From an uncultured Sphaerochaeta sp. (GTDB lineage: Bacteria; Spirochaetota; Spirochaetia; Sphaerochaetales; Sphaerochaetaceae), in contig NZ_OY763408.1 in assembly GCF_963667405.1 (NCBI RefSeq), positions 434,001-498,000 of the forward strand: a DNA stretch of 64,000 nt. The letters are read 5' to 3'. The translations under genes and the position numbers were made by a program. Shown piece by piece: positions 1 through 64,000 of this stretch. The number at the start of each line of letters is the position of its first letter. Positions within the stretch are counted from its first letter, which is position 1. The notes beneath the pieces were generated by a model. That model was not told the DNA's origin, ran no database searches, and saw only the letters and a list, made by a program, of their open reading frames with translations.

Positions 1-1593
1 CTTGAAGGGGCCTTCCTTGCCGTTGGTGCGGGGCACGAACCACGTGGTCGGCCAAGTCTGGTCTGTCCGCTTGTTGATGGTGTCGAAGACCTCATCAGGA
101 ACATCGCAGGTCCATCCTTCAGCAAGCTGGAGTACCGGGCCTACGCCCTTGACCAGGTTGACGCGAACCATGGTCAGCGGCATGCCGCCTTCGCTGAGGA
201 AGGTGGAGGAGAAGCCGCCGCCGCGGAAGTAGCCGCAGTTGGCGACACTGAAGCGGGTGTTCTCGAGCGTCTTCTGCACGTCCTCTGCAGTGATCTCCCA
301 GTAGCGTTTCATCTCGCTTTCGCCTGCCTTGTTCTTCATCTGCCCAGCAGCATCGAGGGTGGTTGCTCCGCTGTTGATCAGGTGGATGAAGCCTTCCTTG
401 GCAAGACCGGTGGGCTTCCAGCCGGTAACCCGCTCGACCGACTCAGGGCTCCAGTAGGTGCGTACATCACTGAAGATGGCCGCACGGTTGGTCAGCAGTT
501 TGCAGAAGAGCATGCTGATGCCATTGAGGTGGTCGTTCTCGGTAGCCATGACATAGGGCTCACGGATGCCGTTCCAGTCGAAACTGGTGGTGAGCATGGT
601 CTCCATGAAGTCGCCGTTCGGCCAATGGTCGGTCCACTGCCTCTGTCCCTGGAAGCCTGCGAAGAGGGCGTTGTGTCCCAACGCTTCCTCGCGGAAGCCA
701 AGGGATTCGAGCTGCTTGTTGCCGACCATCATGTCGCGGCAGATCATCGTCATTTTTGTGCAGTACTCCCAATCCTTGGCGAGCTGCTCATCGCTTCTTC
801 TGTTCTCCGGAGCATTTGCGGTATCTTCTGCCTGGATGCAGTTCTCACGCACCCATGCGATGGCCTTCTTGTACTCGGCGGGATCGAGAATATCCTCTGC
901 GATGCGGCGTTCGATCTCGCACATGTCCACCACCTCGGTTCTCATTCCCAGGTAGTCCTGCAGCAGGTCCTGGTCGACCAAGGAGCCCGCGATACCCATC
1001 GACATGCCGCCGATGGAAAGGTAACTCTTGCCTCGCATGGTTGCCACAGCCAGGGCTGTACGGGCAAAGCGGAGGATCTTATCGGCCACATCGTCGGGAA
1101 TGGAGGTGTCACTGTTGTCCTGCACATCGCGCCCGTAGATGCCGAAGGCAGGAAGGCCCTTCTGGGTGTGGGCTGCCAGGACTGCCGCCAGATACACAGC
1201 ACCCGGTCGTTCGGTTCCATTGAAACCCCATACAGCCTTTACGGTAAGGGGATCCATATCGAAGGTCTCGGTCCCGTAGCACCAGCAGGGGGTTACCGTA
1301 AGGGTGACAGCCACCCCTTCCCTGGCAAATTTCTCAGCACAATCGGCACTCTGCCTGACTCCACCAATGGTGGTGTCGGCGATGATGCACTCAACCGGTT
1401 CTCCGGTAGTATGGAATACATGATCGCTGATCAGCTTTGCTGCAGCCTTGGCCATGTTCATGGTCTGGTCTTCCAGCGACTCGCGCACCCCTCTTTGTCT
1501 TCCATCAATAACCGGCCTTATGCCGATCTTCGGAAGCGAGGATGCATAGCGTCTCTCAGGCCCTATGCATTTCATTTCAGATTTATTTGCCAT
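1..1593 (-). CDS. fucI: L-fucose isomerase, 3' end cut by window edge
   Basis: Interconverts L-fucose and L-fuculose, the first step of cytoplasmic fucose breakdown. The minus strand is open from an ATG at 1593 to the window edge (531 codons); the E. coli enzyme has about 591, so roughly 60 C-terminal residues are missing. FucI-like stretches include [14 protein letters not shown] near the N-terminus, [12 protein letters not shown] in the middle, and [10 protein letters not shown] close to the edge, which matches the conserved C-terminal substrate/metal region. An AAGGAGG ribosome site sits just upstream of the ATG. It diverges from fucU across a LacI-type operator at 1621-1636, so fucose-responsive repression is likely. 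The call is firm. Confidence 0.95.
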
Positions 1594-1620
1594 CCCATCC
1601 TCCTTGGTATATGATACGAA

Positions 1621-1636
1621 ATGTAATCGTTTACAT
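1621..1636. promoter_or_regulatory. LacI-type operator between fucI and fucU
   Basis: ATGTAATCGTTTACAT has perfect 6-base arms around TCGT and matches the LacI/GalR operator form TGTAA-N4-TTACA. It lies between the divergent fucI (start 1593) and fucU (start 1696), so one repressor could control both. The same motif occurs twice upstream of the sugar ABC operon at 23119, which ends with a LacI repressor gene at 26823. Confidence 0.75.
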
Positions 1637-1695
1637 CAGGTGCAGTATGGCACACGATGTGTACAAATGCAATCCATTTTACGCAGGAGAGACCT

Positions 1696-2121
1696 ATGTT
1701 GAAAATGCTTTCCCCAATCCTGGGGCCGGATTTGCTGAAAATTCTCATGGAAATGGGCCATGGTGATGAACTGGTCATAGCTGATGGGAATTTTCCCGCT
1801 GCAAGCATGAATGAGCGGGTGGTTCGCCTCGATGGCAATGGGGCGGAAGCGGTGTTGCGGGCTGTGCTTTCCGTCTATCCCCTGGACAGCTATGCCCCCA
1901 ATGCCTTTTTGATGGAGAAAGTCAAAGGGGATGCGGTGGAAACCCCGATCTGGGCCTCCTTTGAGCAGATTGCCAAGGAAGGCGATCCAAACTTCAAGGG
2001 CTTCGGCAATCTTGAGCGGTATGCTTTCTACGAGCGCAGCAAGAAAGCATACGCCATCATTGCAACCAGCGAATCTGCACTCTATGCCAATGTCATCCTG
2101 AAAAAAGGGGTGGTAGTCTAG
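1696..2121 (+). CDS. fucU: L-fucose mutarotase (RbsD/FucU family)
   Basis: Interconverts the alpha and beta anomers of L-fucose so that the isomerase receives its preferred form. The 141-residue product has family length. Near the start it has GHGDELVIADGNFP, containing the conserved His and Asp of RbsD/FucU proteins, and near the end NLERYAFYERSKKAYAIIAT. The chosen ATG follows a GGAGAG ribosome site; an in-frame ATG at 1657 would add 13 residues unlike the family. Divergence from fucI separates it from RbsD, which normally sits with ribose genes. Its stop overlaps the stop of the convergent AraC gene. Confidence 0.9.
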   Translation: MLKMLSPILGPDLLKILMEMGHGDELVIADGNFPAASMNERVVRLDGNGAEAVLRAVLSVYPLDSYAPNAFLMEKVKGDAVETPIWASFEQIAKEGDPNFKGFGNLERYAFYERSKKAYAIIATSESALYANVILKKGVVV

Positions 2122-2987
2122 TCGGCAGTGGGGGTTGTCCAGAGCGTCTTGTACTGGCGAGGACTCATCTGCATGTGGCTTCTGAACTGCCTTGCGAAGT
2201 AGTTGGCATCGGAAAATCCGGTTTTCTCACTGATACGCTCAATGCTCAGGTTCGTGGTGAGCAACAGTGTCGAGGCATAGGCAATCCTGCGGTGGATGTG
2301 AAAGTCCACCGGGGACCAGCCTGTGGAGAGCTTGAACTGGCGATTGAGGGTGCTTGCGCTCATGTTTGAGACACCGACAAGCTCCTCGAGGGAGATGCTT
2401 CGGTCGAGGTGTTTCTCCATATATGCAATGATGTCCTGCAGCCTTGGGTCTTCCTGGTAGACGGTTCCCTTGCGCGAGGTGTAGAAGCGGCAGATGAGAA
2501 TCATCAGCTGCAAGAGCTTTGCATACGCCAATGCAGCGGCCCCGTTTCCATAGTCCTGACCTTCAGACTCTTTTTTTATTGCACCGACCAGTGAGAGGAT
2601 TTCTGAGAGTTGGTGTCCGCTGAGACGGACCAGGGGGAGATTGCTATCTTCCTGGAGAAAGACTTCCCGAAACCCGCTCACTTCCCGCAAGTCGGGCAGA
2701 TGGCCTGAGAAGGCCTTCTCCCCGATGAGGACGTCATAGAGGACCAACCCTTCGATGTCGGCATACCCATGTACTGTGCCCGGCTTGATAAAGAAGACCA
2801 TTCCTTCCTGCAAGGGGCGGCTCTCTGCTTGCAAGAGATGTGTCCCTTTTCCCGAAGCAACCACCACCAGTTCGTAGAACTCGTGGCTATGCAAGGAAAA
2901 AGGAATCTCGGGATCCCGATGAAGAACCTTCAGAGGCAAGCGGTTTTCCCGGAAAAACATCGCAGAATGCAGTATGTAGCTAGACAT
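2118..2987 (-). CDS. AraC-family regulator, probable rhamnose activator (RhaS/RhaR-like)
   Basis: A 289-residue transcription regulator with an N-terminal cupin-like sugar-sensing domain (HSHEFYELVVV at about residue 33 and a later PGTVHGYAD) and a C-terminal double helix-turn-helix of about 100 residues (SISLEELVGVSNMSASTLNR, then ISEKTGFSDANYFARQFR). This is the E. coli RhaS/RhaR architecture. It starts 98 bases from the divergent rhaA, and a motif block shared with the promoter at 6447-6511 lies in that gap, so it probably activates both rhamnose operons. The inducer is inferred from context. Its stop overlaps that of fucU. Confidence 0.88.
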   Translation of the reverse strand: MSSYILHSAMFFRENRLPLKVLHRDPEIPFSLHSHEFYELVVVASGKGTHLLQAESRPLQEGMVFFIKPGTVHGYADIEGLVLYDVLIGEKAFSGHLPDLREVSGFREVFLQEDSNLPLVRLSGHQLSEILSLVGAIKKESEGQDYGNGAAALAYAKLLQLMILICRFYTSRKGTVYQEDPRLQDIIAYMEKHLDRSISLEELVGVSNMSASTLNRQFKLSTGWSPVDFHIHRRIAYASTLLLTTNLSIERISEKTGFSDANYFARQFRSHMQMSPRQYKTLWTTPTAD

Positions 2988-2991
2988 GGTA

Positions 2992-3056
2992 AAATCGTGC
3001 TAGAATTTGACTATTCTGTCAAGGTAAAAAGATGAAAAGATGCCACACTTATGGGT
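2992..3056. promoter_or_regulatory. Conserved 65-bp promoter module upstream of rhaA
   Basis: Three blocks are shared, with identical spacing, with the leader of the rhamnose ABC operon at 6447-6511. They are AAATCGTGCTA (2992-3002), TGACTATTCTGTCA (3008-3021) and CACACTTAT (3044-3052). The outer blocks start 52 bases apart in both copies. The TGAC...GTCA block is an inverted repeat. The module lies between the divergent AraC regulator and rhaA and is the likely binding site of that regulator; the last block may include the -10 region. Confidence 0.75.
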
Positions 3057-3084
3057 GTAGAGCAGAATGCACAGGAGGTTTGTC

Positions 3085-4335
3085 ATGTCACCGTATGAAA
3101 CAGCCAAGTCACGATATGCGCGATATGGAGTCGATACCGATTCGGTTTTGGAACAGCTGGCGAAGATTCCCATCTCGATCCACTGTTGGCAGGGAGATGA
3201 TGTCGGAGGGTTCGAACGCCCCGACTCCCAACTTGCGGGAGGAGGCATCCAAACCACAGGAAATTATCCCGGCAAGGCAAAGACCATTTCCCAGCTGCGT
3301 TCTGACATCGAGAAAGTGCTGACCTTGGTGCCGGGTTCGCACCGTCTGAACCTCCACGCCTCGTACGGCGAATTCGGCCCGGTCTTTGTCGATAGGGACC
3401 AGATTGAGGAGAAGCACTACCAGGGCTGGGTGGATTGGAGCAAGAAGGTTGGTCTTCCGCTTGATTTCAACGGAACCTTTTTCAGCCATCCTCTTGCCGA
3501 CGACGGATACACCCTTGCCAGCAAGGACGAGCGCATCCGCCGTTTCTGGATCGAGCATGCCAAGCGCTGTCGCAAGATAGCAGCTTGGATCGGTGAGCAG
3601 CAACTCTCTCCCTGCATCCTGGATACCTGGGTACCCGATGGTGCAAAGAACTATACGGTGGACAAGTTCGGCTACCGTGCAATCCTCAAGGAGAGCCTGG
3701 ACGAGATCTTTGAGACCGAGTATGACCCGGCCTTCATGCGTGATGCTCTGGAGACGAAGTTGTTCGGTATCGGGAGCGAGGCGTTTGTCGTCGGCTCGCA
3801 TGAGTTCTACATGAACTATGCTGCACGCAACAACAAGATGCTGTGCATCGACATGGGCCACTTCCACACGGAGGAGGACATCTCTGACAAACTCTCCTCA
3901 ATCCTGTTGTTCGATGATGAGATTCTCTTGCACGTAAGTCGTCCCATGCACTGGGACAGCGACCATGTGGTATTGTTCAACGACAAGATCAAGATGGTAG
4001 CCGAGGAGCTGGTCCGTAGCGGAAAGCTTGACAATTCCCATATCGGCCTGGATTTCTTCGATGCCTCGATCAATCGCATCGGAGCGTGGGTTACCGGGGT
4101 GCGGGCAATGCGCAAGGCCTTGCTGTTTGCCCTGCTGCAGCCGATCGATCTTCTGATAGAATATGAAGAGGGTGGCAACGGCTATGGAACCATGTCCTTG
4201 CTTGAACTGCAGAATGTGCTTCCGTTCGGTCTGGTCTGGGATGAGTTCTGCAGCAGGCACAACGTGCCGCTGGAGGATGACCTGATCAAAATCATCGGAG
4301 AGTACGAGAACTCGGTTCTCAAGGAGCGTTCATGA
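3085..4335 (+). CDS. rhaA: L-rhamnose isomerase
   Basis: Converts L-rhamnose to L-rhamnulose in the cytoplasm. The protein is 416 residues (E. coli RhaA 419). Family signatures include ISIHCWQGDDVGGFE near the start, HASYGEFG, LDTWVPDGAKNY, HVSRPMHWDSDHVV and GLDFFDASINRIGAW; the last two stretches carry the His/Asp metal ligands of the TIM barrel. The ATG at 3085 follows AGGAGG at a good distance; an upstream in-frame ATG at 3067 lacks a site. The stop overlaps the start of the aldolase gene by 4 bases, indicating translational coupling. Confidence 0.96.
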   Translation: MSPYETAKSRYARYGVDTDSVLEQLAKIPISIHCWQGDDVGGFERPDSQLAGGGIQTTGNYPGKAKTISQLRSDIEKVLTLVPGSHRLNLHASYGEFGPVFVDRDQIEEKHYQGWVDWSKKVGLPLDFNGTFFSHPLADDGYTLASKDERIRRFWIEHAKRCRKIAAWIGEQQLSPCILDTWVPDGAKNYTVDKFGYRAILKESLDEIFETEYDPAFMRDALETKLFGIGSEAFVVGSHEFYMNYAARNNKMLCIDMGHFHTEEDISDKLSSILLFDDEILLHVSRPMHWDSDHVVLFNDKIKMVAEELVRSGKLDNSHIGLDFFDASINRIGAWVTGVRAMRKALLFALLQPIDLLIEYEEGGNGYGTMSLLELQNVLPFGLVWDEFCSRHNVPLEDDLIKIIGEYENSVLKERS

Positions 4336-5411
4336 GTTTGCAAGAGCTGTTGGAACACTCCCGCCGGTACGGAAGCGATCCTGCCTTCGTGCTGTTGGGT
4401 GGGGGGAACACCTCCTACAAGGAGGGGAGAACCCTTTTTGTCAAGGCAAGCGGCCATGCACTGGGAACCATCGGAAAGGAAGGGTTTGTGCGCATGGACC
4501 TCGATCTCTTGGACCAGATCTGGCACAAGCAGTACAGCCAGGATGACGAGGAGCGTGAGGACGAGGTGCTCAAGGACATGATGTTCTGCCGCCTGGAAGG
4601 GGAGACTGCACGTCCGTCGGTTGAGGCGTTGCTGCATGCACTGCTCCCGTTCCCCTACGTGGTGCACCTGCATCCTGCCCTGGTCAACGGTCTGACCTGT
4701 GCCCAGGAGGGGGAAGCTTCCGTCCATAGGCTCTTTGGCGATGCGCTTTGGGTGGAGTTGGTCAAACCGGGCTTCATCCTTGCAAACATCGTGCGCGATC
4801 GTCTTGTCGAACACCAGGAAAAGACGGGAAAAGTATATTCGCTGATTTTCCTGCAAAACCATGGGATCTTCGTTGGTGGCCAAAGCCTTGGGGAAATCGA
4901 GCAGGTCTATGCAAAGGTTCTGGGAACCATCGAGGCCCAGCTGGTGCGAAAACCCGACTTCACCGACCTTGGGGCGGATGAGGTAAAGGTTGGCCAGGTG
5001 ATGGATGTGCTGCAGGCTTTTGGCAAGGAAAAGGTTCTCTTCAGAAACACGGTGGAGTTCAAAAGGATTCTTGCCGACCGCTCCTCCTTTGCCAAGGTTT
5101 CCTCATCGTTCACCCCGGACCACATTGTCTATGCGGGGTTCAAGCCGCTGTGGGTCGATGAGGGTGCTGAGGTGAAGAAGGCGTTCGTACAGTTTGAGCG
5201 GGAGCATGGGAGTTCACCGAAGATTGTCTGTGTCCAGAACCTGGGTGTGTTCTCCCTGGGGGAGAAGCCGCTTCCCCTCTTTTTCGATACGGTGGCCATC
5301 AGCGTGTACAGTGAGAGCTTCGGCGGGCCGCGGTTCATGGACGAGGCGATGATCAACTTCATCAGAAACTGGGAAGTGGAAAAGTATCGCTCCCAGGTTT
5401 CCACCTCCTGA
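4332..5411 (+). CDS. rhaE: Class II aldolase, stand-alone rhamnulose-1-phosphate aldolase (RhaE-like)
   Basis: Probably cleaves L-rhamnulose-1-phosphate to DHAP and L-lactaldehyde. GGGNTSYK, SGHALG, HLHPALVNG (two zinc-ligand His) and QNHGIFVGG (third His) define the class II aldolase fold. The C-terminal section ending NWEVEKYR resembles the end of the aldolase half of the fused RhaEW enzymes (aldolase plus lactaldehyde dehydrogenase, about 690 residues), but the product stops at 359 residues with no dehydrogenase half. A separate short-chain dehydrogenase is encoded at 18952. Operon context with rhaA supports the assignment; exact substrate is inferred. Confidence 0.82.
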   Translation: MSLQELLEHSRRYGSDPAFVLLGGGNTSYKEGRTLFVKASGHALGTIGKEGFVRMDLDLLDQIWHKQYSQDDEEREDEVLKDMMFCRLEGETARPSVEALLHALLPFPYVVHLHPALVNGLTCAQEGEASVHRLFGDALWVELVKPGFILANIVRDRLVEHQEKTGKVYSLIFLQNHGIFVGGQSLGEIEQVYAKVLGTIEAQLVRKPDFTDLGADEVKVGQVMDVLQAFGKEKVLFRNTVEFKRILADRSSFAKVSSSFTPDHIVYAGFKPLWVDEGAEVKKAFVQFEREHGSSPKIVCVQNLGVFSLGEKPLPLFFDTVAISVYSESFGGPRFMDEAMINFIRNWEVEKYRSQVSTS

Positions 5412-5425
5412 GGCAGGTCTGCCGG

Positions 5426-6364
5426 ATGACACTTGAGCGTCTGAACGTACAGTGCAACAAGGCAATGCCCTTTGTCACCCCCATCGGGGTGGCTCTGGGC
5501 TTGCTCTTGGGTTCGCGTCTTGCCCCATTCAAGGAGCTGAGTACGCTCTTTTTCGCCATCATCACGTTTGTGGGAGCCTTGGGTATCAGCTACCGGCAAT
5601 TTGCTCTTGCCCTGCGTCGGCTCAAGGACATTCTTTTTGTGCTTGTCAGTGCCCACGTCCTGCTTCCTTTGCTGACCAAGGTGGTTGCCTCCCTGGTATT
5701 CAGCGATCCGGACCTGGTCACCGGCTTCATTCTCCTCTCGTCCATTCCGATTGCCGTATCCTCGTTCATCTGGTGCACCATCTTTGATGGGGACGGTCCG
5801 CTGGCTCTCTCCCTCATCCTGCTGGACACCCTCCTGTCTCCGCTCATCACCCCGCTGACGATACGCTTGCTCACCGATGCCTCGGTAGTCTTCGACAGCA
5901 AGGGTATCATCACCAGCCTGATGATCATGATTGTCATTCCCTCGCTGCTTGGGATGCTCTTCAGCCAGTATTTCCCGAAGGCATCGAAAGTGGCGGTCCC
6001 GTATCTCAACCCGTTCATCAAGCTCCTGCTGGTTGCCGTGGTGGTGATACACATCGGCCAGCTTTCCGGAAAACTGGCGTTTTCCTGGCTCTACATCCCG
6101 TTGGCTCTGGTCAATGTGCTGGTGATCGCCCTGAGCTTCGTCGTAATCTGGTTTTTGGCTACCCATCTCTTGAAAGCAGACCGTGCATCGGTGGTCTCCA
6201 TGACCTATACCGGGGGGATGCGCAACATCAGCGCGGCCTTGATCCTTGCAACACAGTTCTTCCCTCCACGCGTTTCGCTTCCCGTGATTCTGGGCATTCT
6301 GTTGCAGCAGACCTTCGTTGGATTCTTGGGTTCAGTGCTCTTTTCTGCAAAGCAATCGAAATAA
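5426..6364 (+). CDS. BASS/SBF-family membrane transporter
   Basis: A 312-residue, very hydrophobic protein with about nine or ten membrane segments, resembling the bile acid:sodium symporter superfamily (IAVSSFIWCTIFDGDGPLAL and MTYTGGMRNISAALILATQF are typical of its repeated motifs). Members import organic acids with sodium, and some export metabolites. It lies 14 bases after the aldolase gene, so it is co-transcribed with rhamnose catabolism. Export or uptake of a pathway acid such as lactate is a guess from position only. The ribosome site is weak. Confidence 0.75.
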   Translation: MTLERLNVQCNKAMPFVTPIGVALGLLLGSRLAPFKELSTLFFAIITFVGALGISYRQFALALRRLKDILFVLVSAHVLLPLLTKVVASLVFSDPDLVTGFILLSSIPIAVSSFIWCTIFDGDGPLALSLILLDTLLSPLITPLTIRLLTDASVVFDSKGIITSLMIMIVIPSLLGMLFSQYFPKASKVAVPYLNPFIKLLLVAVVVIHIGQLSGKLAFSWLYIPLALVNVLVIALSFVVIWFLATHLLKADRASVVSMTYTGGMRNISAALILATQFFPPRVSLPVILGILLQQTFVGFLGSVLFSAKQSK

Positions 6365-6446
6365 AATCAAATCACTATTTCCATGGTTTTCGTTTGTTTT
6401 CCCCGTTGTTTGGCTTTCGTTTGGGCTTTGTTTCATAAGTGTGAGC

Positions 6447-6511
6447 AAATCGTGCTAAAAAATGACTATTCAGTCATTGCAGAATCTCAAAAAGCTGTCA
6501 CACTTATAGGT
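6447..6511. promoter_or_regulatory. Second copy of the rhamnose promoter module
   Basis: AAATCGTGCTA (6447-6457), TGACTATTCAGTCA (6463-6476) and CACACTTAT (6499-6507) repeat the rhaA-side module with the same spacing. ATAAGTGTG at 6435-6443 is the reverse complement of the third block and is seen only at this promoter. The preceding T-rich stretch has two TTTCGTTTG copies (6388-6396, 6415-6423). It probably drives the rhamnose ABC operon starting at 6649. Confidence 0.75.
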
Positions 6512-6648
6512 AACAGTAGGTGTCCTTCGGTGGCAACATCGGAGTCTGGGAGGTGTGACACATGCTGTGATTCGCTGTTTGCCCTGGCCAGTCCAGGTAC
6601 AAATAGATTCCGGTATTTCCGGGATGATTCAGCAAAAGGAGTGTTATC

Positions 6649-7662
6649 ATGAAAAGAGCGTTGTTGTTTGTACTCATCGCCAGCTTGGTCTTCACGGGCT
6701 TGTTTGCCCAGGGAACCAAGGAAGAAGCTGTGAAGGGTGACAAAGAGATCGTCATTCTCGTAAAGAGCATGGGAAACGGATTCTTTGATGCAGTCTTCAA
6801 GGGAAGTCAGGAAGCCGCCGGAGAAATCGGTGGGATCAAGACCACCTACATGGGTCCCCCGCAGGCAACTGCCGAGGGTCAGATTGAGATCATCGAGACC
6901 CTCATCGCCCAGCGTGTTGATGGTATTGCCATCAGCGCCAATGACAGCGATGCACTGATTCCCGTGACCAAGAAGGCCATGGCTGCAGGCATCAAGGTCA
7001 TCAGCTTTGACAGCGGCATCAACGTTGGCGGACGCATCGTCGACCTGCTGCCCAGCAATGCAGAGCTCATTGGCCGCCAGCAGATCCAACTCGCTGCAGA
7101 GCTGACCGACTACACCGGTGATGTCGCCGTCCTGTCCGCTTCCGCCCAGGCCACCAACCAGAACCTCTGGATTGACTGGATGAAGGAAGAGATCAAGGAT
7201 GCAAAGTATTCGAAGATGAAGCTCGTGGAAGTCGTCTATGGTGACGATGCCCCGGACAAGAGCTATCGTGAAGCTGTCTCCTTGATGAACAAGTACCCCA
7301 ACCTGAAGGCAATCATCTGCCCGACCACTGTCGGACTTTTGGCTACCGCACAGGCTGTGAAGGACGCCAACAAAATCGGCGTTGTGGAAGTGACCGGTCT
7401 CGGCCTTCCCTCCGAGATGAAAGGCTACATCCTCGACGACACCTGCCGCCAGATGGCTCTGTGGAATCCGATCGATCTCGGCTACACCTCCACCTACATC
7501 CTCAATGCACTCATCGATGGAACCAACAATGGTGCTGTCGGCGATGTCATTCCCGCAGGACGCATGAACTCTGTCAAGGTTGAGAAGGACGGACTCATCT
7601 ACATGAGCACCCCCTATGTCTTCAACAAGGGCAACATCGAGCAGTTCGCAGCAATTTTCTAG
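6649..7662 (+). CDS. rhaS: Rhamnose ABC transporter, periplasmic substrate-binding protein
   Basis: Captures rhamnose outside the membrane and delivers it to the permeases. The 337-residue product has a signal peptide (about 20 residues ending GLFAQG, no lipobox Cys), then a type I periplasmic-binding fold: VKSMGNGFFDAVFKG, ISANDSDALIPVTKKA and ISFDSGINVGGR are typical of the RhaS sugar-binding clade. The symbol follows Rhizobium usage and is not the E. coli regulator RhaS. It is first in the rhaSTPQM-like operon, has the shared promoter module upstream, and is followed by a strong hairpin. Confidence 0.9.
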   Translation: MKRALLFVLIASLVFTGLFAQGTKEEAVKGDKEIVILVKSMGNGFFDAVFKGSQEAAGEIGGIKTTYMGPPQATAEGQIEIIETLIAQRVDGIAISANDSDALIPVTKKAMAAGIKVISFDSGINVGGRIVDLLPSNAELIGRQQIQLAAELTDYTGDVAVLSASAQATNQNLWIDWMKEEIKDAKYSKMKLVEVVYGDDAPDKSYREAVSLMNKYPNLKAIICPTTVGLLATAQAVKDANKIGVVEVTGLGLPSEMKGYILDDTCRQMALWNPIDLGYTSTYILNALIDGTNNGAVGDVIPAGRMNSVKVEKDGLIYMSTPYVFNKGNIEQFAAIF

Positions 7663-7677
7663 GATTCTGCTACCATT

Positions 7678-7701
7678 GGCTCCTGCCTTCGGGCGGGAGC
7701 C
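7678..7701 (+). terminator. Intercistronic stem-loop after rhaS
   Basis: A 10-pair stem (GGCTCCTGCC with GGCGGGAGCC, one T-G wobble) closes a TTCG tetraloop and is followed by a modest T stretch. It lies between the binding-protein gene and the ATPase gene. Such elements stabilise the upstream message or partly terminate transcription, giving more binding protein than membrane subunits. Confidence 0.75.
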
Positions 7702-7732
7702 TTCGATTTTCGGTGCAAACCAAGGAGGAACA

Positions 7733-9250
7733 ATGCCAGACGCATTGTTGGAGGTTCACAACCTCACGAAAATTTTCCCCGGCATCAGAGCCCTTGACGA
7801 TGTGCATCTTACGCTCAGAAGCGGGGAAGTGCATGCACTGATCGGTGAGAACGGGGCAGGGAAGTCAACCTTGGTGAAGGTGCTCACCGGTGTGTACATT
7901 CCCACCAGCGGTACATTGACCTTTGAAGGAAAGGACATCTCATTCCGAAACGCCATCGATGCCCAAGCGGCAGGAATCGTTGCAATTCATCAGGAAGCTT
8001 CGATGTTTCCCGAGCTTACGGTTACCGAGAACATCTTCATGGGGCACCATCTGCGCAATCCACGTACCAAAACACTCGACTGGAAGGCGATGACCGAGCA
8101 GACCAGGCAACTGTTGGGCCGCATGCAGCTTGATATCGACCCGGATACCCTGGTCAAGAACCTGAGTGTTGCAAAGCGTCACATGGTGGAGATCACCAAG
8201 GCGCTCAGTCTCGATGCCAAACTGGTCATCATGGACGAACCCACCAGCGCCCTCACCGGGCGGGAGGTCGAAGACCTCTTCAGGATTGTCCGCTCGCTCA
8301 AGGAGCAAGGCAAGGCAATCCTCTTCATCAGCCACAAGTTTGATGAGATTTTTACGATTTGCGACTATTACACGGTATTCCGTGATGGACAGTATATTGG
8401 GGAAGGCAAGGTTGCCGACAGCAACGAAGATACCATCATCAACATGATGATCGGCCGCTCGATCGACCAGCTGTATCCCGAACACCAGATGCAGAAAGGC
8501 AAGGAAGTGCTCCGCGTTGAGAAGCTTTGCCAGCTTGGGGCCTTCAAGGACATCAGCTTCACGCTCCACGAGGGCGAGGTCCTGGGTCTGTTTGGTCTGG
8601 TGGGGGCCGGCCGCAGCGAAGTGGTGCGGACCATCTTCGGCATCGACAAGGCGAGCGGGGGCACCATGAGTTTGCTCGGCGAGCCGTTCAGTCCCAAGGG
8701 AGCGAAAGAGAGCATGAAGCGGGGCATCGCCCTGGTTCCCGAGGACCGCCAGAAACAAGGTCTGGTGCTCAAGATGAGTCTGACCAAGAATATCTCCCTT
8801 CCCGTGCTGAAACAGCTCTCCTACAAGGGCTTGGTGACCAGAGCAGGGAAGGAGCAGGCCTACGTACAGGACCACGGCAGTCAGATGGAGATCAAGGCAG
8901 CCGGGTATCATGTCGATGCAGAGACGCTTTCGGGCGGAAACCAGCAGAAGGTGGTGCTTGCCAAATGGATCGGAACCAGTCCGAAGATCCTTATCCTTGA
9001 CGAGCCGACCAAAGGCATCGATGTGGCCACCAAGGCTGCGGTGCACCAGTTTGTCTGTGATATGGCCCAGAAAGGGGTTGCGGTGATTCTCATCAGCAGT
9101 GAGCTTCCCGAGGTCCTGGGTATGGCCGATCGCATCCTGGTCATGCACGAAGGGTGCCAGACGGCAATTCTTGATGCACGGAAAGCCACCGCCGAGTCGG
9201 TCATGAAGGCCGCTATTGCCACAACTGTGATGGAGGATACCCATGCCTGA
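7733..9250 (+). CDS. rhaT: Rhamnose ABC transporter, duplicated ATP-binding protein
   Basis: Energises rhamnose import. The 505-residue protein carries two ABC domains as in RbsA/MglA. The first has an intact Walker A (GENGAGKST) and Walker B (VIMDEPTSAL). The second has the degenerate P-loop GLVGAGRSEV usual in this family but a good signature LSGGNQQK. The ATG at 7733 follows AAGGAGG. The last 8 bases overlap the permease start. The symbol follows the Rhizobium rhaSTPQ scheme and differs from the E. coli proton symporter of that name. Confidence 0.9.
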   Translation: MPDALLEVHNLTKIFPGIRALDDVHLTLRSGEVHALIGENGAGKSTLVKVLTGVYIPTSGTLTFEGKDISFRNAIDAQAAGIVAIHQEASMFPELTVTENIFMGHHLRNPRTKTLDWKAMTEQTRQLLGRMQLDIDPDTLVKNLSVAKRHMVEITKALSLDAKLVIMDEPTSALTGREVEDLFRIVRSLKEQGKAILFISHKFDEIFTICDYYTVFRDGQYIGEGKVADSNEDTIINMMIGRSIDQLYPEHQMQKGKEVLRVEKLCQLGAFKDISFTLHEGEVLGLFGLVGAGRSEVVRTIFGIDKASGGTMSLLGEPFSPKGAKESMKRGIALVPEDRQKQGLVLKMSLTKNISLPVLKQLSYKGLVTRAGKEQAYVQDHGSQMEIKAAGYHVDAETLSGGNQQKVVLAKWIGTSPKILILDEPTKGIDVATKAAVHQFVCDMAQKGVAVILISSELPEVLGMADRILVMHEGCQTAILDARKATAESVMKAAIATTVMEDTHA

Positions 9251-10247
9251 CGATAGATCTTTAGCCTCCTTTGTCAAAAAAGCCTTTGCACGAAGGGAGT
9301 CGACCCTGATTCTTCTGCTCTTTGTCCTGTTGGTGCCCATATCGGTGCGGAGTCCTCAGTTTCTGTCGATGAAGAATATCTCCACCATCCTCAACGATAT
9401 GGCCATCCTGTCCATCGTTGCCATTGGTGAGTTCTATGTCATTCTCTCCGGGGGTATCGATCTTTCGGTAGGCTCCATCATCGCCTTCTCCGGCATGGCC
9501 TGCGGAATGGTCAATGAGTCGCATCCAGAGTTGAGTCCTGCCTTGCTGCTTTTGCTGGGAATCGCCATCGGTGTTGCCATGGGCCTGGTGAATGGCCTTC
9601 TGGTTGCCTATGGCAAGATTCCCCCGATCATCACCACCTTGGGGACGGTGAACATCTACCGTGGCATGACCTTTCTCCTCAGCAAGGGCACTTGGGTCAC
9701 CGCCCATGAGATGAGCCCTTCGTACATCGCCCTGCCTCGGACCACCTTCATCGGTATCTCCATCCTGCTTTGGATAGCCTTCTTTGTCATTGCACTCTGC
9801 TACTACTTCAGCAGGTTCACCCGCACCGGGCGTGAGATCTATGCCATCGGGGGCAACCCGACCGCTGCCAAGTTTGTCGGTGTCAACGAGAACCGTGTAC
9901 GTGTGGTGGTCTTTCTGGTCAGTGGGGCCCTCTGTGGTCTTGCAGGGGCGCTGTGGACCGCACGCTATGCATCGGCGGTCAATGAGATGGCAACCGGTTT
10001 TGAGATGCAGGCAGTCGCTGCCTGTGTCCTGGGGGGTGTGAACTTCTCCGGCGGGGCTGGCGGCATCATCGGTGTGGTGCTGGGGACCCTCTTTCTGGGG
10101 GTTGTCACCAACGCCCTACCGGTCATCTATCTTTCGGTATTCTGGCAGACATTCGTCCAGGGCCTGATCATCCTGCTGGCCTTGGCCCTCAATACCTTAT
10201 CTGACCAGCACAAGAACAAGAAGCTACTTGCACAGAGGAGAGGTTAG
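9243..10247 (+). CDS. rhaP: Rhamnose ABC transporter permease 1
   Basis: A 334-residue inner-membrane permease of the RbsC/BPD_transp_2 type. It has a charged N-terminus, about nine or ten membrane segments, FYVILSGGIDLSVGSI (family signature after the third helix) and the cytoplasmic loop GREIYAIGGNPTAAKFVGV that contacts the ATPase. Its start overlaps the ATPase gene by 8 bases. Two different permeases here indicate a heterodimeric channel, as in rhizobial rhamnose transporters. Confidence 0.88.
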   Translation: MPDDRSLASFVKKAFARRESTLILLLFVLLVPISVRSPQFLSMKNISTILNDMAILSIVAIGEFYVILSGGIDLSVGSIIAFSGMACGMVNESHPELSPALLLLLGIAIGVAMGLVNGLLVAYGKIPPIITTLGTVNIYRGMTFLLSKGTWVTAHEMSPSYIALPRTTFIGISILLWIAFFVIALCYYFSRFTRTGREIYAIGGNPTAAKFVGVNENRVRVVVFLVSGALCGLAGALWTARYASAVNEMATGFEMQAVAACVLGGVNFSGGAGGIIGVVLGTLFLGVVTNALPVIYLSVFWQTFVQGLIILLALALNTLSDQHKNKKLLAQRRG

Positions 10248-10250
10248 CAG

Positions 10251-11288
10251 ATGGAAGGACAGCGAGACCTGGTGGCCAAAGGCCGCCTCATCAATGAAAT
10301 GTCGCTGAAGAACCGGCTGATCGAGTTCTTCACCAAGTGGGAAGTGCTGCTGGTCATCATCTTCATCGGCGTATTCGTATTCTTTACCCTCAGGACCCCC
10401 TACTTCCTGGATTGGTTCAACCTGATGAACGCTTCCTTCCAGTTCTCTGAGAAGGCGATCATGGCCCTGCCGATGATCTTCATCATCATGTGTGGGGATA
10501 TCGACATCTCCATCGCGTCCATCATCGCACTCTGTGCGTATGTGGTGGGTTCTGCAGCCCAGGGTGGGGCATCGATTCCTTCCCTTATCTTTCTTTCGCT
10601 CTTGGTAGGAACCCTTGCAGGCCTCTTCAACGGTCTGATGATCACGAGTCTGGATATGCCTGCAATTGCCGTGACCTTGGCCACCCAATCCATCTTTCGT
10701 GGCATCTCCATCGGACTGCTGGGTGACCAGGCCCGCACAACCTTTCCCGAAGGGTTCGGGTTCTTCGGCCAGGAGTTCATCAAGGGAACCATCATTCCCT
10801 TTGAATTTGTGCTCTACTTGGTACTGATGCTGGTGTTTGCCTTCATCCTGCACAAGACGACCTACGGCCGAAGGCTGTATGCCATCGGAAACAGTGCAGA
10901 GGCTGCACGGTTCAGTGGGGTGAATGTGAAGCTTACCAGGGTCATCAATTTCACCATCACCGGGTTCTTCTGTGGTTTGACTGCCGTGCTTCTGGCAAGC
11001 CGCATCCTCTCGGTCCGCTCGAACATCGCCACCGGCTGGGATCTGGAGATCATCACCTTGGTCGTCCTGGGTGGAGTTGCCATCACCGGCGGACGTGGTA
11101 CAGTCTTCGGGGTCTTCCTCGGCTCTCTCTTGGTCGGCTATCTGAAGTTCGGCATGGGCCTGCTCAAGTTCAGCGGGACGCTGATGACCATTGTCATCGG
11201 AAGCCTCCTGATCAGTGCAGTGTTGCTGCCGAGGCTGCTGGATCTCTACAAGGCAAACCGAAAGCTTCGGCTTCAGGCACAACGATAG
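10251..11288 (+). CDS. rhaQ: Rhamnose ABC transporter permease 2
   Basis: The second permease subunit, 345 residues, with the same architecture: MIFIIMCGDIDISIASI matches the permease signature and GRRLYAIGNSAEAARFSGV is the ATPase-coupling loop. It starts 3 bases after rhaP ends, with AGGAGAGG ahead of its ATG. Compared with rhaP it has a slightly longer charged N-terminus. It presumably pairs with the product of 9243-10247. Confidence 0.88.
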   Translation: MEGQRDLVAKGRLINEMSLKNRLIEFFTKWEVLLVIIFIGVFVFFTLRTPYFLDWFNLMNASFQFSEKAIMALPMIFIIMCGDIDISIASIIALCAYVVGSAAQGGASIPSLIFLSLLVGTLAGLFNGLMITSLDMPAIAVTLATQSIFRGISIGLLGDQARTTFPEGFGFFGQEFIKGTIIPFEFVLYLVLMLVFAFILHKTTYGRRLYAIGNSAEAARFSGVNVKLTRVINFTITGFFCGLTAVLLASRILSVRSNIATGWDLEIITLVVLGGVAITGGRGTVFGVFLGSLLVGYLKFGMGLLKFSGTLMTIVIGSLLISAVLLPRLLDLYKANRKLRLQAQR

Positions 11289-11294
11289 GAGTGA

Positions 11295-11609
11295 ATGATG
11301 CGACAGGCGTTTGTGATGCAATTGAAAAAAGGGTTTGAGGAAGAGTATCAGAAGCGGCATGATGCCATTTGGCCGGAGCTCAAGGCACTGCTCAGCGAGA
11401 GCGGGGTGTATGACTACTCGATTTTCCTGGATCGGGAGAGCGGGAGACTGTTTGCCTTCCAGAAAGTTCGGGGTACCAGCGGCTCCCAGGATCTTGGGAC
11501 AAACCCAATTGTCCAGAAGTGGTGGGCGTATATGGCTGATATCATGGAGACACATCCAGACAATTCCCCCATCTCGCTCCCCCTCGAAGAGGTGTTTCAT
11601 TTGGAGTAA
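11295..11609 (+). CDS. rhaM: L-rhamnose mutarotase
   Basis: Interconverts alpha- and beta-L-rhamnose so that the isomerase is not limited by anomer supply. The 104-residue product matches RhaM over its whole length: RQAFVMQL, RHDAIWPEL, YDYSIFLD and WWAYMADIMETHPDNSP, with the conserved His and Tyr. Two adjacent ATG codons (11295 and 11298) are possible starts after AGGAGTGA. It is last in the transporter operon; its stop lies in the first arm of the inverted repeat that flanks the promoter of the next gene. Confidence 0.95.
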   Translation: MMRQAFVMQLKKGFEEEYQKRHDAIWPELKALLSESGVYDYSIFLDRESGRLFAFQKVRGTSGSQDLGTNPIVQKWWAYMADIMETHPDNSPISLPLEEVFHLE

Positions 11610-11659
11610 CACTTTCTCTTGATTTATCTAGAGAAACATAATAGAATCGAAAGTGTTAC
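11606..11659 (+). promoter_or_regulatory. Promoter flanked by an inverted repeat, upstream of the DeoR regulator
   Basis: A -35 (TTGATT, 11619-11624) and a -10 (TAGAAT, 11642-11647) are 17 bases apart. The core is bracketed by perfect 11-base inverted arms, GTAACACTTTC (11606-11616) and GAAAGTGTTAC (11649-11659). A shorter nested repeat TTTCTC...GAGAAA lies inside. This layout fits autorepression by the DeoR protein encoded 31 bases downstream, with a dimer at each arm or a loop across the promoter. Confidence 0.75.
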
Positions 11660-11689
11660 GAAAGCAAATAGAAAGCAGGAGCAAATACT

Positions 11690-12445
11690 ATGCTAGGGCT
11701 CTCCCCTCGTGAGGAAAAGATTCTCCAGTTGCTGCGCAGCGGAGAAGAGTATCCGGTCACCCGGCTCAGTTTGGAGCTTGGGGTGTCTGCAGTCACCATC
11801 AGAGGCGATTTGAGAGACCTTGATGCAAAAGGTCTGGTGGTTCGTTCCCATGGCAGGGTGGTGGTCGCTTCCTCCCCCCAAGCTTCGTTCAGGGATGGTT
11901 CGAATACCTCCCAGAAGGAAGCAATCGCCAAATGTGCGGCTTCCTTGGTGAAGGACAATGATTGCATCATGATCACCAACGGTTCGACCTGCTCCCTGAT
12001 CCCCCGGTATCTCTTTGGAAAACGGAATGTGAAGGTGGTGACCAACTCCACCCTCATTCTTCCCTATGCACGGGCTAACTCCCAGCTGAACGTCACCCTG
12101 GTAGGAGGCGAGTACCGTCCCCAGGCGGAAGCTCTGGTAGGACCTGCCGCCATCAGCCAGATTGAGGATTACCACGTCATCACCACGTTTTTCGGTACCG
12201 ACGGTTTCACCTTGGAACATGGCCTCACCACCAGCCTGGTGGAAAATGCACAGGTGGTTCAGCGCATGTGCAGCCAGGGCACGAGAAGGGTGCTCTGCGT
12301 CGACTCATCGAAGGTCGGCAACCGTGGGTTTGTCAGAATCATGCCAGTTACAGAGATTGATACCATTGTCACCGACAGTGGCTTTCCCCGTGACCTCATC
12401 ACCGCGCTCGAGGAGCAGGGGGTTGAGGTCATCATTGCACAATAG
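11690..12445 (+). CDS. DeoR/GlpR-family transcription regulator
   Basis: A 251-residue repressor-type protein. An N-terminal winged helix-turn-helix (PREEKILQLLRSGEEYPVTR, then LGVSAVTIRGDLRDL) precedes a DeoR C-terminal sensor domain of the sugar-phosphate isomerase fold (VTNSTLILPYAR, LVGGEYRP, FFGTDGFTLEHGLTT, VCSTD-like LCVDSSKVGNRG). DeoR sensors usually bind phosphorylated sugars, so rhamnulose-1-phosphate or a downstream metabolite is a reasonable inducer guess. It heads the operon that ends with rhamnulokinase and has its own promoter with flanking inverted repeats. Confidence 0.9.
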   Translation: MLGLSPREEKILQLLRSGEEYPVTRLSLELGVSAVTIRGDLRDLDAKGLVVRSHGRVVVASSPQASFRDGSNTSQKEAIAKCAASLVKDNDCIMITNGSTCSLIPRYLFGKRNVKVVTNSTLILPYARANSQLNVTLVGGEYRPQAEALVGPAAISQIEDYHVITTFFGTDGFTLEHGLTTSLVENAQVVQRMCSQGTRRVLCVDSSKVGNRGFVRIMPVTEIDTIVTDSGFPRDLITALEEQGVEVIIAQ

Positions 12446-12457
12446 AGGAGTATTCAG

Positions 12458-13771
12458 ATGGCACAGCAAGTAGTGATGCCCAAGCAGGGAAACTCGGTTG
12501 AGTCCTGCATCATCGTCGAATGGAAGGTTTCTGTAGGGGACAAAGTCTCCGTCGGTGATATCCTGTGTTCGGCGGAGACGGATAAATCCACCATCGAAGT
12601 TGAGTCTACCGCAGAGGGTGTGCTGCTTGCACAGCTCTATGCTGAGGGCGATGAGGTCCCGGTGATGCAAAGCGTTGCCGTCATTGGGGAAGCGGGGGAG
12701 AAGGTGGAACTTCTCTCTGCAGCTGCACCGCAAGAAGTCAAGGAAGAGGAAGCATCCGTGGTCCCCGAGACCAAGGCAGCGAGCCCTGTTTCCCCGCAGA
12801 GCTCTGTCCAGGCTCTGGGTGCCAGTCCCCGTGCGAAGGCCCTTGCCGAGAAAGAGGGCTTGCCCCTCGATTCCCTCCAGGCTTCAGGCCCGAAAGGAAG
12901 GATCATTGAACGCGACGTGTTGGCAGCCAAAGGCCAGCCACTCTCCCCGCTTGCCCGCCAAAAGGCACTGGAAGAGGGGCTTGCCGCTCCCCGGCAGGGC
13001 AGTGGCATCGGCAACAGGGTGCTTGCATCCGACTTGGCCAAGGTGCCTGCCTCTGTTGTGCCGGCGCTTGCTGAGGAAGTGACCGAGATCCCGGTCAAGG
13101 GCGTGCGCAAGGTGACGGCGCGCAGGATGATGGAGTCGATCCACTCCACCTGCCAGCTCTCATTGCATGCATGGGCTGATGCCAGGGCGCTCAAGCGCCT
13201 GCGTGCCGATTTCAAGGCCAGCAGTGCCGAACTCGGCCTTGGAGGCATCACGATCAATGATCTGGTGCTCTTTGCCGTCTCCAGAACCTTGTTGCAGTAC
13301 CCTGCGTTCAACGCACACTTCTTGGGAGACCGGATGCTCCGCTTTGGCCATGTCCATCTGGGCGTAGCAACCGATACGGCCAAGGGACTGTTGGTTCCCG
13401 TGCTCAGAAACAGTGACATGCTCAGTCTCAAGCAGCTTTCGCTTCAGACCAAGGCCTTGGTCGGCAAGTGCAAGGACGGAACCATTGCGCCGGACGATCT
13501 GACCGGTTCCACCTTTACCGTCAGCAATGTCGGTTCCTTCGGCATCGAGGCATTCACCCCGGTGCTCAATGTTCCTGAGGTGGCAATTCTCGGGGTGGGA
13601 ACCATCGCCCTCAAGCCGGTTGAGGATGAGGATGGCGATGTAACGTTCATCGAGCACATCGGCCTGTCGCTTACGATGGATCACCAAGCTGTTGATGGTG
13701 CTGATGCGGCACGCTTTTTGCGCAGCCTGATGGACAATATCGCCAAGATCGACCTTTTGATGGCATTGTAG
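12458..13771 (+). CDS. Dihydrolipoamide acyltransferase (E2) of a 2-oxoacid dehydrogenase complex
   Basis: Core subunit that carries the acyl group on lipoate and transfers it to CoA. In its 437 residues are one lipoyl domain (modified Lys43 in ETDKSTIEV), an Ala/Pro/Glu linker, a peripheral-subunit-binding domain at about 122-154 (ASPRAKALAEKEGLPL...GPKGRI), a second similar but degenerate one at about 162-194 (LSPLARQKALEEG), and the catalytic domain with His409 and Asp413 in DHQAVDG. Two binding domains in tandem are unusual. It starts 12 bases after the DeoR gene and precedes E3 and E1; the substrate cannot be read from sequence. Confidence 0.9.
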   Translation: MAQQVVMPKQGNSVESCIIVEWKVSVGDKVSVGDILCSAETDKSTIEVESTAEGVLLAQLYAEGDEVPVMQSVAVIGEAGEKVELLSAAAPQEVKEEEASVVPETKAASPVSPQSSVQALGASPRAKALAEKEGLPLDSLQASGPKGRIIERDVLAAKGQPLSPLARQKALEEGLAAPRQGSGIGNRVLASDLAKVPASVVPALAEEVTEIPVKGVRKVTARRMMESIHSTCQLSLHAWADARALKRLRADFKASSAELGLGGITINDLVLFAVSRTLLQYPAFNAHFLGDRMLRFGHVHLGVATDTAKGLLVPVLRNSDMLSLKQLSLQTKALVGKCKDGTIAPDDLTGSTFTVSNVGSFGIEAFTPVLNVPEVAILGVGTIALKPVEDEDGDVTFIEHIGLSLTMDHQAVDGADAARFLRSLMDNIAKIDLLMAL

Positions 13772-13781
13772 GAGCGCATGT

Positions 13782-15134
13782 ATGCAGCAGTATGATTTGA
13801 TGGTTATCGGCAGCGGCCCCGGCGGCTATGTGGCTGCAGAACGGGCCGGTGCCTTGGGCAAGCGGGTGTTGCTGGTCGAGAAAGACCAGTTCGGCGGGGT
13901 GTGCACCAATTGGGGGTGCATCCCGACCAAGAGCCTGCTCAACAGTGCCAAGCAGTATCGGCATGCCCAGGAAGGGGAGCGCTTCGGCGTCAGGGCCGAA
14001 GGGGTCACCTTCAGTCTTGCCGATGCCATGGCTTGGAAGGAAGAGACGATCAAGACGCTGAGAAGCGGAATTGAATACCTGATGAAAGCGAACAAGGTGA
14101 CTGTGGTCTTAGGTGAGGCGAAGGTCTTGGATGCTCATCACATCCAGGTGGGAGAGACCACCTATGAAGGCTCCTATCTGATACTTGCCACCGGCTCGTC
14201 CCCCTTTGTTCCCCCGATTCCCGGTTCCAAGCTGGCGCATGTACTGACCAGCGACCAGATCCTGTCGCTTGCCGAGATTCCTTCCTCCCTGGTCGTCATC
14301 GGCGGCGGGGTCATCGGCGTTGAGTTTGCCTCCTTCTTCTCCATGATCGGGACCAAGGTCACCGTCATTGAGATGATGAGCGAGATCCTTCCGATGATGG
14401 ACGGCGAGTTTGCAAAGCTCATGCGCCGTGAACTCAAGGATGTGGATTTCCACCTCGGCTGCAAGGTTGAGGAGATAACGGCAGAAGAAGTCCGCTATAC
14501 CGATGCCAAGGGCGTTAGGCAGGCAGTTCCCGCCTCGCTGGTTTTGATGAGTGTAGGCAGGAAGCCCAACACCCAGGGCCTGGAGCAGCTGGGACTGGAT
14601 ATCGACCGCAGGGGAGTCGTAGTCAATGACCGCATGCAGACCAACCTCTCCTCCGTCTATGCCATCGGCGATGTGAACGGCCGTTCCCTGCTTGCCCACA
14701 GTGCTTCGCGCATGGCAGAGGTTGCAGTGGCAAACATCTTCGGCAACAAGCAGATGCGCATGCGCTACCATGCCATCCCCTGGGCTGTCTACGGCAACCC
14801 GGAGTCGGCTGGGGCCGGCATGACGGAGCGCGAAGCTGAGAAGCTTGGCATCCCCGTACGTTCCCAGACAGTGCAGATGAGGGCAAACGGACGCTTTCTG
14901 GCCGAGCATGGCAAGAAGGCCTCAGGTTTGGTGAAGGTCATCTGCCATCGTGACACCCAAGCCATCGTAGGCATCCACCTGCTCGGACCGTACAGCAGTG
15001 AGATGATCTGGGGCGCGGCCGCCCTCATCGAGGCTGAACTGCGTGTGCAGGATGTCAAAGAGATAGTATTTCCCCATCCAAGCGTATCGGAACTGATCAA
15101 GGACGCTTGTTTCGCACTCGACCATACCCTCTAA
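13782..15134 (+). CDS. Dihydrolipoamide dehydrogenase (E3)
   Basis: Reoxidises the E2 lipoate with NAD using FAD and a redox disulfide. The 450 residues show the FAD motif GSGPGG (10-15), the disulfide Cys41/Cys46 in GGVCTNWGCIPTKSLL, the NAD motif GGGVIGVEF, the second FAD motif YAIGDVNG, and the C-terminal His432/Glu437 pair in FPHPSVSE. All catalytic elements are present. It lies 10 bases after E2 and 25 before the fused E1, so this operon encodes its own complete complex. Confidence 0.93.
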   Translation: MQQYDLMVIGSGPGGYVAAERAGALGKRVLLVEKDQFGGVCTNWGCIPTKSLLNSAKQYRHAQEGERFGVRAEGVTFSLADAMAWKEETIKTLRSGIEYLMKANKVTVVLGEAKVLDAHHIQVGETTYEGSYLILATGSSPFVPPIPGSKLAHVLTSDQILSLAEIPSSLVVIGGGVIGVEFASFFSMIGTKVTVIEMMSEILPMMDGEFAKLMRRELKDVDFHLGCKVEEITAEEVRYTDAKGVRQAVPASLVLMSVGRKPNTQGLEQLGLDIDRRGVVVNDRMQTNLSSVYAIGDVNGRSLLAHSASRMAEVAVANIFGNKQMRMRYHAIPWAVYGNPESAGAGMTEREAEKLGIPVRSQTVQMRANGRFLAEHGKKASGLVKVICHRDTQAIVGIHLLGPYSSEMIWGAAALIEAELRVQDVKEIVFPHPSVSELIKDACFALDHTL

Positions 15135-15159
15135 CGGGTTACAGATAAGGAGATTTCAC

Positions 15160-17613
15160 ATGGCCAGGACCCTTTCATTCGATCCCGCAAAACTCAGGGA
15201 GAAACAGACGCTCACCATCGCTCCGATCCCGGTGAACCAGTACCAGAGTGATTTCAAGAAGGAACTCAAACTGTACGGCAAGGATCGCCTGATCCGCGCC
15301 TACTACGATATGCTCCTGATCCGCAAGTTCGAGACAATGCTGGACACCATCAAGAAAGAGGGTGTCTACCAGGGCATCTCCTACAACCACAAGGGCCCTG
15401 CCCATCTCAGTGCAGGCCAGGAGAGTGCTGCCGTCGGACAGGCGATGGTGCTCGATCCCGAGGACCAGATCTTCGGAAGCCACCGAAGCCATGGGGAGAT
15501 CCTGGCGAAGAGCCTCTCTGCAATCCACAAGATGGAGGACGCAGAGCTGCTTTCCATCATGCAGTCCTTCATGGACGGCCAAACCTACAGGGTGGTGGAG
15601 AAATACTTCCCCGCTGAGAGCGTCCGTGAGCTGGCCGAGCACTTCGTGCTCTACGGAGCGCTTGCTGAGATCTATGCCAAGAAGACCGGCTTCAATGCAG
15701 GTCTCGGTGGTTCCATGCACACCTTTTTCAAGCCTTTCGGCTCCATGCCCAACAACGCCATCGTAGGCGGTTCGTGCACCATTGCCGTAGGGGCTGCGCT
15801 CTTCAAGAAGATCAACCGCAAGAAGGGAATCGTCATTGCCAACATCGGTGATGGATCCTTGGCCCGCGGCCCGGTCTATGAAGGACTTGTGCTCTCTTCC
15901 ATGGACCAGTACAAGACACTGTGGGAGGAAAATCCCGGCTATCCCCCGTTCCTGCTCAACTGCTTCGACAACCTCTACGCCATGGGAGGCCAGCCGATCG
16001 GGGAAACCATGGGCTACCAGGTGGCTGCACGCGTTGGTGCGGGTATCAACGAGCGCTCGATGCACACCGAGCGTGTCGATGGCTTCAATCCCCTGGCGGT
16101 TGCAGATGCTACGGCCAGGAAGAAGGCCATCCTGCTCAAGGGGGAAGGTCCTGCCTTCCTCGATACGCTGACCTACCGCTACAGCGGCCACAGCCCCAGT
16201 GATGCGATGACCTACCGCACCAAGGAGGAGTTGGAAGCGTTCCGCAACCAGGATCCCATCGTCTCCTACGGAAACTACCTTATTGAGAACAAGCTGGTCA
16301 GCCAGGCAGACCTTGATGCCTTTGATGCAAAGCTTGAGGAGAAGATGCGCAAGACCCTTGAGATCACGGTCGACCCTGTTCTCAGCCCTATGGTTGATGA
16401 GGCCTTCATCGAGTCGGTCATGTTCTCCAACGGCAGTGTGGAGAAGCTGGACAGTGCGGAGCCCATCCTGTTGCAAAAGCTTGAGGAGAATCCTCGCGTG
16501 CAGCAGATTGCCAAACGCAGCCGCTATGCCTATGACGAGAGTGGCAAGGAGCTGCCGTCGGCCCGTCAGTACCAGTATCGCGATGCCGTCTTTGAGGCGA
16601 TGGCCCATCGCTTTGCCATCGATCCCACCATGGTTGCCTATGGGGAGGACCATCGTGACTGGGGTGGCGCGTTCGCCTGTTACCGTGGCCTGACCGAACT
16701 GCTTCCGCCCTCACGCTTCTTCAACTCCCCGATCTCCGAAAGTGCCATTGTCGGCAGTGGGGTTGGGTATGCCATGGCCGGAGGAAGAGCGGTTGTCGAA
16801 CTGATGTATTGCGACTTCCTCGGCTGTGCAGGGGACGAAGTGTTCAACCAGATGCCCAAGTGGCAGGCAATGAGTGCCGGTGTGCTGAAGATGCCTCTGG
16901 TGCTCCGTGTTTCGGTTGGCAACAAGTACGGCGCCCAGCACTCCCAGGAGTGGACCAGCATGGTTGCCAGCGTACCCGGCCTGAAGGCGATGTATCCGGC
17001 AACCCCGTATGATGTGAAGGGCATGCTCAACTACGCCCTCCGCGGTACCGACCCGGTGGTCTTCTTCGAGAGCCAGAAGCTCTACGGCATCGGGGAGATG
17101 TTCGTCAAGGAAGGAGTACCCGAAGGTTACTATGAGATTCCCGAGGGAGAACCTGCAGTCAAGCGGGTGGGCAAGGACATCACCCTCATTGCCTTGGGAC
17201 CAGCCCTCTATACGGCAACCAAGGCGGCCGATGAGCTCGCCAAGCGCGGTGTGGAGGCTGAGGTGATCGACCTGAGGTGGATCAACCCCCTCAAGTACGA
17301 GATCTTGGTGGAGTCGGTTAAGAAGACCGGCCGTTGCGTTCTGGTGACCGACAGCAGCGAGCGTGGCAGTTACCTGCATACTGTTGCATCGAATCTGGGA
17401 AGGCTTGCCTTCGAAGCACTGGATGCTCCTCCGATCGTCGTCGGTTCCAAAAACTGGATCACCCCGCCTGCAGAAATGGAAGAGTACTATTTCGCCCAGG
17501 CCAGCACGATCCTGGATGCAATCCATGAGCAGATCCTGCCGTTGGGTGGGTATCAGCCGAAGCACAACTATACCGATGGGGAGTTCGCCCGTACCAGCAA
17601 GAAGGGAGTGTGA
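15160..17613 (+). CDS. Fused E1 alpha-beta thiamine-dependent dehydrogenase
   Basis: Decarboxylates or cleaves a keto substrate with thiamine diphosphate and acylates the E2 lipoate. A single 817-residue chain joins E1-alpha (about 40-450; GSHRSHGEILAK, then the TPP site GDG at 230-232 with CFDNLYA further on) to E1-beta (from about 485; YGEDHRDWGGAF). The alpha half has an insertion of about 50 residues after the SHRSHG stretch and a long TPP loop, unlike pyruvate or branched-chain E1. Substrate candidates are pyruvate, another 2-oxoacid, or a diketone as in acetoin dehydrogenase. Operon position ties it to rhamnose metabolism. Confidence 0.87.
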   Translation: MARTLSFDPAKLREKQTLTIAPIPVNQYQSDFKKELKLYGKDRLIRAYYDMLLIRKFETMLDTIKKEGVYQGISYNHKGPAHLSAGQESAAVGQAMVLDPEDQIFGSHRSHGEILAKSLSAIHKMEDAELLSIMQSFMDGQTYRVVEKYFPAESVRELAEHFVLYGALAEIYAKKTGFNAGLGGSMHTFFKPFGSMPNNAIVGGSCTIAVGAALFKKINRKKGIVIANIGDGSLARGPVYEGLVLSSMDQYKTLWEENPGYPPFLLNCFDNLYAMGGQPIGETMGYQVAARVGAGINERSMHTERVDGFNPLAVADATARKKAILLKGEGPAFLDTLTYRYSGHSPSDAMTYRTKEELEAFRNQDPIVSYGNYLIENKLVSQADLDAFDAKLEEKMRKTLEITVDPVLSPMVDEAFIESVMFSNGSVEKLDSAEPILLQKLEENPRVQQIAKRSRYAYDESGKELPSARQYQYRDAVFEAMAHRFAIDPTMVAYGEDHRDWGGAFACYRGLTELLPPSRFFNSPISESAIVGSGVGYAMAGGRAVVELMYCDFLGCAGDEVFNQMPKWQAMSAGVLKMPLVLRVSVGNKYGAQHSQEWTSMVASVPGLKAMYPATPYDVKGMLNYALRGTDPVVFFESQKLYGIGEMFVKEGVPEGYYEIPEGEPAVKRVGKDITLIALGPALYTATKAADELAKRGVEAEVIDLRWINPLKYEILVESVKKTGRCVLVTDSSERGSYLHTVASNLGRLAFEALDAPPIVVGSKNWITPPAEMEEYYFAQASTILDAIHEQILPLGGYQPKHNYTDGEFARTSKKGV

Positions 17614-17620
17614 CCAAAGC

Positions 17621-18955
17621 ATGGATATCCGATTGTGGGAAGAACAGCTCTCTGACCTCAGCAAGCAGACACGACTGGATGCTGCCCTGAATCTGGGGCA
17701 GTCCATCAGGGAGGGGAGTCTGACAAGAACAGTGCTGGAGGAGGTGAACAACCATGTGCACACCACCTACTCCTTCAGCCCCTATGAGCCTTCTGCAGCC
17801 GCGTATGCGGCTTGGAAGGCGGGGTTGGGCATTGTCGGAAGCATAGACCACGATAGCATCGGGGCGGCAGAGGAAATGCTGCTCTCCTGTCAGCATCTCG
17901 GCCTTGCAAGCACGGTCGGCTTCGAGCTGCGGGTCAGTTTCCTCGATACCCCGCTCTCTGACAGGAAGATCAACAATCCTGACAGTGAGGGTATCGCCTA
18001 TATCTGCATCCACGGGGTTCCCCGTCAGAGAATCGGGGAGGTGGAAGCCTTCCTGAAGCCCTTGCAAGAGGTGCGCAACAAGCGCAACAAGGCGCAGGTG
18101 GAGGCTTTGCAGGCCCTCGTCGGCCAGTATGGCTTTGATCTTGACTTCGAGCGGGATGTCCTGCCCCTTTCACGCCATGAGGAGGGAGGTTCGGTCACCG
18201 AGCGTCACATCCTCTACGCAATGGCCAACCAGTGCATCGCCATGATGGGAAAAGGACAGAAGCTTGTCGATTTCCTGGAGAAGGAACTCGGTCTTTCTGT
18301 TCCTGCAAAGCTGGCGACCCTCTTGCTGGATGCGCAGAATCCACACTATGCCTACGACCTGCTGGGCCTCTTCAAGAGCTCATTTTTGCCGCGTTTCTTC
18401 ATTCAGCCCGGCAGGGAGGAGTGCCTTGATGTACGGGAGGTGGTTGCCTTCTCCAATCGCATCGGCTCCATTGCAGCCTATGCCTACCTGGGGGACATTG
18501 CACAGAGTGTCACCGGCGACAAGAAGGCGGAGAAGTTCGAGGATGAGTTCCTTGAGCAGTTGCTTGACCTCTTGGTTGACATCGGCTTTCCTGCCATCAC
18601 GTACATGCCTCCCCGCAATACCGAGGCACAGATGAAGCGCCTGCAGACACTTGCCAAGGCGCGTGGCTTGATGGAGATCAGCGGGGTGGACATCAACTCA
18701 AGCAGACAGAGCATGAACTGTCCAGAGTTGCTCCTGCCCTCTGCCCACCATCTGGTGGACAGTGCCTGGGCCTTGGTTGCCCACGAAAAGCTCTCTTCCG
18801 TCAATCCTGCCTTGGGGTTGTTCTGTCAGGACAATCCCCATGCAAAGGCAAGTCTGGAGAAGAGAATCGCCTATTATGCCTCTTTGGGGAGGGCGATGGA
18901 TGCAACCAAGCCGTACTCCCTGATTGAACAGTTTGAAGAAAAGGAGTTGTCATGA
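17621..18955 (+). CDS. PHP-domain protein of unknown role
   Basis: A 444-residue protein with the PHP metal-dependent phosphoesterase signature near its start: NNHVHTTYSFSPYEPSAA (HxH at 45-47) and GIVGSIDHDSIGAAEE (Asp76, His77, Asp78). After about residue 200 it is largely helical with no motif I recognise; SGVDINSSRQSMNCPELL near the end may supply further metal ligands. PHP proteins hydrolyse phosphate esters, but the substrate here is unknown. It sits between the E1 gene and a short-chain dehydrogenase whose start overlaps its stop (ATGA). No signal peptide. Confidence 0.75.
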   Translation: MDIRLWEEQLSDLSKQTRLDAALNLGQSIREGSLTRTVLEEVNNHVHTTYSFSPYEPSAAAYAAWKAGLGIVGSIDHDSIGAAEEMLLSCQHLGLASTVGFELRVSFLDTPLSDRKINNPDSEGIAYICIHGVPRQRIGEVEAFLKPLQEVRNKRNKAQVEALQALVGQYGFDLDFERDVLPLSRHEEGGSVTERHILYAMANQCIAMMGKGQKLVDFLEKELGLSVPAKLATLLLDAQNPHYAYDLLGLFKSSFLPRFFIQPGREECLDVREVVAFSNRIGSIAAYAYLGDIAQSVTGDKKAEKFEDEFLEQLLDLLVDIGFPAITYMPPRNTEAQMKRLQTLAKARGLMEISGVDINSSRQSMNCPELLLPSAHHLVDSAWALVAHEKLSSVNPALGLFCQDNPHAKASLEKRIAYYASLGRAMDATKPYSLIEQFEEKELS

Positions 18956-20109
18956 AGTTTACCCTACGCCTGGAGCAGGAGTTGCCCCCCGTCCTGCGGG
19001 GTCTGACCTTCGATGGCCAGAAAGGCTTGTTCATCCACCGGACCGAGGGAAAGAAGGTCGATCTCACGCTTCCTGCTGCACGGGTGGGGGATTCGGTCGA
19101 GGAGAAGGCCGGAGCGTGGAAAGCCCTTCTGGACGCTTACACCGAGGCAAGGAGGCTTTATCCTGCTGTCATCGGATTCGAAGGTCTTGAACTGCAGTTC
19201 GGACTGGGCACCAACTACGATGAGGCGGTGAGGGCCGAAGGGGTGAGTGCCCTTCCTGTCCTTCCCCCCTCCACCAGCCGCGCTGATGTGGTGCGCGACA
19301 AGATTGCCTTGGTCACCGGTGGTGCCCAGGGATTCGGGGAAGGCATGGTGCGATCCCTTGTCGAGCACGGGGCGTTTGTCTTCATTGCCGATATGAATGC
19401 GGAAGGGGCGCAAAAGCTTGCCGATGAGCTGAACTATGAGGCGTGCATCACGGTTGCCAAGAGTATTCCTGTCAATGTCACCGATGAGCTTTCGGTCATG
19501 CAGATGATGGATGAGGTCGCAAGTCAGACCGGCTCGCTCGACTTGTTCATCTCCAATGCCGGGGTGCTCAGGGCAGGTTCGGTCAAGAGCATGGCCCTGA
19601 AGGACTTCCAGTTCGTCACCAATGTCGACTACACAGGCTTTTTCATCTGCTCCAAGTTTGCTTCGCAGCAACTGGCCTTGCAGAATGCCGCTTCCCATGC
19701 CTACTACACCGATATCATTGCCATCTCCAGCAAATCGGGGTTGGAAGGTTCCAACAAGAACGGGGCGTACGCCGGGGCGAAATTCGGAACGATCGGGCTG
19801 ACGCAGAGCTTTGCCCTGGAGCTGGTCGAAGACAATATCAAGGTGAATGCCGTATGCCCGGGCAACTTCTTGGATGGTCCGCTCTGGTCGGATCCTGAGA
19901 AGGGCCTGTTTGTGCAGTATCTTGCAGCGGGGAAGGTTCCCGGAGCCAAGACGATTGCAGATGTGAGACGGTTCTATGAGGCCAAGGTGCCCATGAATCG
20001 CGGGTGCAGGACCGAGGATGTCATGAAGGCGATCCTGTACATAGTCGAACAGACCTATGAGACTGGCCAGGCGGTCCCGGTGACCGGCGGGCAGGTCATG
20101 CTGAACTAG
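18952..20109 (+). CDS. Short-chain dehydrogenase with N-terminal extension
   Basis: An NAD(P)-dependent oxidoreductase of 385 residues. The Rossmann core starts near residue 115: TGGAQGFGEG (122-131), SNAG (201-204), catalytic Ser260, Tyr273 and Lys277 in GAYAGAKFG. The first 110 residues form a separate domain I do not recognise. The core resembles sorbitol-6-phosphate 2-dehydrogenases and the dehydrogenase half of RhaEW. Either reading fits rhamnose use: oxidation of lactaldehyde, or of a deoxyhexitol phosphate together with the adjacent SorE-like enzyme. Its start overlaps the PHP gene stop. Confidence 0.82.
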   Translation: MKFTLRLEQELPPVLRGLTFDGQKGLFIHRTEGKKVDLTLPAARVGDSVEEKAGAWKALLDAYTEARRLYPAVIGFEGLELQFGLGTNYDEAVRAEGVSALPVLPPSTSRADVVRDKIALVTGGAQGFGEGMVRSLVEHGAFVFIADMNAEGAQKLADELNYEACITVAKSIPVNVTDELSVMQMMDEVASQTGSLDLFISNAGVLRAGSVKSMALKDFQFVTNVDYTGFFICSKFASQQLALQNAASHAYYTDIIAISSKSGLEGSNKNGAYAGAKFGTIGLTQSFALELVEDNIKVNAVCPGNFLDGPLWSDPEKGLFVQYLAAGKVPGAKTIADVRRFYEAKVPMNRGCRTEDVMKAILYIVEQTYETGQAVPVTGGQVMLN

Positions 20110-20118
20110 GAGTATCCC

Positions 20119-21393
20119 ATGAAAACACGTGCTATCAGACTGTATGGCGTCAATGACCTGAGACTTGAGGAGTTTGAGCTTCCCCCCATCGCGCAGGATG
20201 AGATTCTTGCCAAGGTGGTCACCAACAGCATCTGCATGAGTGATCACAAGGCTGCAGAGCAGGGAGCAAGCCACAAGCGGGTGCCCAATGACATCGACAA
20301 GAACCCCATCATGCTCGGCCATGAGTTCTGTGGCGAGATAGTTGAGGTGGGTGAGAAGTGGAAATCCAAGTTCAAGGTTGGCTCGCGCTTCTCGATCCAG
20401 CCGGCTCTCAACTACCAGGGTACCCTCGATGCACCAGGCTATTCGTTCCGCTATATCGGAGGCGATGCCACCTACGTCATCATCCCTCATCAGGTGATGG
20501 AACTCGACTGCCTGCTTCCCTATGACGGAGAGGCTTTCTTCCTGGGCAGCCTTGCTGAGCCTGTTTCCTGTGTGGTGGGAACCTTCCATGCAATGTACCA
20601 CACGACCAACGGCAGCTATGTCCACGATATGGGCATCGTCGAAGGCGGCAACCTTGCCATCATCGCCGGAGTGGGCCCGATGGGTCTCTCTGCCATCGAC
20701 TACGCCCTGCACAACACCGGACGCAAGCCCGGCAGGCTTGTGGTGACCGATATTGATGATGCGCGGCTTGCCAGGGCACAGTCCTTGTACAGCCTCGAGG
20801 ATGCCAAGGCAAATGGGGTGGAGTTGATCTACCTGAACACCAAAAACCTTGCAGACCCGGTGAAAACAATGATGGAGCTCACCGAGGGCCATGGCTTTGA
20901 TGATGTGCTGGTCATGGCTCCGGTCCGTGCACTGGTTGAGCAGGCCGATGCCATTCTTGCCAAGGATGGGTGCCTGAACTTCTTTGCAGGTCCGAACAAG
21001 ACCGATTTCTCAGCCAGCATGAACTTCTACAATGTGCACTACGGCTCCACCCACATCGTCGGCACCAGCGGTGGCAACACCGATGACATGCGCGAGTCGC
21101 TCGCCCTGATGGAGAAGGCTTTGATCAACCCGGCCGCCATGGTGACGCATATCGGTGGTCTTCCGGCCGTTCCTGAGGCGGTCATCAATCTTCCTTCCAT
21201 CCCCGGTGGCAAGAAGATGATGTATACCCATCTTGATTTTCCGCTCACGGCCTTGGATGATCTGGCGGAAATCGGGAAAGACAATCCTTTGTTTGCCCAC
21301 CTCGCGGTACTGGTTGAGAAACACAATGGCCTTTGGAATGCCGAGGCCGAGGCGTATCTCATGGAGCACTGCACCAAGCGCGTCAAGGAGTAA
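20119..21393 (+). CDS. Zinc-type dehydrogenase, L-sorbose-1-phosphate reductase-like (SorE)
   Basis: A medium-chain dehydrogenase of 424 residues. Likely catalytic zinc ligands are Cys39 (ICMSDH) and the His68/Glu69 pair in MLGHEFCGE; the four-Cys structural zinc loop is absent. The nucleotide site is AGVGPMGLSAIDY. Length and overall pattern resemble SorE, which reduces L-sorbose-1-phosphate to glucitol-6-phosphate and works with a short-chain dehydrogenase, exactly the neighbour found here. A rhamnulose-1-phosphate-like substrate is therefore possible but unproven. It lies 9 bases after that dehydrogenase and 2 bases before rhamnulokinase. Confidence 0.8.
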   Translation: MKTRAIRLYGVNDLRLEEFELPPIAQDEILAKVVTNSICMSDHKAAEQGASHKRVPNDIDKNPIMLGHEFCGEIVEVGEKWKSKFKVGSRFSIQPALNYQGTLDAPGYSFRYIGGDATYVIIPHQVMELDCLLPYDGEAFFLGSLAEPVSCVVGTFHAMYHTTNGSYVHDMGIVEGGNLAIIAGVGPMGLSAIDYALHNTGRKPGRLVVTDIDDARLARAQSLYSLEDAKANGVELIYLNTKNLADPVKTMMELTEGHGFDDVLVMAPVRALVEQADAILAKDGCLNFFAGPNKTDFSASMNFYNVHYGSTHIVGTSGGNTDDMRESLALMEKALINPAAMVTHIGGLPAVPEAVINLPSIPGGKKMMYTHLDFPLTALDDLAEIGKDNPLFAHLAVLVEKHNGLWNAEAEAYLMEHCTKRVKE

Positions 21394-21395
21394 GG

Positions 21396-22823
21396 ATGAA
21401 GAAGCATATTGCCATCGATCTGGGGGCCTCCAACGGGCGGGTCCTGGTAGGGGACCTCTCCAGCTTTGAGGTGGTTCACCGGTTCGTCACCCACAATGAC
21501 CAGATCCTGGGGGAGTTCTATTGGAACATCCAGGGTCTGTTCAGTGAGATCAAGGTTGGGCTTCGCAAGGCCTTCGCCCTCTATGGGGATGCGATTGCCT
21601 CCATCGGCATCGATACCTGGGGGGTGGACTACGTGCTCACTGATGCGAAGGGCAGCCTGGTCTCGTTGTGCTATCACTATCGTGACAGCCGCACCGACGG
21701 CCTGATCGAGGAGGTTGCCCAAAAGCTCGGTGGCAAGATGCGCATCTATGAGCAGACCGGCATTGCGTTCCAGCCGTTCAATACGCTCTACCAGCTGAGG
21801 GCGATGCAGCGCGATCGTCCCCAGACCCTTGCCGCTGCCGCCCACTATCTCTCGGTTCCCGATCTGCTTGCCTATTGGCTGACCGGGGTCATGAGCAATG
21901 AGCGCAGCCATGCATCGACGACCCAGCTCTACGATCCAAGGACAGGGACCTGGGCATGGAAGCTCATCGATGAGCTTGGGCTGGACCGTTCGCTCTTTTC
22001 CCCGATTGTGGACAGCGGAACCGTACTTGGGCCCCTGACGGTGGAAGTCTCCCACGAGGTGGGAGCTCCCGCTTCAGTGGTCGTCATCGCCACAGCAGCC
22101 CACGACACCGCCAGTGCGGTGGCTGCTGTTCCTTCAGCGGAGGGTGAGACGCCCCTATATATCTCCAGCGGCACCTGGTCGCTGCTGGGTGTTGAACTGG
22201 AAACTCCCCGCATGGATGAGCAAGCCCTGCAAAGCGGCTTCACCAATGAGGTCGCTGCAAGTGGGAAAATCCGGTTCCTCAAGAACATCATGGGGATGTG
22301 GATCCAGCAGGAGTGTGTGCGGCATTGGGAGAAAGAAGAGGGGACCGAGATCGCCTGGAAGACCTTGGATGAGCAGACAATCGCCTGCGCTTCCTATCAG
22401 GGATGGATCGACCCCACCGACCAACGGTTCCTCAAGCCAAACACCCATGACAATCTCATGGTCGACCGAATCAACAGCTGGTGTGATGAGCACGGTATCG
22501 GGCGTCCTGCCTCCAAGGGTGAGTACATGGTTGCCATCTACCGCGGCCTTGCGAAAGCGTATGCCAAAGCGATCAAGGATCTGGAGTCGGTGCTGGAAAC
22601 AAAGTTCTCATCGCTGTACATCATCGGCGGTGGCTGCAAGAACGAGATTCTTGACCAGTGGACAGCTGCGGAGACCGGACTGACGGTGTATGCCGGACCT
22701 GTGGAGGCCACGGCTTTGGGCAACCTCATCGTCCAGGCATGGGCTGCCGGGGGGATTTCCAGCCTGCAGGAGGGACGTGACCAGATCAGGGCGCAAGGTA
22801 TGGTGAAGGTGTTCCGGCCGTAG
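21396..22823 (+). CDS. rhaB: Rhamnulokinase
   Basis: Phosphorylates L-rhamnulose at O1 with ATP. The 475-residue FGGY kinase matches RhaB throughout: AIDLGASNGRV (phosphate loop), SIGIDTWGVDYVLTD, YRDSRTDGL, FQPFNTLYQLRAM, YISSGTWSLLG and IIGGGCKNEILDQ with GPVEATALGN in the ATP domain. The ATG at 21396 follows AAGGAGTAAGG, 2 bases past the preceding stop. It closes the DeoR-headed operon rather than sitting with rhaA, so the kinase step depends on a different regulator from the isomerase and aldolase. A terminator follows. Confidence 0.94.
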   Translation: MKKHIAIDLGASNGRVLVGDLSSFEVVHRFVTHNDQILGEFYWNIQGLFSEIKVGLRKAFALYGDAIASIGIDTWGVDYVLTDAKGSLVSLCYHYRDSRTDGLIEEVAQKLGGKMRIYEQTGIAFQPFNTLYQLRAMQRDRPQTLAAAAHYLSVPDLLAYWLTGVMSNERSHASTTQLYDPRTGTWAWKLIDELGLDRSLFSPIVDSGTVLGPLTVEVSHEVGAPASVVVIATAAHDTASAVAAVPSAEGETPLYISSGTWSLLGVELETPRMDEQALQSGFTNEVAASGKIRFLKNIMGMWIQQECVRHWEKEEGTEIAWKTLDEQTIACASYQGWIDPTDQRFLKPNTHDNLMVDRINSWCDEHGIGRPASKGEYMVAIYRGLAKAYAKAIKDLESVLETKFSSLYIIGGGCKNEILDQWTAAETGLTVYAGPVEATALGNLIVQAWAAGGISSLQEGRDQIRAQGMVKVFRP

Positions 22824-22843
22824 GATCACCATGAGCTTTTTCG

Positions 22844-22876
22844 TACTGGGTTTTTTCGTAGACCCAGTATTTTTTT
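22844..22876 (+). terminator. Terminator of the DeoR-rhaB operon
   Basis: TACTGGGT (22844-22851) pairs with ACCCAGTA (22862-22869) and is followed by seven T bases. It ends the operon 20 bases past the rhaB stop and separates it from the regulatory region of the next transporter. Confidence 0.85.
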
Positions 22877-22882
22877 GACAAT

Positions 22883-22896
22883 TGTAAAGGTTTACA
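22883..22896. promoter_or_regulatory. LacI-type operator 1 upstream of the second sugar ABC operon
   Basis: TGTAAAGGTTTACA is a palindrome with one central mismatch. It begins 3 bases after a perfect TTGACA hexamer (22875-22880), so repressor bound here would block a promoter starting with that -35. Its centre is 77 bases from that of operator 2, a distance compatible with looping. Confidence 0.7.
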
Positions 22897-22925
22897 GCAT
22901 TCCATAAGGCTCTAAAAAAACAAAT

Positions 22926-22946
22926 ATCTGTACTGAAGGTACAGAT
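22926..22946. promoter_or_regulatory. Inverted repeat of a different type
   Basis: ATCTGTAC and GTACAGAT, eight bases each, flank the 5-base spacer TGAAG. The half-site differs from the LacI-type motif on either side, suggesting a second regulator or an RNA hairpin if transcription starts upstream. Confidence 0.5.
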
Positions 22947-22959
22947 ACGAGAATTATCT

Positions 22960-22973
22960 TGTAAACGTTTACA
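22960..22973. promoter_or_regulatory. LacI-type operator 2
   Basis: TGTAAACGTTTACA is a perfect 14-base palindrome with the central CG typical of LacI/GalR operators. It ends 8 bases upstream of the -35 of the likely operon promoter. The LacI repressor at 26823 is the obvious candidate to bind it. Confidence 0.78.
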
Positions 22974-22981
22974 TTTTTTCG

Positions 22982-23010
22982 TTGACAAATGCAAAAACCG
23001 ATGGGAATAT
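22982..23010 (+). promoter_or_regulatory. Likely promoter of the second sugar ABC operon
   Basis: TTGACA (22982-22987) and GAATAT (23005-23010) are 17 bases apart. A further inverted repeat, TCGTTCT (23037-23043) with AGAACGA (23054-23060), lies in the untranslated leader. Other TTGACA hexamers at 22875 and 23015 lack a convincing -10. Confidence 0.55.
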
Positions 23011-23118
23011 GGATTTGACAAAAGGGAATTAAAAAATCGTTCTAGAAAGCGAAAGAACGAGAACGTATCAAGCTTGCCAGGAGGCGTAATCCTGGATAAC
23101 GAACAAAAGGAGTTTCCT

Positions 23119-24195
23119 ATGAAAAAAATGGTGGCTATTCTCTTGGTGCTCGCACTGGTATGTACGGGTATCTTCGCCCAGGGTTCTTCCGAATCCAAGA
23201 GCGATTCGGTAAAGATCGGTGCCTTGATCCGCAACCTGAACGAACAGTTTGTCAAGGACTATGCGGACAACCTTCGCAAGCTCGCCGCTGAGAAGGGTGT
23301 GGAACTGAACCTTCAGGATGCACAGGGCGACGTCGCCCGTCAGCTCGACCAGCTGAACACCCTGATCACCCAGGGCTACAAGTATTTTGTGATCATCCCC
23401 CAGGATACCAGCGCTACTGAGCAGATGGCTCAGCAGATCAAGGCAGCCGGTGGTGGTGCTTCCTTCTCCAACATCCAGCCCTCCGTCGAGGCACTGAAGG
23501 TCGGAAAGGATTTCTATCTCGCTTCTTCCCCCGAATTGGTCGCAGGCCAGTATCAGGCTCAGATCATCGACGAGTACTTCACCAAGTATCCTGCCAAGGC
23601 TCCCAACAAGGTCCTGAACATTCTTTACCTCCAGGGCCAGCTTGGTCACCCCGCCCAGATCAGCCGTGAAGCCGGTCTCATCGATACCCTCAAGAGCCTC
23701 GGCTATACCGTGAACTTCATTGCCCGTGACACCGCTGACTGGTCACCGGACAAGGCTCAGGAAAAGATGGACACCTGGCTTGCAGCACACAGCGGCAAGT
23801 TCAACCTGGTCGTTGCACAGAACGACGGCATGGCACTCGGTGCTGTTGAGTCCCTGATCACCAACGGTCTGGTCGACAACGATCCTTCCGATGGCACCAT
23901 CCTGACCTTCCCGGTCATCGGTATCGATGCCACCGCTGATGCCCTCAACTCCATGGATCAGAACAAGCTCTATGCAACCGTTCTGCAGGACTCCGTCGGT
24001 CAGAGCAGCACCGCTTTCGAGCTGGCATACGCCATGGCTACCAAGGGCACTGCCAGCGGCATGACCGCTTGGGGCATTGCACCGGCCAAGGAAGTGATCA
24101 GCGAAGCTCCGGCCAATGATGCAGCAGTCATTGCACAGTGCTACCTGGTACCCTTCAAGCCTGTTACCAAGGCCAATTACAAAGACCTGATGTAA
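23119..24195 (+). CDS. Sugar ABC transporter substrate-binding protein (ribose/galactose type)
   Basis: A 358-residue secreted binding protein: signal peptide ending GIFAQG, then a type I periplasmic fold with GALIRNLNEQFVKDYADNL, YFVIIPQDTSATEQMAQQI, VVAQNDGMALGAVESL and VIGIDATADALN, as in MglB and RbsB. The ATG follows AAGGAG. It heads an operon with an ATPase, one permease and a LacI repressor. Sugar specificity is not readable; shared operators with fucI/fucU make L-fucose or a related sugar the best inference. A perfect hairpin follows the gene. Confidence 0.87.
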   Translation: MKKMVAILLVLALVCTGIFAQGSSESKSDSVKIGALIRNLNEQFVKDYADNLRKLAAEKGVELNLQDAQGDVARQLDQLNTLITQGYKYFVIIPQDTSATEQMAQQIKAAGGGASFSNIQPSVEALKVGKDFYLASSPELVAGQYQAQIIDEYFTKYPAKAPNKVLNILYLQGQLGHPAQISREAGLIDTLKSLGYTVNFIARDTADWSPDKAQEKMDTWLAAHSGKFNLVVAQNDGMALGAVESLITNGLVDNDPSDGTILTFPVIGIDATADALNSMDQNKLYATVLQDSVGQSSTAFELAYAMATKGTASGMTAWGIAPAKEVISEAPANDAAVIAQCYLVPFKPVTKANYKDLM

Positions 24196-24209
24196 GAAAC
24201 ATCGCAGAT

Positions 24210-24235
24210 GTGTCTCCTGCTCCGGCAGGAGACAC
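24210..24235 (+). terminator. Intercistronic stem-loop after the binding-protein gene
   Basis: An 11-pair perfect stem (GTGTCTCCTGC with GCAGGAGACAC) around TCCG, without a strong T run. It sits in the same place as the hairpin after rhaS and probably sets subunit ratios by protecting the upstream message. Confidence 0.75.
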
Positions 24236-24287
24236 TTCATGAATGCCGTCTTGCCACGTGCTGCGGGAAAACAGAAGAGGAAGAGAG

Positions 24288-25790
24288 ATGAGTGCAACAT
24301 ATGCCCTGGAGATGGAATCTATCACCAAGGTATTCCCCGGAGTTCGGGCCTTGGATGAAGTCACACTTCGGGTTAAGCCGGGAACGGTGCATGCCCTGAT
24401 GGGTGAGAATGGGGCTGGTAAGTCTACATTGATGAAGTGTCTGTTCGGTATTTACAAAGAGGATGAGGGAACCATCAAGCTCAATGGGGAAGTCTGCCAT
24501 TTCAAGGACTCCCATGATGCGCTGAAGCGCGGTGTTTCCATGATCCACCAGGAGCTGTCCAACGTTCCCGAGCGGTCGGTTGCACAGAACCTCTATCTGG
24601 GTCGTGAGCCGCTCAAAGGTTTTGGACTCATAGACCACAAGAAAATGAACGAGGATACTGCTGACCTGCTCAAGCGTCTGGAGATAGACATCAAGCCGGA
24701 ACGCAGGATCGGGTCGCTTTCCATCTCCATGCAGCAGACGTGCGAGATTGCAAAAGCGGTCTCCTACAATTCGAAGGTGGTGGTCATGGACGAGCCTACC
24801 AGCTCGCTGACCGACAACGAGGTTGCCCACCTGTTCAAGATTATCCGCCAATTGCGGGAGCAGAATGTGGCGATCGTCTACATCTCCCACAAGATGGAGG
24901 AGATTTTCGCCATTGCTGATGAGGTGAGCGTCATGCGTGACGGTAAGATGATCGGTACCTACCAGACGGAAGAGCTTACCAACGACAAGCTGATTTCCCT
25001 GATGGTTGGGCGCGATGCAAACCTACGGTTTCCTTCAGTTTCCAGCACCATCGGTGATGTGCTCCTGAAAGTTGACAACCTTTGCTCCCCGAATCCCCGT
25101 TCATTTCAGGATGTCTCCTTTGAACTCCACCGTGGCGAAATCCTGGGTATCGGCGGGCTTGTCGGTGCCCAGCGTACCGAGTTGATGGAAGCGCTTTTCG
25201 GGGTTCGTGCGACCAGCTCGGGAACGATTGTGCTCAAGGGGGAGGAGATCTCTTCCATGAGCCCACGAAAGGCGATCGACCACGGCATGGGCATGATCAC
25301 CGAGGATAGGAGAGGGAGCGGGATCTTTCCCTTGATGAACATCTCCTCCAATACCAGCATCGCCAGTCTCCGGGAGTACCTGTCAAAGCTCGGTTTGCTC
25401 AAGCACAAGGAGCTGAAGCAAGCTTCCACACGCTACAACGAAACCTTGCGGACCAAGACTCCGACGATGGAGACGCTGATCCAGAATCTGTCGGGGGGAA
25501 ACCAGCAGAAGGTCATCATCAGCCGATGGCTGATGACGTTGCCGGACATTCTCATCATGGATGAGCCGACAAGAGGCATCGATGTCGGTGCCAAGTTTGA
25601 GATTTATCAGATCATGAGCCAGTTGGCCCAGCAGGGGAAGGCCATCATCATGGTCTCCTCCGAGATGCCTGAGTTGATCGGCATGTCCCATCGGGTCATG
25701 GTTCTCTGCTCCGGTCGTTGCACCGGTATCCTGGACAAGAGCGAGTGCTCCCAGGAGAACATCATGCGTCTTGCCACCAAGTTCATGTAA
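24288..25790 (+). CDS. Sugar ABC transporter, duplicated ATP-binding protein
   Basis: A 500-residue MglA/RbsA-type ATPase. Domain 1 has GENGAGKST, LSISMQQTCEIAKA (a variant signature) and VVMDEPTSSL. Domain 2 has the degenerate P-loop GLVGAQRTEL, LSGGNQQKVIISRW and IMDEPTRGIDVG. The ATG at 24288 follows GGAAGAGAG, a fair ribosome site. It pairs with the permease at 25817 and the binding protein at 23119. Confidence 0.9.
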   Translation: MSATYALEMESITKVFPGVRALDEVTLRVKPGTVHALMGENGAGKSTLMKCLFGIYKEDEGTIKLNGEVCHFKDSHDALKRGVSMIHQELSNVPERSVAQNLYLGREPLKGFGLIDHKKMNEDTADLLKRLEIDIKPERRIGSLSISMQQTCEIAKAVSYNSKVVVMDEPTSSLTDNEVAHLFKIIRQLREQNVAIVYISHKMEEIFAIADEVSVMRDGKMIGTYQTEELTNDKLISLMVGRDANLRFPSVSSTIGDVLLKVDNLCSPNPRSFQDVSFELHRGEILGIGGLVGAQRTELMEALFGVRATSSGTIVLKGEEISSMSPRKAIDHGMGMITEDRRGSGIFPLMNISSNTSIASLREYLSKLGLLKHKELKQASTRYNETLRTKTPTMETLIQNLSGGNQQKVIISRWLMTLPDILIMDEPTRGIDVGAKFEIYQIMSQLAQQGKAIIMVSSEMPELIGMSHRVMVLCSGRCTGILDKSECSQENIMRLATKFM

Positions 25791-25816
25791 GGAAAAGAGG
25801 GAGATACGGAATAATC

Positions 25817-26809
25817 ATGGAAACCAAGAAATTGCTTAGCGATGGCAAGAAGATTGCCAGCCAATATACGACCTGGGTCACCTTTGTGGGATTGCTTCTG
25901 CTTCTTTCCATCCTGACGAAAGGCAATGCCTTGAAGTGGAACAGCATTCGCAACCTTCTGATCGCTGAATCGGTTCGCTCGTTTGCCGCCCTTGGCGTGG
26001 GCATGATCATCATCACCAAGGGTATCGACCTTTCCATCGGGTATGTTGTCTGTCTGACTGCCAGTGTTGCAGCCTCGTTTGCACAGAATCCTGACTACTC
26101 GTCAGCCATCTATGCCGGACAGACCTTCCCGCTCATCGTTCCCATCGTGGCCGCAGTGGCCGCAGGCGGGCTCTTCGGCCTCTTCAATGGGTATCTGATC
26201 GCCTACGGCAAGCTCCCTCCCTTCATCGCCACCCTGGGCTCGATGTCCATCGCCAAGGGGTTGCAGCTGATCTACACCAAGGCTGCGGTTGTTGGCTCAC
26301 TGAACCAGAATTTCAAGAATATCAGCCAAGGCAGTGTAGGCCCTGTCCCCAATCTGATCATCTATGTCATCATCGCAGCCTTCATTGTCTGGGTCTTCCT
26401 GCGCCATACACGCCAAGGAACCCACTTCTATGCCATCGGCGGCAACTCCCAGGCTGCCCGGGTTTCCGGAATCAACGTCGAGCGCGACCTCATGATGGTT
26501 TACTTCTACGCTGGTTTGCTCTATGGTATTGCAGGAACCTTGCTTGCCAGTCGCTTGGGGCTCGCGAACTCCCTGACTGCCAACGGCATGGAACTTGATG
26601 CCATCGCAGCGGTCACCGTCGGCGGTGTTTCCCAAAGCGGTGGTGTGGGAACCGTAGGTGGCATGATGGTCGGTGTATTCACCATGGGCCTCATCAACTA
26701 CGGAATGTCCTTCCTGGGTGTCGACAGCTACTATCAGCAGCTGGTCAAGGGTTTGATCATCATCGTTGCGGTATACTTCGATATGAAGAAGTATGCCAGA
26801 CGCAGCTAG
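25817..26809 (+). CDS. Sugar ABC transporter permease
   Basis: A 330-residue membrane permease of the MglC/RbsC type with about nine or ten helices: GMIIITKGIDLSIGYV is the family signature, and GTHFYAIGGNSQAARVSGI the ATPase-contact loop. Only one permease is encoded, so the channel is probably a homodimer, unlike the two-permease rhamnose system. It starts 26 bases after the ATPase gene and ends 13 bases before the LacI gene. Confidence 0.9.
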   Translation: METKKLLSDGKKIASQYTTWVTFVGLLLLLSILTKGNALKWNSIRNLLIAESVRSFAALGVGMIIITKGIDLSIGYVVCLTASVAASFAQNPDYSSAIYAGQTFPLIVPIVAAVAAGGLFGLFNGYLIAYGKLPPFIATLGSMSIAKGLQLIYTKAAVVGSLNQNFKNISQGSVGPVPNLIIYVIIAAFIVWVFLRHTRQGTHFYAIGGNSQAARVSGINVERDLMMVYFYAGLLYGIAGTLLASRLGLANSLTANGMELDAIAAVTVGGVSQSGGVGTVGGMMVGVFTMGLINYGMSFLGVDSYYQQLVKGLIIIVAVYFDMKKYARRS

Positions 26810-26822
26810 CGGGGGTTTGTGC

Positions 26823-27908
26823 ATGGGCAAGAGTGAGAACGCCACCATCAAAGATGTCGCCAAATTGGCGGGCGTCTCCATTGCCACGGTAAGCAGGGTG
26901 CTCAACAAGCTTGGTGTGGTGAATCCTGAGACGGAACGAAGAGTGCTCAGTGCGGTCAATATGCTGCACTACCAGCGCAATGCGGTGGCCCGCTCGCTCA
27001 AGCTCAAGGAGACCAAGAGCATCGGAATCATGGTTCCTGAGATTTCCAATACGTTCTTCACCGAGATTGTGGAACAGCTGGAGAAGTTGCTTGGTCCCCT
27101 GGGCTATGCACTTCTCTTGTGCAGCTCGGAAAACTCGGTTGATGAGGAGAAGCGGAAGCTCTCTCTCCTGCTTGAGCGGAATGTCGATGCCCTTCTGGTG
27201 ATACCGGTCAGTGACATCGGCAGTCATTTCAATTCCCCTTCCTTGGAACATACCCCCTTGGTCATGCTCGACCGAAAGATTGATGGTCTTTCCTGTGATG
27301 TGGTGCTCACTGACAACCGCAAGGGTGCCTACGATGTGACCTGTGCCCTGATCCGTGAGGGAAGGACGCGCATCGGCTTTCTGGGTGGAGACAACCATGT
27401 CCATACGTCTGTGGAGCGTTTGCACGGGTTTTTGGACGCAATGCGCGACCATCATCTTGAGGTGGAGAGTGAGTTCATTCTCCTGGGCGGCATGACGCAG
27501 AAAGCGGGCTATACCCTGGCCGAGCAACTGTTGACCATGAGCAACTGTCCCGACACGTTTTTCATGGTGAATGACATGGTCCATATCGGTGCCACCAGCT
27601 ACCTGATGAGCAATGCTCCCAAAACGTTCCGCTCAAACCTGGCTTTTGCAACCTTCGACTATCTCTACTATGCCCCGTTGCTCAAGTTCTGCCACTATGC
27701 AGTCGGACAGCCCTTGCAGCTGATGGGTGAATCTGCAGCACAGCTGTTGATTCGCAGGATGGAAGGGGACCGGGAAGGCTTTCCTGCCACCGTGGTGATC
27801 GAGCCGGTCATCCATGTCATGAAGGAGAACGGGGGGATGGTTACCGATGAGAAGTCCATGGCTTCCACCTCAGCACACTCCCCCCGCTTCGAGAAGGTCT
27901 TCAGCTAG
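26823..27908 (+). CDS. LacI/GalR-family repressor
   Basis: A 361-residue regulator with an N-terminal helix-turn-helix (IKDVAKLAGVSIATVSRVLN), the hinge helix region NAVARSLKLKET, and a type I periplasmic-binding effector domain (SIGIMVPEISNTFFTEIVE, VMLDRKIDG, GFLGGDNHV). It is the last gene of the transporter operon. The two TGTAAANGTTTACA-like sites upstream of 23119 and the one between fucI and fucU are natural targets, which would make its effector a fucose-related sugar. The last 8 bases overlap the 3' end of the convergent dehydrogenase gene. Confidence 0.92.
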   Translation: MGKSENATIKDVAKLAGVSIATVSRVLNKLGVVNPETERRVLSAVNMLHYQRNAVARSLKLKETKSIGIMVPEISNTFFTEIVEQLEKLLGPLGYALLLCSSENSVDEEKRKLSLLLERNVDALLVIPVSDIGSHFNSPSLEHTPLVMLDRKIDGLSCDVVLTDNRKGAYDVTCALIREGRTRIGFLGGDNHVHTSVERLHGFLDAMRDHHLEVESEFILLGGMTQKAGYTLAEQLLTMSNCPDTFFMVNDMVHIGATSYLMSNAPKTFRSNLAFATFDYLYYAPLLKFCHYAVGQPLQLMGESAAQLLIRRMEGDREGFPATVVIEPVIHVMKENGGMVTDEKSMASTSAHSPRFEKVFS

Positions 27909-28968
27909 GAAGCTCCTCGTCAAAACAGACAGCCACTTTCCCGCATGCTCCGCTAGCCATCAAGGCATAGGCCTCATCCGCCTTGTCCAGGCTGAAGCGG
28001 TGGGTTATCAGGTCCTCCGGATGGATGTTCCATCGAACCAAGCGCTCCACCAGATCCTCCATCTTCCAGATGCTGGTGACCCAGCTTCCATAGATGGTCT
28101 TCTGGTCATGGAGCATGTCCTCACTCGGATTGAAATGCACTGTTCCGCCTTCCCCGACGAAGGCAATCTTGCCCCACTTGCGTGTTGCCCTGATGGCAGT
28201 GGCTCTTCCAGGGTCGCTTGCTGAGCAGTCAAAAGCCCGCTCAACCCCGTTGCCGCCGGTGAGTGCCTTGATCTGTGCAACGTTTTGCTCGCTGGGGGTG
28301 AAGACGTGGTCAACCAAGCCAAGTTTCTTTGCAAGCTCGATGCGTGATGGCTCCCGTTCAATGCCGATGAGCATGTTCGCTCCCATGGCCTTAGCCAACA
28401 TCAGTGCTGCAAGACCCACCGGTCCGAGACCTACGACCAGTACCGCATCGTTTCCGCTTACCCCTACTTTCTCGATCGCCTCGTACACGGTACCGAAGCC
28501 ACAGGCTACCTGGGCACCATCAGCATAGGTGAGCTCTTCAGGAAGATACACGAGATCCTTCTCATCACAGAGAATGTACTCGGCCATACCCCCGTCGCGC
28601 TGCCAGCCATAGGCTGCCCGCTTGTCGCTGGTGCAGCTGATCATGAAGCCCTGTCGGCACTCATGGCAGACTCCGCAACCGCTGATGTGGTAGACGATGA
28701 CACGGTCGCCCTTCTTGAAGCGCTTGAGGCCCGGTCCTTCCTCCACAATCTGGCCACAGGGTTCGTGCCCGGCAATGACTCCCTGATACCCCTCAGGGCC
28801 CTTTCCCAAGTGTTCACGGTAGATGCAGCGGATGTCGCTGCCGCAGATGGTGGTGCATTTGGTCTTGACCAAGACCTGTCCGTGCCCCGGCTTGGGAATG
28901 TCATACTCGGCGAAAGCCACCGTGCTGTTGCCCGGAAGCGTCGCCCCTTTCATGGTGTGCTTGCTCAT
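27901..28968 (-). CDS. Zinc-dependent alcohol/polyol dehydrogenase
   Basis: A 355-residue medium-chain dehydrogenase. The catalytic zinc site is seen in TTICGSDI and AGHEPCG, the structural zinc loop in GCGVCHECRQGFMISC, and the nucleotide site in VVGLGPVGLAAL. Such enzymes oxidise secondary alcohols such as sorbitol, xylitol or threonine. The ATG at 28968 follows GGAGGAGTACG and overlaps the upstream reductase gene by 4 bases, so the two are co-translated. With the aldo-keto reductase and the divergent XylR-like regulator it could form an aldose-to-ketose oxidoreductive pair. Confidence 0.85.
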   Translation of the reverse strand: MSKHTMKGATLPGNSTVAFAEYDIPKPGHGQVLVKTKCTTICGSDIRCIYREHLGKGPEGYQGVIAGHEPCGQIVEEGPGLKRFKKGDRVIVYHISGCGVCHECRQGFMISCTSDKRAAYGWQRDGGMAEYILCDEKDLVYLPEELTYADGAQVACGFGTVYEAIEKVGVSGNDAVLVVGLGPVGLAALMLAKAMGANMLIGIEREPSRIELAKKLGLVDHVFTPSEQNVAQIKALTGGNGVERAFDCSASDPGRATAIRATRKWGKIAFVGEGGTVHFNPSEDMLHDQKTIYGSWVTSIWKMEDLVERLVRWNIHPEDLITHRFSLDKADEAYALMASGACGKVAVCFDEELPS

Positions 28969-29942
28969 CGTACTCCTCCTTTCCGATAGCGTTCGGGGAT
29001 CGGGATGATCCCGTCCTCGTCCCATAGGTCATGATAGGAATCAGCGCCTTCCCAGAGAAAGACCTGTCCCTTTATCAGGCGGTTGTTGCAGTCTATGGTC
29101 TTCAGGAGCTCTAGTTCCTCACGTGTCAGCGGATCTTCGTGGACGCTGAGGAAGTTGCTTCTGAGATTGCGTTCCTTCGTGGATTGGGGAATCGGGACTA
29201 TGCCGTTTCCCATTGCCCACTTGAGGCAGATGGCTGCAGGATGGCAGTTGTGCTTGCTTGCAAGCTCCTTGACCACAGGATGATCCATATCCACCTTGTC
29301 TTCGCTGGTGGTGTCACGCTCAGGTCGGTTCGGTGAGCCGAGGGGGCTGTAGCCGATGGCCCTGATGCCTTGTTCCTGTACATAGGAGAGCAGCTCATAC
29401 TGGCCGAAGAGCGGATGCAGTTCCATCTCATTGGCAAAGGGTCGGATCGAAGCACTTGCAAGCAGGAGCTCCAGCTTGGCCTTGGTCATGTTGCTTGTCC
29501 CGATATGCCGTACCAAGCCTTCCTTGGCCAAAGCTTCCATGGCCGACCAGGTTTCCATGAACTGCTCATGGAGGTAGGGACGGGCATCCGGACTTCGGCT
29601 GGTCACGTCACACATCGGTGGATGGAAGTTGGGGAAGGGCCAATGGACAAGATACAGGTCAAGGTAGTCCAACCTCAGGTCCTTCAGGCTCTGCTTTGCC
29701 GATGCGATCACCTTCTGGTACGCATGGCTGTCATTCCATACTTTGCTGGTTATCCAGAGCTGGTCGCGTGGAATGCCGCTTTGCGCCAGCACCTGTCCGA
29801 TCTCCCGCTCGTTGCCGTATACGCTGGCACAGTCGATGTTCCTGTATCCTATCTCAAGGGCAAGCTTTACTGCTTGTGCCATCTCAAGACTGCTGATGTG
29901 GTCTGAACCGAAGGTTCCCACTCCGATGATGGGCATATCCAT
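28965..29942 (-). CDS. Aldo-keto reductase
   Basis: A 325-residue NAD(P)H-dependent aldehyde or aldose reductase of the (beta/alpha)8 fold. The catalytic tetrad is recognisable: Asp and Tyr in IDCASVYGNEREIG, Lys in WITSKVWND, His in LYLVHWPFP; the cofactor-binding region near the end has IPQSTKERNLRSN. The ATG at 29942 is 7 bases from GGAGG; a much longer upstream reading frame has no ribosome site. First gene of a two-gene unit with the dehydrogenase, divergent from the regulator at 30054. Confidence 0.87.
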   Translation of the reverse strand: MDMPIIGVGTFGSDHISSLEMAQAVKLALEIGYRNIDCASVYGNEREIGQVLAQSGIPRDQLWITSKVWNDSHAYQKVIASAKQSLKDLRLDYLDLYLVHWPFPNFHPPMCDVTSRSPDARPYLHEQFMETWSAMEALAKEGLVRHIGTSNMTKAKLELLLASASIRPFANEMELHPLFGQYELLSYVQEQGIRAIGYSPLGSPNRPERDTTSEDKVDMDHPVVKELASKHNCHPAAICLKWAMGNGIVPIPQSTKERNLRSNFLSVHEDPLTREELELLKTIDCNNRLIKGQVFLWEGADSYHDLWDEDGIIPIPERYRKGGVR

Positions 29943-30005
29943 GGTACGGCCTCCTTTTTCACTAGCTACAGCATACGCGATTGGTGCAAGAGCACAATGC
30001 TTGAT

Positions 30006-30034
30006 ATGCGAAAAAGTACTAGTATTTTGCGCAT
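30006..30034. promoter_or_regulatory. Inverted repeat in the divergent reductase/regulator promoter
   Basis: ATGCGAAAAA and ATTTTGCGCAT-type arms face each other around GTACTAGTA (one mismatch per arm). The element lies 20 bases upstream of the regulator gene and about 65 upstream of the aldo-keto reductase, a suitable place for XylR-like control of both directions. Confidence 0.5.
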
Positions 30035-30053
30035 TTTCTGATATCCTTACGGT

Positions 30054-31190
30054 ATGGCAACCATTGGTCTGATGCTTCGATTCCAGGATGGATATGATAT
30101 GGCGGTGGCGGGAGGGGTGGTGCAGTATGCCCGCACCAAGCCAGACTGGCAACTGAGGGGGCAAGGGCCTTGGTTCTTCAGCCTTGAACGGGAAGCCCTC
30201 GCCTTGTGTGATGGCCTGATAGCCCGCATCGAGGATGATGAGCAGGCACGGTTCTGCGCCTCGCTCGGCATCCCTGTCATCGATATCGCAGGGTCCTCTT
30301 CCCTCAAGCTTTTTTCGCAGGTACGCAATGACGACTACCATACGGGAGTGAGCGGGGGCACCTATCTCAAGAGCCTCGGAAGCAGCCGCATGGCCTGGTG
30401 CACGGTAGATCATGTGCACTGGGCGCGGGAGCGGTTTGTCGGCTTCCAGACAGCGGTGAGCAAACGCTCCGAGGAGATTGCCACCTTCTCAAGACCACTT
30501 TCCTGGTGGAGGCAGTTGTATGAACCCTGTCCCGATCTTGAAGCATGGCTTGAAGAGCTGCCCAAGCCGATATCGCTCTTTTGCTGCAACGATCTCTCTG
30601 CCATGAAGGTGGAGCTTGCTTGCCAGCGTCTTGGCGTGCATATACCCGAGGAGATCATGGTGCTGGGTGTTGACAACGAGACGTTGCTCTGCGAACTGGC
30701 AAACCCCTCCATATCCAGCATCCAACCAGACTGCGCTGCCATCGGTTATCAGGCGTCCGCCATGCTGGATGCACTCTTGGAGCAATCGATCAGTGGCGTA
30801 CACATCCAACGGATAGCTCCGGGGCCGGTACGGGAGCGGGAGAGCACCCGCCTGGTGCTGAGCGAGGATGAGCATGTAGCGAAGGCCATGTCGCTCATCA
30901 AGCGGGAAGCAACGGCTAATCTGACGGCAAGCGAGGTGGCCGAGCAGGCTTCGATCTGCAGAAGGTCGCTGGAGATGCGGTTCCGTACCTATCGGGGCAA
31001 GTCAATCTGGGAGGAAATCTGCGAGGAGAAGCTCTCCCAGGCAAGCATCCTTCTGCAACACAGCAAAGAGAGCATCGCCGTAATCAGCGAGCAGTGTGGT
31101 TTCGGTTCCATCCATCGCTTTTACAACCTTTTCAAGCGGCGCTTCGGACAAACACCACAGGCCTACAGGAAGAGCAAAAAACAGAGCTGA
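30054..31190 (+). CDS. XylR-like regulator (periplasmic-binding domain plus AraC helix-turn-helix)
   Basis: A 378-residue transcription factor with the XylR layout: a LacI-like ligand domain over residues 1-270 (GLMLRFQDGYDMAVAGGVV, FCCNDLSAMKVELA, VLGVDNETLLCELANP) and a C-terminal AraC domain (LTASEVAEQASICRRSLEMR; ISEQCGFGSIHRFYNLFKRR). The XylR family usually senses xylose or a similar pentose. It is divergent from the reductase/dehydrogenase pair and 50 bases upstream of the transaldolase-like gene, its probable targets. Effector unknown. Confidence 0.88.
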   Translation: MATIGLMLRFQDGYDMAVAGGVVQYARTKPDWQLRGQGPWFFSLEREALALCDGLIARIEDDEQARFCASLGIPVIDIAGSSSLKLFSQVRNDDYHTGVSGGTYLKSLGSSRMAWCTVDHVHWARERFVGFQTAVSKRSEEIATFSRPLSWWRQLYEPCPDLEAWLEELPKPISLFCCNDLSAMKVELACQRLGVHIPEEIMVLGVDNETLLCELANPSISSIQPDCAAIGYQASAMLDALLEQSISGVHIQRIAPGPVRERESTRLVLSEDEHVAKAMSLIKREATANLTASEVAEQASICRRSLEMRFRTYRGKSIWEEICEEKLSQASILLQHSKESIAVISEQCGFGSIHRFYNLFKRRFGQTPQAYRKSKKQS

Positions 31191-31240
31191 GACTTCCCCC
31201 TCCCAACGGTTTGTGGCATGATTGGCACAAGAGGCAGATT

Positions 31241-31918
31241 ATGGAGTTGATGCTTGATACCGCAAATCTCAGTGAAATAGAAAGGGCTCTCGATACATAT
31301 CCTATCAGTGGGGTGACTTCCAACCCATCCATCCTCAAGGCGGAGGGTGGTATTCCCTTTTTCCCCCATATGCAAAAGATCAGAAAACTCATCGGCGATG
31401 AGCGCAGCCTGCATGTGCAGGTGATAAGCCATGATGCAGATACCATCATAGCCGAGGCTAGGAGGATTCTTCGTGAACTTGGGCCGACCACCTTCGTCAA
31501 GATCCCCGTTACCGACGAGGGGCTGAAAGCCATCCGCATCCTTGCTTCCGAGCAAGTGAACATCACCGCTACGGCCATCTACACCACCATGCAGGGCATT
31601 CTTGCCATGCTCAGCGGTGCACGCTATCTGGCTGTGTACTACAACCGGATGCTCAACATCGACATTGATGCCGCCAAGGTCATCAAGGAGCTCAGCTCCC
31701 TGCTCTGGGCCAACAGCACCAAGACCCAGGTGTTGGCCGCATCTTTCAAGAACATCAGTGAGATCACCACAGCCTATGCCCAGGGGGCAAGCTGCTGTAC
31801 GGTTCCGTACTCGCTGCTCGCGACCGGCCTTTCGATGCCATCCATCACCCAAGCTGTGCATGATTTCTCCACCAATTGGGAGCAGGTCTATGGAAACCGA
31901 TCGCTACTCGATCTCTGA
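31241..31918 (+). CDS. Transaldolase-like/fructose-6-phosphate aldolase
   Basis: A 225-residue small transaldolase-family enzyme. It has LDTANLSEIERAL, GVTSNPSILKAEGG and the Schiff-base Lys87 in FVKIPVTDEGLKA, matching FsaA-type aldolases in length and motifs. These cleave or form fructose-6-phosphate from dihydroxyacetone and glyceraldehyde-3-phosphate, or act as true transaldolases. The ATG at 31241 follows only AGAGG; a longer in-frame extension is unlike the family. It overlaps the next gene by 29 bases. Confidence 0.88.
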   Translation: MELMLDTANLSEIERALDTYPISGVTSNPSILKAEGGIPFFPHMQKIRKLIGDERSLHVQVISHDADTIIAEARRILRELGPTTFVKIPVTDEGLKAIRILASEQVNITATAIYTTMQGILAMLSGARYLAVYYNRMLNIDIDAAKVIKELSSLLWANSTKTQVLAASFKNISEITTAYAQGASCCTVPYSLLATGLSMPSITQAVHDFSTNWEQVYGNRSLLDL

Positions 31919-32891
31919 GGAGTATTTTTTCTCCCTCGTCCACAATGCACTGTCGGTCCAGAGCGCTGAGGATGGCTTTTTCAGGATCAACCGCTTTACC
32001 TCCACGCAAAAGGAAGAGGCATCAGCCCATCCTCTGTATCGGGCGATGGCCAACACCGCTGCAGGGGCGTGCCTGCGGTTCAAGACACGTTCTGTGGTGC
32101 AACTGGAGATCAAGCGTATCAACCAATCCCTGCTTCCCCGAGCCAATGAAGGGGCTCTGGACCTTGCTTCGCTGTACGGCAGGCCTCTGGATCTTGAAGA
32201 GAGCATCGATGTTGCTTACGAGGATGGGAGAGTGGACTATCTCCCGCTGAAACATGGCGTGATCGAAATCGGTCCTTCCGAGCAGGTGTCCATTTACCTG
32301 CCCCTCCATCATCAGGTGGAGGTTCGCCTCAGCGGAGAAGTGGAGAGCATTGGGCGCAATCCCTCAATGCATCTGCTTTTGGGTGACTCCATCATGCAAG
32401 GGGTGGGCATCCACCATCCTTCACAATCACTGGGGTCCATGCTGGAAACCCTGACGGGATCAGGTTTTCTCAATCAGGGGTTGGCCGGTACGCTCATCTC
32501 CCCACGCTTGGTCCAGGAGTTGCCGCTTGCACAACCTCTGGCGGGCATCATCATCGGTTACGGTACCAATGACTGGGTGGTAAGGGAGAATCTGGCCGAG
32601 CTCAGGTGGGAGATGTTTGCCCTGCTCGGGCGCATCCGAAAATTCCATCCACTCACACCGGTGGTTGTCCTGACGCCCCTCTGGCGGGCAGACATCCAGC
32701 AAGCGAAGCGTATGGGCTCCTTTGCCGAGATGCAGGCTGCCCTCATGCAAGCCACCAAGTGTTTCCCAAAGGTCAGCGTGGCCGATGGGCTTTCCCTCTC
32801 ACTTCGTGACAGCTATGATGACGAATTCCTGCATCCGGGAAGCAAGGCTGTGGCCTTCCTCGCAAAGGGGTTGGCCCGTCAGCTTGTGTAG
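31890..32891 (+). CDS. SGNH/GDSL-type esterase
   Basis: A 333-residue hydrolase. An N-terminal beta-rich region (1-155) precedes an SGNH domain with nucleophile Ser167 (LLLGDSIMQG), the Asn block GYGTND (223-228) and the Asp-His pair in DEFLHPGSKA near the end. The two-domain layout resembles carbohydrate esterases that remove acetyl groups from sugars. There is no signal peptide, so it would act on imported oligosaccharides. The ATG at 31890 lies within the 3' end of the transaldolase-like gene, and its stop overlaps the convergent aminotransferase gene by 13 bases. Confidence 0.8.
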   Translation: METDRYSISEEYFFSLVHNALSVQSAEDGFFRINRFTSTQKEEASAHPLYRAMANTAAGACLRFKTRSVVQLEIKRINQSLLPRANEGALDLASLYGRPLDLEESIDVAYEDGRVDYLPLKHGVIEIGPSEQVSIYLPLHHQVEVRLSGEVESIGRNPSMHLLLGDSIMQGVGIHHPSQSLGSMLETLTGSGFLNQGLAGTLISPRLVQELPLAQPLAGIIIGYGTNDWVVRENLAELRWEMFALLGRIRKFHPLTPVVVLTPLWRADIQQAKRMGSFAEMQAALMQATKCFPKVSVADGLSLSLRDSYDDEFLHPGSKAVAFLAKGLARQLV

Positions 32892-34129
32892 GTTGCTGTC
32901 AGGAAGTTCACCGCCTCTTCCATCTTGTAAAGTGCCCGTTGCACATTGCTTGTGGGGGTACCGTAGTTCATCCGAACAAAATTACGGTATGCATCTCCAC
33001 CAAACCATGTCCCGTCATTGAACGCAAGGCCTGCGCGCTGGCCGAAGAAGCGTGAGAGCAGACCGCCGCCGGGGCTGGCCTTCTCATCATAGAGTTCTGG
33101 ATGTGCCGCCCGGTCTTTCTCCACCAGATCCATGATCTTGCTGCAGTCGACGAATCCTATGAAGGAAGCTCCCGGCTTGATGAAAACCAGTTGGGGTACT
33201 CGCTCGGCAAGGAACGCCTCCACCATCGAAGCGTTCTTCTGCAGATAGCCCAGCAGTTGCTGAAGCCAAGGAAGCCCATGCTCATAGGAAGCAATGGCCA
33301 AGGTGGTGGCGAAGGTTGAGGTTTCGGTGATGAACAGCTGGGAGAGGCGATGGACGAATCCTGAACGCATGCCAGCATCGGTGAAGAGTGTGGCCGAGTA
33401 GTGCTCGCCTGCAATGTTGAATGTCTTTGAGGGTGCCATGCAGGTAATGGCGGTCGCTCCCACTTCCTTGGCAACGGTATCCAAGCACACATGGTCGGTG
33501 AAGTTCAGGTCGGCATGAATCTCGTCACAGATGATGGTCAGGTCATGCTCCTTGGCAACCTTGCACAGGCGGGTGAGTGTCTCATGGTCAAAGACGAGGC
33601 CCGAAGGGTTGTGCGGTGAGCAGAAGATCAGCATCTTCGCCTTGTCGGCCAGTGCTTCCAGCTTTGCCCAATCCAAGCTGAATCGGTGGCTCTCCTCATC
33701 ATAGAGCAGGGGCCAGGAGAGCAATTCCCTTTCGAGATTCCGTACGATTCTGAGAAAGGGTTGGTAGGCTGGGAGAGGGACTATGATGCCTTCTCCTGTT
33801 CTGGTGAGCTGTTCCACCAGGACTGCAATGGAATTCAGGACTCCTTGGCTGATCACCACCTCTTGCTCTGCAAGCGTGAGCTGATGTCTCATCTTCGCCC
33901 AATTGCAAAAGACCTGTCGCTGGTTCTCAGCATGCGGATATCCGAATATGGCGTGCTGGGCTAGGTCACGTGCCGCATGGGCCACTTCGCCGGCTACCGG
34001 AAAGTCCATGTCCGCTACCCAGAACGGCTCTGCATCAGGATTGCCACACACTGACTTGATGACATCCCTGTTCCATTTCACCGAGAGAGAGGTGGTGCGG
34101 TCCACCACCGTATCGAAATCGTAGTGCAT
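32879..34129 (-). CDS. PLP-dependent aminotransferase, MalY/PatB family (C-S lyase)
   Basis: A 416-residue fold-type I enzyme. It shows FWVADMDFPV (MalY/PatB hallmark near residue 37), SPHNPSGLVF, CDEIHADL and the PLP Lys235 in APSKTFNIAG. PatB-type enzymes release H2S or thiols from cystathionine or cysteine conjugates. A specific regulatory role such as E. coli MalY cannot be inferred. Its start touches the stop of the upstream ferredoxin-type gene, so the two are expressed together with threonine aldolase. Confidence 0.9.
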   Translation of the reverse strand: MHYDFDTVVDRTTSLSVKWNRDVIKSVCGNPDAEPFWVADMDFPVAGEVAHAARDLAQHAIFGYPHAENQRQVFCNWAKMRHQLTLAEQEVVISQGVLNSIAVLVEQLTRTGEGIIVPLPAYQPFLRIVRNLERELLSWPLLYDEESHRFSLDWAKLEALADKAKMLIFCSPHNPSGLVFDHETLTRLCKVAKEHDLTIICDEIHADLNFTDHVCLDTVAKEVGATAITCMAPSKTFNIAGEHYSATLFTDAGMRSGFVHRLSQLFITETSTFATTLAIASYEHGLPWLQQLLGYLQKNASMVEAFLAERVPQLVFIKPGASFIGFVDCSKIMDLVEKDRAAHPELYDEKASPGGGLLSRFFGQRAGLAFNDGTWFGGDAYRNFVRMNYGTPTSNVQRALYKMEEAVNFLTATYTS

Positions 34130-34920
34130 CAGACTCTGTACTCCTGGTCATAGGTGGATTTGGGATTGGGATATCTTCCCTCCTTGACCTTTTGCTTGAA
34201 CACAATGGCTTGTGTAGGGCAGCGATGATAACAGCCGAGGCATCCGGTACAGGCACGGTCAAAGACCGGCTTCCCGTCCACCATATCAATGTTTGCAGAG
34301 GGACACATGCGGTAGCACAGTCCGCAGGAGGTGCATGCATCGGTCACCACAAAGTCCAGCGCGGTATCCATGAAGGCGCGGTGAACGGGCTCCATCAGGT
34401 GGTTGATCACCAACCGGCTCAAGGGGGGCCTGAAGGGAAGGTGGATCGCCTCACTCTGGACATCCTTGGCGATGAGGGCAATCTTCTCCTCCGCCTTCGC
34501 ATAGAGGGCGTCAATCTTCTCATCGGTCGGGGCATGCAGCAGGGGGACATACCCGTCAGGCATCACCACATGGTTGACATAGCTTGCCAGTGCACCAGCT
34601 TCCTTGAGCACGACATCCATTGCTTGGAAGGTGTAGGCTTGGAACATATAGCGGGTTGCTACCAAGAAAAGGTACTTGATGGGAGAGAGATCCTGCTTTG
34701 CAAAGACCTCCTGGATGAAATGCACCACGAGGTTGGGTGGGAATCCCTTGTAGACGGGGAACACAAAGCCGACCTGTTCGGTCAGTTCAATAGGGTCGCC
34801 ATGCATGAGGTTTGGGACCATCAGAATCTGGCAATCTCCCAGCTCCTCACACAAGCGTTTTGCGATGTAATAGCTGTTGCCGGTACCGGAGAAGCAGATA
34901 AGGGTTGTTTTCATGTTCAT
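34129..34920 (-). CDS. Flavodoxin/ferredoxin fusion protein (EFR1 type)
   Basis: A 263-residue electron carrier. The N-terminus is flavodoxin-like, with the phosphate loop FSGTGNSYYIAKRL. The C-terminus has two 4Fe-4S motifs, CTSCGLCYRMCP and CTGCLGCYHRCP. Such EFR1 proteins occur in anaerobes and pass low-potential electrons to unknown partners. It overlaps the threonine aldolase gene (ATGA-type junction) and abuts the MalY/PatB gene, but the basis of the grouping is not clear. Confidence 0.87.
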   Translation of the reverse strand: MNMKTTLICFSGTGNSYYIAKRLCEELGDCQILMVPNLMHGDPIELTEQVGFVFPVYKGFPPNLVVHFIQEVFAKQDLSPIKYLFLVATRYMFQAYTFQAMDVVLKEAGALASYVNHVVMPDGYVPLLHAPTDEKIDALYAKAEEKIALIAKDVQSEAIHLPFRPPLSRLVINHLMEPVHRAFMDTALDFVVTDACTSCGLCYRMCPSANIDMVDGKPVFDRACTGCLGCYHRCPTQAIVFKQKVKEGRYPNPKSTYDQEYRV

Positions 34921-35936
34921 GCCTCTATGTCGAGCGAGGCAAGAAGTGCACAGACTTCCTGGGTGTCCTCGTCATTGAGATCGAGATTGGTGACCAAGCG
35001 GACCATATCACCTTCATTGTTGGCAAGAATGCCGTAGGTGGCGAGGCGGTGTACCACCGTCTGGGCCGAAAGCCCGGGAACCTGGAAGAAGAGGATGTTG
35101 GTCTGCACTCCTTCACGGTCGACTCTGGCCCAACCTGTTTGTGCAAGAGCATCCGCAATCGCTGCAGCATGGGCATGATCGTCTTTCAGCCGTTCGACAT
35201 GATGGGTGAGTGCATAGAGTCCTGCCGCTGCAAGGATACCCGTCTGGCGCATTCCGCCACCAAGCATTTTTCTCAGTGTAAGCGCCTTGTTGATGAAGTC
35301 CTCAGTTCCGCACAGCATGCTTCCTACCGGAGCTCCCAACCCCTTGGAAAGGCAGAATGTGATGGTATCGGCATACTTGGCATAGGTTTTGACCGATATG
35401 CCGGTGGCTTGCTGTGCATTGAAAACCCGTGCTCCGTCCATATGGATCTTCAGCTGGTGGGTCTGGGCAAAGTCCTTGATTCCTTCCAGATTCTCCAACG
35501 GATAGCAGTAGCCGCCAATGGTGTTCTCCACCTCGATGAGGGTGGTGGTGGCCATGTCATAGGAGCCACCTTTGACCTTACCGGCAAGATCTGCTGCACT
35601 CAGCACACCCCTAGGGACATCAATGGTGATGGGAAGCACGCCGGCTATTGCACTGATCGAACCAATCTCGTGCTGGATGATATGACTGTTGGAGGCGGTG
35701 AGCACTTCATTGCTTCTTCCTCCCTGGAGGTAGAGGCTGATGAGGTTCCCCATGCAGCCGGAGGAGACGAACAGTGCTTTTTCTTTTCCTGTCAGTTCAG
35801 CTGCCAAGGCTTCAAGCTTTGTGGTCGTGGGATCTTCCCGGTAGACATCATCACCGACTTCTGCAGCGGCCATTGCTTTGCGCATCTCAAGGGTCGGTTT
35901 GGTGATCGTGTCGCTTCTGAGGTCATAGTGTTTCAT
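34917..35936 (-). CDS. ltaE: Low-specificity threonine aldolase
   Basis: Cleaves L-threonine or allo-threonine to glycine and acetaldehyde. The 339-residue PLP enzyme matches the family: DLRSDTITKPT at the start, GDDVYREDPTT, HMDGARVFNA and PLP Lys198 in FCLSKGLGAPVGS. The ATG at 35936 follows AAGGAG; an upstream in-frame start at 35954 would lack a site. First gene of a three-gene minus-strand unit. Confidence 0.92.
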   Translation of the reverse strand: MKHYDLRSDTITKPTLEMRKAMAAAEVGDDVYREDPTTTKLEALAAELTGKEKALFVSSGCMGNLISLYLQGGRSNEVLTASNSHIIQHEIGSISAIAGVLPITIDVPRGVLSAADLAGKVKGGSYDMATTTLIEVENTIGGYCYPLENLEGIKDFAQTHQLKIHMDGARVFNAQQATGISVKTYAKYADTITFCLSKGLGAPVGSMLCGTEDFINKALTLRKMLGGGMRQTGILAAAGLYALTHHVERLKDDHAHAAAIADALAQTGWARVDREGVQTNILFFQVPGLSAQTVVHRLATYGILANNEGDMVRLVTNLDLNDEDTQEVCALLASLDIEA

Positions 35937-36002
35937 CGTGGTTCTCCTTGGCACTTCGGTAAAACTATACCGAACAGAACACCTTCAGTCCAGCAAAAAG
36001 AA

Positions 36003-36027
36003 GATCCCCGGGACAAGCCCGGGGATC
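36003..36027 (-). terminator. Terminator after oppA
   Basis: A perfect 10-pair stem (GATCCCCGGG with CCCGGGGATC) around a 5-base loop, followed on the minus strand by TTCTTTTT. It ends transcription 20 bases past the oppA stop. Confidence 0.88.
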
Positions 36028-36046
36028 GAAAAGACTGATTGTACAT

Positions 36047-37759
36047 CTACTTGAGGTAGACGTCCTTGACCGGATGGTAATCCATGGTATTGCCATGCCA
36101 TCCGCCCCACTTGTTGGTATCGATCATGTTGATCGTTACGTAGTAGTAGAGAGGCATCATTGCCTGGTCTTCGTTGATCATGATGTCCTCAGCGGTCATC
36201 AGGACGCCATAGCGGTCTGCACCGGCGGGCATTCTGGCTGCTTCGTTGATCAGGACGTCATACACTTCGTTGGTGTACTTTCCACCGTTCATACCGGCAC
36301 CGGTAAGGAACATGTCGAGGAAAGTGTTCGGATCCTGGTAGTCACCAACCCATCCAGCGCGTGCAACCTGGAAGTTGCCCTGGTTACGGTTGGAGAGGTA
36401 GGTCTGCCATTCCTGGTTCTCAAGCACAACGTTGATGCCGAGGTTGTTCTTCCATTCCTGCTGGATGAACTCAGCAATCTGCTTGTGACCCTCGTTGGTG
36501 TTGTACAGGACGGAGACGGTCGGGAAACCGGCGCCATTGGGATAGCCAGCCTCAGCCAGCATGTCCTGAGCCATCTCGATTGCCTCATCCATGGTCTCAA
36601 ACGGGAACTCAAGTCCGGAATATCCAGCCATCGGGGGAACAATGCCCCAAGCAGGAATCTGACCGGCCTTGGTCACGCCTTCAACCAGAGCCTCGCGGTC
36701 GACAGCATAGGACAGGGCCTTTCTGACGAGCACGTTGTTGATCGGGGCGACTTCGGTCTGGAACACATAGTAGTAGGTGGAAAGCTGCGGGGCTGACTGG
36801 AAGTCATCACGCATCTGTGCAGCGTTGAGCTGATCTGGGGGAACGTTGGTTGCCCAGTCAATCTCACCATTGAGGTACATGTTGTAGTTGGTGGTATCGC
36901 TGTCGGAGGAGTAGAAGATGACCTTGTCAAGCTTGACGGCATCTGCATCCCAGTACTTGTCGTTCTTGACGGCGGTAAGGGAGGTCTGTGCAACTCTCTC
37001 GGAGAGGACGAACGGGCCATTGCCCACGAAGTTGGCGGGATCGGTCCAAGCGGAGCCGTACTTCTCGATGGCGTGCTTGGGAACGATTGCGAAGCTGTAG
37101 TGGGTAAGGGCGTCAACTGCATACGGGAGGGGACCAATGAGGTCCATCTGGAAGGTGTAGTCGTCAAGGGCGCGGATACCGACAGCCTCAGGACCAGCCT
37201 CTCCAGCGTTGAACTCGGTTGCACCGGCAAGGAACATGCAGGGGAACCAAGCATAAGGACCAGCGGTTGCGGGATCGAGAATCCTCAGCCAGCTGTATAC
37301 GACGTCATCGGCGGTGATGGGAGTGCCATCGGACCACATGGCGTCCTTGCGAAGCTTGAAGGTATACTGTGTGCCATCTTCGTTTGCTTCCCAGCTTTCA
37401 GCAACGCCGGGAACTGCAAGGGCAGTCTCGGGATCGTTTGCTACCAGGCCTTCGAAGAGAGCTTCGAAAATCCTGTGCTCGGGTACGCCCTGGATGAGAG
37501 CGGGATCCAAAGATTCGGGCTCAGCACCATTGGAGATGCGGAAAACGACTTCTTTTGTAGCCGGAGCTGCAGGAGCAGGAGCGGCGGGAGCCGGGGTTGC
37601 TGCTACGGCAGGAGCGGGAGCCGGAGTGGCCGGAGCTGCGGGAGCTGCGGGTGCCGGCGTCGTGGTTGCGGCTGGGGCTGGCGCTTCTTTCTTTCCACAG
37701 GAAATGAAGAGTGCGCTTACCAGGAGCACGCAAAGCATGATAGCCAGAAATTTCTTCAT
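36047..37759 (-). CDS. oppA: Oligopeptide ABC transporter substrate-binding lipoprotein
   Basis: Binds peptides outside the membrane. The 570-residue family 5 binding protein begins with a lipoprotein signal (lipobox-like LFISC), followed by a 50-residue Ala/Pro/Thr tether and then the DppA/OppA fold (SLDPALIQGVPEHRIFEAL, DDVVYSWLRILDP, SYAVDREALVEGV). I chose the ATG at 37759 because AAGGAG is 8 bases away; the ATG at 37765 is almost inside that site. It is the only opp gene outside the oppBCDF run, from which it is separated by an inverted gene at 37969. Confidence 0.9.
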   Translation of the reverse strand: MKKFLAIMLCVLLVSALFISCGKKEAPAPAATTTPAPAAPAAPATPAPAPAVAATPAPAAPAPAAPATKEVVFRISNGAEPESLDPALIQGVPEHRIFEALFEGLVANDPETALAVPGVAESWEANEDGTQYTFKLRKDAMWSDGTPITADDVVYSWLRILDPATAGPYAWFPCMFLAGATEFNAGEAGPEAVGIRALDDYTFQMDLIGPLPYAVDALTHYSFAIVPKHAIEKYGSAWTDPANFVGNGPFVLSERVAQTSLTAVKNDKYWDADAVKLDKVIFYSSDSDTTNYNMYLNGEIDWATNVPPDQLNAAQMRDDFQSAPQLSTYYYVFQTEVAPINNVLVRKALSYAVDREALVEGVTKAGQIPAWGIVPPMAGYSGLEFPFETMDEAIEMAQDMLAEAGYPNGAGFPTVSVLYNTNEGHKQIAEFIQQEWKNNLGINVVLENQEWQTYLSNRNQGNFQVARAGWVGDYQDPNTFLDMFLTGAGMNGGKYTNEVYDVLINEAARMPAGADRYGVLMTAEDIMINEDQAMMPLYYYVTINMIDTNKWGGWHGNTMDYHPVKDVYLK

Positions 37760-37968
37760 AGACATATCTCCTTGTAAATCTAAGTATACACGTTCAACTT
37801 AGCTTAAATCACATTAAACCACGAATCAAGAGAAAACGCAAATAGGTTAACCGTCAAAGTAGCTGATAGTGTATAGGAAATGGGGTTTTATGCAGGTTGT
37901 GCATAGATATGGCCATGACAGAATGACTTCTTTCTCCTATAGTAGGGATACCAAAGGAGCGCGACCAT

Positions 37969-38523
37969 ATGGTTCGACATACCACCTATCTTCATGCGCA
38001 TGGCATCTCGTATGCAGTGACCCGCATGTTTCACCTGACCAGTGCCCTCTTTACGCTCTTTCTTGCTTGGGGGCTCTCTGTAAATCTTGCCGAGGGGGTA
38101 AGCTTGCTCACCATGCCCCACATCCCTCTCTTGTTGTTGCTCAGTCTTGCTGCGGCCACCTACCGCGATACCTGGAGATTTGACACTGCCACCCAGACAG
38201 TTACCAGCATCTATGGCTTCGGGCCGTTCTGCAAGCGAGAGACCCATGCGTTTACGGATGTGCAACGTTTGGAAATAACCCATTTTGTTCGGGGAAGCAA
38301 TGACAAGGATGCCAAGGCCAACAAGCGCAGGCTCAGGGCCATGCTTGTGTTCTCGTTGCGCCTTCGCGATGATGAGGTCAGGACCATTGAGATCATTGCC
38401 GAGAAAACATCCCAAGGCAGAACTGAGTCCTCGATGCAGGCCATTGCTTCTGTCACCGGCCTGCCCTTGTACGTCGATCGTCCCCGTGATATGGATCTCA
38501 ACATCTCGTACAAGGATCTGTAG
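37969..38523 (+). CDS. Small membrane protein of unknown function
   Basis: A 184-residue protein I do not recognise. Two hydrophobic segments (ALFTLFLAWGLSV, then a run of Leu around residue 55) anchor it, and a cytoplasmic tail of about 115 residues follows, beginning RDTWRFDTATQTVTSIYGFG and containing a Lys/Arg/Asp-rich section. This resembles membrane proteins with a small PH-like beta domain. AAAGGAG precedes the ATG. It lies on the opposite strand between oppA and oppF, and the shared terminator at 38532 closes it and the opp operon. Confidence 0.65.
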   Translation: MVRHTTYLHAHGISYAVTRMFHLTSALFTLFLAWGLSVNLAEGVSLLTMPHIPLLLLLSLAAATYRDTWRFDTATQTVTSIYGFGPFCKRETHAFTDVQRLEITHFVRGSNDKDAKANKRRLRAMLVFSLRLRDDEVRTIEIIAEKTSQGRTESSMQAIASVTGLPLYVDRPRDMDLNISYKDL

Positions 38524-38531
38524 CAAGAAAA

Positions 38532-38556
38532 AGCCACCCTCGATTTGAGAGTGGCT
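38532..38556. terminator. Bidirectional terminator between oppF and the membrane protein gene
   Basis: AGCCAC-C-CTC pairs with GAG-A-GTGGCT (one mismatch) around GATTT. On the minus strand it is followed by TTTTTCTT, a strong terminator for the opp operon; in the plus direction the T run is poor, so it serves the 37969 gene less well. Confidence 0.8.
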
Positions 38557-38561
38557 GATGT

Positions 38562-39632
38562 TCAGGCTTTGGGCCTTGCCGCATCGGCTTGGGCTTCTTC
38601 CATGGTGACCTTGCTGTGATCTTCCTTGTCATAGAGCCAGCAGGCGACCTGGTGCTTCGGGTCGATGTCGAGCATCGGGGGCAGGTGGCAGGAACACCAA
38701 GGCATCCGCTTGGGACAACGGTCATAGAAGTAACAACCATTGCGCTCCTTGTCCGGGGAAGGTACATCTCCGGTGAGGATGATGCGCTGCCGTTCCCGTT
38801 CCACTTTGGGGTCGGGGATGGGGGCGGCACTCAGCAGGGCTGTGGTATAGGGGTGCAGGGGGTTGTCATACAGCTGGACCGCCTCACTGATCTCCACAAT
38901 CTTGCCCAGGTACATGACCGCCACGCGGGTGGAGATGTGCTGGATGACCGCAAGGTCATGGGCAATGAAGATATAGGTAAGGCCGAACTCCTTCTGCAGG
39001 TCCCCCAGCAGGTTGAGAATCTGAGACTGGATGGATACGTCCAGAGCGGAAACCGGTTCGTCTGCAAGAATGATCTTCGGATTGAGGGCAAGAGCGCGGG
39101 CAATCCCGATTCTCTGCCTCTGTCCACCACTGAACTCATGCGGGTAGCGGTTCTTGAAGGCCTTGTTCAGACCAACGCGCTCCATGAGATCCTCCACTTT
39201 GCGCTCGATATCCAAGGTGGAAAGGGGTTTTTCCAGAAGTCTGCGGGAGTTGTAGATCACCAACGGTTCTGCAATGATCGAACGGACCGTCATTCTCGGG
39301 TCGAGGGATGCATACGGATCCTGGAAGATCATCTGGATGTCACGCCGTGCCTTGAGCATGGTCCTGTGGTCAGCCTTGACCAGGTCGACACCGTTGAAGA
39401 TGACGCTTCCGCTGGTGGGCTTGTAGAGCTGGCTTATGGAGCGGACCGTGGTGGACTTTCCGCACCCCGACTCACCTACAATCCCCAGTGTCTCACCCGG
39501 GTATACATCAAAGGAAATGCCGTCAACAGCCCTGATGGCTCCAACTTGCCTCTGCAAGATCGATCCGCTGCTGATGGGGAAGTGCTGCTTCAGATCCCTG
39601 ACTTCCAAAAGGGGCTTCTTTGTCGTGCTCAT
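38562..39632 (-). CDS. oppF: Oligopeptide ABC transporter ATP-binding protein OppF
   Basis: A 356-residue peptide-transporter ATPase. It has Walker A GESGCGKST, Q-loop MIFQDPYASLDPR, signature FSGGQRQRIGIARAL and Walker B ILADEPVSAL. The C-terminal extension has the conserved Cys cluster (NGCYFYDRCP...WCSCH...VACW), which in OppD/OppF proteins binds an iron-sulfur cluster. The start overlaps the oppD stop by 4 bases. Confidence 0.93.
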   Translation of the reverse strand: MSTTKKPLLEVRDLKQHFPISSGSILQRQVGAIRAVDGISFDVYPGETLGIVGESGCGKSTTVRSISQLYKPTSGSVIFNGVDLVKADHRTMLKARRDIQMIFQDPYASLDPRMTVRSIIAEPLVIYNSRRLLEKPLSTLDIERKVEDLMERVGLNKAFKNRYPHEFSGGQRQRIGIARALALNPKIILADEPVSALDVSIQSQILNLLGDLQKEFGLTYIFIAHDLAVIQHISTRVAVMYLGKIVEISEAVQLYDNPLHPYTTALLSAAPIPDPKVERERQRIILTGDVPSPDKERNGCYFYDRCPKRMPWCSCHLPPMLDIDPKHQVACWLYDKEDHSKVTMEEAQADAARPKA

Positions 39633-40678
39633 GTTGCCTTCTCCTCTACGTTCGCCTCTGCAAGTGCCTGTGCCTTGGTTGACTCATCTGCATAGAGCCA
39701 GCAGGCTACCTCATGCCCATTACCCAGATCCTTTACCGGCGGGTAGGCATGGCGGCATACCTCCATTGCCTTGTGGCAACGGGGATGGAAGGGGCAGCAA
39801 GGAGGCAAGTCGATGACGTTTGGCGGCTGGCCTTCGATGGAGAAGAGGCGATTGCCTTTCTTGGTGGTATCCATGCGGGGGACACTCTTGATGAGGCCCT
39901 CGGTATAGGGGTGGCTGGGTCTGGCATACAGGTCCTCGGTGACTGCCTTCTCCACCACGCGTCCGGCGTACATGACACAAACTTGGTCACACATCCCTGC
40001 CACAACCCCCAGGTCATGGGTGATGAGGATGACTGCGGTTCCCATCTTGCTGCTGAGCTTGTCGATCAGCTCAAGGATCTGGGCCTGGATGGTTACGTCC
40101 AGAGCCGTGGTCGGCTCATCGGCCACCAGAACCTGAGCGTTGCAGGAGAGGGCCATGGCAATCATGACGCGCTGGCGCATACCGCCGGAGAACTGGTGGG
40201 GATAGCTTTGGATTCGTTTCTCCGCAGAAGGGATGCCGACAAGCTTGAGCATTTCGATGGAACGCTTCAGCGCTTCCTGTTTGGAAACATTCTTCTCATG
40301 CAGGCGGATCGTCTCCACCATCTGTGTGGAAATCTTGAGAAAGGGATTGAGGCTGGTCATCGGGTCCTGGAAGATCATGGAAATCTTGTTTCCCCGAATC
40401 TCGCGCATTTCCTTCTCACTGACCTTGAGGATGTCCTCACCCTCAAAGAGCACCTCACCACCGACAATCTTGCCCGGAGGGGAGGGAATGAGACGCATGA
40501 CCGAGAGGTTGGTAACGCTCTTGCCGCTTCCGCTCTCGCCTACGATACCGATGGTTTCGCCTTCGTGGACGGTGAATGAGACACCGTCAACCGCCTTGAC
40601 GATACCGGCATCTGTCTTGAAATAGGTTTTCAGGTCCTTTACTTCGAGGACAACCTTTGCATTGGGATTCAGACTCAT
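39629..40678 (-). CDS. oppD: Oligopeptide ABC transporter ATP-binding protein OppD
   Basis: A 349-residue ATPase paired with OppF. Motifs are [36 protein letters not shown] and [11 protein letters not shown], with the C-terminal Cys cluster [17 protein letters not shown]...VACW. The ATG at 40678 follows AGGAGGACAT. Eleven bases separate it from oppC. Confidence 0.93.
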
Positions 40679-40688
40679 GTATGTCCTC

Positions 40689-42296
40689 CTAGAGTTGGTT
40701 CTTGCTTTGTGGATCGAACGCATCCCTCAAGCCGTCACCAAAGAAGTTCATGGCAAAGAGGAAGATGGTCATGGCGATAGCCGGGAAGATAAGCTTCCAC
40801 GGATAGAGGGTCATGCCGTTCACGGCATCTCCAACCAAAGAACCCCACGAAGCATACGGGGCCTGGACCCCGAGACCAAGGAAGGAGAGGAAGGACTCCT
40901 GCATGATGAATGCGGGAACCCTGAGGGTTGAATAGACAATGATGACCGAAAGGGAGTTGGGTACCATATGGCGGAAGATGATGCGGCCGGTGGAGGCCCC
41001 CATGCTGCGGGCCGCTTCTACGTACTCGCTGTTTTTCAGGCTCATTACCTGTCCACGCACCATACGGGCGACGGTCAGCCAGCTGACCATTGCCAAGGCA
41101 ACGAAGAGATTCATGATGTTGCGCCCAAAGATGGCCATGAATATGATGACCAGCAACATGTACGGAAGGCCGTACATGATGTCAACGAAGCGCATGAGGA
41201 AGAAGTCAACCTTTCCTCCTGCATATCCGGCGATGGCTCCCAGCACGATGCCGATCACTACGCTGGTAAGCGTTCCCACCAGACCGATGGCGATGGAGAC
41301 CTGTCCACCGTAGATGATGCGGCTGAGCATGTCACGGCCGCTGTAATCAGTGCCGAGATAGTAATGACGTTCGTGCTTCTTGGTAGCCGAAATCTCAGCC
41401 TTCAGCAGATTGTTTACGGAAATCTCGCGATTAAGAGGGAATGCTACATCCCCGTTCTTGATTTCAGCGCGCAGGTCGCGTTCTGCGGAACGGGTTATGG
41501 TTGTTTTCACCTTTCCCAGCAGGTTGGTTTTTGCCATTGAGGCAATGCCCTTATCGCCGAGAGAAGCCATTTCCATCTCAAGATTCACCGCATACTCCTC
41601 ATCGGTGAGGTCAGGGGTCGCAGCCTTGAGCGTATTGAGGAGCTGGCTGCTGATTTCATCCATGGTCTGCTTTTCGATGATTGCGATGTCGACCTTCAGG
41701 AGATCTGCATAGATGGTCTCAATCTCTTTGTAGCCCATTTTGGTAAGGTTCTTTGTTTTTCCACTCTCAGCATCGGTGTAGAACATGGTATCGACATTGA
41801 TGAGGAATTCGGTATCGATCTTCTCCTGAAGACGATCGATGGTCCTTTGGTCTGCGCTGCTGAAGGTGAACAGGCCTGCTTCCCGCTGGCGTTCTCCTTC
41901 CATATAACAGAAGTTCCAGACCTTGTTGGTCTCGTTGTCAGCGATCCAACGCTTGATGTCTGCACTCTGCTCTTCGGTAACCACGAGGCTGCCGGCTCTC
42001 CACGCCTTGAAATAGAGGTCCTCAAGCTTGGTTTCCATCATCAGGTCACCAGCAGACTTGGACAGTGAGGGCCTGAGGTGCTGATGGTCCAGAATGATCT
42101 GGTCGTACGGATAAATGGGAAGGAACATGGCAGTGGCGGCAAGCAGGGAGTACACGATGACAATGATCATGCCCACTACTGCCATCTTGTTCTTTTTCAG
42201 CCTTCTCCAAGCGTCCTTTCCCAAGCTGTTGCCCTCTACAACCTGTGCAAATTCATTGAGGGCCGCTGTCTTCTCTTTTTTTCTCTTCAGTACCAT
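40689..42296 (-). CDS. oppC: Oligopeptide ABC permease OppC with large extracytoplasmic insertion
   Basis: Permease subunit; the C-terminal 230 residues are standard (GTDYSGRDMLSRIIYGGQVS, then EYVEAARSMGASTGRIIFRH for ATPase contact). OppC is normally about 300 residues, but this one has 535. Between the first membrane helix (about 38-60) and the conserved GTDYSGRD segment (about 320) lies a hydrophilic stretch of some 250 residues, rich in Lys/Glu/Asp with predicted helices, which should be outside the membrane. Its role is unknown; a docking site for OppA or a partner is possible. Neighbours and spacing are normal. Confidence 0.9.
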   Translation of the reverse strand: MVLKRKKEKTAALNEFAQVVEGNSLGKDAWRRLKKNKMAVVGMIIVIVYSLLAATAMFLPIYPYDQIILDHQHLRPSLSKSAGDLMMETKLEDLYFKAWRAGSLVVTEEQSADIKRWIADNETNKVWNFCYMEGERQREAGLFTFSSADQRTIDRLQEKIDTEFLINVDTMFYTDAESGKTKNLTKMGYKEIETIYADLLKVDIAIIEKQTMDEISSQLLNTLKAATPDLTDEEYAVNLEMEMASLGDKGIASMAKTNLLGKVKTTITRSAERDLRAEIKNGDVAFPLNREISVNNLLKAEISATKKHERHYYLGTDYSGRDMLSRIIYGGQVSIAIGLVGTLTSVVIGIVLGAIAGYAGGKVDFFLMRFVDIMYGLPYMLLVIIFMAIFGRNIMNLFVALAMVSWLTVARMVRGQVMSLKNSEYVEAARSMGASTGRIIFRHMVPNSLSVIIVYSTLRVPAFIMQESFLSFLGLGVQAPYASWGSLVGDAVNGMTLYPWKLIFPAIAMTIFLFAMNFFGDGLRDAFDPQSKNQL

Positions 42297-42306
42297 GGTC
42301 CTCTCC

Positions 42307-43236
42307 TTATTTGTAGGTGATTCTCGGGTCGAGTTGTGCGTACACGATGTCTACGATGAAGTTCATCAGGATAAGGATGAGCGAGTAGACAATGACGACG
42401 CCGACAATCAGGGTGTAGTCACGGTTGAAGGAACTCTGTACGAAGAACTTGCCAAGGCCGGGGACGCGGAAGATCTGTTCAACGACGATCGATCCGGTGA
42501 TGATACCCGCAAATGCAGGGCCGAGATAACTGACGATGGGAAGCATTGCGCCTTTCATGGCGTGCTTGAAGATGATCGTGGTGCTTTTCATGCCCTTGGC
42601 TTTGGCGGTACGGATGTAGTCGCTTCTGAGCGTCTCAAGCATGGAAGAGCGGGTAAGACGGGCAATATTGGCGAAATAGGCAAAGGAGAGCGAGACTGCA
42701 GGGAGGATGACGGTCTTCCACCCTTCACCGGTGGTATACCACCCGCTGGTGGGCAACCATTGCAGCTTCATCGCAAAGATGAGCTGCAACACCGGAGCTA
42801 TGACGAAGAGCGGAACCGAGATGCCGATGACGGCTACCCCCATACTCAGATAGTCTATCCAGGAGTTCTGCTTCACAGCCGCGATGATGCCGGCGGATAT
42901 GCCGAACACCAAGGCAAGAAGCATGGCCCAGCTTCCCAATACGATGGACTTGGGCAAACTGTTGGCGATGTAATAGTTTACATCATAGTCTTTGTACTTG
43001 AACGAGGGCCCGAGGTCCCCGCGCAAGATGTCGAACATGTAGCGGCCATACTGCTGGATCATCGGTTCATCGAGGTGGTATTTGGCCTCGATGTTGCGCT
43101 TCACCACCTCAGGAAGATTGCGTTCGGTAGCGAACGGACCTCCGGGTGCGATGCGTACGATGAAGAAACTGAGCGTGATGATGATCAACAGTGTAGGAAT
43201 CATACCCAATAGGCGGTTCACGATATATTTCGTCAT
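42307..43236 (-). CDS. oppB: Oligopeptide ABC transporter permease OppB
   Basis: A 309-residue permease, first gene of the oppBCDF operon. It has the N-terminal helix RLLGMIPTLLIIITLSFFIV, the periplasmic segment PGGPFATERNLP, and the ATPase-contact loop SDYIRTAKAKGMKSTTIIFKH. Family length and about six membrane segments. AGAGGA precedes the ATG. Confidence 0.93.
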   Translation of the reverse strand: MTKYIVNRLLGMIPTLLIIITLSFFIVRIAPGGPFATERNLPEVVKRNIEAKYHLDEPMIQQYGRYMFDILRGDLGPSFKYKDYDVNYYIANSLPKSIVLGSWAMLLALVFGISAGIIAAVKQNSWIDYLSMGVAVIGISVPLFVIAPVLQLIFAMKLQWLPTSGWYTTGEGWKTVILPAVSLSFAYFANIARLTRSSMLETLRSDYIRTAKAKGMKSTTIIFKHAMKGAMLPIVSYLGPAFAGIITGSIVVEQIFRVPGLGKFFVQSSFNRDYTLIVGVVIVYSLILILMNFIVDIVYAQLDPRITYK

Positions 43237-43538
43237 GCATTTCCTCTTATGAGATTTTTGTTGTATGGTGAAATTGGCGGCGTAAGCCTAGGATCATACA
43301 GCATTTCAGATACTATACCAAGAATTTGTTTTATGCAAGAATTACCAAAATTATGCAAAATTAATACTTTTTGCATCAATGTAAGAGATTTGTCAGCAAG
43401 AAAATAGAAGCAGGATTCCAAAATCTTATTTTTTACAGATTGATTCTTGGCGTCAGAGTGTCAACATGTATGGGGAGGTAGGAAAACCCTCCTTTTTTTG
43501 GTATCCTGCGATTCTGCGTTACACAATGGGAGAAGTGC
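43237..43538. promoter_or_regulatory. oppB-rimO divergent intergenic region
   Basis: This 302-base gap is clearly A+T-rich. Toward oppB a promoter is visible on the minus strand: TTGCAT (43338-43333), 17 bases, TAGTAT (43315-43310). TTATGCAA occurs at 43331 and again at 43351, and an inverted TTGCAT at 43371, so a regulator could bind three phased sites. Toward rimO there is a GGAGG/CCTCC hairpin with seven T bases (43474-43499), a weak terminator or attenuator in the leader. No gene seen. Confidence 0.55.
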
Positions 43539-44888
43539 ATGAAGAAACTCTATATGGAAAACCTTGGGTGCTCCAAAAACCAAGTCGATGCCGAAACCTT
43601 GATCAAGTTGCTTGAGGATGACCAGTTCGTTCGGACCGAGGATGCTGCAGATGCCGATCTGATCATGGTCAATACCTGTGGGTTCATTGAATCAGCCCGA
43701 GAAGAGTCGATCAACACCTTTTTCTCCCTCCGGGAGGCAAATCCCACGGCAAAGATCGTGCTCAGTGGCTGTATGGCGCAACGGTATGCCGAGGACCTAC
43801 GCTCCGAACTGCCTGAGGCCGATGCCATTTTCGGCAACCATGACCTATCCAAGATCGGTGAGGTGGTCCGCAAGATCTTCGCAGGGGACCGCGTTGTCTT
43901 GGTTCCCTCCTATCCCGCACCCCAGCAAGAGGTCTATGAGCGCAACGAGTTGCTCTCCTTCCCCGGCAGTGCCTATCTGAAGATCAGCGAAGGGTGCAAC
44001 CACCGTTGTGCCTATTGTGCCATTCCCCTCATCCGTGGGGGCCTGCGCAGCAAAGAGCGTCCCATTATCCTTGAGGAGGCCAGGAGCCTGATCGCCTCTG
44101 GCATCAGGGAAATCAACCTCATAGCCCAGGACCTTGCTGCCTACGGTACGGACAGGGATGACAAGGAGAGCCAATTCCTCTCATTGTTGGAAGACCTCGT
44201 CTCGCTTGAGGGCGACTTCTTCATCCGCCTGCTCTACATCCACCCGGATGCGTTCCCCCCCCAGTTGCCTGCTTTCATTGCAAGCCATCCGAAGGTATTG
44301 CCCTACTTTGACATTCCCTTCCAGCATGCCGACACGGCAGTGTTGCGCAGCATGGGAAGGACAGGCACCAAGGAGAGTTACCTTGCCCTGATACGGGAAA
44401 TCAGGGAAACCGTGCCGACTGCAGTCCTTCGCTCCACCATCCTGCTCGGCTACCCGGGCGAGGATGAGAAAGCCTTTGCACAGGTGCTCGATTTCCTCTC
44501 CCAAGCAAAGCTCGATTGGGTGGGCTCCTTCCTGTACAGCAGGGAAGAGGGTACCAAAGCGTATGGTCTGAGAAATGAGCGGGAGCACAAGAAAGCCATA
44601 ACCCAGGCCACAGCCTTTCAGAAACAACTGCAAGCCTTGCAGGCACCCATCACCGAGGCGAATCTTGCCCGCTTTGTCGGAACACAGCACGATGTTTTGA
44701 TTGAGGAGTTGGTGGAAGGAGAGGACTTGGCGATCGGGCGCATGTATGCCCAGGCCCCTGAGGTTGATGGCCTTACGGTGGTGATGGGCCGCAATCTGAA
44801 AGCAGGGCAAGTTGTTCGCTGTGGCATCCGTGCGGTGAAAGGCCTCGATTTTGAGGCCCTTCCCCTGCAAGGAGCACTGCATGGCTGA
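43539..44888 (+). CDS. rimO: Ribosomal protein S12 methylthiotransferase
   Basis: Radical-SAM enzyme that methylthiolates the conserved Asp of ribosomal protein S12. The 449 residues contain the N-terminal UPF0004 cluster Cys (C11 in LGCSKNQVD, C47 in NTCGFI, C78 in SGCMA), the radical SAM cluster C153/C157/C160 (CNHRCAYC) and a C-terminal TRAM domain. GCSKNQVDxE and NTCGFI separate RimO from MiaB. The helicase gene starts 8 bases before its stop. Confidence 0.95.
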   Translation: MKKLYMENLGCSKNQVDAETLIKLLEDDQFVRTEDAADADLIMVNTCGFIESAREESINTFFSLREANPTAKIVLSGCMAQRYAEDLRSELPEADAIFGNHDLSKIGEVVRKIFAGDRVVLVPSYPAPQQEVYERNELLSFPGSAYLKISEGCNHRCAYCAIPLIRGGLRSKERPIILEEARSLIASGIREINLIAQDLAAYGTDRDDKESQFLSLLEDLVSLEGDFFIRLLYIHPDAFPPQLPAFIASHPKVLPYFDIPFQHADTAVLRSMGRTGTKESYLALIREIRETVPTAVLRSTILLGYPGEDEKAFAQVLDFLSQAKLDWVGSFLYSREEGTKAYGLRNEREHKKAITQATAFQKQLQALQAPITEANLARFVGTQHDVLIEELVEGEDLAIGRMYAQAPEVDGLTVVMGRNLKAGQVVRCGIRAVKGLDFEALPLQGALHG

Positions 44889-47136
44889 TATCGAGCATCT
44901 GGTAAGCCAGCTCAATGAGCAACAGAAGGAAGCGGTGTTGGAGAACTCAAAACCGCTTTTGGTTCTTGCCGGAGCCGGCAGTGGCAAGACACGGGTCATC
45001 ACCACCAAGATTGCCTATGCCATCGAGAGGCTGGGCATACCTCCTTATAAGATACTTGCCGTTACCTTCACCAACAAGGCCGCCAATGAGATGAAGGAAC
45101 GGGTGAAGGTGATGCTTGACGGAAATCCTCTGGCCGATGAGTGCAACATCCGCACGTTCCACTCGTTCGGAGCCTGGCTGCTCAGACGCTTTGGCTCGGA
45201 GATCGGGCTGGATTCCAACTTCACCATCTACGATGATGATGATTCACTCTCCCTGCTTGCCTCCTGCTTCCCCAACTACAAGAAACGGGAACTCGACCCG
45301 ATCATGCGCAAGATCTCCTATGCCAAGGACCGAGGGCTTTCCAGTACGGACAACCTGAGCTCTTTGAAGGTCGACTCCACGTTCAAGCGGATGTATGAGG
45401 CCTATGAGCAGAAACTCAGGAGGGTGGGGAATGTCGACTTTGCGGATCTGATCGGGCGCAGCATAGAGCTGCTCTCCGAAAAGAGGGAGGTCCTCTCCTG
45501 GGTGCACAACCGCTTCTCCATGATACTGGTTGATGAGTACCAGGATTCCAATGCCGCCCAGTTCAACCTGCTCAAGCAGCTGGTTGGGCCGAACTGTTTT
45601 GTCTGCGTGGTCGGTGATGACGACCAGTCCATCTACCGTTTCCGCGGGGCGGAGGTGCAGAACATCCTCAGTTTTCCCTCCCTCTATCCGGGGACACGGA
45701 CGGTCAAGCTGGAGCAAAACTACCGATCAACCCAGAATATCCTGGAGATTGCGAATTCGGTAATCCGCAACAACAAGGGCAGGCATGACAAGAAGCTGTG
45801 GACAGCCAACACGAAGGGGTCGAAGCCCAATGTGCTCTATGTGCAGGATGAGCAGGATGAGGCTCTGAGAGTCAGCAACATCCTGATGATGGACAAGCAG
45901 TTCAACCAGAGTGCGGTTCTCTACCGCACCAATGCCCAGTCTGTTGCCTTCGAGACGGTGTTCAAACGCCTTGGCATCCCGTACAAGGTTGTGGGTGCCC
46001 TGCAGTTCTATGAGCGCGAAGAGGTCAAGGATGCCCTCGCTCTGCTCTTTTTGCTGACCAACCCCAAGGATGAGGTGAATTTCAAGCGGATGATCAACAA
46101 GCCTGCCCGGGGAATCGGTCCCGGCGCTTTGGAGACCATCCTCTCGTTCTCAAGCCAGACCGACGGCAATTTGCTGATCATGCTCTCCCTTGCTTTGGAG
46201 AAGGGATCCCTCTCTGCGAAAGCGAAGGCAGGGGCTTTGCACTTTCTGAAGATGTTCCAACATGCCCAGACCATGTTGGAGGGCGGTGAGCTGGTGGATT
46301 GTGCCAACTTCCTGGTCCGGGAGTCTGGTCTGGTGGATTACTACACCGAGATGGACAGCCTGAACAGCACCTCCAAGGTGGAGAACCTGGAAGCGTTGGT
46401 GAGTGCCCTCGGTTCCTACGACTCCTCGCTTGAAGGCTTGCTGCAGTTCCTGGAACAGCTTTCGCTGGACCCCACTACGCTGGGTACCGATGATCCCCGT
46501 GACAGGGAAGGGGTCACCCTCATCACCATGCACAATACCAAGGGTCTGGAGTTCGATCGGGTGTTTGTTGCAGGGCTTGAGGAGGAACTTTTTCCCGGCC
46601 GCAGCGGCGAGAGTGATGAGGATGTGGAAGAGGAAAGAAGAATCTTCTATGTGGCTGTCACCCGTGCCCGGCGCGATCTCTACCTTTTGTGTGCAAGGGC
46701 GCGCAGGATCTGGGGGAAGACAAGCTTCCAGCATCCAAGCCGCTTCCTGGATGAGGTCGATCCTTCCTTGGTGGCCGTACAGGGCATTCGCCCGGGCTCG
46801 CTTGGACAAGGCGGATACCAAGGGTTCTCAAGCCTTGGGGAGAAGCGACGGGTTGCAAGCCCCGCTGCTTGGGGGAATTCCGGGGGAAACCTGATCCAAC
46901 AGGGCTTTGGAACCAAGGCCAAGACGTTCACCATGCAGACCACCCATGCTGCAAAAGAGGGTGAGGCGCTGTTCCCTCTCGGTCAGAGGGTGTACAGTGA
47001 CAGCTATGGGGAAGGGGAGGTTGTGGAAGTGCGGATGAGCGGAGACCGTGAGGTCATCGAAGTTCGGTTCCACACCGGCAGAAAAGCGACCTTCATCAGC
47101 AAGTTCGCCCAACTCGAGAAAATTGGAAGTGACTGA
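44881..47136 (+). CDS. pcrA: UvrD/PcrA-type DNA helicase
   Basis: A 751-residue superfamily 1A helicase for repair and removal of proteins from DNA. Motif I is LAGAGSGKT (29-37), Ia is AVTFTNKAANEM, II is VDEYQDSN, III is VVGDDDQSIYRFRGA, IV is LEQNYRST, V is TMHNTKGLEFDRV and VI is YVAVTRARRDLY. The last 60 residues (GQRVYSDSYGEGEVVEV) form the Tudor-like tail of PcrA. It starts inside the rimO stop and has AAGGAG ahead. Confidence 0.93.
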   Translation: MADIEHLVSQLNEQQKEAVLENSKPLLVLAGAGSGKTRVITTKIAYAIERLGIPPYKILAVTFTNKAANEMKERVKVMLDGNPLADECNIRTFHSFGAWLLRRFGSEIGLDSNFTIYDDDDSLSLLASCFPNYKKRELDPIMRKISYAKDRGLSSTDNLSSLKVDSTFKRMYEAYEQKLRRVGNVDFADLIGRSIELLSEKREVLSWVHNRFSMILVDEYQDSNAAQFNLLKQLVGPNCFVCVVGDDDQSIYRFRGAEVQNILSFPSLYPGTRTVKLEQNYRSTQNILEIANSVIRNNKGRHDKKLWTANTKGSKPNVLYVQDEQDEALRVSNILMMDKQFNQSAVLYRTNAQSVAFETVFKRLGIPYKVVGALQFYEREEVKDALALLFLLTNPKDEVNFKRMINKPARGIGPGALETILSFSSQTDGNLLIMLSLALEKGSLSAKAKAGALHFLKMFQHAQTMLEGGELVDCANFLVRESGLVDYYTEMDSLNSTSKVENLEALVSALGSYDSSLEGLLQFLEQLSLDPTTLGTDDPRDREGVTLITMHNTKGLEFDRVFVAGLEEELFPGRSGESDEDVEEERRIFYVAVTRARRDLYLLCARARRIWGKTSFQHPSRFLDEVDPSLVAVQGIRPGSLGQGGYQGFSSLGEKRRVASPAAWGNSGGNLIQQGFGTKAKTFTMQTTHAAKEGEALFPLGQRVYSDSYGEGEVVEVRMSGDREVIEVRFHTGRKATFISKFAQLEKIGSD

Positions 47137-47137
47137 T

Positions 47138-47977
47138 ATGCAGAGAGAAGGGAAAGAGACTAGACACGAAAGGCCGGAAGGTTATACAATGCCTACCGTT
47201 GTCCGCGCGCGTTCGTTCTATCTGTATGATGGATTTGGGGCGCGGTATACTGATTTTTTCCAGAATTATGGCAGAGCCATCCTAGGCCATCGTCCCGATC
47301 TGATCCAAAGGTCCATAAAATCTACGGTCAGCAGGGGCTTGGTCAGTGAATACCCTTCGGTATTTTCAGGACGGCTTGAAAAGCTGCTGGCAACGCTGTT
47401 TCCGGATTTTCCGGTGATTCGGATGTATTCCGATCCCCAGAAGGTCCTGCAGGCAATTCGTTCGGTCTCCGGGGATGTCCCCTGCGATCCTGCGACTTCG
47501 CCTGAACATGCTAGCCGTACAGTGTCCTATTGGCGACCGTACCTAGGTTTTGGCGGGGCAGATTCCGTGATGCTCCTCCCTATCCTACCTTTCCCAGGGA
47601 GTTTCGTACCTCAGGTCGTTTGCCTTAAGGAAGAAGCCTGTACCGGCGATGTTCCGCCCTCAGACGCCGTGTCACCGTTGTTGCTTGATTTGCTCGTCAA
47701 GACAACCGCGAATCTGATACGTAGCTTGGAGTCGGATGAGACAGTGAAAAAACGCATGGACAATCCCCTGGCGGGGGTGTTCGAGACGAGAGGTCCGTAC
47801 GGATTAACCGGTCTTTCGCCAGCGCGTTATGAAGCGTTCGCTTTGGAGGCGTTGTCCCTCAAGGTAGTGCTTCCACCAACTGCGGATGTTCCGTTCATCA
47901 TTCCCGGCGAATATGCCAAGGGTGATGTACGACCCTTTCTTGAGTTGGCTGGTCGGTATGCAATTGCTGTAAGATAG
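47138..47977 (+). CDS. Class III aminotransferase-like protein, truncated and lacking the catalytic core
   Basis: A 279-residue protein I cannot assign. The first 90 residues (VVRARSFYLYDGFGARYTDF, then GRAILGHRPDLIQ) look like the start of glutamate-1-semialdehyde aminotransferases, with the usual YLYDxxGxxYxDF and LGHxxP pattern. The product is about 150 residues too short, and no PLP-lysine or cofactor motif is visible. A later DSVMLLPILPFPGSFVPQVV is conserved-looking. It starts 1 base after the helicase stop and has less biased codons than its neighbours (CTA, AGG, ATA). It may be a degenerate enzyme or a protein with a new role. Confidence 0.6.
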   Translation: MQREGKETRHERPEGYTMPTVVRARSFYLYDGFGARYTDFFQNYGRAILGHRPDLIQRSIKSTVSRGLVSEYPSVFSGRLEKLLATLFPDFPVIRMYSDPQKVLQAIRSVSGDVPCDPATSPEHASRTVSYWRPYLGFGGADSVMLLPILPFPGSFVPQVVCLKEEACTGDVPPSDAVSPLLLDLLVKTTANLIRSLESDETVKKRMDNPLAGVFETRGPYGLTGLSPARYEAFALEALSLKVVLPPTADVPFIIPGEYAKGDVRPFLELAGRYAIAVR

Positions 47978-48014
47978 ATATGGCAGAGAATTCTGTCCAT
48001 GCACTACACCACAC

Positions 48015-48031
48015 GCAAGGCAGGTCCTTGC
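48015..48031 (+). promoter_or_regulatory. Hairpin in the rplM leader
   Basis: GCAAGG (48015-48020) pairs with CCTTGC (48026-48031) around CAGGT, 17 bases upstream of the L13 start and next to the ribosome site. Ribosomal protein operons often have autogenous leader hairpins, so this could be an L13 site; the stem is short. Confidence 0.4.
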
Positions 48032-48047
48032 AGAACAGGATGAATAG

Positions 48048-48476
48048 ATGAAGACTATTTTTGTGAAACCGCTGACGATTCAGAAGAAATGGTATCTGAT
48101 TGATGCAGAGGGAAAGGAGCTTGGCAAGGTAGCAGTTGCCGCTGCACGCATCCTTCGCGGGAAGAACAAGCCCGAGTATGTTCCTCACCAGGACATGGGC
48201 GACTATGTGATTATCATCAATGCTGACAAAGCTGCTCTTTCGGGCAACAAGTATCAGGACAAAATGTATTATCGCCACTCGAACTACCCCGGCGGGCTTC
48301 GGCAGACCAATTATGCCGACATGGTAAAGCGCAATCCGGTCTACCCGATGGAACATGCTGTGAAGGGCATGCTTCCCCGCGGACCGCTTGGTCGCAAGTT
48401 GTTCACCAACATGAAGGTCTACGCAGGTGCCAATCACCAGCAGCAGGCCCAGCAGCCCATCAAGGTTGAAATCTAA
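48048..48476 (+). CDS. rplM: 50S ribosomal protein L13
   Basis: Large-subunit ribosomal protein, 142 residues. WYLIDAEGKELGKVAVAAARILRG-type start, NADKAALSGNK, MVKRNPVYPMEHAVKGMLPR and the LFTNMKVYAGANHQ ending are typical. Followed 14 bases later by rpsI, the standard pairing. Confidence 0.97.
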   Translation: MKTIFVKPLTIQKKWYLIDAEGKELGKVAVAAARILRGKNKPEYVPHQDMGDYVIIINADKAALSGNKYQDKMYYRHSNYPGGLRQTNYADMVKRNPVYPMEHAVKGMLPRGPLGRKLFTNMKVYAGANHQQQAQQPIKVEI

Positions 48477-48490
48477 GGTAGGAGCGAAAA

Positions 48491-48904
48491 ATGGCAAAGA
48501 AAGAAGTTAAAAAAGTTGTGGATCTTGGTCATGGGGTCGGTCGCCGAAAGACCGCCATTGCTCGTGTCTACCTTCGTGAAGGCGAGGGCAAGATCGTGGT
48601 GAATGGACGTGACGTTGACTCCTACTTCGGTAACCCGATGTTGGTGTACATTGTCAAGCAGCCGCTGGTGACCAGCGAAGTCGAAGGAAAGTTCGACATC
48701 CTCATCAACGTGGTTGGTGGTGGTCCCTCCGGTCAGGCTGGTGCTTGCCGTCATGGTATTGCACGTGCCCTCTGTGCACACGACGAGGCTTACCGCCCGG
48801 CACTGCACACCGCTGGTTTCATGACCCGCGACAGCCGCATGGTCGAACGCAAGAAGTACGGTCAGCCTGGTGCTCGCCGCAAGTTCCAGTTCTCCAAGCG
48901 CTAA
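48491..48904 (+). CDS. rpsI: 30S ribosomal protein S9
   Basis: Small-subunit ribosomal protein, 137 residues. [38 protein letters not shown] and the C-terminal [11 protein letters not shown] tail that reaches the P-site tRNA are all present. GTAGGAG precedes the ATG. Confidence 0.97.
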
Positions 48905-49498
48905 GTGGCATTTGCACGCATCGAAAAGGATCCCTCCGGCGAAGGCTACCAAGCCCTTGTCCTGGAGGGTTCCTCTTTTTCCATCACAGCTGATGTGTTT
49001 CGAACCCTGAGGCTTTCCCTTGGCCAGGAGTTGAGTGAGGAGGAGTTCCAAAGGCTCCGAACTGCCCAGCTGCAGCGCAACTGCCGTTCCCAGGCCCTTG
49101 CCTATCTGGCTCGCAGGGAGCATACCGCCTTGGAGCTTACCCAGAAACTCCAGATCAAGGGGTTTGACCGCACCATCATCACACCCGTTCTTGAGAAGCT
49201 GGCAGAGGAAGATTTGCTCAGCGAATATCGTTATGCACTCTTGGCCATAGAGCATCGGCAGCGCAAGAATCCGGAGGGGAGGGCACTGCTTTCCCAACGA
49301 CTTGCCTCCAAAGGGGTGAACCGCCAGGATGCCCAGCGTGCCTTGGACGAGCTCTTTTGCGAGGAACTGGCCGCCGAGTATGCCCGGAAAGCCTATCAGC
49401 TTGCCCTTGCGAAGGGCGGAACGGAAAAAGCCCGTCTTCTCATGGGCAAACGGGGATTCTCCTCCTATGAGATACATCTTGCTCTTGAGCAGGAGTAA
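48905..49498 (+). CDS. recX: RecX-family regulatory protein
   Basis: Probable modulator of RecA filaments. The 197-residue, helix-rich product has RecX repeats: ALAYLARREHTALELTQKLQ, then LAEEDLLSEYRYALLAIEHR with GRALLSQRLASKGV, and a third at the end. The start is GTG, immediately after the rpsI stop, with no clear ribosome site, so translation is probably coupled. No recA is seen in the window. Confidence 0.85.
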   Translation: MAFARIEKDPSGEGYQALVLEGSSFSITADVFRTLRLSLGQELSEEEFQRLRTAQLQRNCRSQALAYLARREHTALELTQKLQIKGFDRTIITPVLEKLAEEDLLSEYRYALLAIEHRQRKNPEGRALLSQRLASKGVNRQDAQRALDELFCEELAAEYARKAYQLALAKGGTEKARLLMGKRGFSSYEIHLALEQE

Positions 49499-49534
49499 CT
49501 GAGCAGGTAGACTGTTTCTTGACCGGAGGTATCC

Positions 49535-50161
49535 ATGCCCAAGAAGCGTTCTCTCATCCTGCTCACCATCCTGCTGATGCTTGCAACACCAAACCTCTTC
49601 TCCCTCTCATTCGCCTACGATGAGGATCTTTCCACGGTAAGTGATGTGACGCTGGGGCTTGCGCTAGTTATGCCAGGTGTCAGCGGTCTGGTTGTTCCTG
49701 CTACTGATTATGAGCTGCTTGCTACGACCTATATAGGAACGATGTCCACAGCATTTACTGCACGTACCGTTATGAAGCAATTAGTCCATCGTGCAAGACC
49801 CTATGTTGGGGAGATCGACCGCCCGGCCGATACCAGCGAAGACTATGAGTCCTTTCCTTCCGGTCATGCCCTGATGGCCTTCAGTGCTGCTGCCTATACC
49901 CAAACCCTCCAGGCTCTCTGGTATCCTGATTCAAAAGCCATGAAAGCCGTAAGCTACGCAACCTGGGGCTTGGCTGCCACCACTGCCACCCTCCGGGTGC
50001 TCAGTGGCAACCACCATCTGGGAGATGTGCTTGCAGGAGCGGCCATTGGTTCAGCCATTGGCTTTCTTGGTCCCTACCTGACCAACCGCCTGCTAGCACA
50101 TGATGAGCATGCCCCCCAGATACTGATCGGACCCACCGTCGGCATGCAGGTATCGTTGTAG
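49535..50161 (+). CDS. PAP2-type phosphatase, exported or membrane-associated
   Basis: A 208-residue acid phosphatase of the PAP2 superfamily. A signal peptide or anchor (residues 1-24) precedes KQLVHRARP (motif 1), FPSGHALMAFS (motif 2) and SGNHHLGDVLAG (motif 3 with the catalytic His). It probably dephosphorylates a lipid phosphate such as undecaprenyl pyrophosphate outside the cytoplasm. Length is typical. Confidence 0.88.
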   Translation: MPKKRSLILLTILLMLATPNLFSLSFAYDEDLSTVSDVTLGLALVMPGVSGLVVPATDYELLATTYIGTMSTAFTARTVMKQLVHRARPYVGEIDRPADTSEDYESFPSGHALMAFSAAAYTQTLQALWYPDSKAMKAVSYATWGLAATTATLRVLSGNHHLGDVLAGAAIGSAIGFLGPYLTNRLLAHDEHAPQILIGPTVGMQVSL

Positions 50162-50167
50162 GATAAG

Positions 50168-50199
50168 AAAGGACGCACCCGACTGAGTGCGTCCTTTTT
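50168..50199. terminator. Bidirectional terminator between the PAP2 gene and trpB
   Basis: GGACGCAC (50171-50178) pairs with GTGCGTCC (50187-50194), extended by A-T pairs, with T runs on both strands. It closes two convergent genes. Confidence 0.88.
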
Positions 50200-50216
50200 G
50201 AAAGTACCTTCTGTTC

Positions 50217-51500
50217 TTACCGCTGCTTGATGTGGGCAAGGAACTCCTTGAAGCCGTTGCTGCTGCTCTGTGGTTCGTACTCCACCAGCGGGTAGTTCTC
50301 CATGACATAGTCGATGTCCTTGTCACCACGACCGGAGAGATTGACCAGGATGTTCACATCCTTGCCAAGCTGCTGGGCCATCTTGATGGCATGTGCCACT
50401 GCATGGCTGGATTCAAGGGCGGGGATGATGCCTTCCATACGACTCAGGCCGTAGAACGCTTCCACTGCCTCGCGGTCGGTGGCACTGTCATAGTGCACCC
50501 TGCCGATGGAGTGCAGGTAGCTGTGCTGGGGACCTACTCCGGGATAATCCAGTCCGCTTGCGATGGAGTAGACCGGAAGAGGTTCCCCGGACTTGTCCTG
50601 GAGCAGAAGACTTCTGAATCCGTGGAGAATGCCTACCGAACCCTTGGTGATGGTAGCTGCGTGGTCCGGGGTATCGAGCCCCTTTCCTGCGGGTTCAACT
50701 CCATACAGCGCGACTTGCTTGTCCTCAAGGAAGGCGCTGAAGATGCCCATGGCATTCGAGCCGCCGCCTACACAGGCAACCACGGAGTCGGGGAGCCTTC
50801 CGGTCATCTCCTGGATCTGCTTGCGTGCCTCAATGCCGACCACGCTCTGGAAATCGCGGACCATCATCGGGAAAGGATGGGGGCCGACAACGCTTCCGAT
50901 GCAGTAGATCTGGGTCACCGGGTCTGCAAGATAGGCTTCGAATGCAGCGTCGACTGCATCCTTGAGCGTCTTGGTTCCCCTTCCTACCGGAACAACCGTT
51001 GCACCGAGAATTTTCATCCTGCTTACGTTCGGCGCCTCTTTCCTGATATCAATTTCACCCATGTAGATGTCGCACTCAAGTCCAAGCAGGGCGGCTGCAG
51101 TGGCAAGGGCAACACCGTGCTGGCCGGCACCGGTTTCAGCGATGACCTTCTTCTTGCCAAGCTTCTTTGCAAGCAGCACCTCTCCGATGCAGTGGTTGAT
51201 CTTATGGGCACCGGTGTGGTTCAGGTCCTCACGCTTCAGATAAATCTGGGCTCCGCCAACCGCTTCGCTGAGCCGTTTTGCATGATAGACGGGGGAAGGG
51301 CGTCCCACATAGTGTTTCTGGAGGCTGGAAAGTTCTGTCAGGAATGCCGGGTCCTGTACGATCTCCAGATATGCTTGGGTGACCTCGTCCATCACTTCCT
51401 GAAGCTGGGGTGGCAGGTATGCTCCGCCGTATTCTCCGAAACGTCCATCCTTGTCCGGAAGGTTGGTGGTGTTGATCTCTTTGGTAAGTGCGTTTTGCAT
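50217..51500 (-). CDS. trpB: Tryptophan synthase beta subunit, stand-alone
   Basis: Makes L-tryptophan from indole and serine. The 427-residue PLP enzyme is of the TrpB1 type: [14 protein letters not shown] (PLP Lys), [26 protein letters not shown] and GVEPAGKG. The ATG at 51500 has AAGGAG 6 bases upstream; the ATG at 51515 is inside that site. No trpA or other trp gene is near, so it could serve indole salvage. A promoter is visible on the minus strand (TTGACA 51552-51547, TAACAT 51528-51523). Confidence 0.95.
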
Positions 51501-51624
51501 GGGATTCTCCTTCATGGGTCCGATGTTACTTTGAATAGAAACAATCTGTCAAGGACTTTTGGAGAAAAGTTTCTATAAAAAGAAACATTTTTTGCTTCTC
51601 TGTTTGCCTAACGACAAAAAAACA

Positions 51625-51651
51625 CCCACAGTGAGTACTATTCACTGTGGG
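51625..51651 (-). terminator. Terminator after trxA
   Basis: A perfect 10-pair stem (CCCACAGTGA with TCACTGTGGG) around GTACTAT, followed on the minus strand by TGTTTTTTTG. It lies 23 bases past the trxA stop. Confidence 0.9.
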
Positions 51652-51673
51652 CCTGTACTAAAGCGTGATTCTC

Positions 51674-51988
51674 TTAGAGACCAAGAATCTTCTTCAGAGC
51701 TGCTGCGTCGCGTACACCGACTGCCTTGTTGATCACCTTGCCGTCCTTGTAGAACAGAAGGGTGGGAATGGACTGAACGCCGAAGGTAGCGGCAAGCTCA
51801 CCTTCCTCATCGACATTGACCTTCACGATCTTTGCCTGATCTGCACCCATCTCCTTGTCGAGCTGCTCAAGGATGGTGCCCTGCATGCGGCACGGCCCAC
51901 ACCATGCTGCCCAGAAATCGACAACTACGGGAACGCTGCTCTTCAAAACTTCTGCTTCATATGTGCTCTTGGTTACGTGTTTAATCAT
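51674..51988 (-). CDS. trxA: Thioredoxin
   Basis: Small disulfide reductase of 104 residues. VVVDFWAAWCGPCR carries the active Cys30/Cys33, and IPTLLFYKDG the conserved cis-Pro. AAGAGGAG lies upstream of the ATG. Monocistronic between two terminator/promoter regions. Confidence 0.96.
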   Translation of the reverse strand: MIKHVTKSTYEAEVLKSSVPVVVDFWAAWCGPCRMQGTILEQLDKEMGADQAKIVKVNVDEEGELAATFGVQSIPTLLFYKDGKVINKAVGVRDAAALKKILGL

Positions 51989-52093
51989 GGTAAACTCCTC
52001 TTATACGGTATACTATACTCTTGTTTTGTCTTATCGTACAGGTAAAATACTACATTTAATTGCTAACGGCAACTACTTGGGAGAACTTTTTTC

Positions 52094-53020
52094 ATGCTGC
52101 CAATCATTGACTTGCACTGTGACACCATCCATGCCCTGCATGCTGGGGAGCGTTCGGGAAACCTTGGGCTGAGCAGCAATGCCCATGTCGATCTGAGGTG
52201 GATGGACGGGGCGGGAACAGTCACCACATGCTTCGCTTTGTTCGTGGATGCGCATGCTCACGCCAGTCCCTGGAGCCACGCAAACAAGCTGTATGAACGC
52301 TTCCAGCAGGAGTTGCATGCCTCCGGTTCAAGGATCATGCAGGTTCTCAGCCCGAAAGAGCACCTGGAAGGGCCGATGCATCAGGCCATTCTCAGTGTGG
52401 AGGAATTGGGCATCCTGGAAGGTCGGTTGGATCGCATTGCTGTCCTTGCATCATGGGGCGTTCGGTTGGCAACCATTACGTGGAATCATGAGAATGAACT
52501 GGGCTATCCCCATCACCAGAGGGGGGATCTCAAACCCTTCGCTTATGAGGTGATCGAGGCAATGGAACACCACAAGATCCTGGTGGATGTTTCCCACCTC
52601 AATGATGCAGGCTTCTCCTCCGTTGCCGGTTTTGCAAAGCGTCCTTTCATCGCCAGCCATTCGAATGCACGGGCAGTCACAAACCACAGCAGGAATCTCA
52701 GTGATGGGATGATTGAAAAGATTGCTGATGCTGGTGGGATCATCGGGCTGAACTTCTGCCCCTCCTTCCTCAGCGAGGACTGGGGACACAGCAGCATCGA
52801 GGCAATGGTTGCCCATGCGATGCACATCCATCAGGTGGGTGGCAGCTCTGTCCTTGCCTTGGGAACCGATTTTGATGGGATCAGCGGGACATTGGACGTG
52901 GAACACTATCCACAGCTTGCAACGTTGCATGAAGCCTTGCTGAAGGCCGGGCTCTCTACGGATACACTTGGGAAGATGTGGTACGGCAATGCCCTCAGGG
53001 TGCTGAGCGAAGGGCTCTGA
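52094..53020 (+). CDS. Membrane dipeptidase-type peptidase (M19 family)
   Basis: A 308-residue zinc amidohydrolase. DLHCDT (metal-binding HxD), ATITWNHEN, DVSHLND, FIASHSNARAV and LGTDFDGI are the M19 signature blocks. It cleaves dipeptides and sometimes D-amino acid peptides. No signal peptide, so cytoplasmic, unlike the renal enzyme. The 3' end overlaps the convergent AlkD-like gene by 26 bases. Confidence 0.9.
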   Translation: MLPIIDLHCDTIHALHAGERSGNLGLSSNAHVDLRWMDGAGTVTTCFALFVDAHAHASPWSHANKLYERFQQELHASGSRIMQVLSPKEHLEGPMHQAILSVEELGILEGRLDRIAVLASWGVRLATITWNHENELGYPHHQRGDLKPFAYEVIEAMEHHKILVDVSHLNDAGFSSVAGFAKRPFIASHSNARAVTNHSRNLSDGMIEKIADAGGIIGLNFCPSFLSEDWGHSSIEAMVAHAMHIHQVGGSSVLALGTDFDGISGTLDVEHYPQLATLHEALLKAGLSTDTLGKMWYGNALRVLSEGL

Positions 53021-53693
53021 GCATGTGCTTCTCCACTTCAGTGGGGATGCGGGACTCAATGCACTTCTGGATGGCCTTGCGCCTGACGCTCTCCTGCAGG
53101 CGTCCTTTCTGAAGGTAGGCAAGCGTCTTTTCCCGATGCTTGCAATAAGCGGATGCATATCCCCACCCAAGGGCCATGACCACATAGTAGTGGTCACTCT
53201 CCACCTTGCTCCAGGCTTCGAGCACCTCATCCAAGGTGGGTGCCTCCAGAAAGTGCAGCATCAGGCTGACGATGCCCAAGCGTTGCTCATAGGGCTGTGT
53301 GCTTTTCAGCAAAGCGAGCAAAAAGGGATAGAGAAGTTCCGGATTTTTGCTGAGATGATTCAGTGAGGATGCAAGGGTATCATTGGTTGCCCAGCTTTCG
53401 TTGTAGGGGAGCAGGCGGATCAGATGGGAGAGAGCTTCTTCGGAATTGAGACGAAGCAAGCCGAAGAGTTTGTAGATGACAATCACCTCTTCATACGATG
53501 GTGCTTCGTAGCCATAGAAATCCATGAGCGCTTGCTCGCCCTCTGTTTTGGCAAGAGAACGGGCAAGCTTGGTCAGATGGGGAGTCCGCACTCCCAAAAT
53601 GGCTCGGTCGGAAACCTGGAGCTTCTGGGAGAAGGACGCATACGAAGGCTCAGCACATTCGCTGAGCCTTCGGACGAGCTGAGACTGGTTCAC
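52995..53693 (-). CDS. AlkD-like DNA alkylation repair protein
   Basis: A 232-residue all-helical HEAT-repeat protein. FGVRTPHL-like ILGVRTPHLTKLAR and WATNDTLASSL fit the AlkD family of alkylpurine glycosylases, and SDHYYVVMALGWGYASAY near the end is also typical. Some relatives lack glycosylase activity. The GTG start overlaps the stop of the glycerate kinase gene (GTGA), so it is co-translated with a metabolic gene, probably without functional meaning. Confidence 0.8.
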   Translation of the reverse strand: MNQSQLVRRLSECAEPSYASFSQKLQVSDRAILGVRTPHLTKLARSLAKTEGEQALMDFYGYEAPSYEEVIVIYKLFGLLRLNSEEALSHLIRLLPYNESWATNDTLASSLNHLSKNPELLYPFLLALLKSTQPYEQRLGIVSLMLHFLEAPTLDEVLEAWSKVESDHYYVVMALGWGYASAYCKHREKTLAYLQKGRLQESVRRKAIQKCIESRIPTEVEKHMLRALRSAP

Positions 53694-54823
53694 AGTCCCA
53701 TGCGCTTTGCAAAGCGCATCAGGTTGTCAACGGTCTTTGCCATATCCTCCGGGGCACGAGGCTTGGCCTTTTTGAAGTCGATGGCCAGGCGGTTGATCGA
53801 GAAGATGCCGCTTACTCCCTCATCGTATGCACCCTCGACATCATCAGCGATGTCGCCGACGATGGCCAGTACGGGAACATTGGCTTTCTTGGCACGCCGG
53901 GCCACACCGATGACCACCTTGCCGCGCAGTGACTGCCCGTCAATCTTTCCTTCACCGGTAAGCACAAGATCAGCCTTGGTCAGCAGTTTGTCAAAGTTGA
54001 CCGTTTCCAGAACCGTTTCGATGCCCATCTGCAGGCGTGAGCCAAAGAACGCAGCCATGCCGCCACCCATGCCACCCGCAGCTCCGCTGCCGGGGATGGA
54101 CTGCACGTCCATGTTGCAGTCGCGCTCGATGACCTTGGCGATGTGCTGCATGTTTGCATCAAGGATTTCCACCATTTCAGGGGTTGCACCCTTCTGGGGA
54201 GCAAAGATGTGGGCGGCTCCGGTGGGCCCATAGTAGGGGTTGTCGATGTCGCACATGGTGGTGATCGTCACGCTCTTGAGAGCAGGATCAAGTGCCGATG
54301 TATCGATCTTGGCAACTTTGCCCAATGTGCCGCCGGTAGGAATGAAGGACTTGCCGTCCTTGTCGTAGAATTTTACACCGCAGGCAGCTGCAGCGCCGCA
54401 GCCCCCATCATTGGTGGCGCTTCCGCCCAATCCGACGATGATGGTCTTGCAACCGCTTTTGGCTGCATCAAGGATAAGCTCGCCTACTCCGAAGGTGGTG
54501 GTCAGGTCGGGATGCATTTCATCCCCAACCAGGGGAAGTCCGGCACAGGCCGCCATCTCGATGACTGCCGTCGTCTTTTTGACTACCCCGTAAAACCCTT
54601 CCATCGGGAATGCATACGGACCTTGGACAGTGAGAGTCCTCTTCTCGCCCCCAAGTGCCTGAAGGAATGCATCAACGCTGCCTTCTCCTCCATCGGCTAC
54701 AGGAATGCTGGTGACCTCTGCTTCGGGATAGTGTTGTTTGATGGCTCTGTCCATGATTGCACAGATCTGTTCAGAACTCATGGTTCCTTTGAAGGAATCA
54801 GGGATAAGCAGGATGTTCTTCAT
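53690..54823 (-). CDS. Glycerate kinase (GarK/GlxK family)
   Basis: Phosphorylates D-glycerate with ATP, normally at O2. The 377 residues match the type I family: IPDSFKGTMSS at the start, PVADGGEGSVDAFL, VGLGGSATNDGG and LTGEGKIDGQSL. It follows a GntP-type permease, supporting uptake and use of glycerate. A G+C-rich hairpin lies between the two genes. Confidence 0.93.
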   Translation of the reverse strand: MKNILLIPDSFKGTMSSEQICAIMDRAIKQHYPEAEVTSIPVADGGEGSVDAFLQALGGEKRTLTVQGPYAFPMEGFYGVVKKTTAVIEMAACAGLPLVGDEMHPDLTTTFGVGELILDAAKSGCKTIIVGLGGSATNDGGCGAAAACGVKFYDKDGKSFIPTGGTLGKVAKIDTSALDPALKSVTITTMCDIDNPYYGPTGAAHIFAPQKGATPEMVEILDANMQHIAKVIERDCNMDVQSIPGSGAAGGMGGGMAAFFGSRLQMGIETVLETVNFDKLLTKADLVLTGEGKIDGQSLRGKVVIGVARRAKKANVPVLAIVGDIADDVEGAYDEGVSGIFSINRLAIDFKKAKPRAPEDMAKTVDNLMRFAKRMGL

Positions 54824-54845
54824 TGTAGGCTCCTCAAATATGATC

Positions 54846-54865
54846 CCGGGGGCCTGAGCCCCCGG
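54846..54865 (-). terminator. Intercistronic hairpin between the permease and glycerate kinase genes
   Basis: An 8-pair all G/C stem (CCGGGGGC with GCCCCCGG) with a CTGA loop. There is no T run in the minus direction, so it is more likely an mRNA stability element or partial pause than a full terminator. Confidence 0.55.
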
Positions 54866-54877
54866 ATTTTGTTCATA

Positions 54878-56254
54878 TTAAATCAAAATGAGGGATAAAA
54901 TCCAGATGAAAACCATACAAGCTATACCTTGCAGCAAGGTGACCATGGTCTGGGTCTTATATCCTTCCTCCGGTTTGAGTTTTCCGAAGTTGGTAACCAC
55001 CCAGAAGTAGCTGTCGTTTGCATGGGAGACGGTCATTGCACCAGCTCCGATGGCCATGACGGTGAGCACTGCTGCCATGGGGCTTGCAAGGCCGAGGGCA
55101 CTCATCATTGATGAGCTCTCTGCAATGCTTCCCATGATGCCTGCGGTAGTCGTAATGGCAACCGTAGATGATCCTTGGGCAGTCTTGAGAATGGCACTGA
55201 TGAGGAACGGGAAGAAGATTCCCACTGCAGCGAGCACCTGGGCGTTCTGCTTCATGAAGTCAACGAATCCAGCCCCTGCAATCACCTTGCCCAATACTCC
55301 GCCGGCAGCGGTGATGAAGAGAATGGGTCCGACCACTTTCAGCGTCTCGGTGGTCATGCTGTTGAACTTCTTCAGTGCGTCCTGACGAACCAGAAGAAGA
55401 ATACCAAAGAGCAAGCCGACGGTAAGTGCGATGATCGGGGTTCCGATGAACGAACTGAGGCTTGCCACTGCTCCTTGCCACTTCATTGCCGCAGAAAGTG
55501 AGCCGAGGGCCATGCAGACGATAGGAATAAGGATCGGTGCAAGGGAGAGGAACCCGTTGGGAAGCTTCCCGAAGCTCTTGAGCAGGGTATCATAGTCCAT
55601 TTCGTCTGCATCCTCGACCAGCTCCTCACCGCTCTTGATCTTCTTGCCGATATAGTTGGCGTAGAAGTACGCGATGATCAGCGAAGGGATGGAGACAAGT
55701 GTGCCGATGACAATGACCATGAACAGATTCTCTCCGATTCCCAAGGTTCCGGCTGCAGCAATCGGACCCGGGGTGGGGGGGATCAGAACGTGGCTGGTGT
55801 ACAGACCGGCAGAGAGTGCTACGGTCATGGCAACGGAACTGAATTGGGTTTTCTTGCGAAGGGCTTTGCGGATGGGATCGAGAATGACGAACCCGCTGTC
55901 ACAGAAGACGGGGATGGAAACCACCCAACCCATGATTTCCATGGCAAGCTGCGGATGCTTCTTCCCCACCAGGCGAACAACCATTTCAGCAAGCTTGAGC
56001 GCTGCCCCGGTTTTCTCCAAAATGGTACCGATGAGCGCGCCGAGAATGATGACAATGCCGATACTGCTGAATATTCCGCTGAAACCCGAGCCGATGATGC
56101 CGGGGATGTCTTTCAGGGGAAGACCCACGATAAGGGCAAGCAGAAGAGAGATGCCCATCAAGGCAAGGAACGGATGAACATTCCATTTTGAGATGGCGAC
56201 GATCATGATTGCAATGGCAATCACGAACGTGATGATCAAAGCTACTCCAGACAT
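54878..56254 (-). CDS. GntP-family permease, probably for glycerate
   Basis: A 458-residue membrane transporter with about twelve segments. PVFCDSGFVILDPIRKAL and QGSSTVAITTTAGI, with SHANDSYFWVV, are hallmarks of the GntP gluconate/organic-acid symporters. Pairing with glycerate kinase suggests D-glycerate, as for GlcP/GarP-like systems. The ATG at 56254 is next to AGGAGG. A 30-base inverted repeat overlaps the ribosome site. Confidence 0.88.
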   Translation of the reverse strand: MSGVALIITFVIAIAIMIVAISKWNVHPFLALMGISLLLALIVGLPLKDIPGIIGSGFSGIFSSIGIVIILGALIGTILEKTGAALKLAEMVVRLVGKKHPQLAMEIMGWVVSIPVFCDSGFVILDPIRKALRKKTQFSSVAMTVALSAGLYTSHVLIPPTPGPIAAAGTLGIGENLFMVIVIGTLVSIPSLIIAYFYANYIGKKIKSGEELVEDADEMDYDTLLKSFGKLPNGFLSLAPILIPIVCMALGSLSAAMKWQGAVASLSSFIGTPIIALTVGLLFGILLLVRQDALKKFNSMTTETLKVVGPILFITAAGGVLGKVIAGAGFVDFMKQNAQVLAAVGIFFPFLISAILKTAQGSSTVAITTTAGIMGSIAESSSMMSALGLASPMAAVLTVMAIGAGAMTVSHANDSYFWVVTNFGKLKPEEGYKTQTMVTLLQGIACMVFIWILSLILI

Positions 56255-56263
56255 GTCAAACCT

Positions 56264-56293
56264 CCTGTGATATTTTGTGTAGTATATCACAGG
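56264..56293. promoter_or_regulatory. Inverted repeat in the leader of the glycerate genes
   Basis: CCTGTGATAT (56264-56273) and ATATCACAGG (56284-56293) are perfect 10-base arms separated by 10 bases. The inner arm covers the AGGAGG site of the permease gene. It could be an operator or an RNA structure hiding the ribosome site. No regulator gene is adjacent. Confidence 0.6.
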
Positions 56294-56324
56294 TTTCGGA
56301 CATCACTCTCATTAATTGTTTGGG

Positions 56325-57782
56325 TCATCGCTTCCAAAAGTGTTTGGAGAAAAGAACATAGACGGTGAACAATTCAAGCCGTCCTACCAGCATCAAAAAG
56401 GAGCAGACCCATTTCAGGTACGAGGGAAGAAAAGCGAAATTTCCGGTCGGTCCCACCTCTGCAAACCCGATGCCGATGTTTCCCAAACAGAGAAATGAAG
56501 CGGCAATGCTGGTCATTATATCCGCACCACTGAGTGAGATGAGCACCGTTCCCACTACACCGGTGAGGATGTACACCCCGAAAAACGTGGCGATGGAGAT
56601 CAGAAGATCCTCACGCATGGTGGCGCTGCCGACCCGGACCTGGAAGACCCCCCTGGGATGGATGCGGTGCTTGATCTGCGCACGACCCATCTTGAACAAC
56701 GCGACGATGCGGATGACCTTCACACCGCCACCTGCAGACCCTGCGGAACCTCCGATGAAGAAGAGCAAAAACAGCATCGCCTGGGGAAAAGCCGGCCACA
56801 GCACATAGTCTGCGGTGGCAAAGCCGGTGGTGGTGAGGATGGAAGCTGTCTGGAACGCGCTGTAGCGAAGCGATTGGGCGAACGATGCATAGGTATTGGA
56901 GAAGAAGAGGTACAAGGCGGAGACAAACGCAACAAAAGCCCAAATGCCGAGATATGCCCTCAGCTCCCCATCCTTGAGCACCGATGAGATTTTTCCGCTG
57001 ATGGCCTTGTAGTAGAGCGCAAAGTTTGCTCCGCTGACCAGCATGAAAATGGTCACCACGACATCAACATAGGCACTTGAGAAGGTCCCGATCGAACTGT
57101 TCTTCACGCAAAACCCCGCTGCAGCCATGGTGGAGAAGGTGACCGTCACCGCATCATACAGGGATAGTCCCCCAAACAGGAGCAGGATGGTTTCCAATAC
57201 GGAGAAGCCGATGTAGATCGACCAGAGAATGAGGGCGGTGTTCTTGATCTTCGGAGTCAGCTTGTCTTTGGTCGGCCCGACGGATTCGGCACCCACCAAC
57301 AGCGTACCGCTTACCCCAAGGGCAGGCAGGAGTGCGACAAAGAGGACCACAATACCCATCCCTCCGAGCCAGTTGGTCTGCGATCTCCAGAAGAGAATCG
57401 ATTTCGGCAGGCTTTCTATCTCCGTCAGCACAGTGGCCCCGGTGGTGGTGAATCCGCTCATGATCTCAAAATAGGCACTGCTGTAGTTTACATAGGCATT
57501 GCTTGCCACCAACGGAATGGCGGAGAACGCAGTTGCCACTATCCAGGTAAGGGTTACCACCAGATAGCCGTCACGGGCAAGCAAGGTTTTTGATTCAGGC
57601 TTCCGTATCAGGATGAGGATGGTGCTGCAAAATGCGGCTATGGCTCCATACGCAACCAGAAACCCCCTGATTGCATCCGGTTCCTGGAAGTGGAAGGAGA
57701 GGATTGTGGGAATGCCCATCAATACGGAGAGAAAGAGGACGATGAAGGCGAGCAGACGTAGGTCAAGTTTCCAGTTGAGCAT
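56325..57782 (-). CDS. trkH: Potassium transporter membrane subunit TrkH
   Basis: The 485-residue protein forms a potassium channel-like pore from four repeats of helix-loop-helix: GFTTTGATV, TFSTMAAAGFC, TTTGFATAD and LGNIGIGFAEVG carry the selectivity-filter Gly positions. It is controlled by TrkA, encoded upstream. I prefer the ATG at 57782 with AGGAAAG; a TTG at 57797 is possible. Its start overlaps the trkA stop. Confidence 0.92.
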   Translation of the reverse strand: MLNWKLDLRLLAFIVLFLSVLMGIPTILSFHFQEPDAIRGFLVAYGAIAAFCSTILILIRKPESKTLLARDGYLVVTLTWIVATAFSAIPLVASNAYVNYSSAYFEIMSGFTTTGATVLTEIESLPKSILFWRSQTNWLGGMGIVVLFVALLPALGVSGTLLVGAESVGPTKDKLTPKIKNTALILWSIYIGFSVLETILLLFGGLSLYDAVTVTFSTMAAAGFCVKNSSIGTFSSAYVDVVVTIFMLVSGANFALYYKAISGKISSVLKDGELRAYLGIWAFVAFVSALYLFFSNTYASFAQSLRYSAFQTASILTTTGFATADYVLWPAFPQAMLFLLFFIGGSAGSAGGGVKVIRIVALFKMGRAQIKHRIHPRGVFQVRVGSATMREDLLISIATFFGVYILTGVVGTVLISLSGADIMTSIAASFLCLGNIGIGFAEVGPTGNFAFLPSYLKWVCSFLMLVGRLELFTVYVLFSKHFWKR

Positions 57783-57789
57783 GGCTTTC

Positions 57790-59172
57790 CTACCCAAAGA
57801 GTTTTTGGATCATATCCGAAGAATCACGCAGAACGGCAACCAGGACGGTATCGCCTTCTCCCAGGATGGAGTGACCACTGGGAATGCTGCAGTGTCCCGT
57901 GTTGTCGATGATGCCGGCAATGATGGCTTTCTTGCGCATATTGATGTCCTTCAGCTGCTTGTTGCAGACCTCGCACTCCTTGTTGATGATGAATTCGTAT
58001 ATCTCCAATTGGCCATTGTACAGGGAGTGGATGCTGGAGACATTCGAGCCCCTGAGATACCGCAACAGCGATTCGACGGTGGTGTCGGTGGTGGAAATGA
58101 CTACATCGATATCAAGGTAGGAGGCCATGCGCGAATAGTTGTTGTTGTTCTTGATGAGGGCCATCGAGCGTTGCACGCCGATGCGCTTTGCATAACTGGC
58201 GGTGATGATGTTGAGCTCATCATTGTCGGTAAGCGCTACAAGCAGGTCGTAGGTGCCGAGTTGCTCCTCCTGCATGACCTCCTCGTCAGTGATGTCAGCC
58301 TTGATCACCAGGATCTCCCGAAATCGCTCGGAGAAGGTTTTGCAGACTTCCTCATCCTGGTCAACGACCGTAACCTTGGATCGCATTGCCGGACTCATCC
58401 TGTTCAGGAGGGCACGGGTTATCTTGCTCGCTCCCACCAGTACCATATTGTTCGGCCGCTTCTGCAATTGTCCGACAGTCTTGAGGATATCGGTGACTTC
58501 CTCGCTGTTGGCAACGATAGCCAAGGTATCCTGCGCTTGGATGGTGGTAGTGCCGGAGGGGACGATTACCACCCCTCGCCTGTTGATGGAGGCAATGACA
58601 AACTCAGCGTCAAGCTTGGAACGCATCTCCATGACGGTGGAACCTACATAGGGACTGAATGGCTCGATATGGAAGTTATAGAGGAGCAACTTGGTATTGG
58701 AGAAGCCCAGCACATTGCCGTTGACCCCTTGCTCTATGATGTTGAAGATGGATTTGGCTGTCTCTGCATTGGGATTGACGATGTGGTCAATGCCGAGTAG
58801 CCCTTCTTTCAGACCATCGACCCCGGTATAGATGAGTGAGCGTATTGCCGCAACCGTTTTGGTGTTTGGAAACGTTGAACTGACCAGGCCACAGGAGACC
58901 AGGTTGATCTCATCGCTGTTGGTGACGGCGATGAAGGCTTCGGCATCCTCGATGCCGGCTTCCATGAGCTTTGCTATGTCCGTTCCATTGCCAAGTACGC
59001 CCAGGCAGTCGAGCTTCGACACAGCGCTCTCCACCCGTTCATGGGCACTGTCTATGACTACTACATCCTTGCCGTCGACAATCAGCTGTTTGGCCAAGCC
59101 CAGACCACGTCTGCCAGCTCCCAGGATGATGATTTTCTTACTGATACCAAGCTCCTTTCTTTCCCTGCCCAC
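57790..59172 (-). CDS. trkA: Potassium transporter regulatory subunit TrkA
   Basis: Cytoplasmic gating subunit with two RCK units. Domain 1 starts KIIILGAGRRGLGLAKQL and domain 2 NNMVLVGASKITRALL. Length is normal for duplicated TrkA. The start is uncertain: GTG at 59172 gives 460 residues but has no spaced ribosome site, while a perfect AAGGAG (59157-59152) points at an ATC codon (59145-59143) three codons before the family start at KIIIL. No ATG is available nearby. Confidence 0.9.
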   Translation of the reverse strand: MGRERKELGISKKIIILGAGRRGLGLAKQLIVDGKDVVVIDSAHERVESAVSKLDCLGVLGNGTDIAKLMEAGIEDAEAFIAVTNSDEINLVSCGLVSSTFPNTKTVAAIRSLIYTGVDGLKEGLLGIDHIVNPNAETAKSIFNIIEQGVNGNVLGFSNTKLLLYNFHIEPFSPYVGSTVMEMRSKLDAEFVIASINRRGVVIVPSGTTTIQAQDTLAIVANSEEVTDILKTVGQLQKRPNNMVLVGASKITRALLNRMSPAMRSKVTVVDQDEEVCKTFSERFREILVIKADITDEEVMQEEQLGTYDLLVALTDNDELNIITASYAKRIGVQRSMALIKNNNNYSRMASYLDIDVVISTTDTTVESLLRYLRGSNVSSIHSLYNGQLEIYEFIINKECEVCNKQLKDINMRKKAIIAGIIDNTGHCSIPSGHSILGEGDTVLVAVLRDSSDMIQKLFG

Positions 59173-59320
59173 TCTTGGCAGCCCGAAATACCGTGTGCTG
59201 CCTGTGATGATACCAGAACCTCCGGAAAAGCTGAAGACCCCTCAATTGCGGTCATTATTTGAAGACATTCACCATTATGGCAACAATATATGCATAGTCA
59301 ATGTTTTTCCCTGATGTTGG

Positions 59321-59349
59321 TTGACAAGGTTTTCCATTTCTCCTATAGT
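59321..59349 (+). promoter_or_regulatory. Near-consensus promoter of the initiator tRNA gene
   Basis: TTGACA (59321-59326) and TATAGT (59344-59349) are exactly 17 bases apart, 15 bases upstream of the mature tRNA. This is one of the strongest promoters visible in the window. Confidence 0.85.
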
Positions 59350-59364
59350 TGGTAAGAAATTCGA

Positions 59365-59437
<73 letters not shown>

Positions 59438-59451
59438 AACAGTTGGTCTGA

Positions 59452-59567
59452 AGAATGGACTGCCGATTGCACAAAGGTGCACGGCAGGACGGTGATTCCT
59501 GATTCTACCAAGCTATGGGCAACTTGTTGAGACGACAATGGTCGTACGGCGGGTTGCCTTTCCTTTT
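59452..59567 (+). ncRNA. Candidate structured RNA downstream of the initiator tRNA
   Basis: No protein is encoded here on the plus strand, yet two strong stems are present. Stem 1 (59460-59487): CTGCCG with CGGCAG, then TGCAC with GTGCA around an AAAG loop. Stem 2 (59518-59558): GGCAAC with GTTGCC enclosing ACGAC with GTCGT around AATG, followed by TTTCCTTTT, which looks like an intrinsic terminator. The region would be made in the same transcript as the tRNA. It may be a 3' trailer-derived small RNA or only a terminator structure. Confidence 0.45.
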
Positions 59568-59636
59568 GCCCAAATGCTGCGATTATGGTCTCCAGCTACT
59601 AGCCTAATTCTCACTAAATCACTATAGTACAAAACT

Positions 59637-60005
59637 ATGTACGAAGACAAACCTTTGCTTCAGATATGCTTGCCCAACCAAACCTACCTCCGTGTGTATG
59701 CCTATCCCTATCAGGATGAGGTTCGCTTGACCATCAGTTTGGAAAACGAAGAGTTTGTGTTGGCAAGTGAGAACGTGCGGCCTCTTTTCTGCCCGTTCAC
59801 TGGAAAGAGGAATTGTCGTGACGAGAGCGACACAAAGCGTCTTCTCGAGGGTATCAGCCTGAAAATCTCCAAGTCAAAAGTCTTTCCTGCCTGTTGCATA
59901 CTCAAGGGCCCGGTCCTCAGCTTGCATCTGGGATCTTCCAGCACAAGCTGGACATTTGCTTTCGATCCCCTGACCGGTCTTGCTGACACTTCGTACCATT
60001 TGTAG
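59637..60005 (+). CDS. Small orphan protein
   Basis: A 122-residue protein with no recognised domain; it has mixed charge, several Cys (CPFTGKRNC and FPACC), and no signal or membrane segment. No ribosome site precedes the ATG, but a -10-like TATAGT (59623-59628) ends 8 bases before it, so the message could be leaderless. The strong hairpins and T run just upstream separate it from the tRNA. Reality as a gene is uncertain. Confidence 0.5.
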   Translation: MYEDKPLLQICLPNQTYLRVYAYPYQDEVRLTISLENEEFVLASENVRPLFCPFTGKRNCRDESDTKRLLEGISLKISKSKVFPACCILKGPVLSLHLGSSSTSWTFAFDPLTGLADTSYHL

Positions 60006-60011
60006 GCTTAG

Positions 60012-60040
60012 TTCAAATTTTCTCCCTATCCTTGTAATAT
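60012..60040 (+). promoter_or_regulatory. Promoter of the sensor kinase operon
   Basis: TTCAAA (60012-60017) and TAATAT (60035-60040), 17 bases apart, with TSS expected near 60047, about 40 bases before the preferred ATG at 60088. Confidence 0.6.
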
Positions 60041-60087
60041 GAAAAACATCGGCTATGATGAGAGAAAACGGGGTGAAGGGGCTTTCC

Positions 60088-62388
60088 ATGGAAGGATTAC
60101 AGCGTTGTATCGGGATTTTTACCGCCAGCTTGGATGACGAATATCAGTCGACGCTTTGGCATGCCATAGAACAGGAAGCAAGAAAGCGGAATATCGGTAC
60201 CATCTCGTTCATCGGTTCCCGCCTCGGATCGCCCATTGCGAGTGAAGCTTCCTCCAATCTTGCCTACCATCTGGCCGGAAAAGAGAACATCGATGGGCTG
60301 ATCATCATCGCCTCCTCCCTGGCTTCCTATTTCACCACCGTCGACCTCAACAAGTTTTTTGCTCCCTGGTCCTCATTGCCCAGGGTCTCCATCGGCATGC
60401 GGATGCAGGGCATGAGCGATATCACCGTCGAGGGCGAAGAGGACATTGCCGTGGTGGTGGAGCATCTGATAACCGTGCATCATCGGAGCAAATTTGCCAT
60501 CCTGACCGGTCCGAAAACCCACGAAGAGTCAATCAGGCGTCTTGATGCCTGCAGCCAAGTATTGGAAACACACGGAATCGAGCTGGATGAGAGGATGGTG
60601 TTCAGCGGCACCTTCACCGATGTCTCAGGAAGGGAGACGGTGGCATCACTGGTTGAACAGGGACATGATTTTGATGCCCTGATCTGCCTCAACGACTGGA
60701 TGGCTCTCGGTGCGCTTGATGAACTGGCCAGGCGGGGCATCAAAGTGCCTGATGATGTCTCTGTGGTTGGCTATGATGGGCTGGACCCGTCACGCTATGC
60801 ACTTCCCCCACTTACCACCGTGGTGCAGCCGTTGCACGAGATGGGTGTCATTGCCGTTGATATCCTGGACCGAATCATGGCTGGTGGGGAAGAGGAGCAC
60901 ATCACGCTTCCCTGTACTACGGTCATCCGCGAATCATGCGGGTGCAATCCCCATATCAGCTACACCCCAGGTCTGCATGAGATGCCCAGCTATGCAAGCC
61001 CAAGCGAGCGGTTTGCCGTGCAGGACCTCCTGCTTCTGGTACGTCAGGGAAACTATCATCAGATGATCAGCCGGCTCAACCGTGCCCTTGATACCACCGC
61101 AGGAGAGAGCGGGTCAATGCACCGCTGGAACGAGTATCTCTCGGTGGTGGAGTACAAGTCGAGCGTGGAAAGTGACTTGAGCCCGAAAACCCTGGGGATG
61201 CTCATGGCTGCGGCACGGGCCTTGATCGGGGATAAGATCGGCCGTTTCCAAGCTGCCAAGCGCATTGCCACGGAGAACTCTTTCGATTCGCTTCGCAAAG
61301 TCAGCGCCATGCTCTCCGGAACATTCGAGCTGGATGAGTTCTTTGAGAACCTCCGCCTCAGTCTGAAGCTCTTCGGCCTGGACCACGGTTATCTTGTGCG
61401 CTTCACCCATGCAAAAGGCAAGGCACGGCTGCTGATGGCGATGGACCAAGTCTCCCCGCTGGATCAGGTTTTTGATGCAATGCATATTCTTCCGCCGTCA
61501 CTGGGTGTTGACTGGAAAGCCCAGCGTTGGGTATTGCTGCCGCTAGTCTATCTGGATGAGCCTCTGGGATATCTGCTGGTTCCGTTCAGAAAGGTGATGC
61601 CGGCCCTCTATGATGTATTGCAGGAGCAGGTTTCCAGCACGCTCAAGGGTTCTCTTTTGCTTACGCAGATCCGTGAGCATGAGAAGAACCTGGAAACCCA
61701 GGTTGCCCACCGTACCCAGGATCTGTCCAGTGAGATAAAGCGCCGGACCGAGCTGGAGAAGGAAGTCATGGAGATTTCCACCAAGACGATGGAGCGCATC
61801 GGACAGGAGTTGCATGATGACCTGTGCCAGTACCTTCTGGGGATCAGCTTGCTTGCCTCTTCGGCAAAGCAGCATCTGGAGAGCCACCAGGAAGTGAAGC
61901 CCGAGGAGCTGGAAATGATCAGCATGCATCTGAACAAGGCCATCTCCAAGGTGAAGACGATCAGCCGCGGCCTGATGCCGCTGGAACTGGAGTCGCATAG
62001 TTTTTTGGAACAGTTGGAGGCTTTGGTGGGGGACAGCTTGCGCTTGGCGAAGGTGGAGATCGACATCAATGTCGATCCCGAGCTGTGCATCTGTGATCCC
62101 ATTGTTGAGCTGAACACCTTTCGGATCATCCAGGAGGCGCTTACCAATGCGATCAAGCATTCGAAGGCGCAACACATCGAGATATCATCTTCCCACACGG
62201 TGGATGAGAAGTCCCAGAAGATTTTGGTTCTCTCAGTCAGTGATGATGGGACGGGTTTGCCCCCCAAATTGCAAAAGCAGGGCTTGGGGCTGAAAATCAT
62301 GCACAACCGTGCTTCCATGGCCAATGCCCTTCTGAAGATTGAGAGCGGTGATGAGGGCACAACGGTGCGCATCATCCTCAAGGAGTAG
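60088..62388 (+). CDS. Cytoplasmic histidine kinase with LacI-type sugar-binding sensor domain
   Basis: A 766-residue sensor kinase without any membrane segment. Residues 6-290 are a LacI/periplasmic-binding fold without helix-turn-helix: CIGIFTASLDDEYQSTLW, VSIGMRMQGM, AILTGPKTHEESIRRLDA, CLNDWMALGALDEL, VVGYDGLDPSRYALPPLTTV, ending IRESCGC. A GAF-like middle (about 395-530) and a coiled coil lead to a NarX-type kinase: His576 in GQELHDDLCQYLLGI, N box EALTNAIKHSKA, G box DDGTGLPP/GLGLKIMHNR. AAGGGG favours ATG 60088 over 60055. It should sense an intracellular sugar and phosphorylate the next gene product. Confidence 0.88.
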   Translation: MEGLQRCIGIFTASLDDEYQSTLWHAIEQEARKRNIGTISFIGSRLGSPIASEASSNLAYHLAGKENIDGLIIIASSLASYFTTVDLNKFFAPWSSLPRVSIGMRMQGMSDITVEGEEDIAVVVEHLITVHHRSKFAILTGPKTHEESIRRLDACSQVLETHGIELDERMVFSGTFTDVSGRETVASLVEQGHDFDALICLNDWMALGALDELARRGIKVPDDVSVVGYDGLDPSRYALPPLTTVVQPLHEMGVIAVDILDRIMAGGEEEHITLPCTTVIRESCGCNPHISYTPGLHEMPSYASPSERFAVQDLLLLVRQGNYHQMISRLNRALDTTAGESGSMHRWNEYLSVVEYKSSVESDLSPKTLGMLMAAARALIGDKIGRFQAAKRIATENSFDSLRKVSAMLSGTFELDEFFENLRLSLKLFGLDHGYLVRFTHAKGKARLLMAMDQVSPLDQVFDAMHILPPSLGVDWKAQRWVLLPLVYLDEPLGYLLVPFRKVMPALYDVLQEQVSSTLKGSLLLTQIREHEKNLETQVAHRTQDLSSEIKRRTELEKEVMEISTKTMERIGQELHDDLCQYLLGISLLASSAKQHLESHQEVKPEELEMISMHLNKAISKVKTISRGLMPLELESHSFLEQLEALVGDSLRLAKVEIDINVDPELCICDPIVELNTFRIIQEALTNAIKHSKAQHIEISSSHTVDEKSQKILVLSVSDDGTGLPPKLQKQGLGLKIMHNRASMANALLKIESGDEGTTVRIILKE

Positions 62389-62391
62389 TGC

Positions 62392-63048
62392 ATGAGTCAC
62401 ACGATTCGTTTTCTGATAGTGGACGACCACCCCCTCTTCAGGCAGGGGTTGGTCAGCGTCATTGAGAATGTGCGTTCCTACAAGGTGGCCCTCCAGGCGA
62501 CCACCATTGCAGAGGCGCTGCCCCAGCTGGAGCATGCAGAGGTTCAGATAGCGCTCATCGACATTTCCCTGCAACAGGAGAACGGCCTTGAGCTGGTCAA
62601 GACACTCAAGGCGACCAGGCCCGAGATCCTATGCCTTGTGGTCTCGATGTACGATGAGATCATCTACGCTTCCAGTGCGCTCAAGGCAGGGGCGCGGGGC
62701 TACATCATGAAGCAGGAGGCAGCCTCAAGCCTGCTTGATGCCATCGCCTTGGTGCTCAAGGGCAAGATCTACCTTTCCCCGGACATGCGCGAACGCATGC
62801 TCGACACCATGCTGCAACCTGAGGCAAAAGACGAAATTGAGGCAGTGAAACTGCTCAGTCTGCGCGAGATGGAGGTCCTGCGTCTTTTGGGGCAGGGCTT
62901 CGGGGTATCGGAGATAGGGCAGACGCTCAACCTCTCGGTGAAAACCATCAATGTCTACCGTGACAATATCCGGCACAAGCTCTCCATCAACGATGCCGGA
63001 GCCCTGCGCAAGTTTGCGATCAAGTGGGTAAAGAGCAACGAGCGTTGA
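62392..63048 (+). CDS. NarL/FixJ-type response regulator
   Basis: A 218-residue DNA-binding regulator. The receiver has Asp11/Asp12 (VDDHPLF) and phospho-acceptor Asp57 (ALIDISLQ). The LuxR helix-turn-helix (about 153-197) has LSLREMEVLRLLGQG and NLSVKTINVYRDNIRHKL. It starts 3 bases after the kinase gene, so the two are a pair. Its likely target is the adjacent sugar transporter promoter. Confidence 0.93.
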   Translation: MSHTIRFLIVDDHPLFRQGLVSVIENVRSYKVALQATTIAEALPQLEHAEVQIALIDISLQQENGLELVKTLKATRPEILCLVVSMYDEIIYASSALKAGARGYIMKQEAASSLLDAIALVLKGKIYLSPDMRERMLDTMLQPEAKDEIEAVKLLSLREMEVLRLLGQGFGVSEIGQTLNLSVKTINVYRDNIRHKLSINDAGALRKFAIKWVKSNER

Positions 63049-63052
63049 TTGG

Positions 63053-63161
63053 CCTAGGACAAACATCCTAGGTGATTTCAAGACAAACAACCGGTGGCGT
63101 GGCCATCGGTCCCCTTCTAGTATACAGCTAAGGGAGCCTGTTTTCAGTACAAGCGTTGTAC
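63053..63161. promoter_or_regulatory. Candidate regulator binding sites upstream of the sugar-binding protein gene
   Basis: Several repeats occur in this gap. CCTAGGA and TCCTAGG (63053-63072) are inverted around CAAACA. ACAAACATCC (63059-63068) and ACAAACAACC (63083-63092) are direct repeats 24 bases apart. GTACAA and TTGTAC (63147-63161) are inverted around GCG. NarL-type regulators bind such paired sites upstream of activated promoters. Confidence 0.45.
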
Positions 63162-63184
63162 GAATTCGGGAAATCCCCCAATGT

Positions 63185-63213
63185 TTGGCACATATGTCTT
63201 GGACATATACAAT
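63185..63213 (+). promoter_or_regulatory. Promoter of the sugar-binding protein gene with internal operator
   Basis: TTGGCA (63185-63190) and TACAAT (63208-63213) are 17 bases apart. The spacer holds a perfect inverted repeat, ATATGTC (63192-63198) and GACATAT (63202-63208), where a bound repressor would block polymerase. AAGGAGG and the ATG follow. Confidence 0.7.
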
Positions 63214-63229
63214 GTAAGGAGGAATCTGT

Positions 63230-64000
63230 ATGAAACGGAACATGCGAATTGTCGTAAGTTTTCTGCTGATCGCCTGCATGAGTTTCTCTCTGTTCGCCGC
63301 CGGACAGACTGAAGCCGCTGCAAAGGCCCCCGCACGCAAGGTCATCAACCTGTGGAGCTTCACCGATGAAGTCCCCAAGATGATCGACAAGTACAAGGAA
63401 CTGCATCCTGAGTTCGATTATGATGTGAACGTCACCATCATCGCCACCACCGACGGTGCTTATCAGCCCGCTCTTGATGCGGCATTGGCAGCAGGTGGGG
63501 ACAATGCTCCTGACATCTATACTGCAGAGGCTGCCTTCGTGCTGAAGTACACCCAGGGTGATGCTTCCCAGTTTGCAGCTCCCTACAAGTCCTTGGGCAT
63601 CGATGTGGACAAGAAGCTCAAGGAAGCTGACATCGCTCCCTATACCGTTGAAATCGGCTCCAATGCCAACGGTGATCTGGTCGGCTTGGGCTACCAGGCT
63701 ACCGGTGGTGCATTCATTTATCGCCGCTCCATCGCCAAGGACGTCTGGGGCACCGACGATCCGGCAGTGATCAAGACCAAGGTCGGACCGGGTTGGGAGA
63801 AGTTCTTCCAGGCTGCAGCAGACCTGAGCAAGAAAAATTATGCCATCATCAGTGGTGATGGAGACATCTGGCACGCCATCGAAGGCGCTTCCGAGAAGGG
63901 CTGGATCGTGAATGACAAACTTTTCATCGATCCCGATCGTGAGATGTTCCTCGACGTCGCCAAGAATATGCTCGACAAGGGCTACCACAATGATACCCGT
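63230..64000 (+). CDS. Carbohydrate ABC transporter substrate-binding protein, 3' end cut by window edge
   Basis: A family 1 extracellular solute-binding protein, open to the window edge (257 codons). Signal peptide ending SLFAAGQTEA, then VINLWSFTDEVPKMIDKYKE, APDIYTAEAAFVLKYTQG and GGAFIYRRSIAKDVWG, as in MalE/UgpB-type sugar-binding proteins. About 150-180 residues are missing by family length. AAGGAGG precedes the ATG. It follows the sugar-sensing two-component genes and is the expected regulated transporter. Confidence 0.88.
   Translation, partial: MKRNMRIVVSFLLIACMSFSLFAAGQTEAAAKAPARKVINLWSFTDEVPKMIDKYKELHPEFDYDVNVTIIATTDGAYQPALDAALAAGGDNAPDIYTAEAAFVLKYTQGDASQFAAPYKSLGIDVDKKLKEADIAPYTVEIGSNANGDLVGLGYQATGGAFIYRRSIAKDVWGTDDPAVIKTKVGPGWEKFFQAAADLSKKNYAIISGDGDIWHAIEGASEKGWIVNDKLFIDPDREMFLDVAKNMLDKGYHNDTR

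What the first reader, a model, noticed from the sequence alone, without database searches (positions are those of the whole stretch)
12458..22823. One operon joins a complete E1-E2-E3 complex with PHP, SorE-like and short-chain dehydrogenases and rhamnulokinase
Known rhamnose routes need isomerase, kinase, aldolase and a lactaldehyde enzyme. Here rhamnulokinase is the last of seven tightly packed enzyme genes that also encode a thiamine-dependent acyl-CoA-forming complex, a PHP phosphoesterase-like protein and a SorE/SorD-like reductase-dehydrogenase pair. This may be an alternative fate for rhamnulose phosphate: reduction and re-oxidation at another carbon, followed by thiamine-dependent cleavage to acyl-CoA, in the way acetoin dehydrogenase splits a diketone. 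A simpler reading is oxidation of lactaldehyde-derived pyruvate.
Basis: partly seen in the sequence, partly recalled or inferred. Interest (0 to 1): 0.75.

Follow-up and report, generated by a model that had tools for sequence, protein, structure and literature searches.

The report
Acetyl-CoA route for fucose and rhamnose
A conserved set of bacterial genes that travels with the genes for the sugars rhamnose and fucose is predicted to cut those sugars at an unusual place, which would give acetyl-CoA directly instead of the usual lactaldehyde.

Summary
The operon is real: DeoR regulator, E2, E3, fused E1, PHP phosphoesterase, short-chain dehydrogenase (SDR), SorE-like reductase and RhaB-like kinase (11690-22823). 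Of 60 related loci with enough downstream sequence, 48 keep PHP, SDR and SorE. In 248 genomes of the class, 75 of 104 with this E1 have L-rhamnose isomerase, 92 rhamnose or L-fucose isomerase. Fucose isomerase also lies at the window edge: a shared rhamnose/fucose module.

Mechanism (inferred, 0.45): SorE reduces C2 of the 6-deoxyketose-1-phosphate, the SDR oxidises C5, and the complex splits the resulting 1-deoxyketose-6-phosphate into acetyl-CoA and a tetrose phosphate. For: 51% identity to annotated SorE; SDR closest to sorbitol-6-phosphate dehydrogenase by profile and tree; E1 distinct from the genome's PDH-type E1; lactaldehyde reductase in 2 of 92 E1-bearing versus 13 of 29 E1-free users; one single-contig genome with fucose isomerase and the module whose only class II aldolase homologue is AraD. 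Against: 72 of 75 rhamnose genomes with this E1 keep a RhaE-type aldolase; the tetrose phosphate's fate is unknown; nothing is assayed. Main rival: aldolase, lactaldehyde, pyruvate.

The parts
11690..12445 (+). DeoR-family regulator, first gene of the unit
   Evidence: PF00455, PF08220; found in 33 of 80 related loci, many of them short contigs
11608..11657 (.). inverted repeat AACACTTTC/GAAAGTGTT overlapping a promoter-like site 11619-11647, possible operator
   Evidence: in 127 loci searched the pattern was found only in L002, which is near-identical
12458..13771 (+). E2, lipoyl domain, E3-binding domain, acyltransferase domain
   Evidence: PF00364, PF02817, PF00198; PDH E2 equivalog 261 bits, cut-off 722
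13782..15134 (+). E3 dihydrolipoyl dehydrogenase
   Evidence: TIGR01350 485 bits, above cut-off 408.8
15160..17613 (+). E1, alpha and beta parts fused (817 aa), distinct subfamily with a 43-residue insertion relative to the genome's PDH-type E1
   Evidence: PF00676, PF02779, PF02780; 30% to the genome's PDH-type E1; alignment
17621..18955 (+). PHP metal-dependent phosphoesterase-like protein
   Evidence: PF02811 19.6 bits, below its 26.4 cut-off; AlphaFold2 pLDDT 93.8, best PDB matches PHP phosphoesterases 3e0f/3o0f and 2yb1
18952..20109 (+). SDR, nearest to sorbitol-6-phosphate dehydrogenase, with 112-aa N-terminal extension
   Evidence: PRK12384 223 bits, cut-off 307; best PDB chain 5o3z; tree
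20119..21393 (+). SorE-like zinc dehydrogenase (ketose-1-phosphate reductase)
   Evidence: 51% over 415 columns to annotated Klebsiella sorE
21396..22823 (+). rhamnulokinase-like FGGY kinase
   Evidence: TIGR02627 440 bits, cut-off 528
22843..22870 (+). terminator-like stem after the last gene
3067..4335 (+). L-rhamnose isomerase RhaA
   Evidence: PRK01076 613 bits, above cut-off 572
4332..5411 (+). class II aldolase of RhaE type, catalytic and zinc motifs kept
   Evidence: PF00596; alignment
6649..11288 (+). rhamnose ABC transporter (binding protein, ATPase, two permeases)
   Evidence: TIGR02637 401 bits, above cut-off 342; permeases
11295..11609 (+). L-rhamnose mutarotase RhaM
   Evidence: TIGR02625 118.6 bits, above cut-off 99.6
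1..1539 (-). L-fucose isomerase FucI, cut by the window edge (G000:C1:433779-435539)
   Evidence: TIGR01089 1020.6 bits, above cut-off 850; open frame
1657..2121 (+). FucU-like mutarotase
   Evidence: PF05025 137.6 bits, above its cut-off; PRK15420 140.4, cut-off 141

Best explanation
The operon is a conserved module that occurs with L-rhamnose and L-fucose isomerase genes, and it likely turns their ketose-1-phosphates into acetyl-CoA plus a four-carbon sugar phosphate. Inferred steps: (1) isomerase and kinase make rhamnulose-1-P or fuculose-1-P. (2) The SorE-like enzyme reduces the C2 ketone, giving a 6-deoxyhexitol-1-P. (3) The SrlD-like SDR oxidises C5, which read from the other end gives a 1-deoxyketohexose-6-P with a methyl ketone; this copies the known conversion of L-sorbose-1-P to glucitol-6-P to fructose-6-P (recalled). 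(4) E1 adds thiamine diphosphate to the methyl ketone and breaks the next C-C bond; the two-carbon unit is oxidised on the E2 lipoyl group and leaves as acetyl-CoA, as acetoin dehydrogenase does with acetoin, while E3 makes NADH. The other product would be a tetrose-4-phosphate (D-threose-4-P if SorE stereochemistry holds). PHP probably dephosphorylates an intermediate or side product. Shown here: gene order, conservation, family relationships, co-occurrence and the alternation with lactaldehyde reductase. Not shown: every reaction.
For: 48 of 60 related loci with at least 4.5 kb downstream hold PHP+SDR+SorE in the same stretch as E1. In 248 class genomes: E1 in 104, 92 of those with RhaA or FucI; SDR in 79, 77 with RhaA or FucI and 75 with E1; E1+SDR+SorE in 66, 64 with RhaA or FucI. 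SorE 51% identical to annotated L-sorbose-1-phosphate reductase. SDR: best profile PRK12384 (223 bits; FabG profile 140, RhaEW profile 129); in the tree it joins SrlD (90/87), not the RhaW half of RhaEW (27-29% identity). In the Caldithrix stretch held (L055) no SDR is found and an MtlD-like mannitol-1-phosphate 5-dehydrogenase (104 bits, below cut-off) stands there instead. E1 relatives on 5 of 5 alphaproteobacterial plasmids read stand beside a lipoyl domain and an alpha/beta hydrolase (annotated acoC in one), with sugar kinases near. The genome has its own PDH-type E1 and a PFOR. FucO over cut-off: 2 of 92 E1-bearing versus 13 of 29 E1-free genomes with RhaA or FucI. G222, one contig, has FucI and the whole module, and its only class II aldolase homologue is AraD; G102 (93% complete) has none.
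Against: 72 of 75 genomes with both RhaA and E1 keep a RhaE-type aldolase, with PSVE, VHxHP and NHG motifs intact in those aligned; in 15 of 19 Bacteroidota/Chlorobiota SDRs the length (650 aa or more) points to fusion with it, domains checked in L060: it looks like a working part. 12 of 104 E1 genomes have neither isomerase; 6 of 60 E1 loci have none of PHP, SDR, SorE; an E1 paralogue (L090) stands with a TRAP transporter. By plain identity a FabG (36.2%) is as near to the SDR as SrlD is (36.2-37.5%), and the tree fork is not starred and the tree has long branches. SDR and kinase fall below NCBIfam cut-offs. No gene for the tetrose phosphate was identified. RhaEW's SDR half is reported to oxidise lactaldehyde (PMC3870299, abstract and passages). 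FucI can also act on D-arabinose (recalled). Relatedness is not corrected for in the counts.
Confidence: 0.45

Rival explanations
1. Aldolase route feeding pyruvate: the RhaE-type aldolase cuts rhamnulose-1-P to DHAP and L-lactaldehyde, the SDR (as in RhaEW) oxidises lactaldehyde to lactate, lactate becomes pyruvate, and the complex is a second pyruvate dehydrogenase.
For: Aldolase with intact motifs next to rhaA, and fused to the SDR in L060 and L098; RhaE-type aldolase present in 77 of 93 RhaA genomes; RhaEW validated in vitro in PMC3870299; E2 best matches PDH acetyltransferase.
Against: SorE and PHP have no role; SDR is nearer SrlD than RhaW; E1 is a separate subfamily with changed loops around the catalytic motifs; a PDH-type E1 and PFOR exist elsewhere; G222 has FucI and the module, and its only class II aldolase homologue is AraD.
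Confidence: 0.22
2. Lactaldehyde reshuffling: SorE and SDR convert lactaldehyde to propanediol to hydroxyacetone, and the complex cuts hydroxyacetone to acetyl-CoA and formaldehyde.
For: Would explain the aldolase, the shared use by fucose and rhamnose, and the scarcity of FucO.
Against: SorE and SrlD act on hexulose or hexitol phosphates (recalled function; relationship); in G222 and G102 no FucA-, RhaD- or RhaE-type aldolase was found; formaldehyde would be toxic.
Confidence: 0.1
3. The complex acts on a different 1-deoxy or ordinary ketose phosphate (for example 1-deoxyxylulose-5-P, or a ketose giving glycolyl-CoA), and its place in rhamnose loci is secondary.
For: E1 relatives sit with XylB-like or PfkB kinases and sugar transporters, without RhaA or FucI annotated in the stretches read (L102-L104, L128, L129) or found in L032.
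Against: In the spirochaete class 92 of 104 E1 genomes have a 6-deoxyhexose isomerase.
Confidence: 0.13

Closest known systems
Acetoin dehydrogenase enzyme system (AcoA, AcoB, AcoC, E3)
   Same: thiamine-dependent E1 alpha/beta, lipoyl E2 and E3; would cleave a hydroxyketone instead of decarboxylating a 2-oxo acid; alphaproteobacterial relatives of this E1 have a lipoyl domain and an alpha/beta hydrolase, annotated acoC in one
   Different: E1 is fused and carries an insertion; the window E2 has an ordinary acyltransferase domain; the operon carries sugar-phosphate enzymes
L-sorbose catabolism (SorE then a glucitol-6-phosphate dehydrogenase; reactions recalled)
   Same: SorE-like reductase at 51% identity and an SrlD-like SDR side by side
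   Different: 6-deoxyketose phosphates made by isomerase and kinase, not a PTS; a dehydrogenase complex follows; the SDR is not close to the one beside Klebsiella sorE (26%)
RhaEW bifunctional aldolase/lactaldehyde dehydrogenase (PMC3870299)
   Same: RhaE-type aldolase and an SDR, fused in L060 and L098, in rhamnose loci
   Different: 25-27% identity of the L060 fusion to the plasmid RhaEW proteins listed; SDR nearer SrlD; far below the TIGR02632 cut-off
Pyruvate dehydrogenase complex
   Same: E1, E2, E3 architecture and the usual catalytic motifs (roles recalled)
   Different: 30% identity to the genome's PDH-type E1; below PDH E1 and E2 cut-offs; sugar operon context

Membership tests
2-oxo acid dehydrogenase complex superfamily | E1 with TPP domains, E2 with lipoyl, E3-binding and acyltransferase domains, E3 | tested here: met
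   Pfam hits for all domains; E3 above TIGR01350 cut-off
Pyruvate dehydrogenase (equivalog) | E1 and E2 above NCBIfam PDH cut-offs | tested here: not met
   E1 alpha 184.5 of 393.85, E1 beta 221 of 321, E2 261 of 722 bits; for comparison the genome's other E1 has 307.9 of 393.85 and 339.6 of 321
Pyruvate dehydrogenase (equivalog) | uses pyruvate | not testable with these tools
   needs enzyme assay
Acetoin dehydrogenase system | AcoC-type alpha/beta hydrolase E2 above PRK14875 cut-off | tested here: not met
   window E2 72 bits, cut-off 307, residues 1-155 only
Acetoin dehydrogenase system | TPP cleavage of a hydroxyketone to acetyl-CoA and aldehyde | not testable with these tools
   needs enzyme assay
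SorE, L-sorbose-1-phosphate reductase | full-length similarity to SorE | tested here: met
   51% over 415 columns
SorE, L-sorbose-1-phosphate reductase | substrate L-sorbose-1-P | not testable with these tools
   needs enzyme assay
SrlD, sorbitol-6-phosphate dehydrogenase | above PRK12384 cut-off | tested here: not met
   223 of 307 bits, though the best NCBIfam family for this SDR; joins SrlD 90/87 in the tree
RhaEW | fused RhaE-RhaW above TIGR02632 cut-off | tested here: not met
   SDR 128.7 and aldolase 93.9 of 567.75 bits; not fused in the window
L-rhamnose catabolism (RhaA, RhaM, rhamnose transporter) | equivalog hits above cut-off in the locus | tested here: met
   RhaA PRK01076 (the other RhaA model, TIGR01748, 550 of 584.95, is not reached), RhaM TIGR02625, binding protein TIGR02637
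Rhamnulokinase | above TIGR02627 cut-off | tested here: not met
   440 of 527.95 bits; best family for this kinase

The most novel reading that the evidence does not exclude
Fucose and rhamnose are cut between C4 and C5: the keto group is walked from C2 to C5, and a new kind of thiamine complex, a 1-deoxyketose-phosphate dehydrogenase (CoA-acetylating), releases the methyl end as acetyl-CoA and leaves D-threose-4-phosphate, with no lactaldehyde. The RhaE-type aldolase kept for rhamnose may work as a C4 epimerase that turns rhamnulose-1-P into fuculose-1-P (as AraD does with pentuloses), so that one line of enzymes serves both sugars. The same E1 family serves other 1-deoxyketoses in alphaproteobacteria.
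Probability: 0.35. Interest if true: 0.88.

Novelty: new variant of a known kind. Interest (0 to 1): 0.72.

Why it matters
Textbook fucose and rhamnose breakdown gives lactaldehyde, which fermenting cells reduce to 1,2-propanediol (see PMC3870299, passages). A route that gives acetyl-CoA from the methyl end would recover energy from that carbon. It would also add a reaction (oxidative thiolytic cleavage of a sugar phosphate) to the 2-oxo acid dehydrogenase family, and give a function to proteins now labelled 2-oxoisovalerate or alpha-ketoacid dehydrogenase. One labelling experiment and one enzyme assay would decide it.

Tried and rejected
Ordinary PDH reading: weakened by a separate PDH-type E1 and a PFOR in the genome, not excluded. 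SDR as RhaW: weakened by profile and tree. Chance adjacency: rejected. ORF 382-1614 (+) as a gene: rejected, it lies antisense to FucI. Operator motif as regulon evidence: the half-site is no more frequent in the window than chance (13 matches with up to one mismatch, mean 10.7 in shuffles), and the paired motif is in one of 127 loci, so it was not used. Fold of PHP: says only PHP phosphoesterase. Literature: ten full-text searches were answered and their listings showed no paper describing this route; the library lacks most subscription journals and holds no bioRxiv preprints. Of papers, I saw the abstract, section list and found passages of PMC3870299; the others only as search listings. Recalled, from no call: the SorE, SrlD and acetoin dehydrogenase reactions, AraD epimerase chemistry, the roles of E1 motifs, and all sugar stereochemistry.
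Full report
OBSERVATION. The seven genes at 12458-22823 are real, tightly packed and as described. The unit starts with a DeoR regulator at 11690; a promoter-like site (11619-11647) and a terminator-like stem (22843-22870) frame it, as consensus matches only. The window also holds RhaA, a RhaE-type class II aldolase, a rhamnose ABC transporter and RhaM, and, on the minus strand at its left edge, L-fucose isomerase. The genome is one contig of 3.23 Mb, 98.7% complete. The nearest E1 relatives are from Spirochaetia, many of them named Sphaerochaeta.

CONSERVATION. A scan of the genome collection gave 255 relatives of E1, of which the best 80 were kept, so near kin are over-represented. They come from Spirochaetota, Bacteroidota, Caldithrix, a Trueperaceae MAG and a Chlorobiota MAG. 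Of the 60 loci with at least 4.5 kb downstream of E1, 48 have PHP (either of two sequence groups), SDR and SorE, 52 have two or more, and 6 have none. Where both neighbours are matched nearly full length, the pairs are close (within 300 bases): E3-E1 56 of 57, E1-PHP 28 of 29, PHP-SDR 26 of 26, SDR-SorE 24 of 26, SorE-RhaB 18 of 27; the second PHP group is close to E1 in only 7 of 20. RhaA is in 15 and FucI in 10 of all 80 loci, many of which are short contigs; of 38 loci with 5 kb on both sides, 15 have RhaA or FucI and 26 have some rhamnose/fucose gene. A lipoate ligase is in 7 of 80 (family). HAD phosphatases, extra FucA-like aldolases and FGGY kinases recur in Bacteroidota loci. Of 19 SDRs in the Bacteroidota/Chlorobiota loci, 15 are 650 aa or longer, which fits fusion to a RhaE-type aldolase; the domains were checked in L060 and aligned for L060 and the spirochaete L098.

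CO-OCCURRENCE. In the same 248 genomes of the class: E1 104, RhaA 93, FucI 103, SorE 94, SDR 79, RhaE-type aldolase 84. E1 with RhaA: 75; E1 only 29; RhaA only 18; neither 126. E1 with RhaA or FucI: 92 of 104. SDR with RhaA or FucI: 77 of 79. SDR with E1: 75 of 79. E1+SDR+SorE: 66, of which 64 have RhaA or FucI. Genomes with RhaA or FucI fall in 30 families, and in 25 of these at least one such genome has E1. These counts are not corrected for relatedness, and many genomes are incomplete. E1 without either isomerase: 12 genomes; RhaA or FucI without E1: 29.

FUCOSE, NOT ONLY RHAMNOSE. G023 has one locus with SorE, SDR and PHP beside DeoR, FucI, FucU and a RhaB-like kinase; its E1 is on another contig, and no RhaA was found in it at E<=1e-30. 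G222, a single-contig genome rated 100% complete, has DeoR-E2-E3-E1-PHP-SDR-kinase-SorE in one run (the kinase is 25% identical to an FGGY of L062 and has no NCBIfam match at 1e-25) and FucI and FucU with a second SorE (62%) in another. Its only class II aldolase homologue is AraD (340.5 bits, cut-off 257). G102 (93% complete) has the module and FucI and no class II aldolase homologue; its FucI stands next to a ribulokinase, so it may serve D-arabinose. The other three genomes with FucI and the module but without the RhaE-type aldolase (G022, G023, G129) each have FucA-like proteins, none above a FucA cut-off, and G023 and G129 have AraD too.

THE ENZYMES. The SorE-like protein is 51% identical to a plasmid-borne Klebsiella protein annotated L-sorbose-1-phosphate reductase, and it is the only match at E<=1e-80 in the genome. 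The SDR has SrlD as best PDB chain (147.6 bits, next 114.1) and PRK12384 as best profile (223 bits). In a tree of 19 rows the cassette SDRs join SrlD (90/87, not starred, long branches elsewhere) while the RhaEW halves form their own long branch; by plain identity one FabG (36.2%) is as near as SrlD (36.2-37.5%). Its 112-aa N-terminal extension aligns loosely with the end of the aldolase half of the fused proteins, which suggests descent from such a fusion. In the Caldithrix stretch held (L055) no SDR or PHP was found; a HAD phosphatase and an MtlD-like protein (mannitol-1-phosphate 5-dehydrogenase, 104 bits, cut-off 368) precede E2-E3-E1-SorE. E1 is 30% identical to the genome's PDH-type E1, keeps the usual motifs (SES, AQHSQ, GHS, YR; roles recalled), and differs by a 43-residue insertion (the more distant L094 E1 has most of it too) and by nearly invariant residues such as Arg499, Trp501, Lys589, Trp598 and Arg735 (99-100% of 77 rows). 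PHP models well (pLDDT 93.8) and resembles PHP phosphoesterases.

WIDER E1 FAMILY. On the five alphaproteobacterial plasmids that I read, the E1 (47-51% over its length; split in two frames in one) is followed by a free lipoyl domain and an alpha/beta hydrolase, with a PfkB or FGGY kinase within about 3 kb in four and about 9 kb away in one; none of the five has RhaA or FucI annotated in the stretch, and that annotation is incomplete. L032 (spirochaete) has E2-E3-E1 with a XylB-like kinase and a xylose-type binding protein, both below cut-offs. This favours a sugar-phosphate substrate over pyruvate, and suggests that the family is wider than the rhamnose/fucose module.

LACTALDEHYDE. FucO above its cut-off occurs in 25 of 248 genomes; among genomes with RhaA or FucI it is in 2 of 92 with E1 and 13 of 29 without. 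Ten of the 13 are from one family (f1; families as typed). So the module appears to stand in for lactaldehyde disposal, which fits both the proposed route (no lactaldehyde made) and the pyruvate rival. Other iron alcohol dehydrogenases are present, and only this one enzyme was tested.

MECHANISM AND STEREOCHEMISTRY (inference and recall). If SorE adds hydrogen with the same face as in L-sorbose-1-P to glucitol-6-P, fuculose-1-P gives L-fucitol-1-P and rhamnulose-1-P gives 6-deoxy-L-glucitol-1-P. The C5 carbinol to be oxidised has the same configuration as the one SrlD oxidises. The products are 1-deoxy-D-tagatose-6-P and 1-deoxy-D-sorbose-6-P. Cleavage next to the methyl ketone gives acetyl-CoA and, from both sugars, the same D-threose-4-P. 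Only the fucose product has the C3 configuration that transketolase-type enzymes use, which is why I raise the idea that the retained aldolase epimerises C4 of rhamnulose-1-P. The fate of the tetrose phosphate is open; in G026 a HAD phosphatase and a transketolase follow SDR-SorE-RhaB.

RESULTS AGAINST. 72 of 75 RhaA+E1 genomes keep the RhaE-type aldolase, and its motifs are intact where aligned. RhaEW enzymes from Chloroflexus and Bacillus are reported to oxidise lactaldehyde (PMC3870299, abstract and passages). An E1 paralogue (L090) stands with a TRAP transporter and a sulfolactate-dehydrogenase-like protein. The kinase and SDR miss their cut-offs. FabG is as near to the SDR as SrlD by identity.

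VERDICT. The listings of ten literature searches showed no description of it in the library held.

Noticed in passing
window 1-1539 (-): L-fucose isomerase, cut by the window edge; the + strand ORF 382-1614 is antisense to it.
   Followed up: yes
L055:1652-9992: Caldithrix variant: HAD phosphatase, MtlD-like dehydrogenase, E2, E3, E1, SorE, with no SDR or PHP found in the stretch.
   Followed up: partly
L102, L103, L104, L128, L129: Alphaproteobacterial plasmids carry a relative of this E1 with a free lipoyl domain, an alpha/beta hydrolase (acoC in one) and sugar kinases near; substrate unknown, possibly another 1-deoxyketose.
   Followed up: partly
L090:4747-14354: E1 paralogue (about 48% to the window E1) with its own E2, a TRAP transporter, an SDR and a sulfolactate-dehydrogenase-like protein: perhaps a third substrate.
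   Followed up: partly
L112:8070-14280: FucI and FucU of a single-contig genome run with a second SorE (62%); no aldolase recognised there.
   Followed up: yes
L094:9801-12179: A more distant fused E1 (about 36%) near genes weakly similar to a sugar transporter ATPase and an FGGY kinase.
   Followed up: no
E. coli records H1-H5 (e.g. CP088472.1 14666-15904): Zinc dehydrogenases 53-54% identical to the window SorE, one annotated yggP; function not looked into.
   Followed up: no
window 23074-29025: Galactose/Mgl-like ABC transporter, LacI-type regulator and a zinc dehydrogenase directly after the operon's terminator-like stem.
   Followed up: no
window 5426-6364: Bile acid:sodium symporter family protein between the aldolase and the rhamnose transporter; a protein annotated with the same family stands near E1 in L103.
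   Followed up: no
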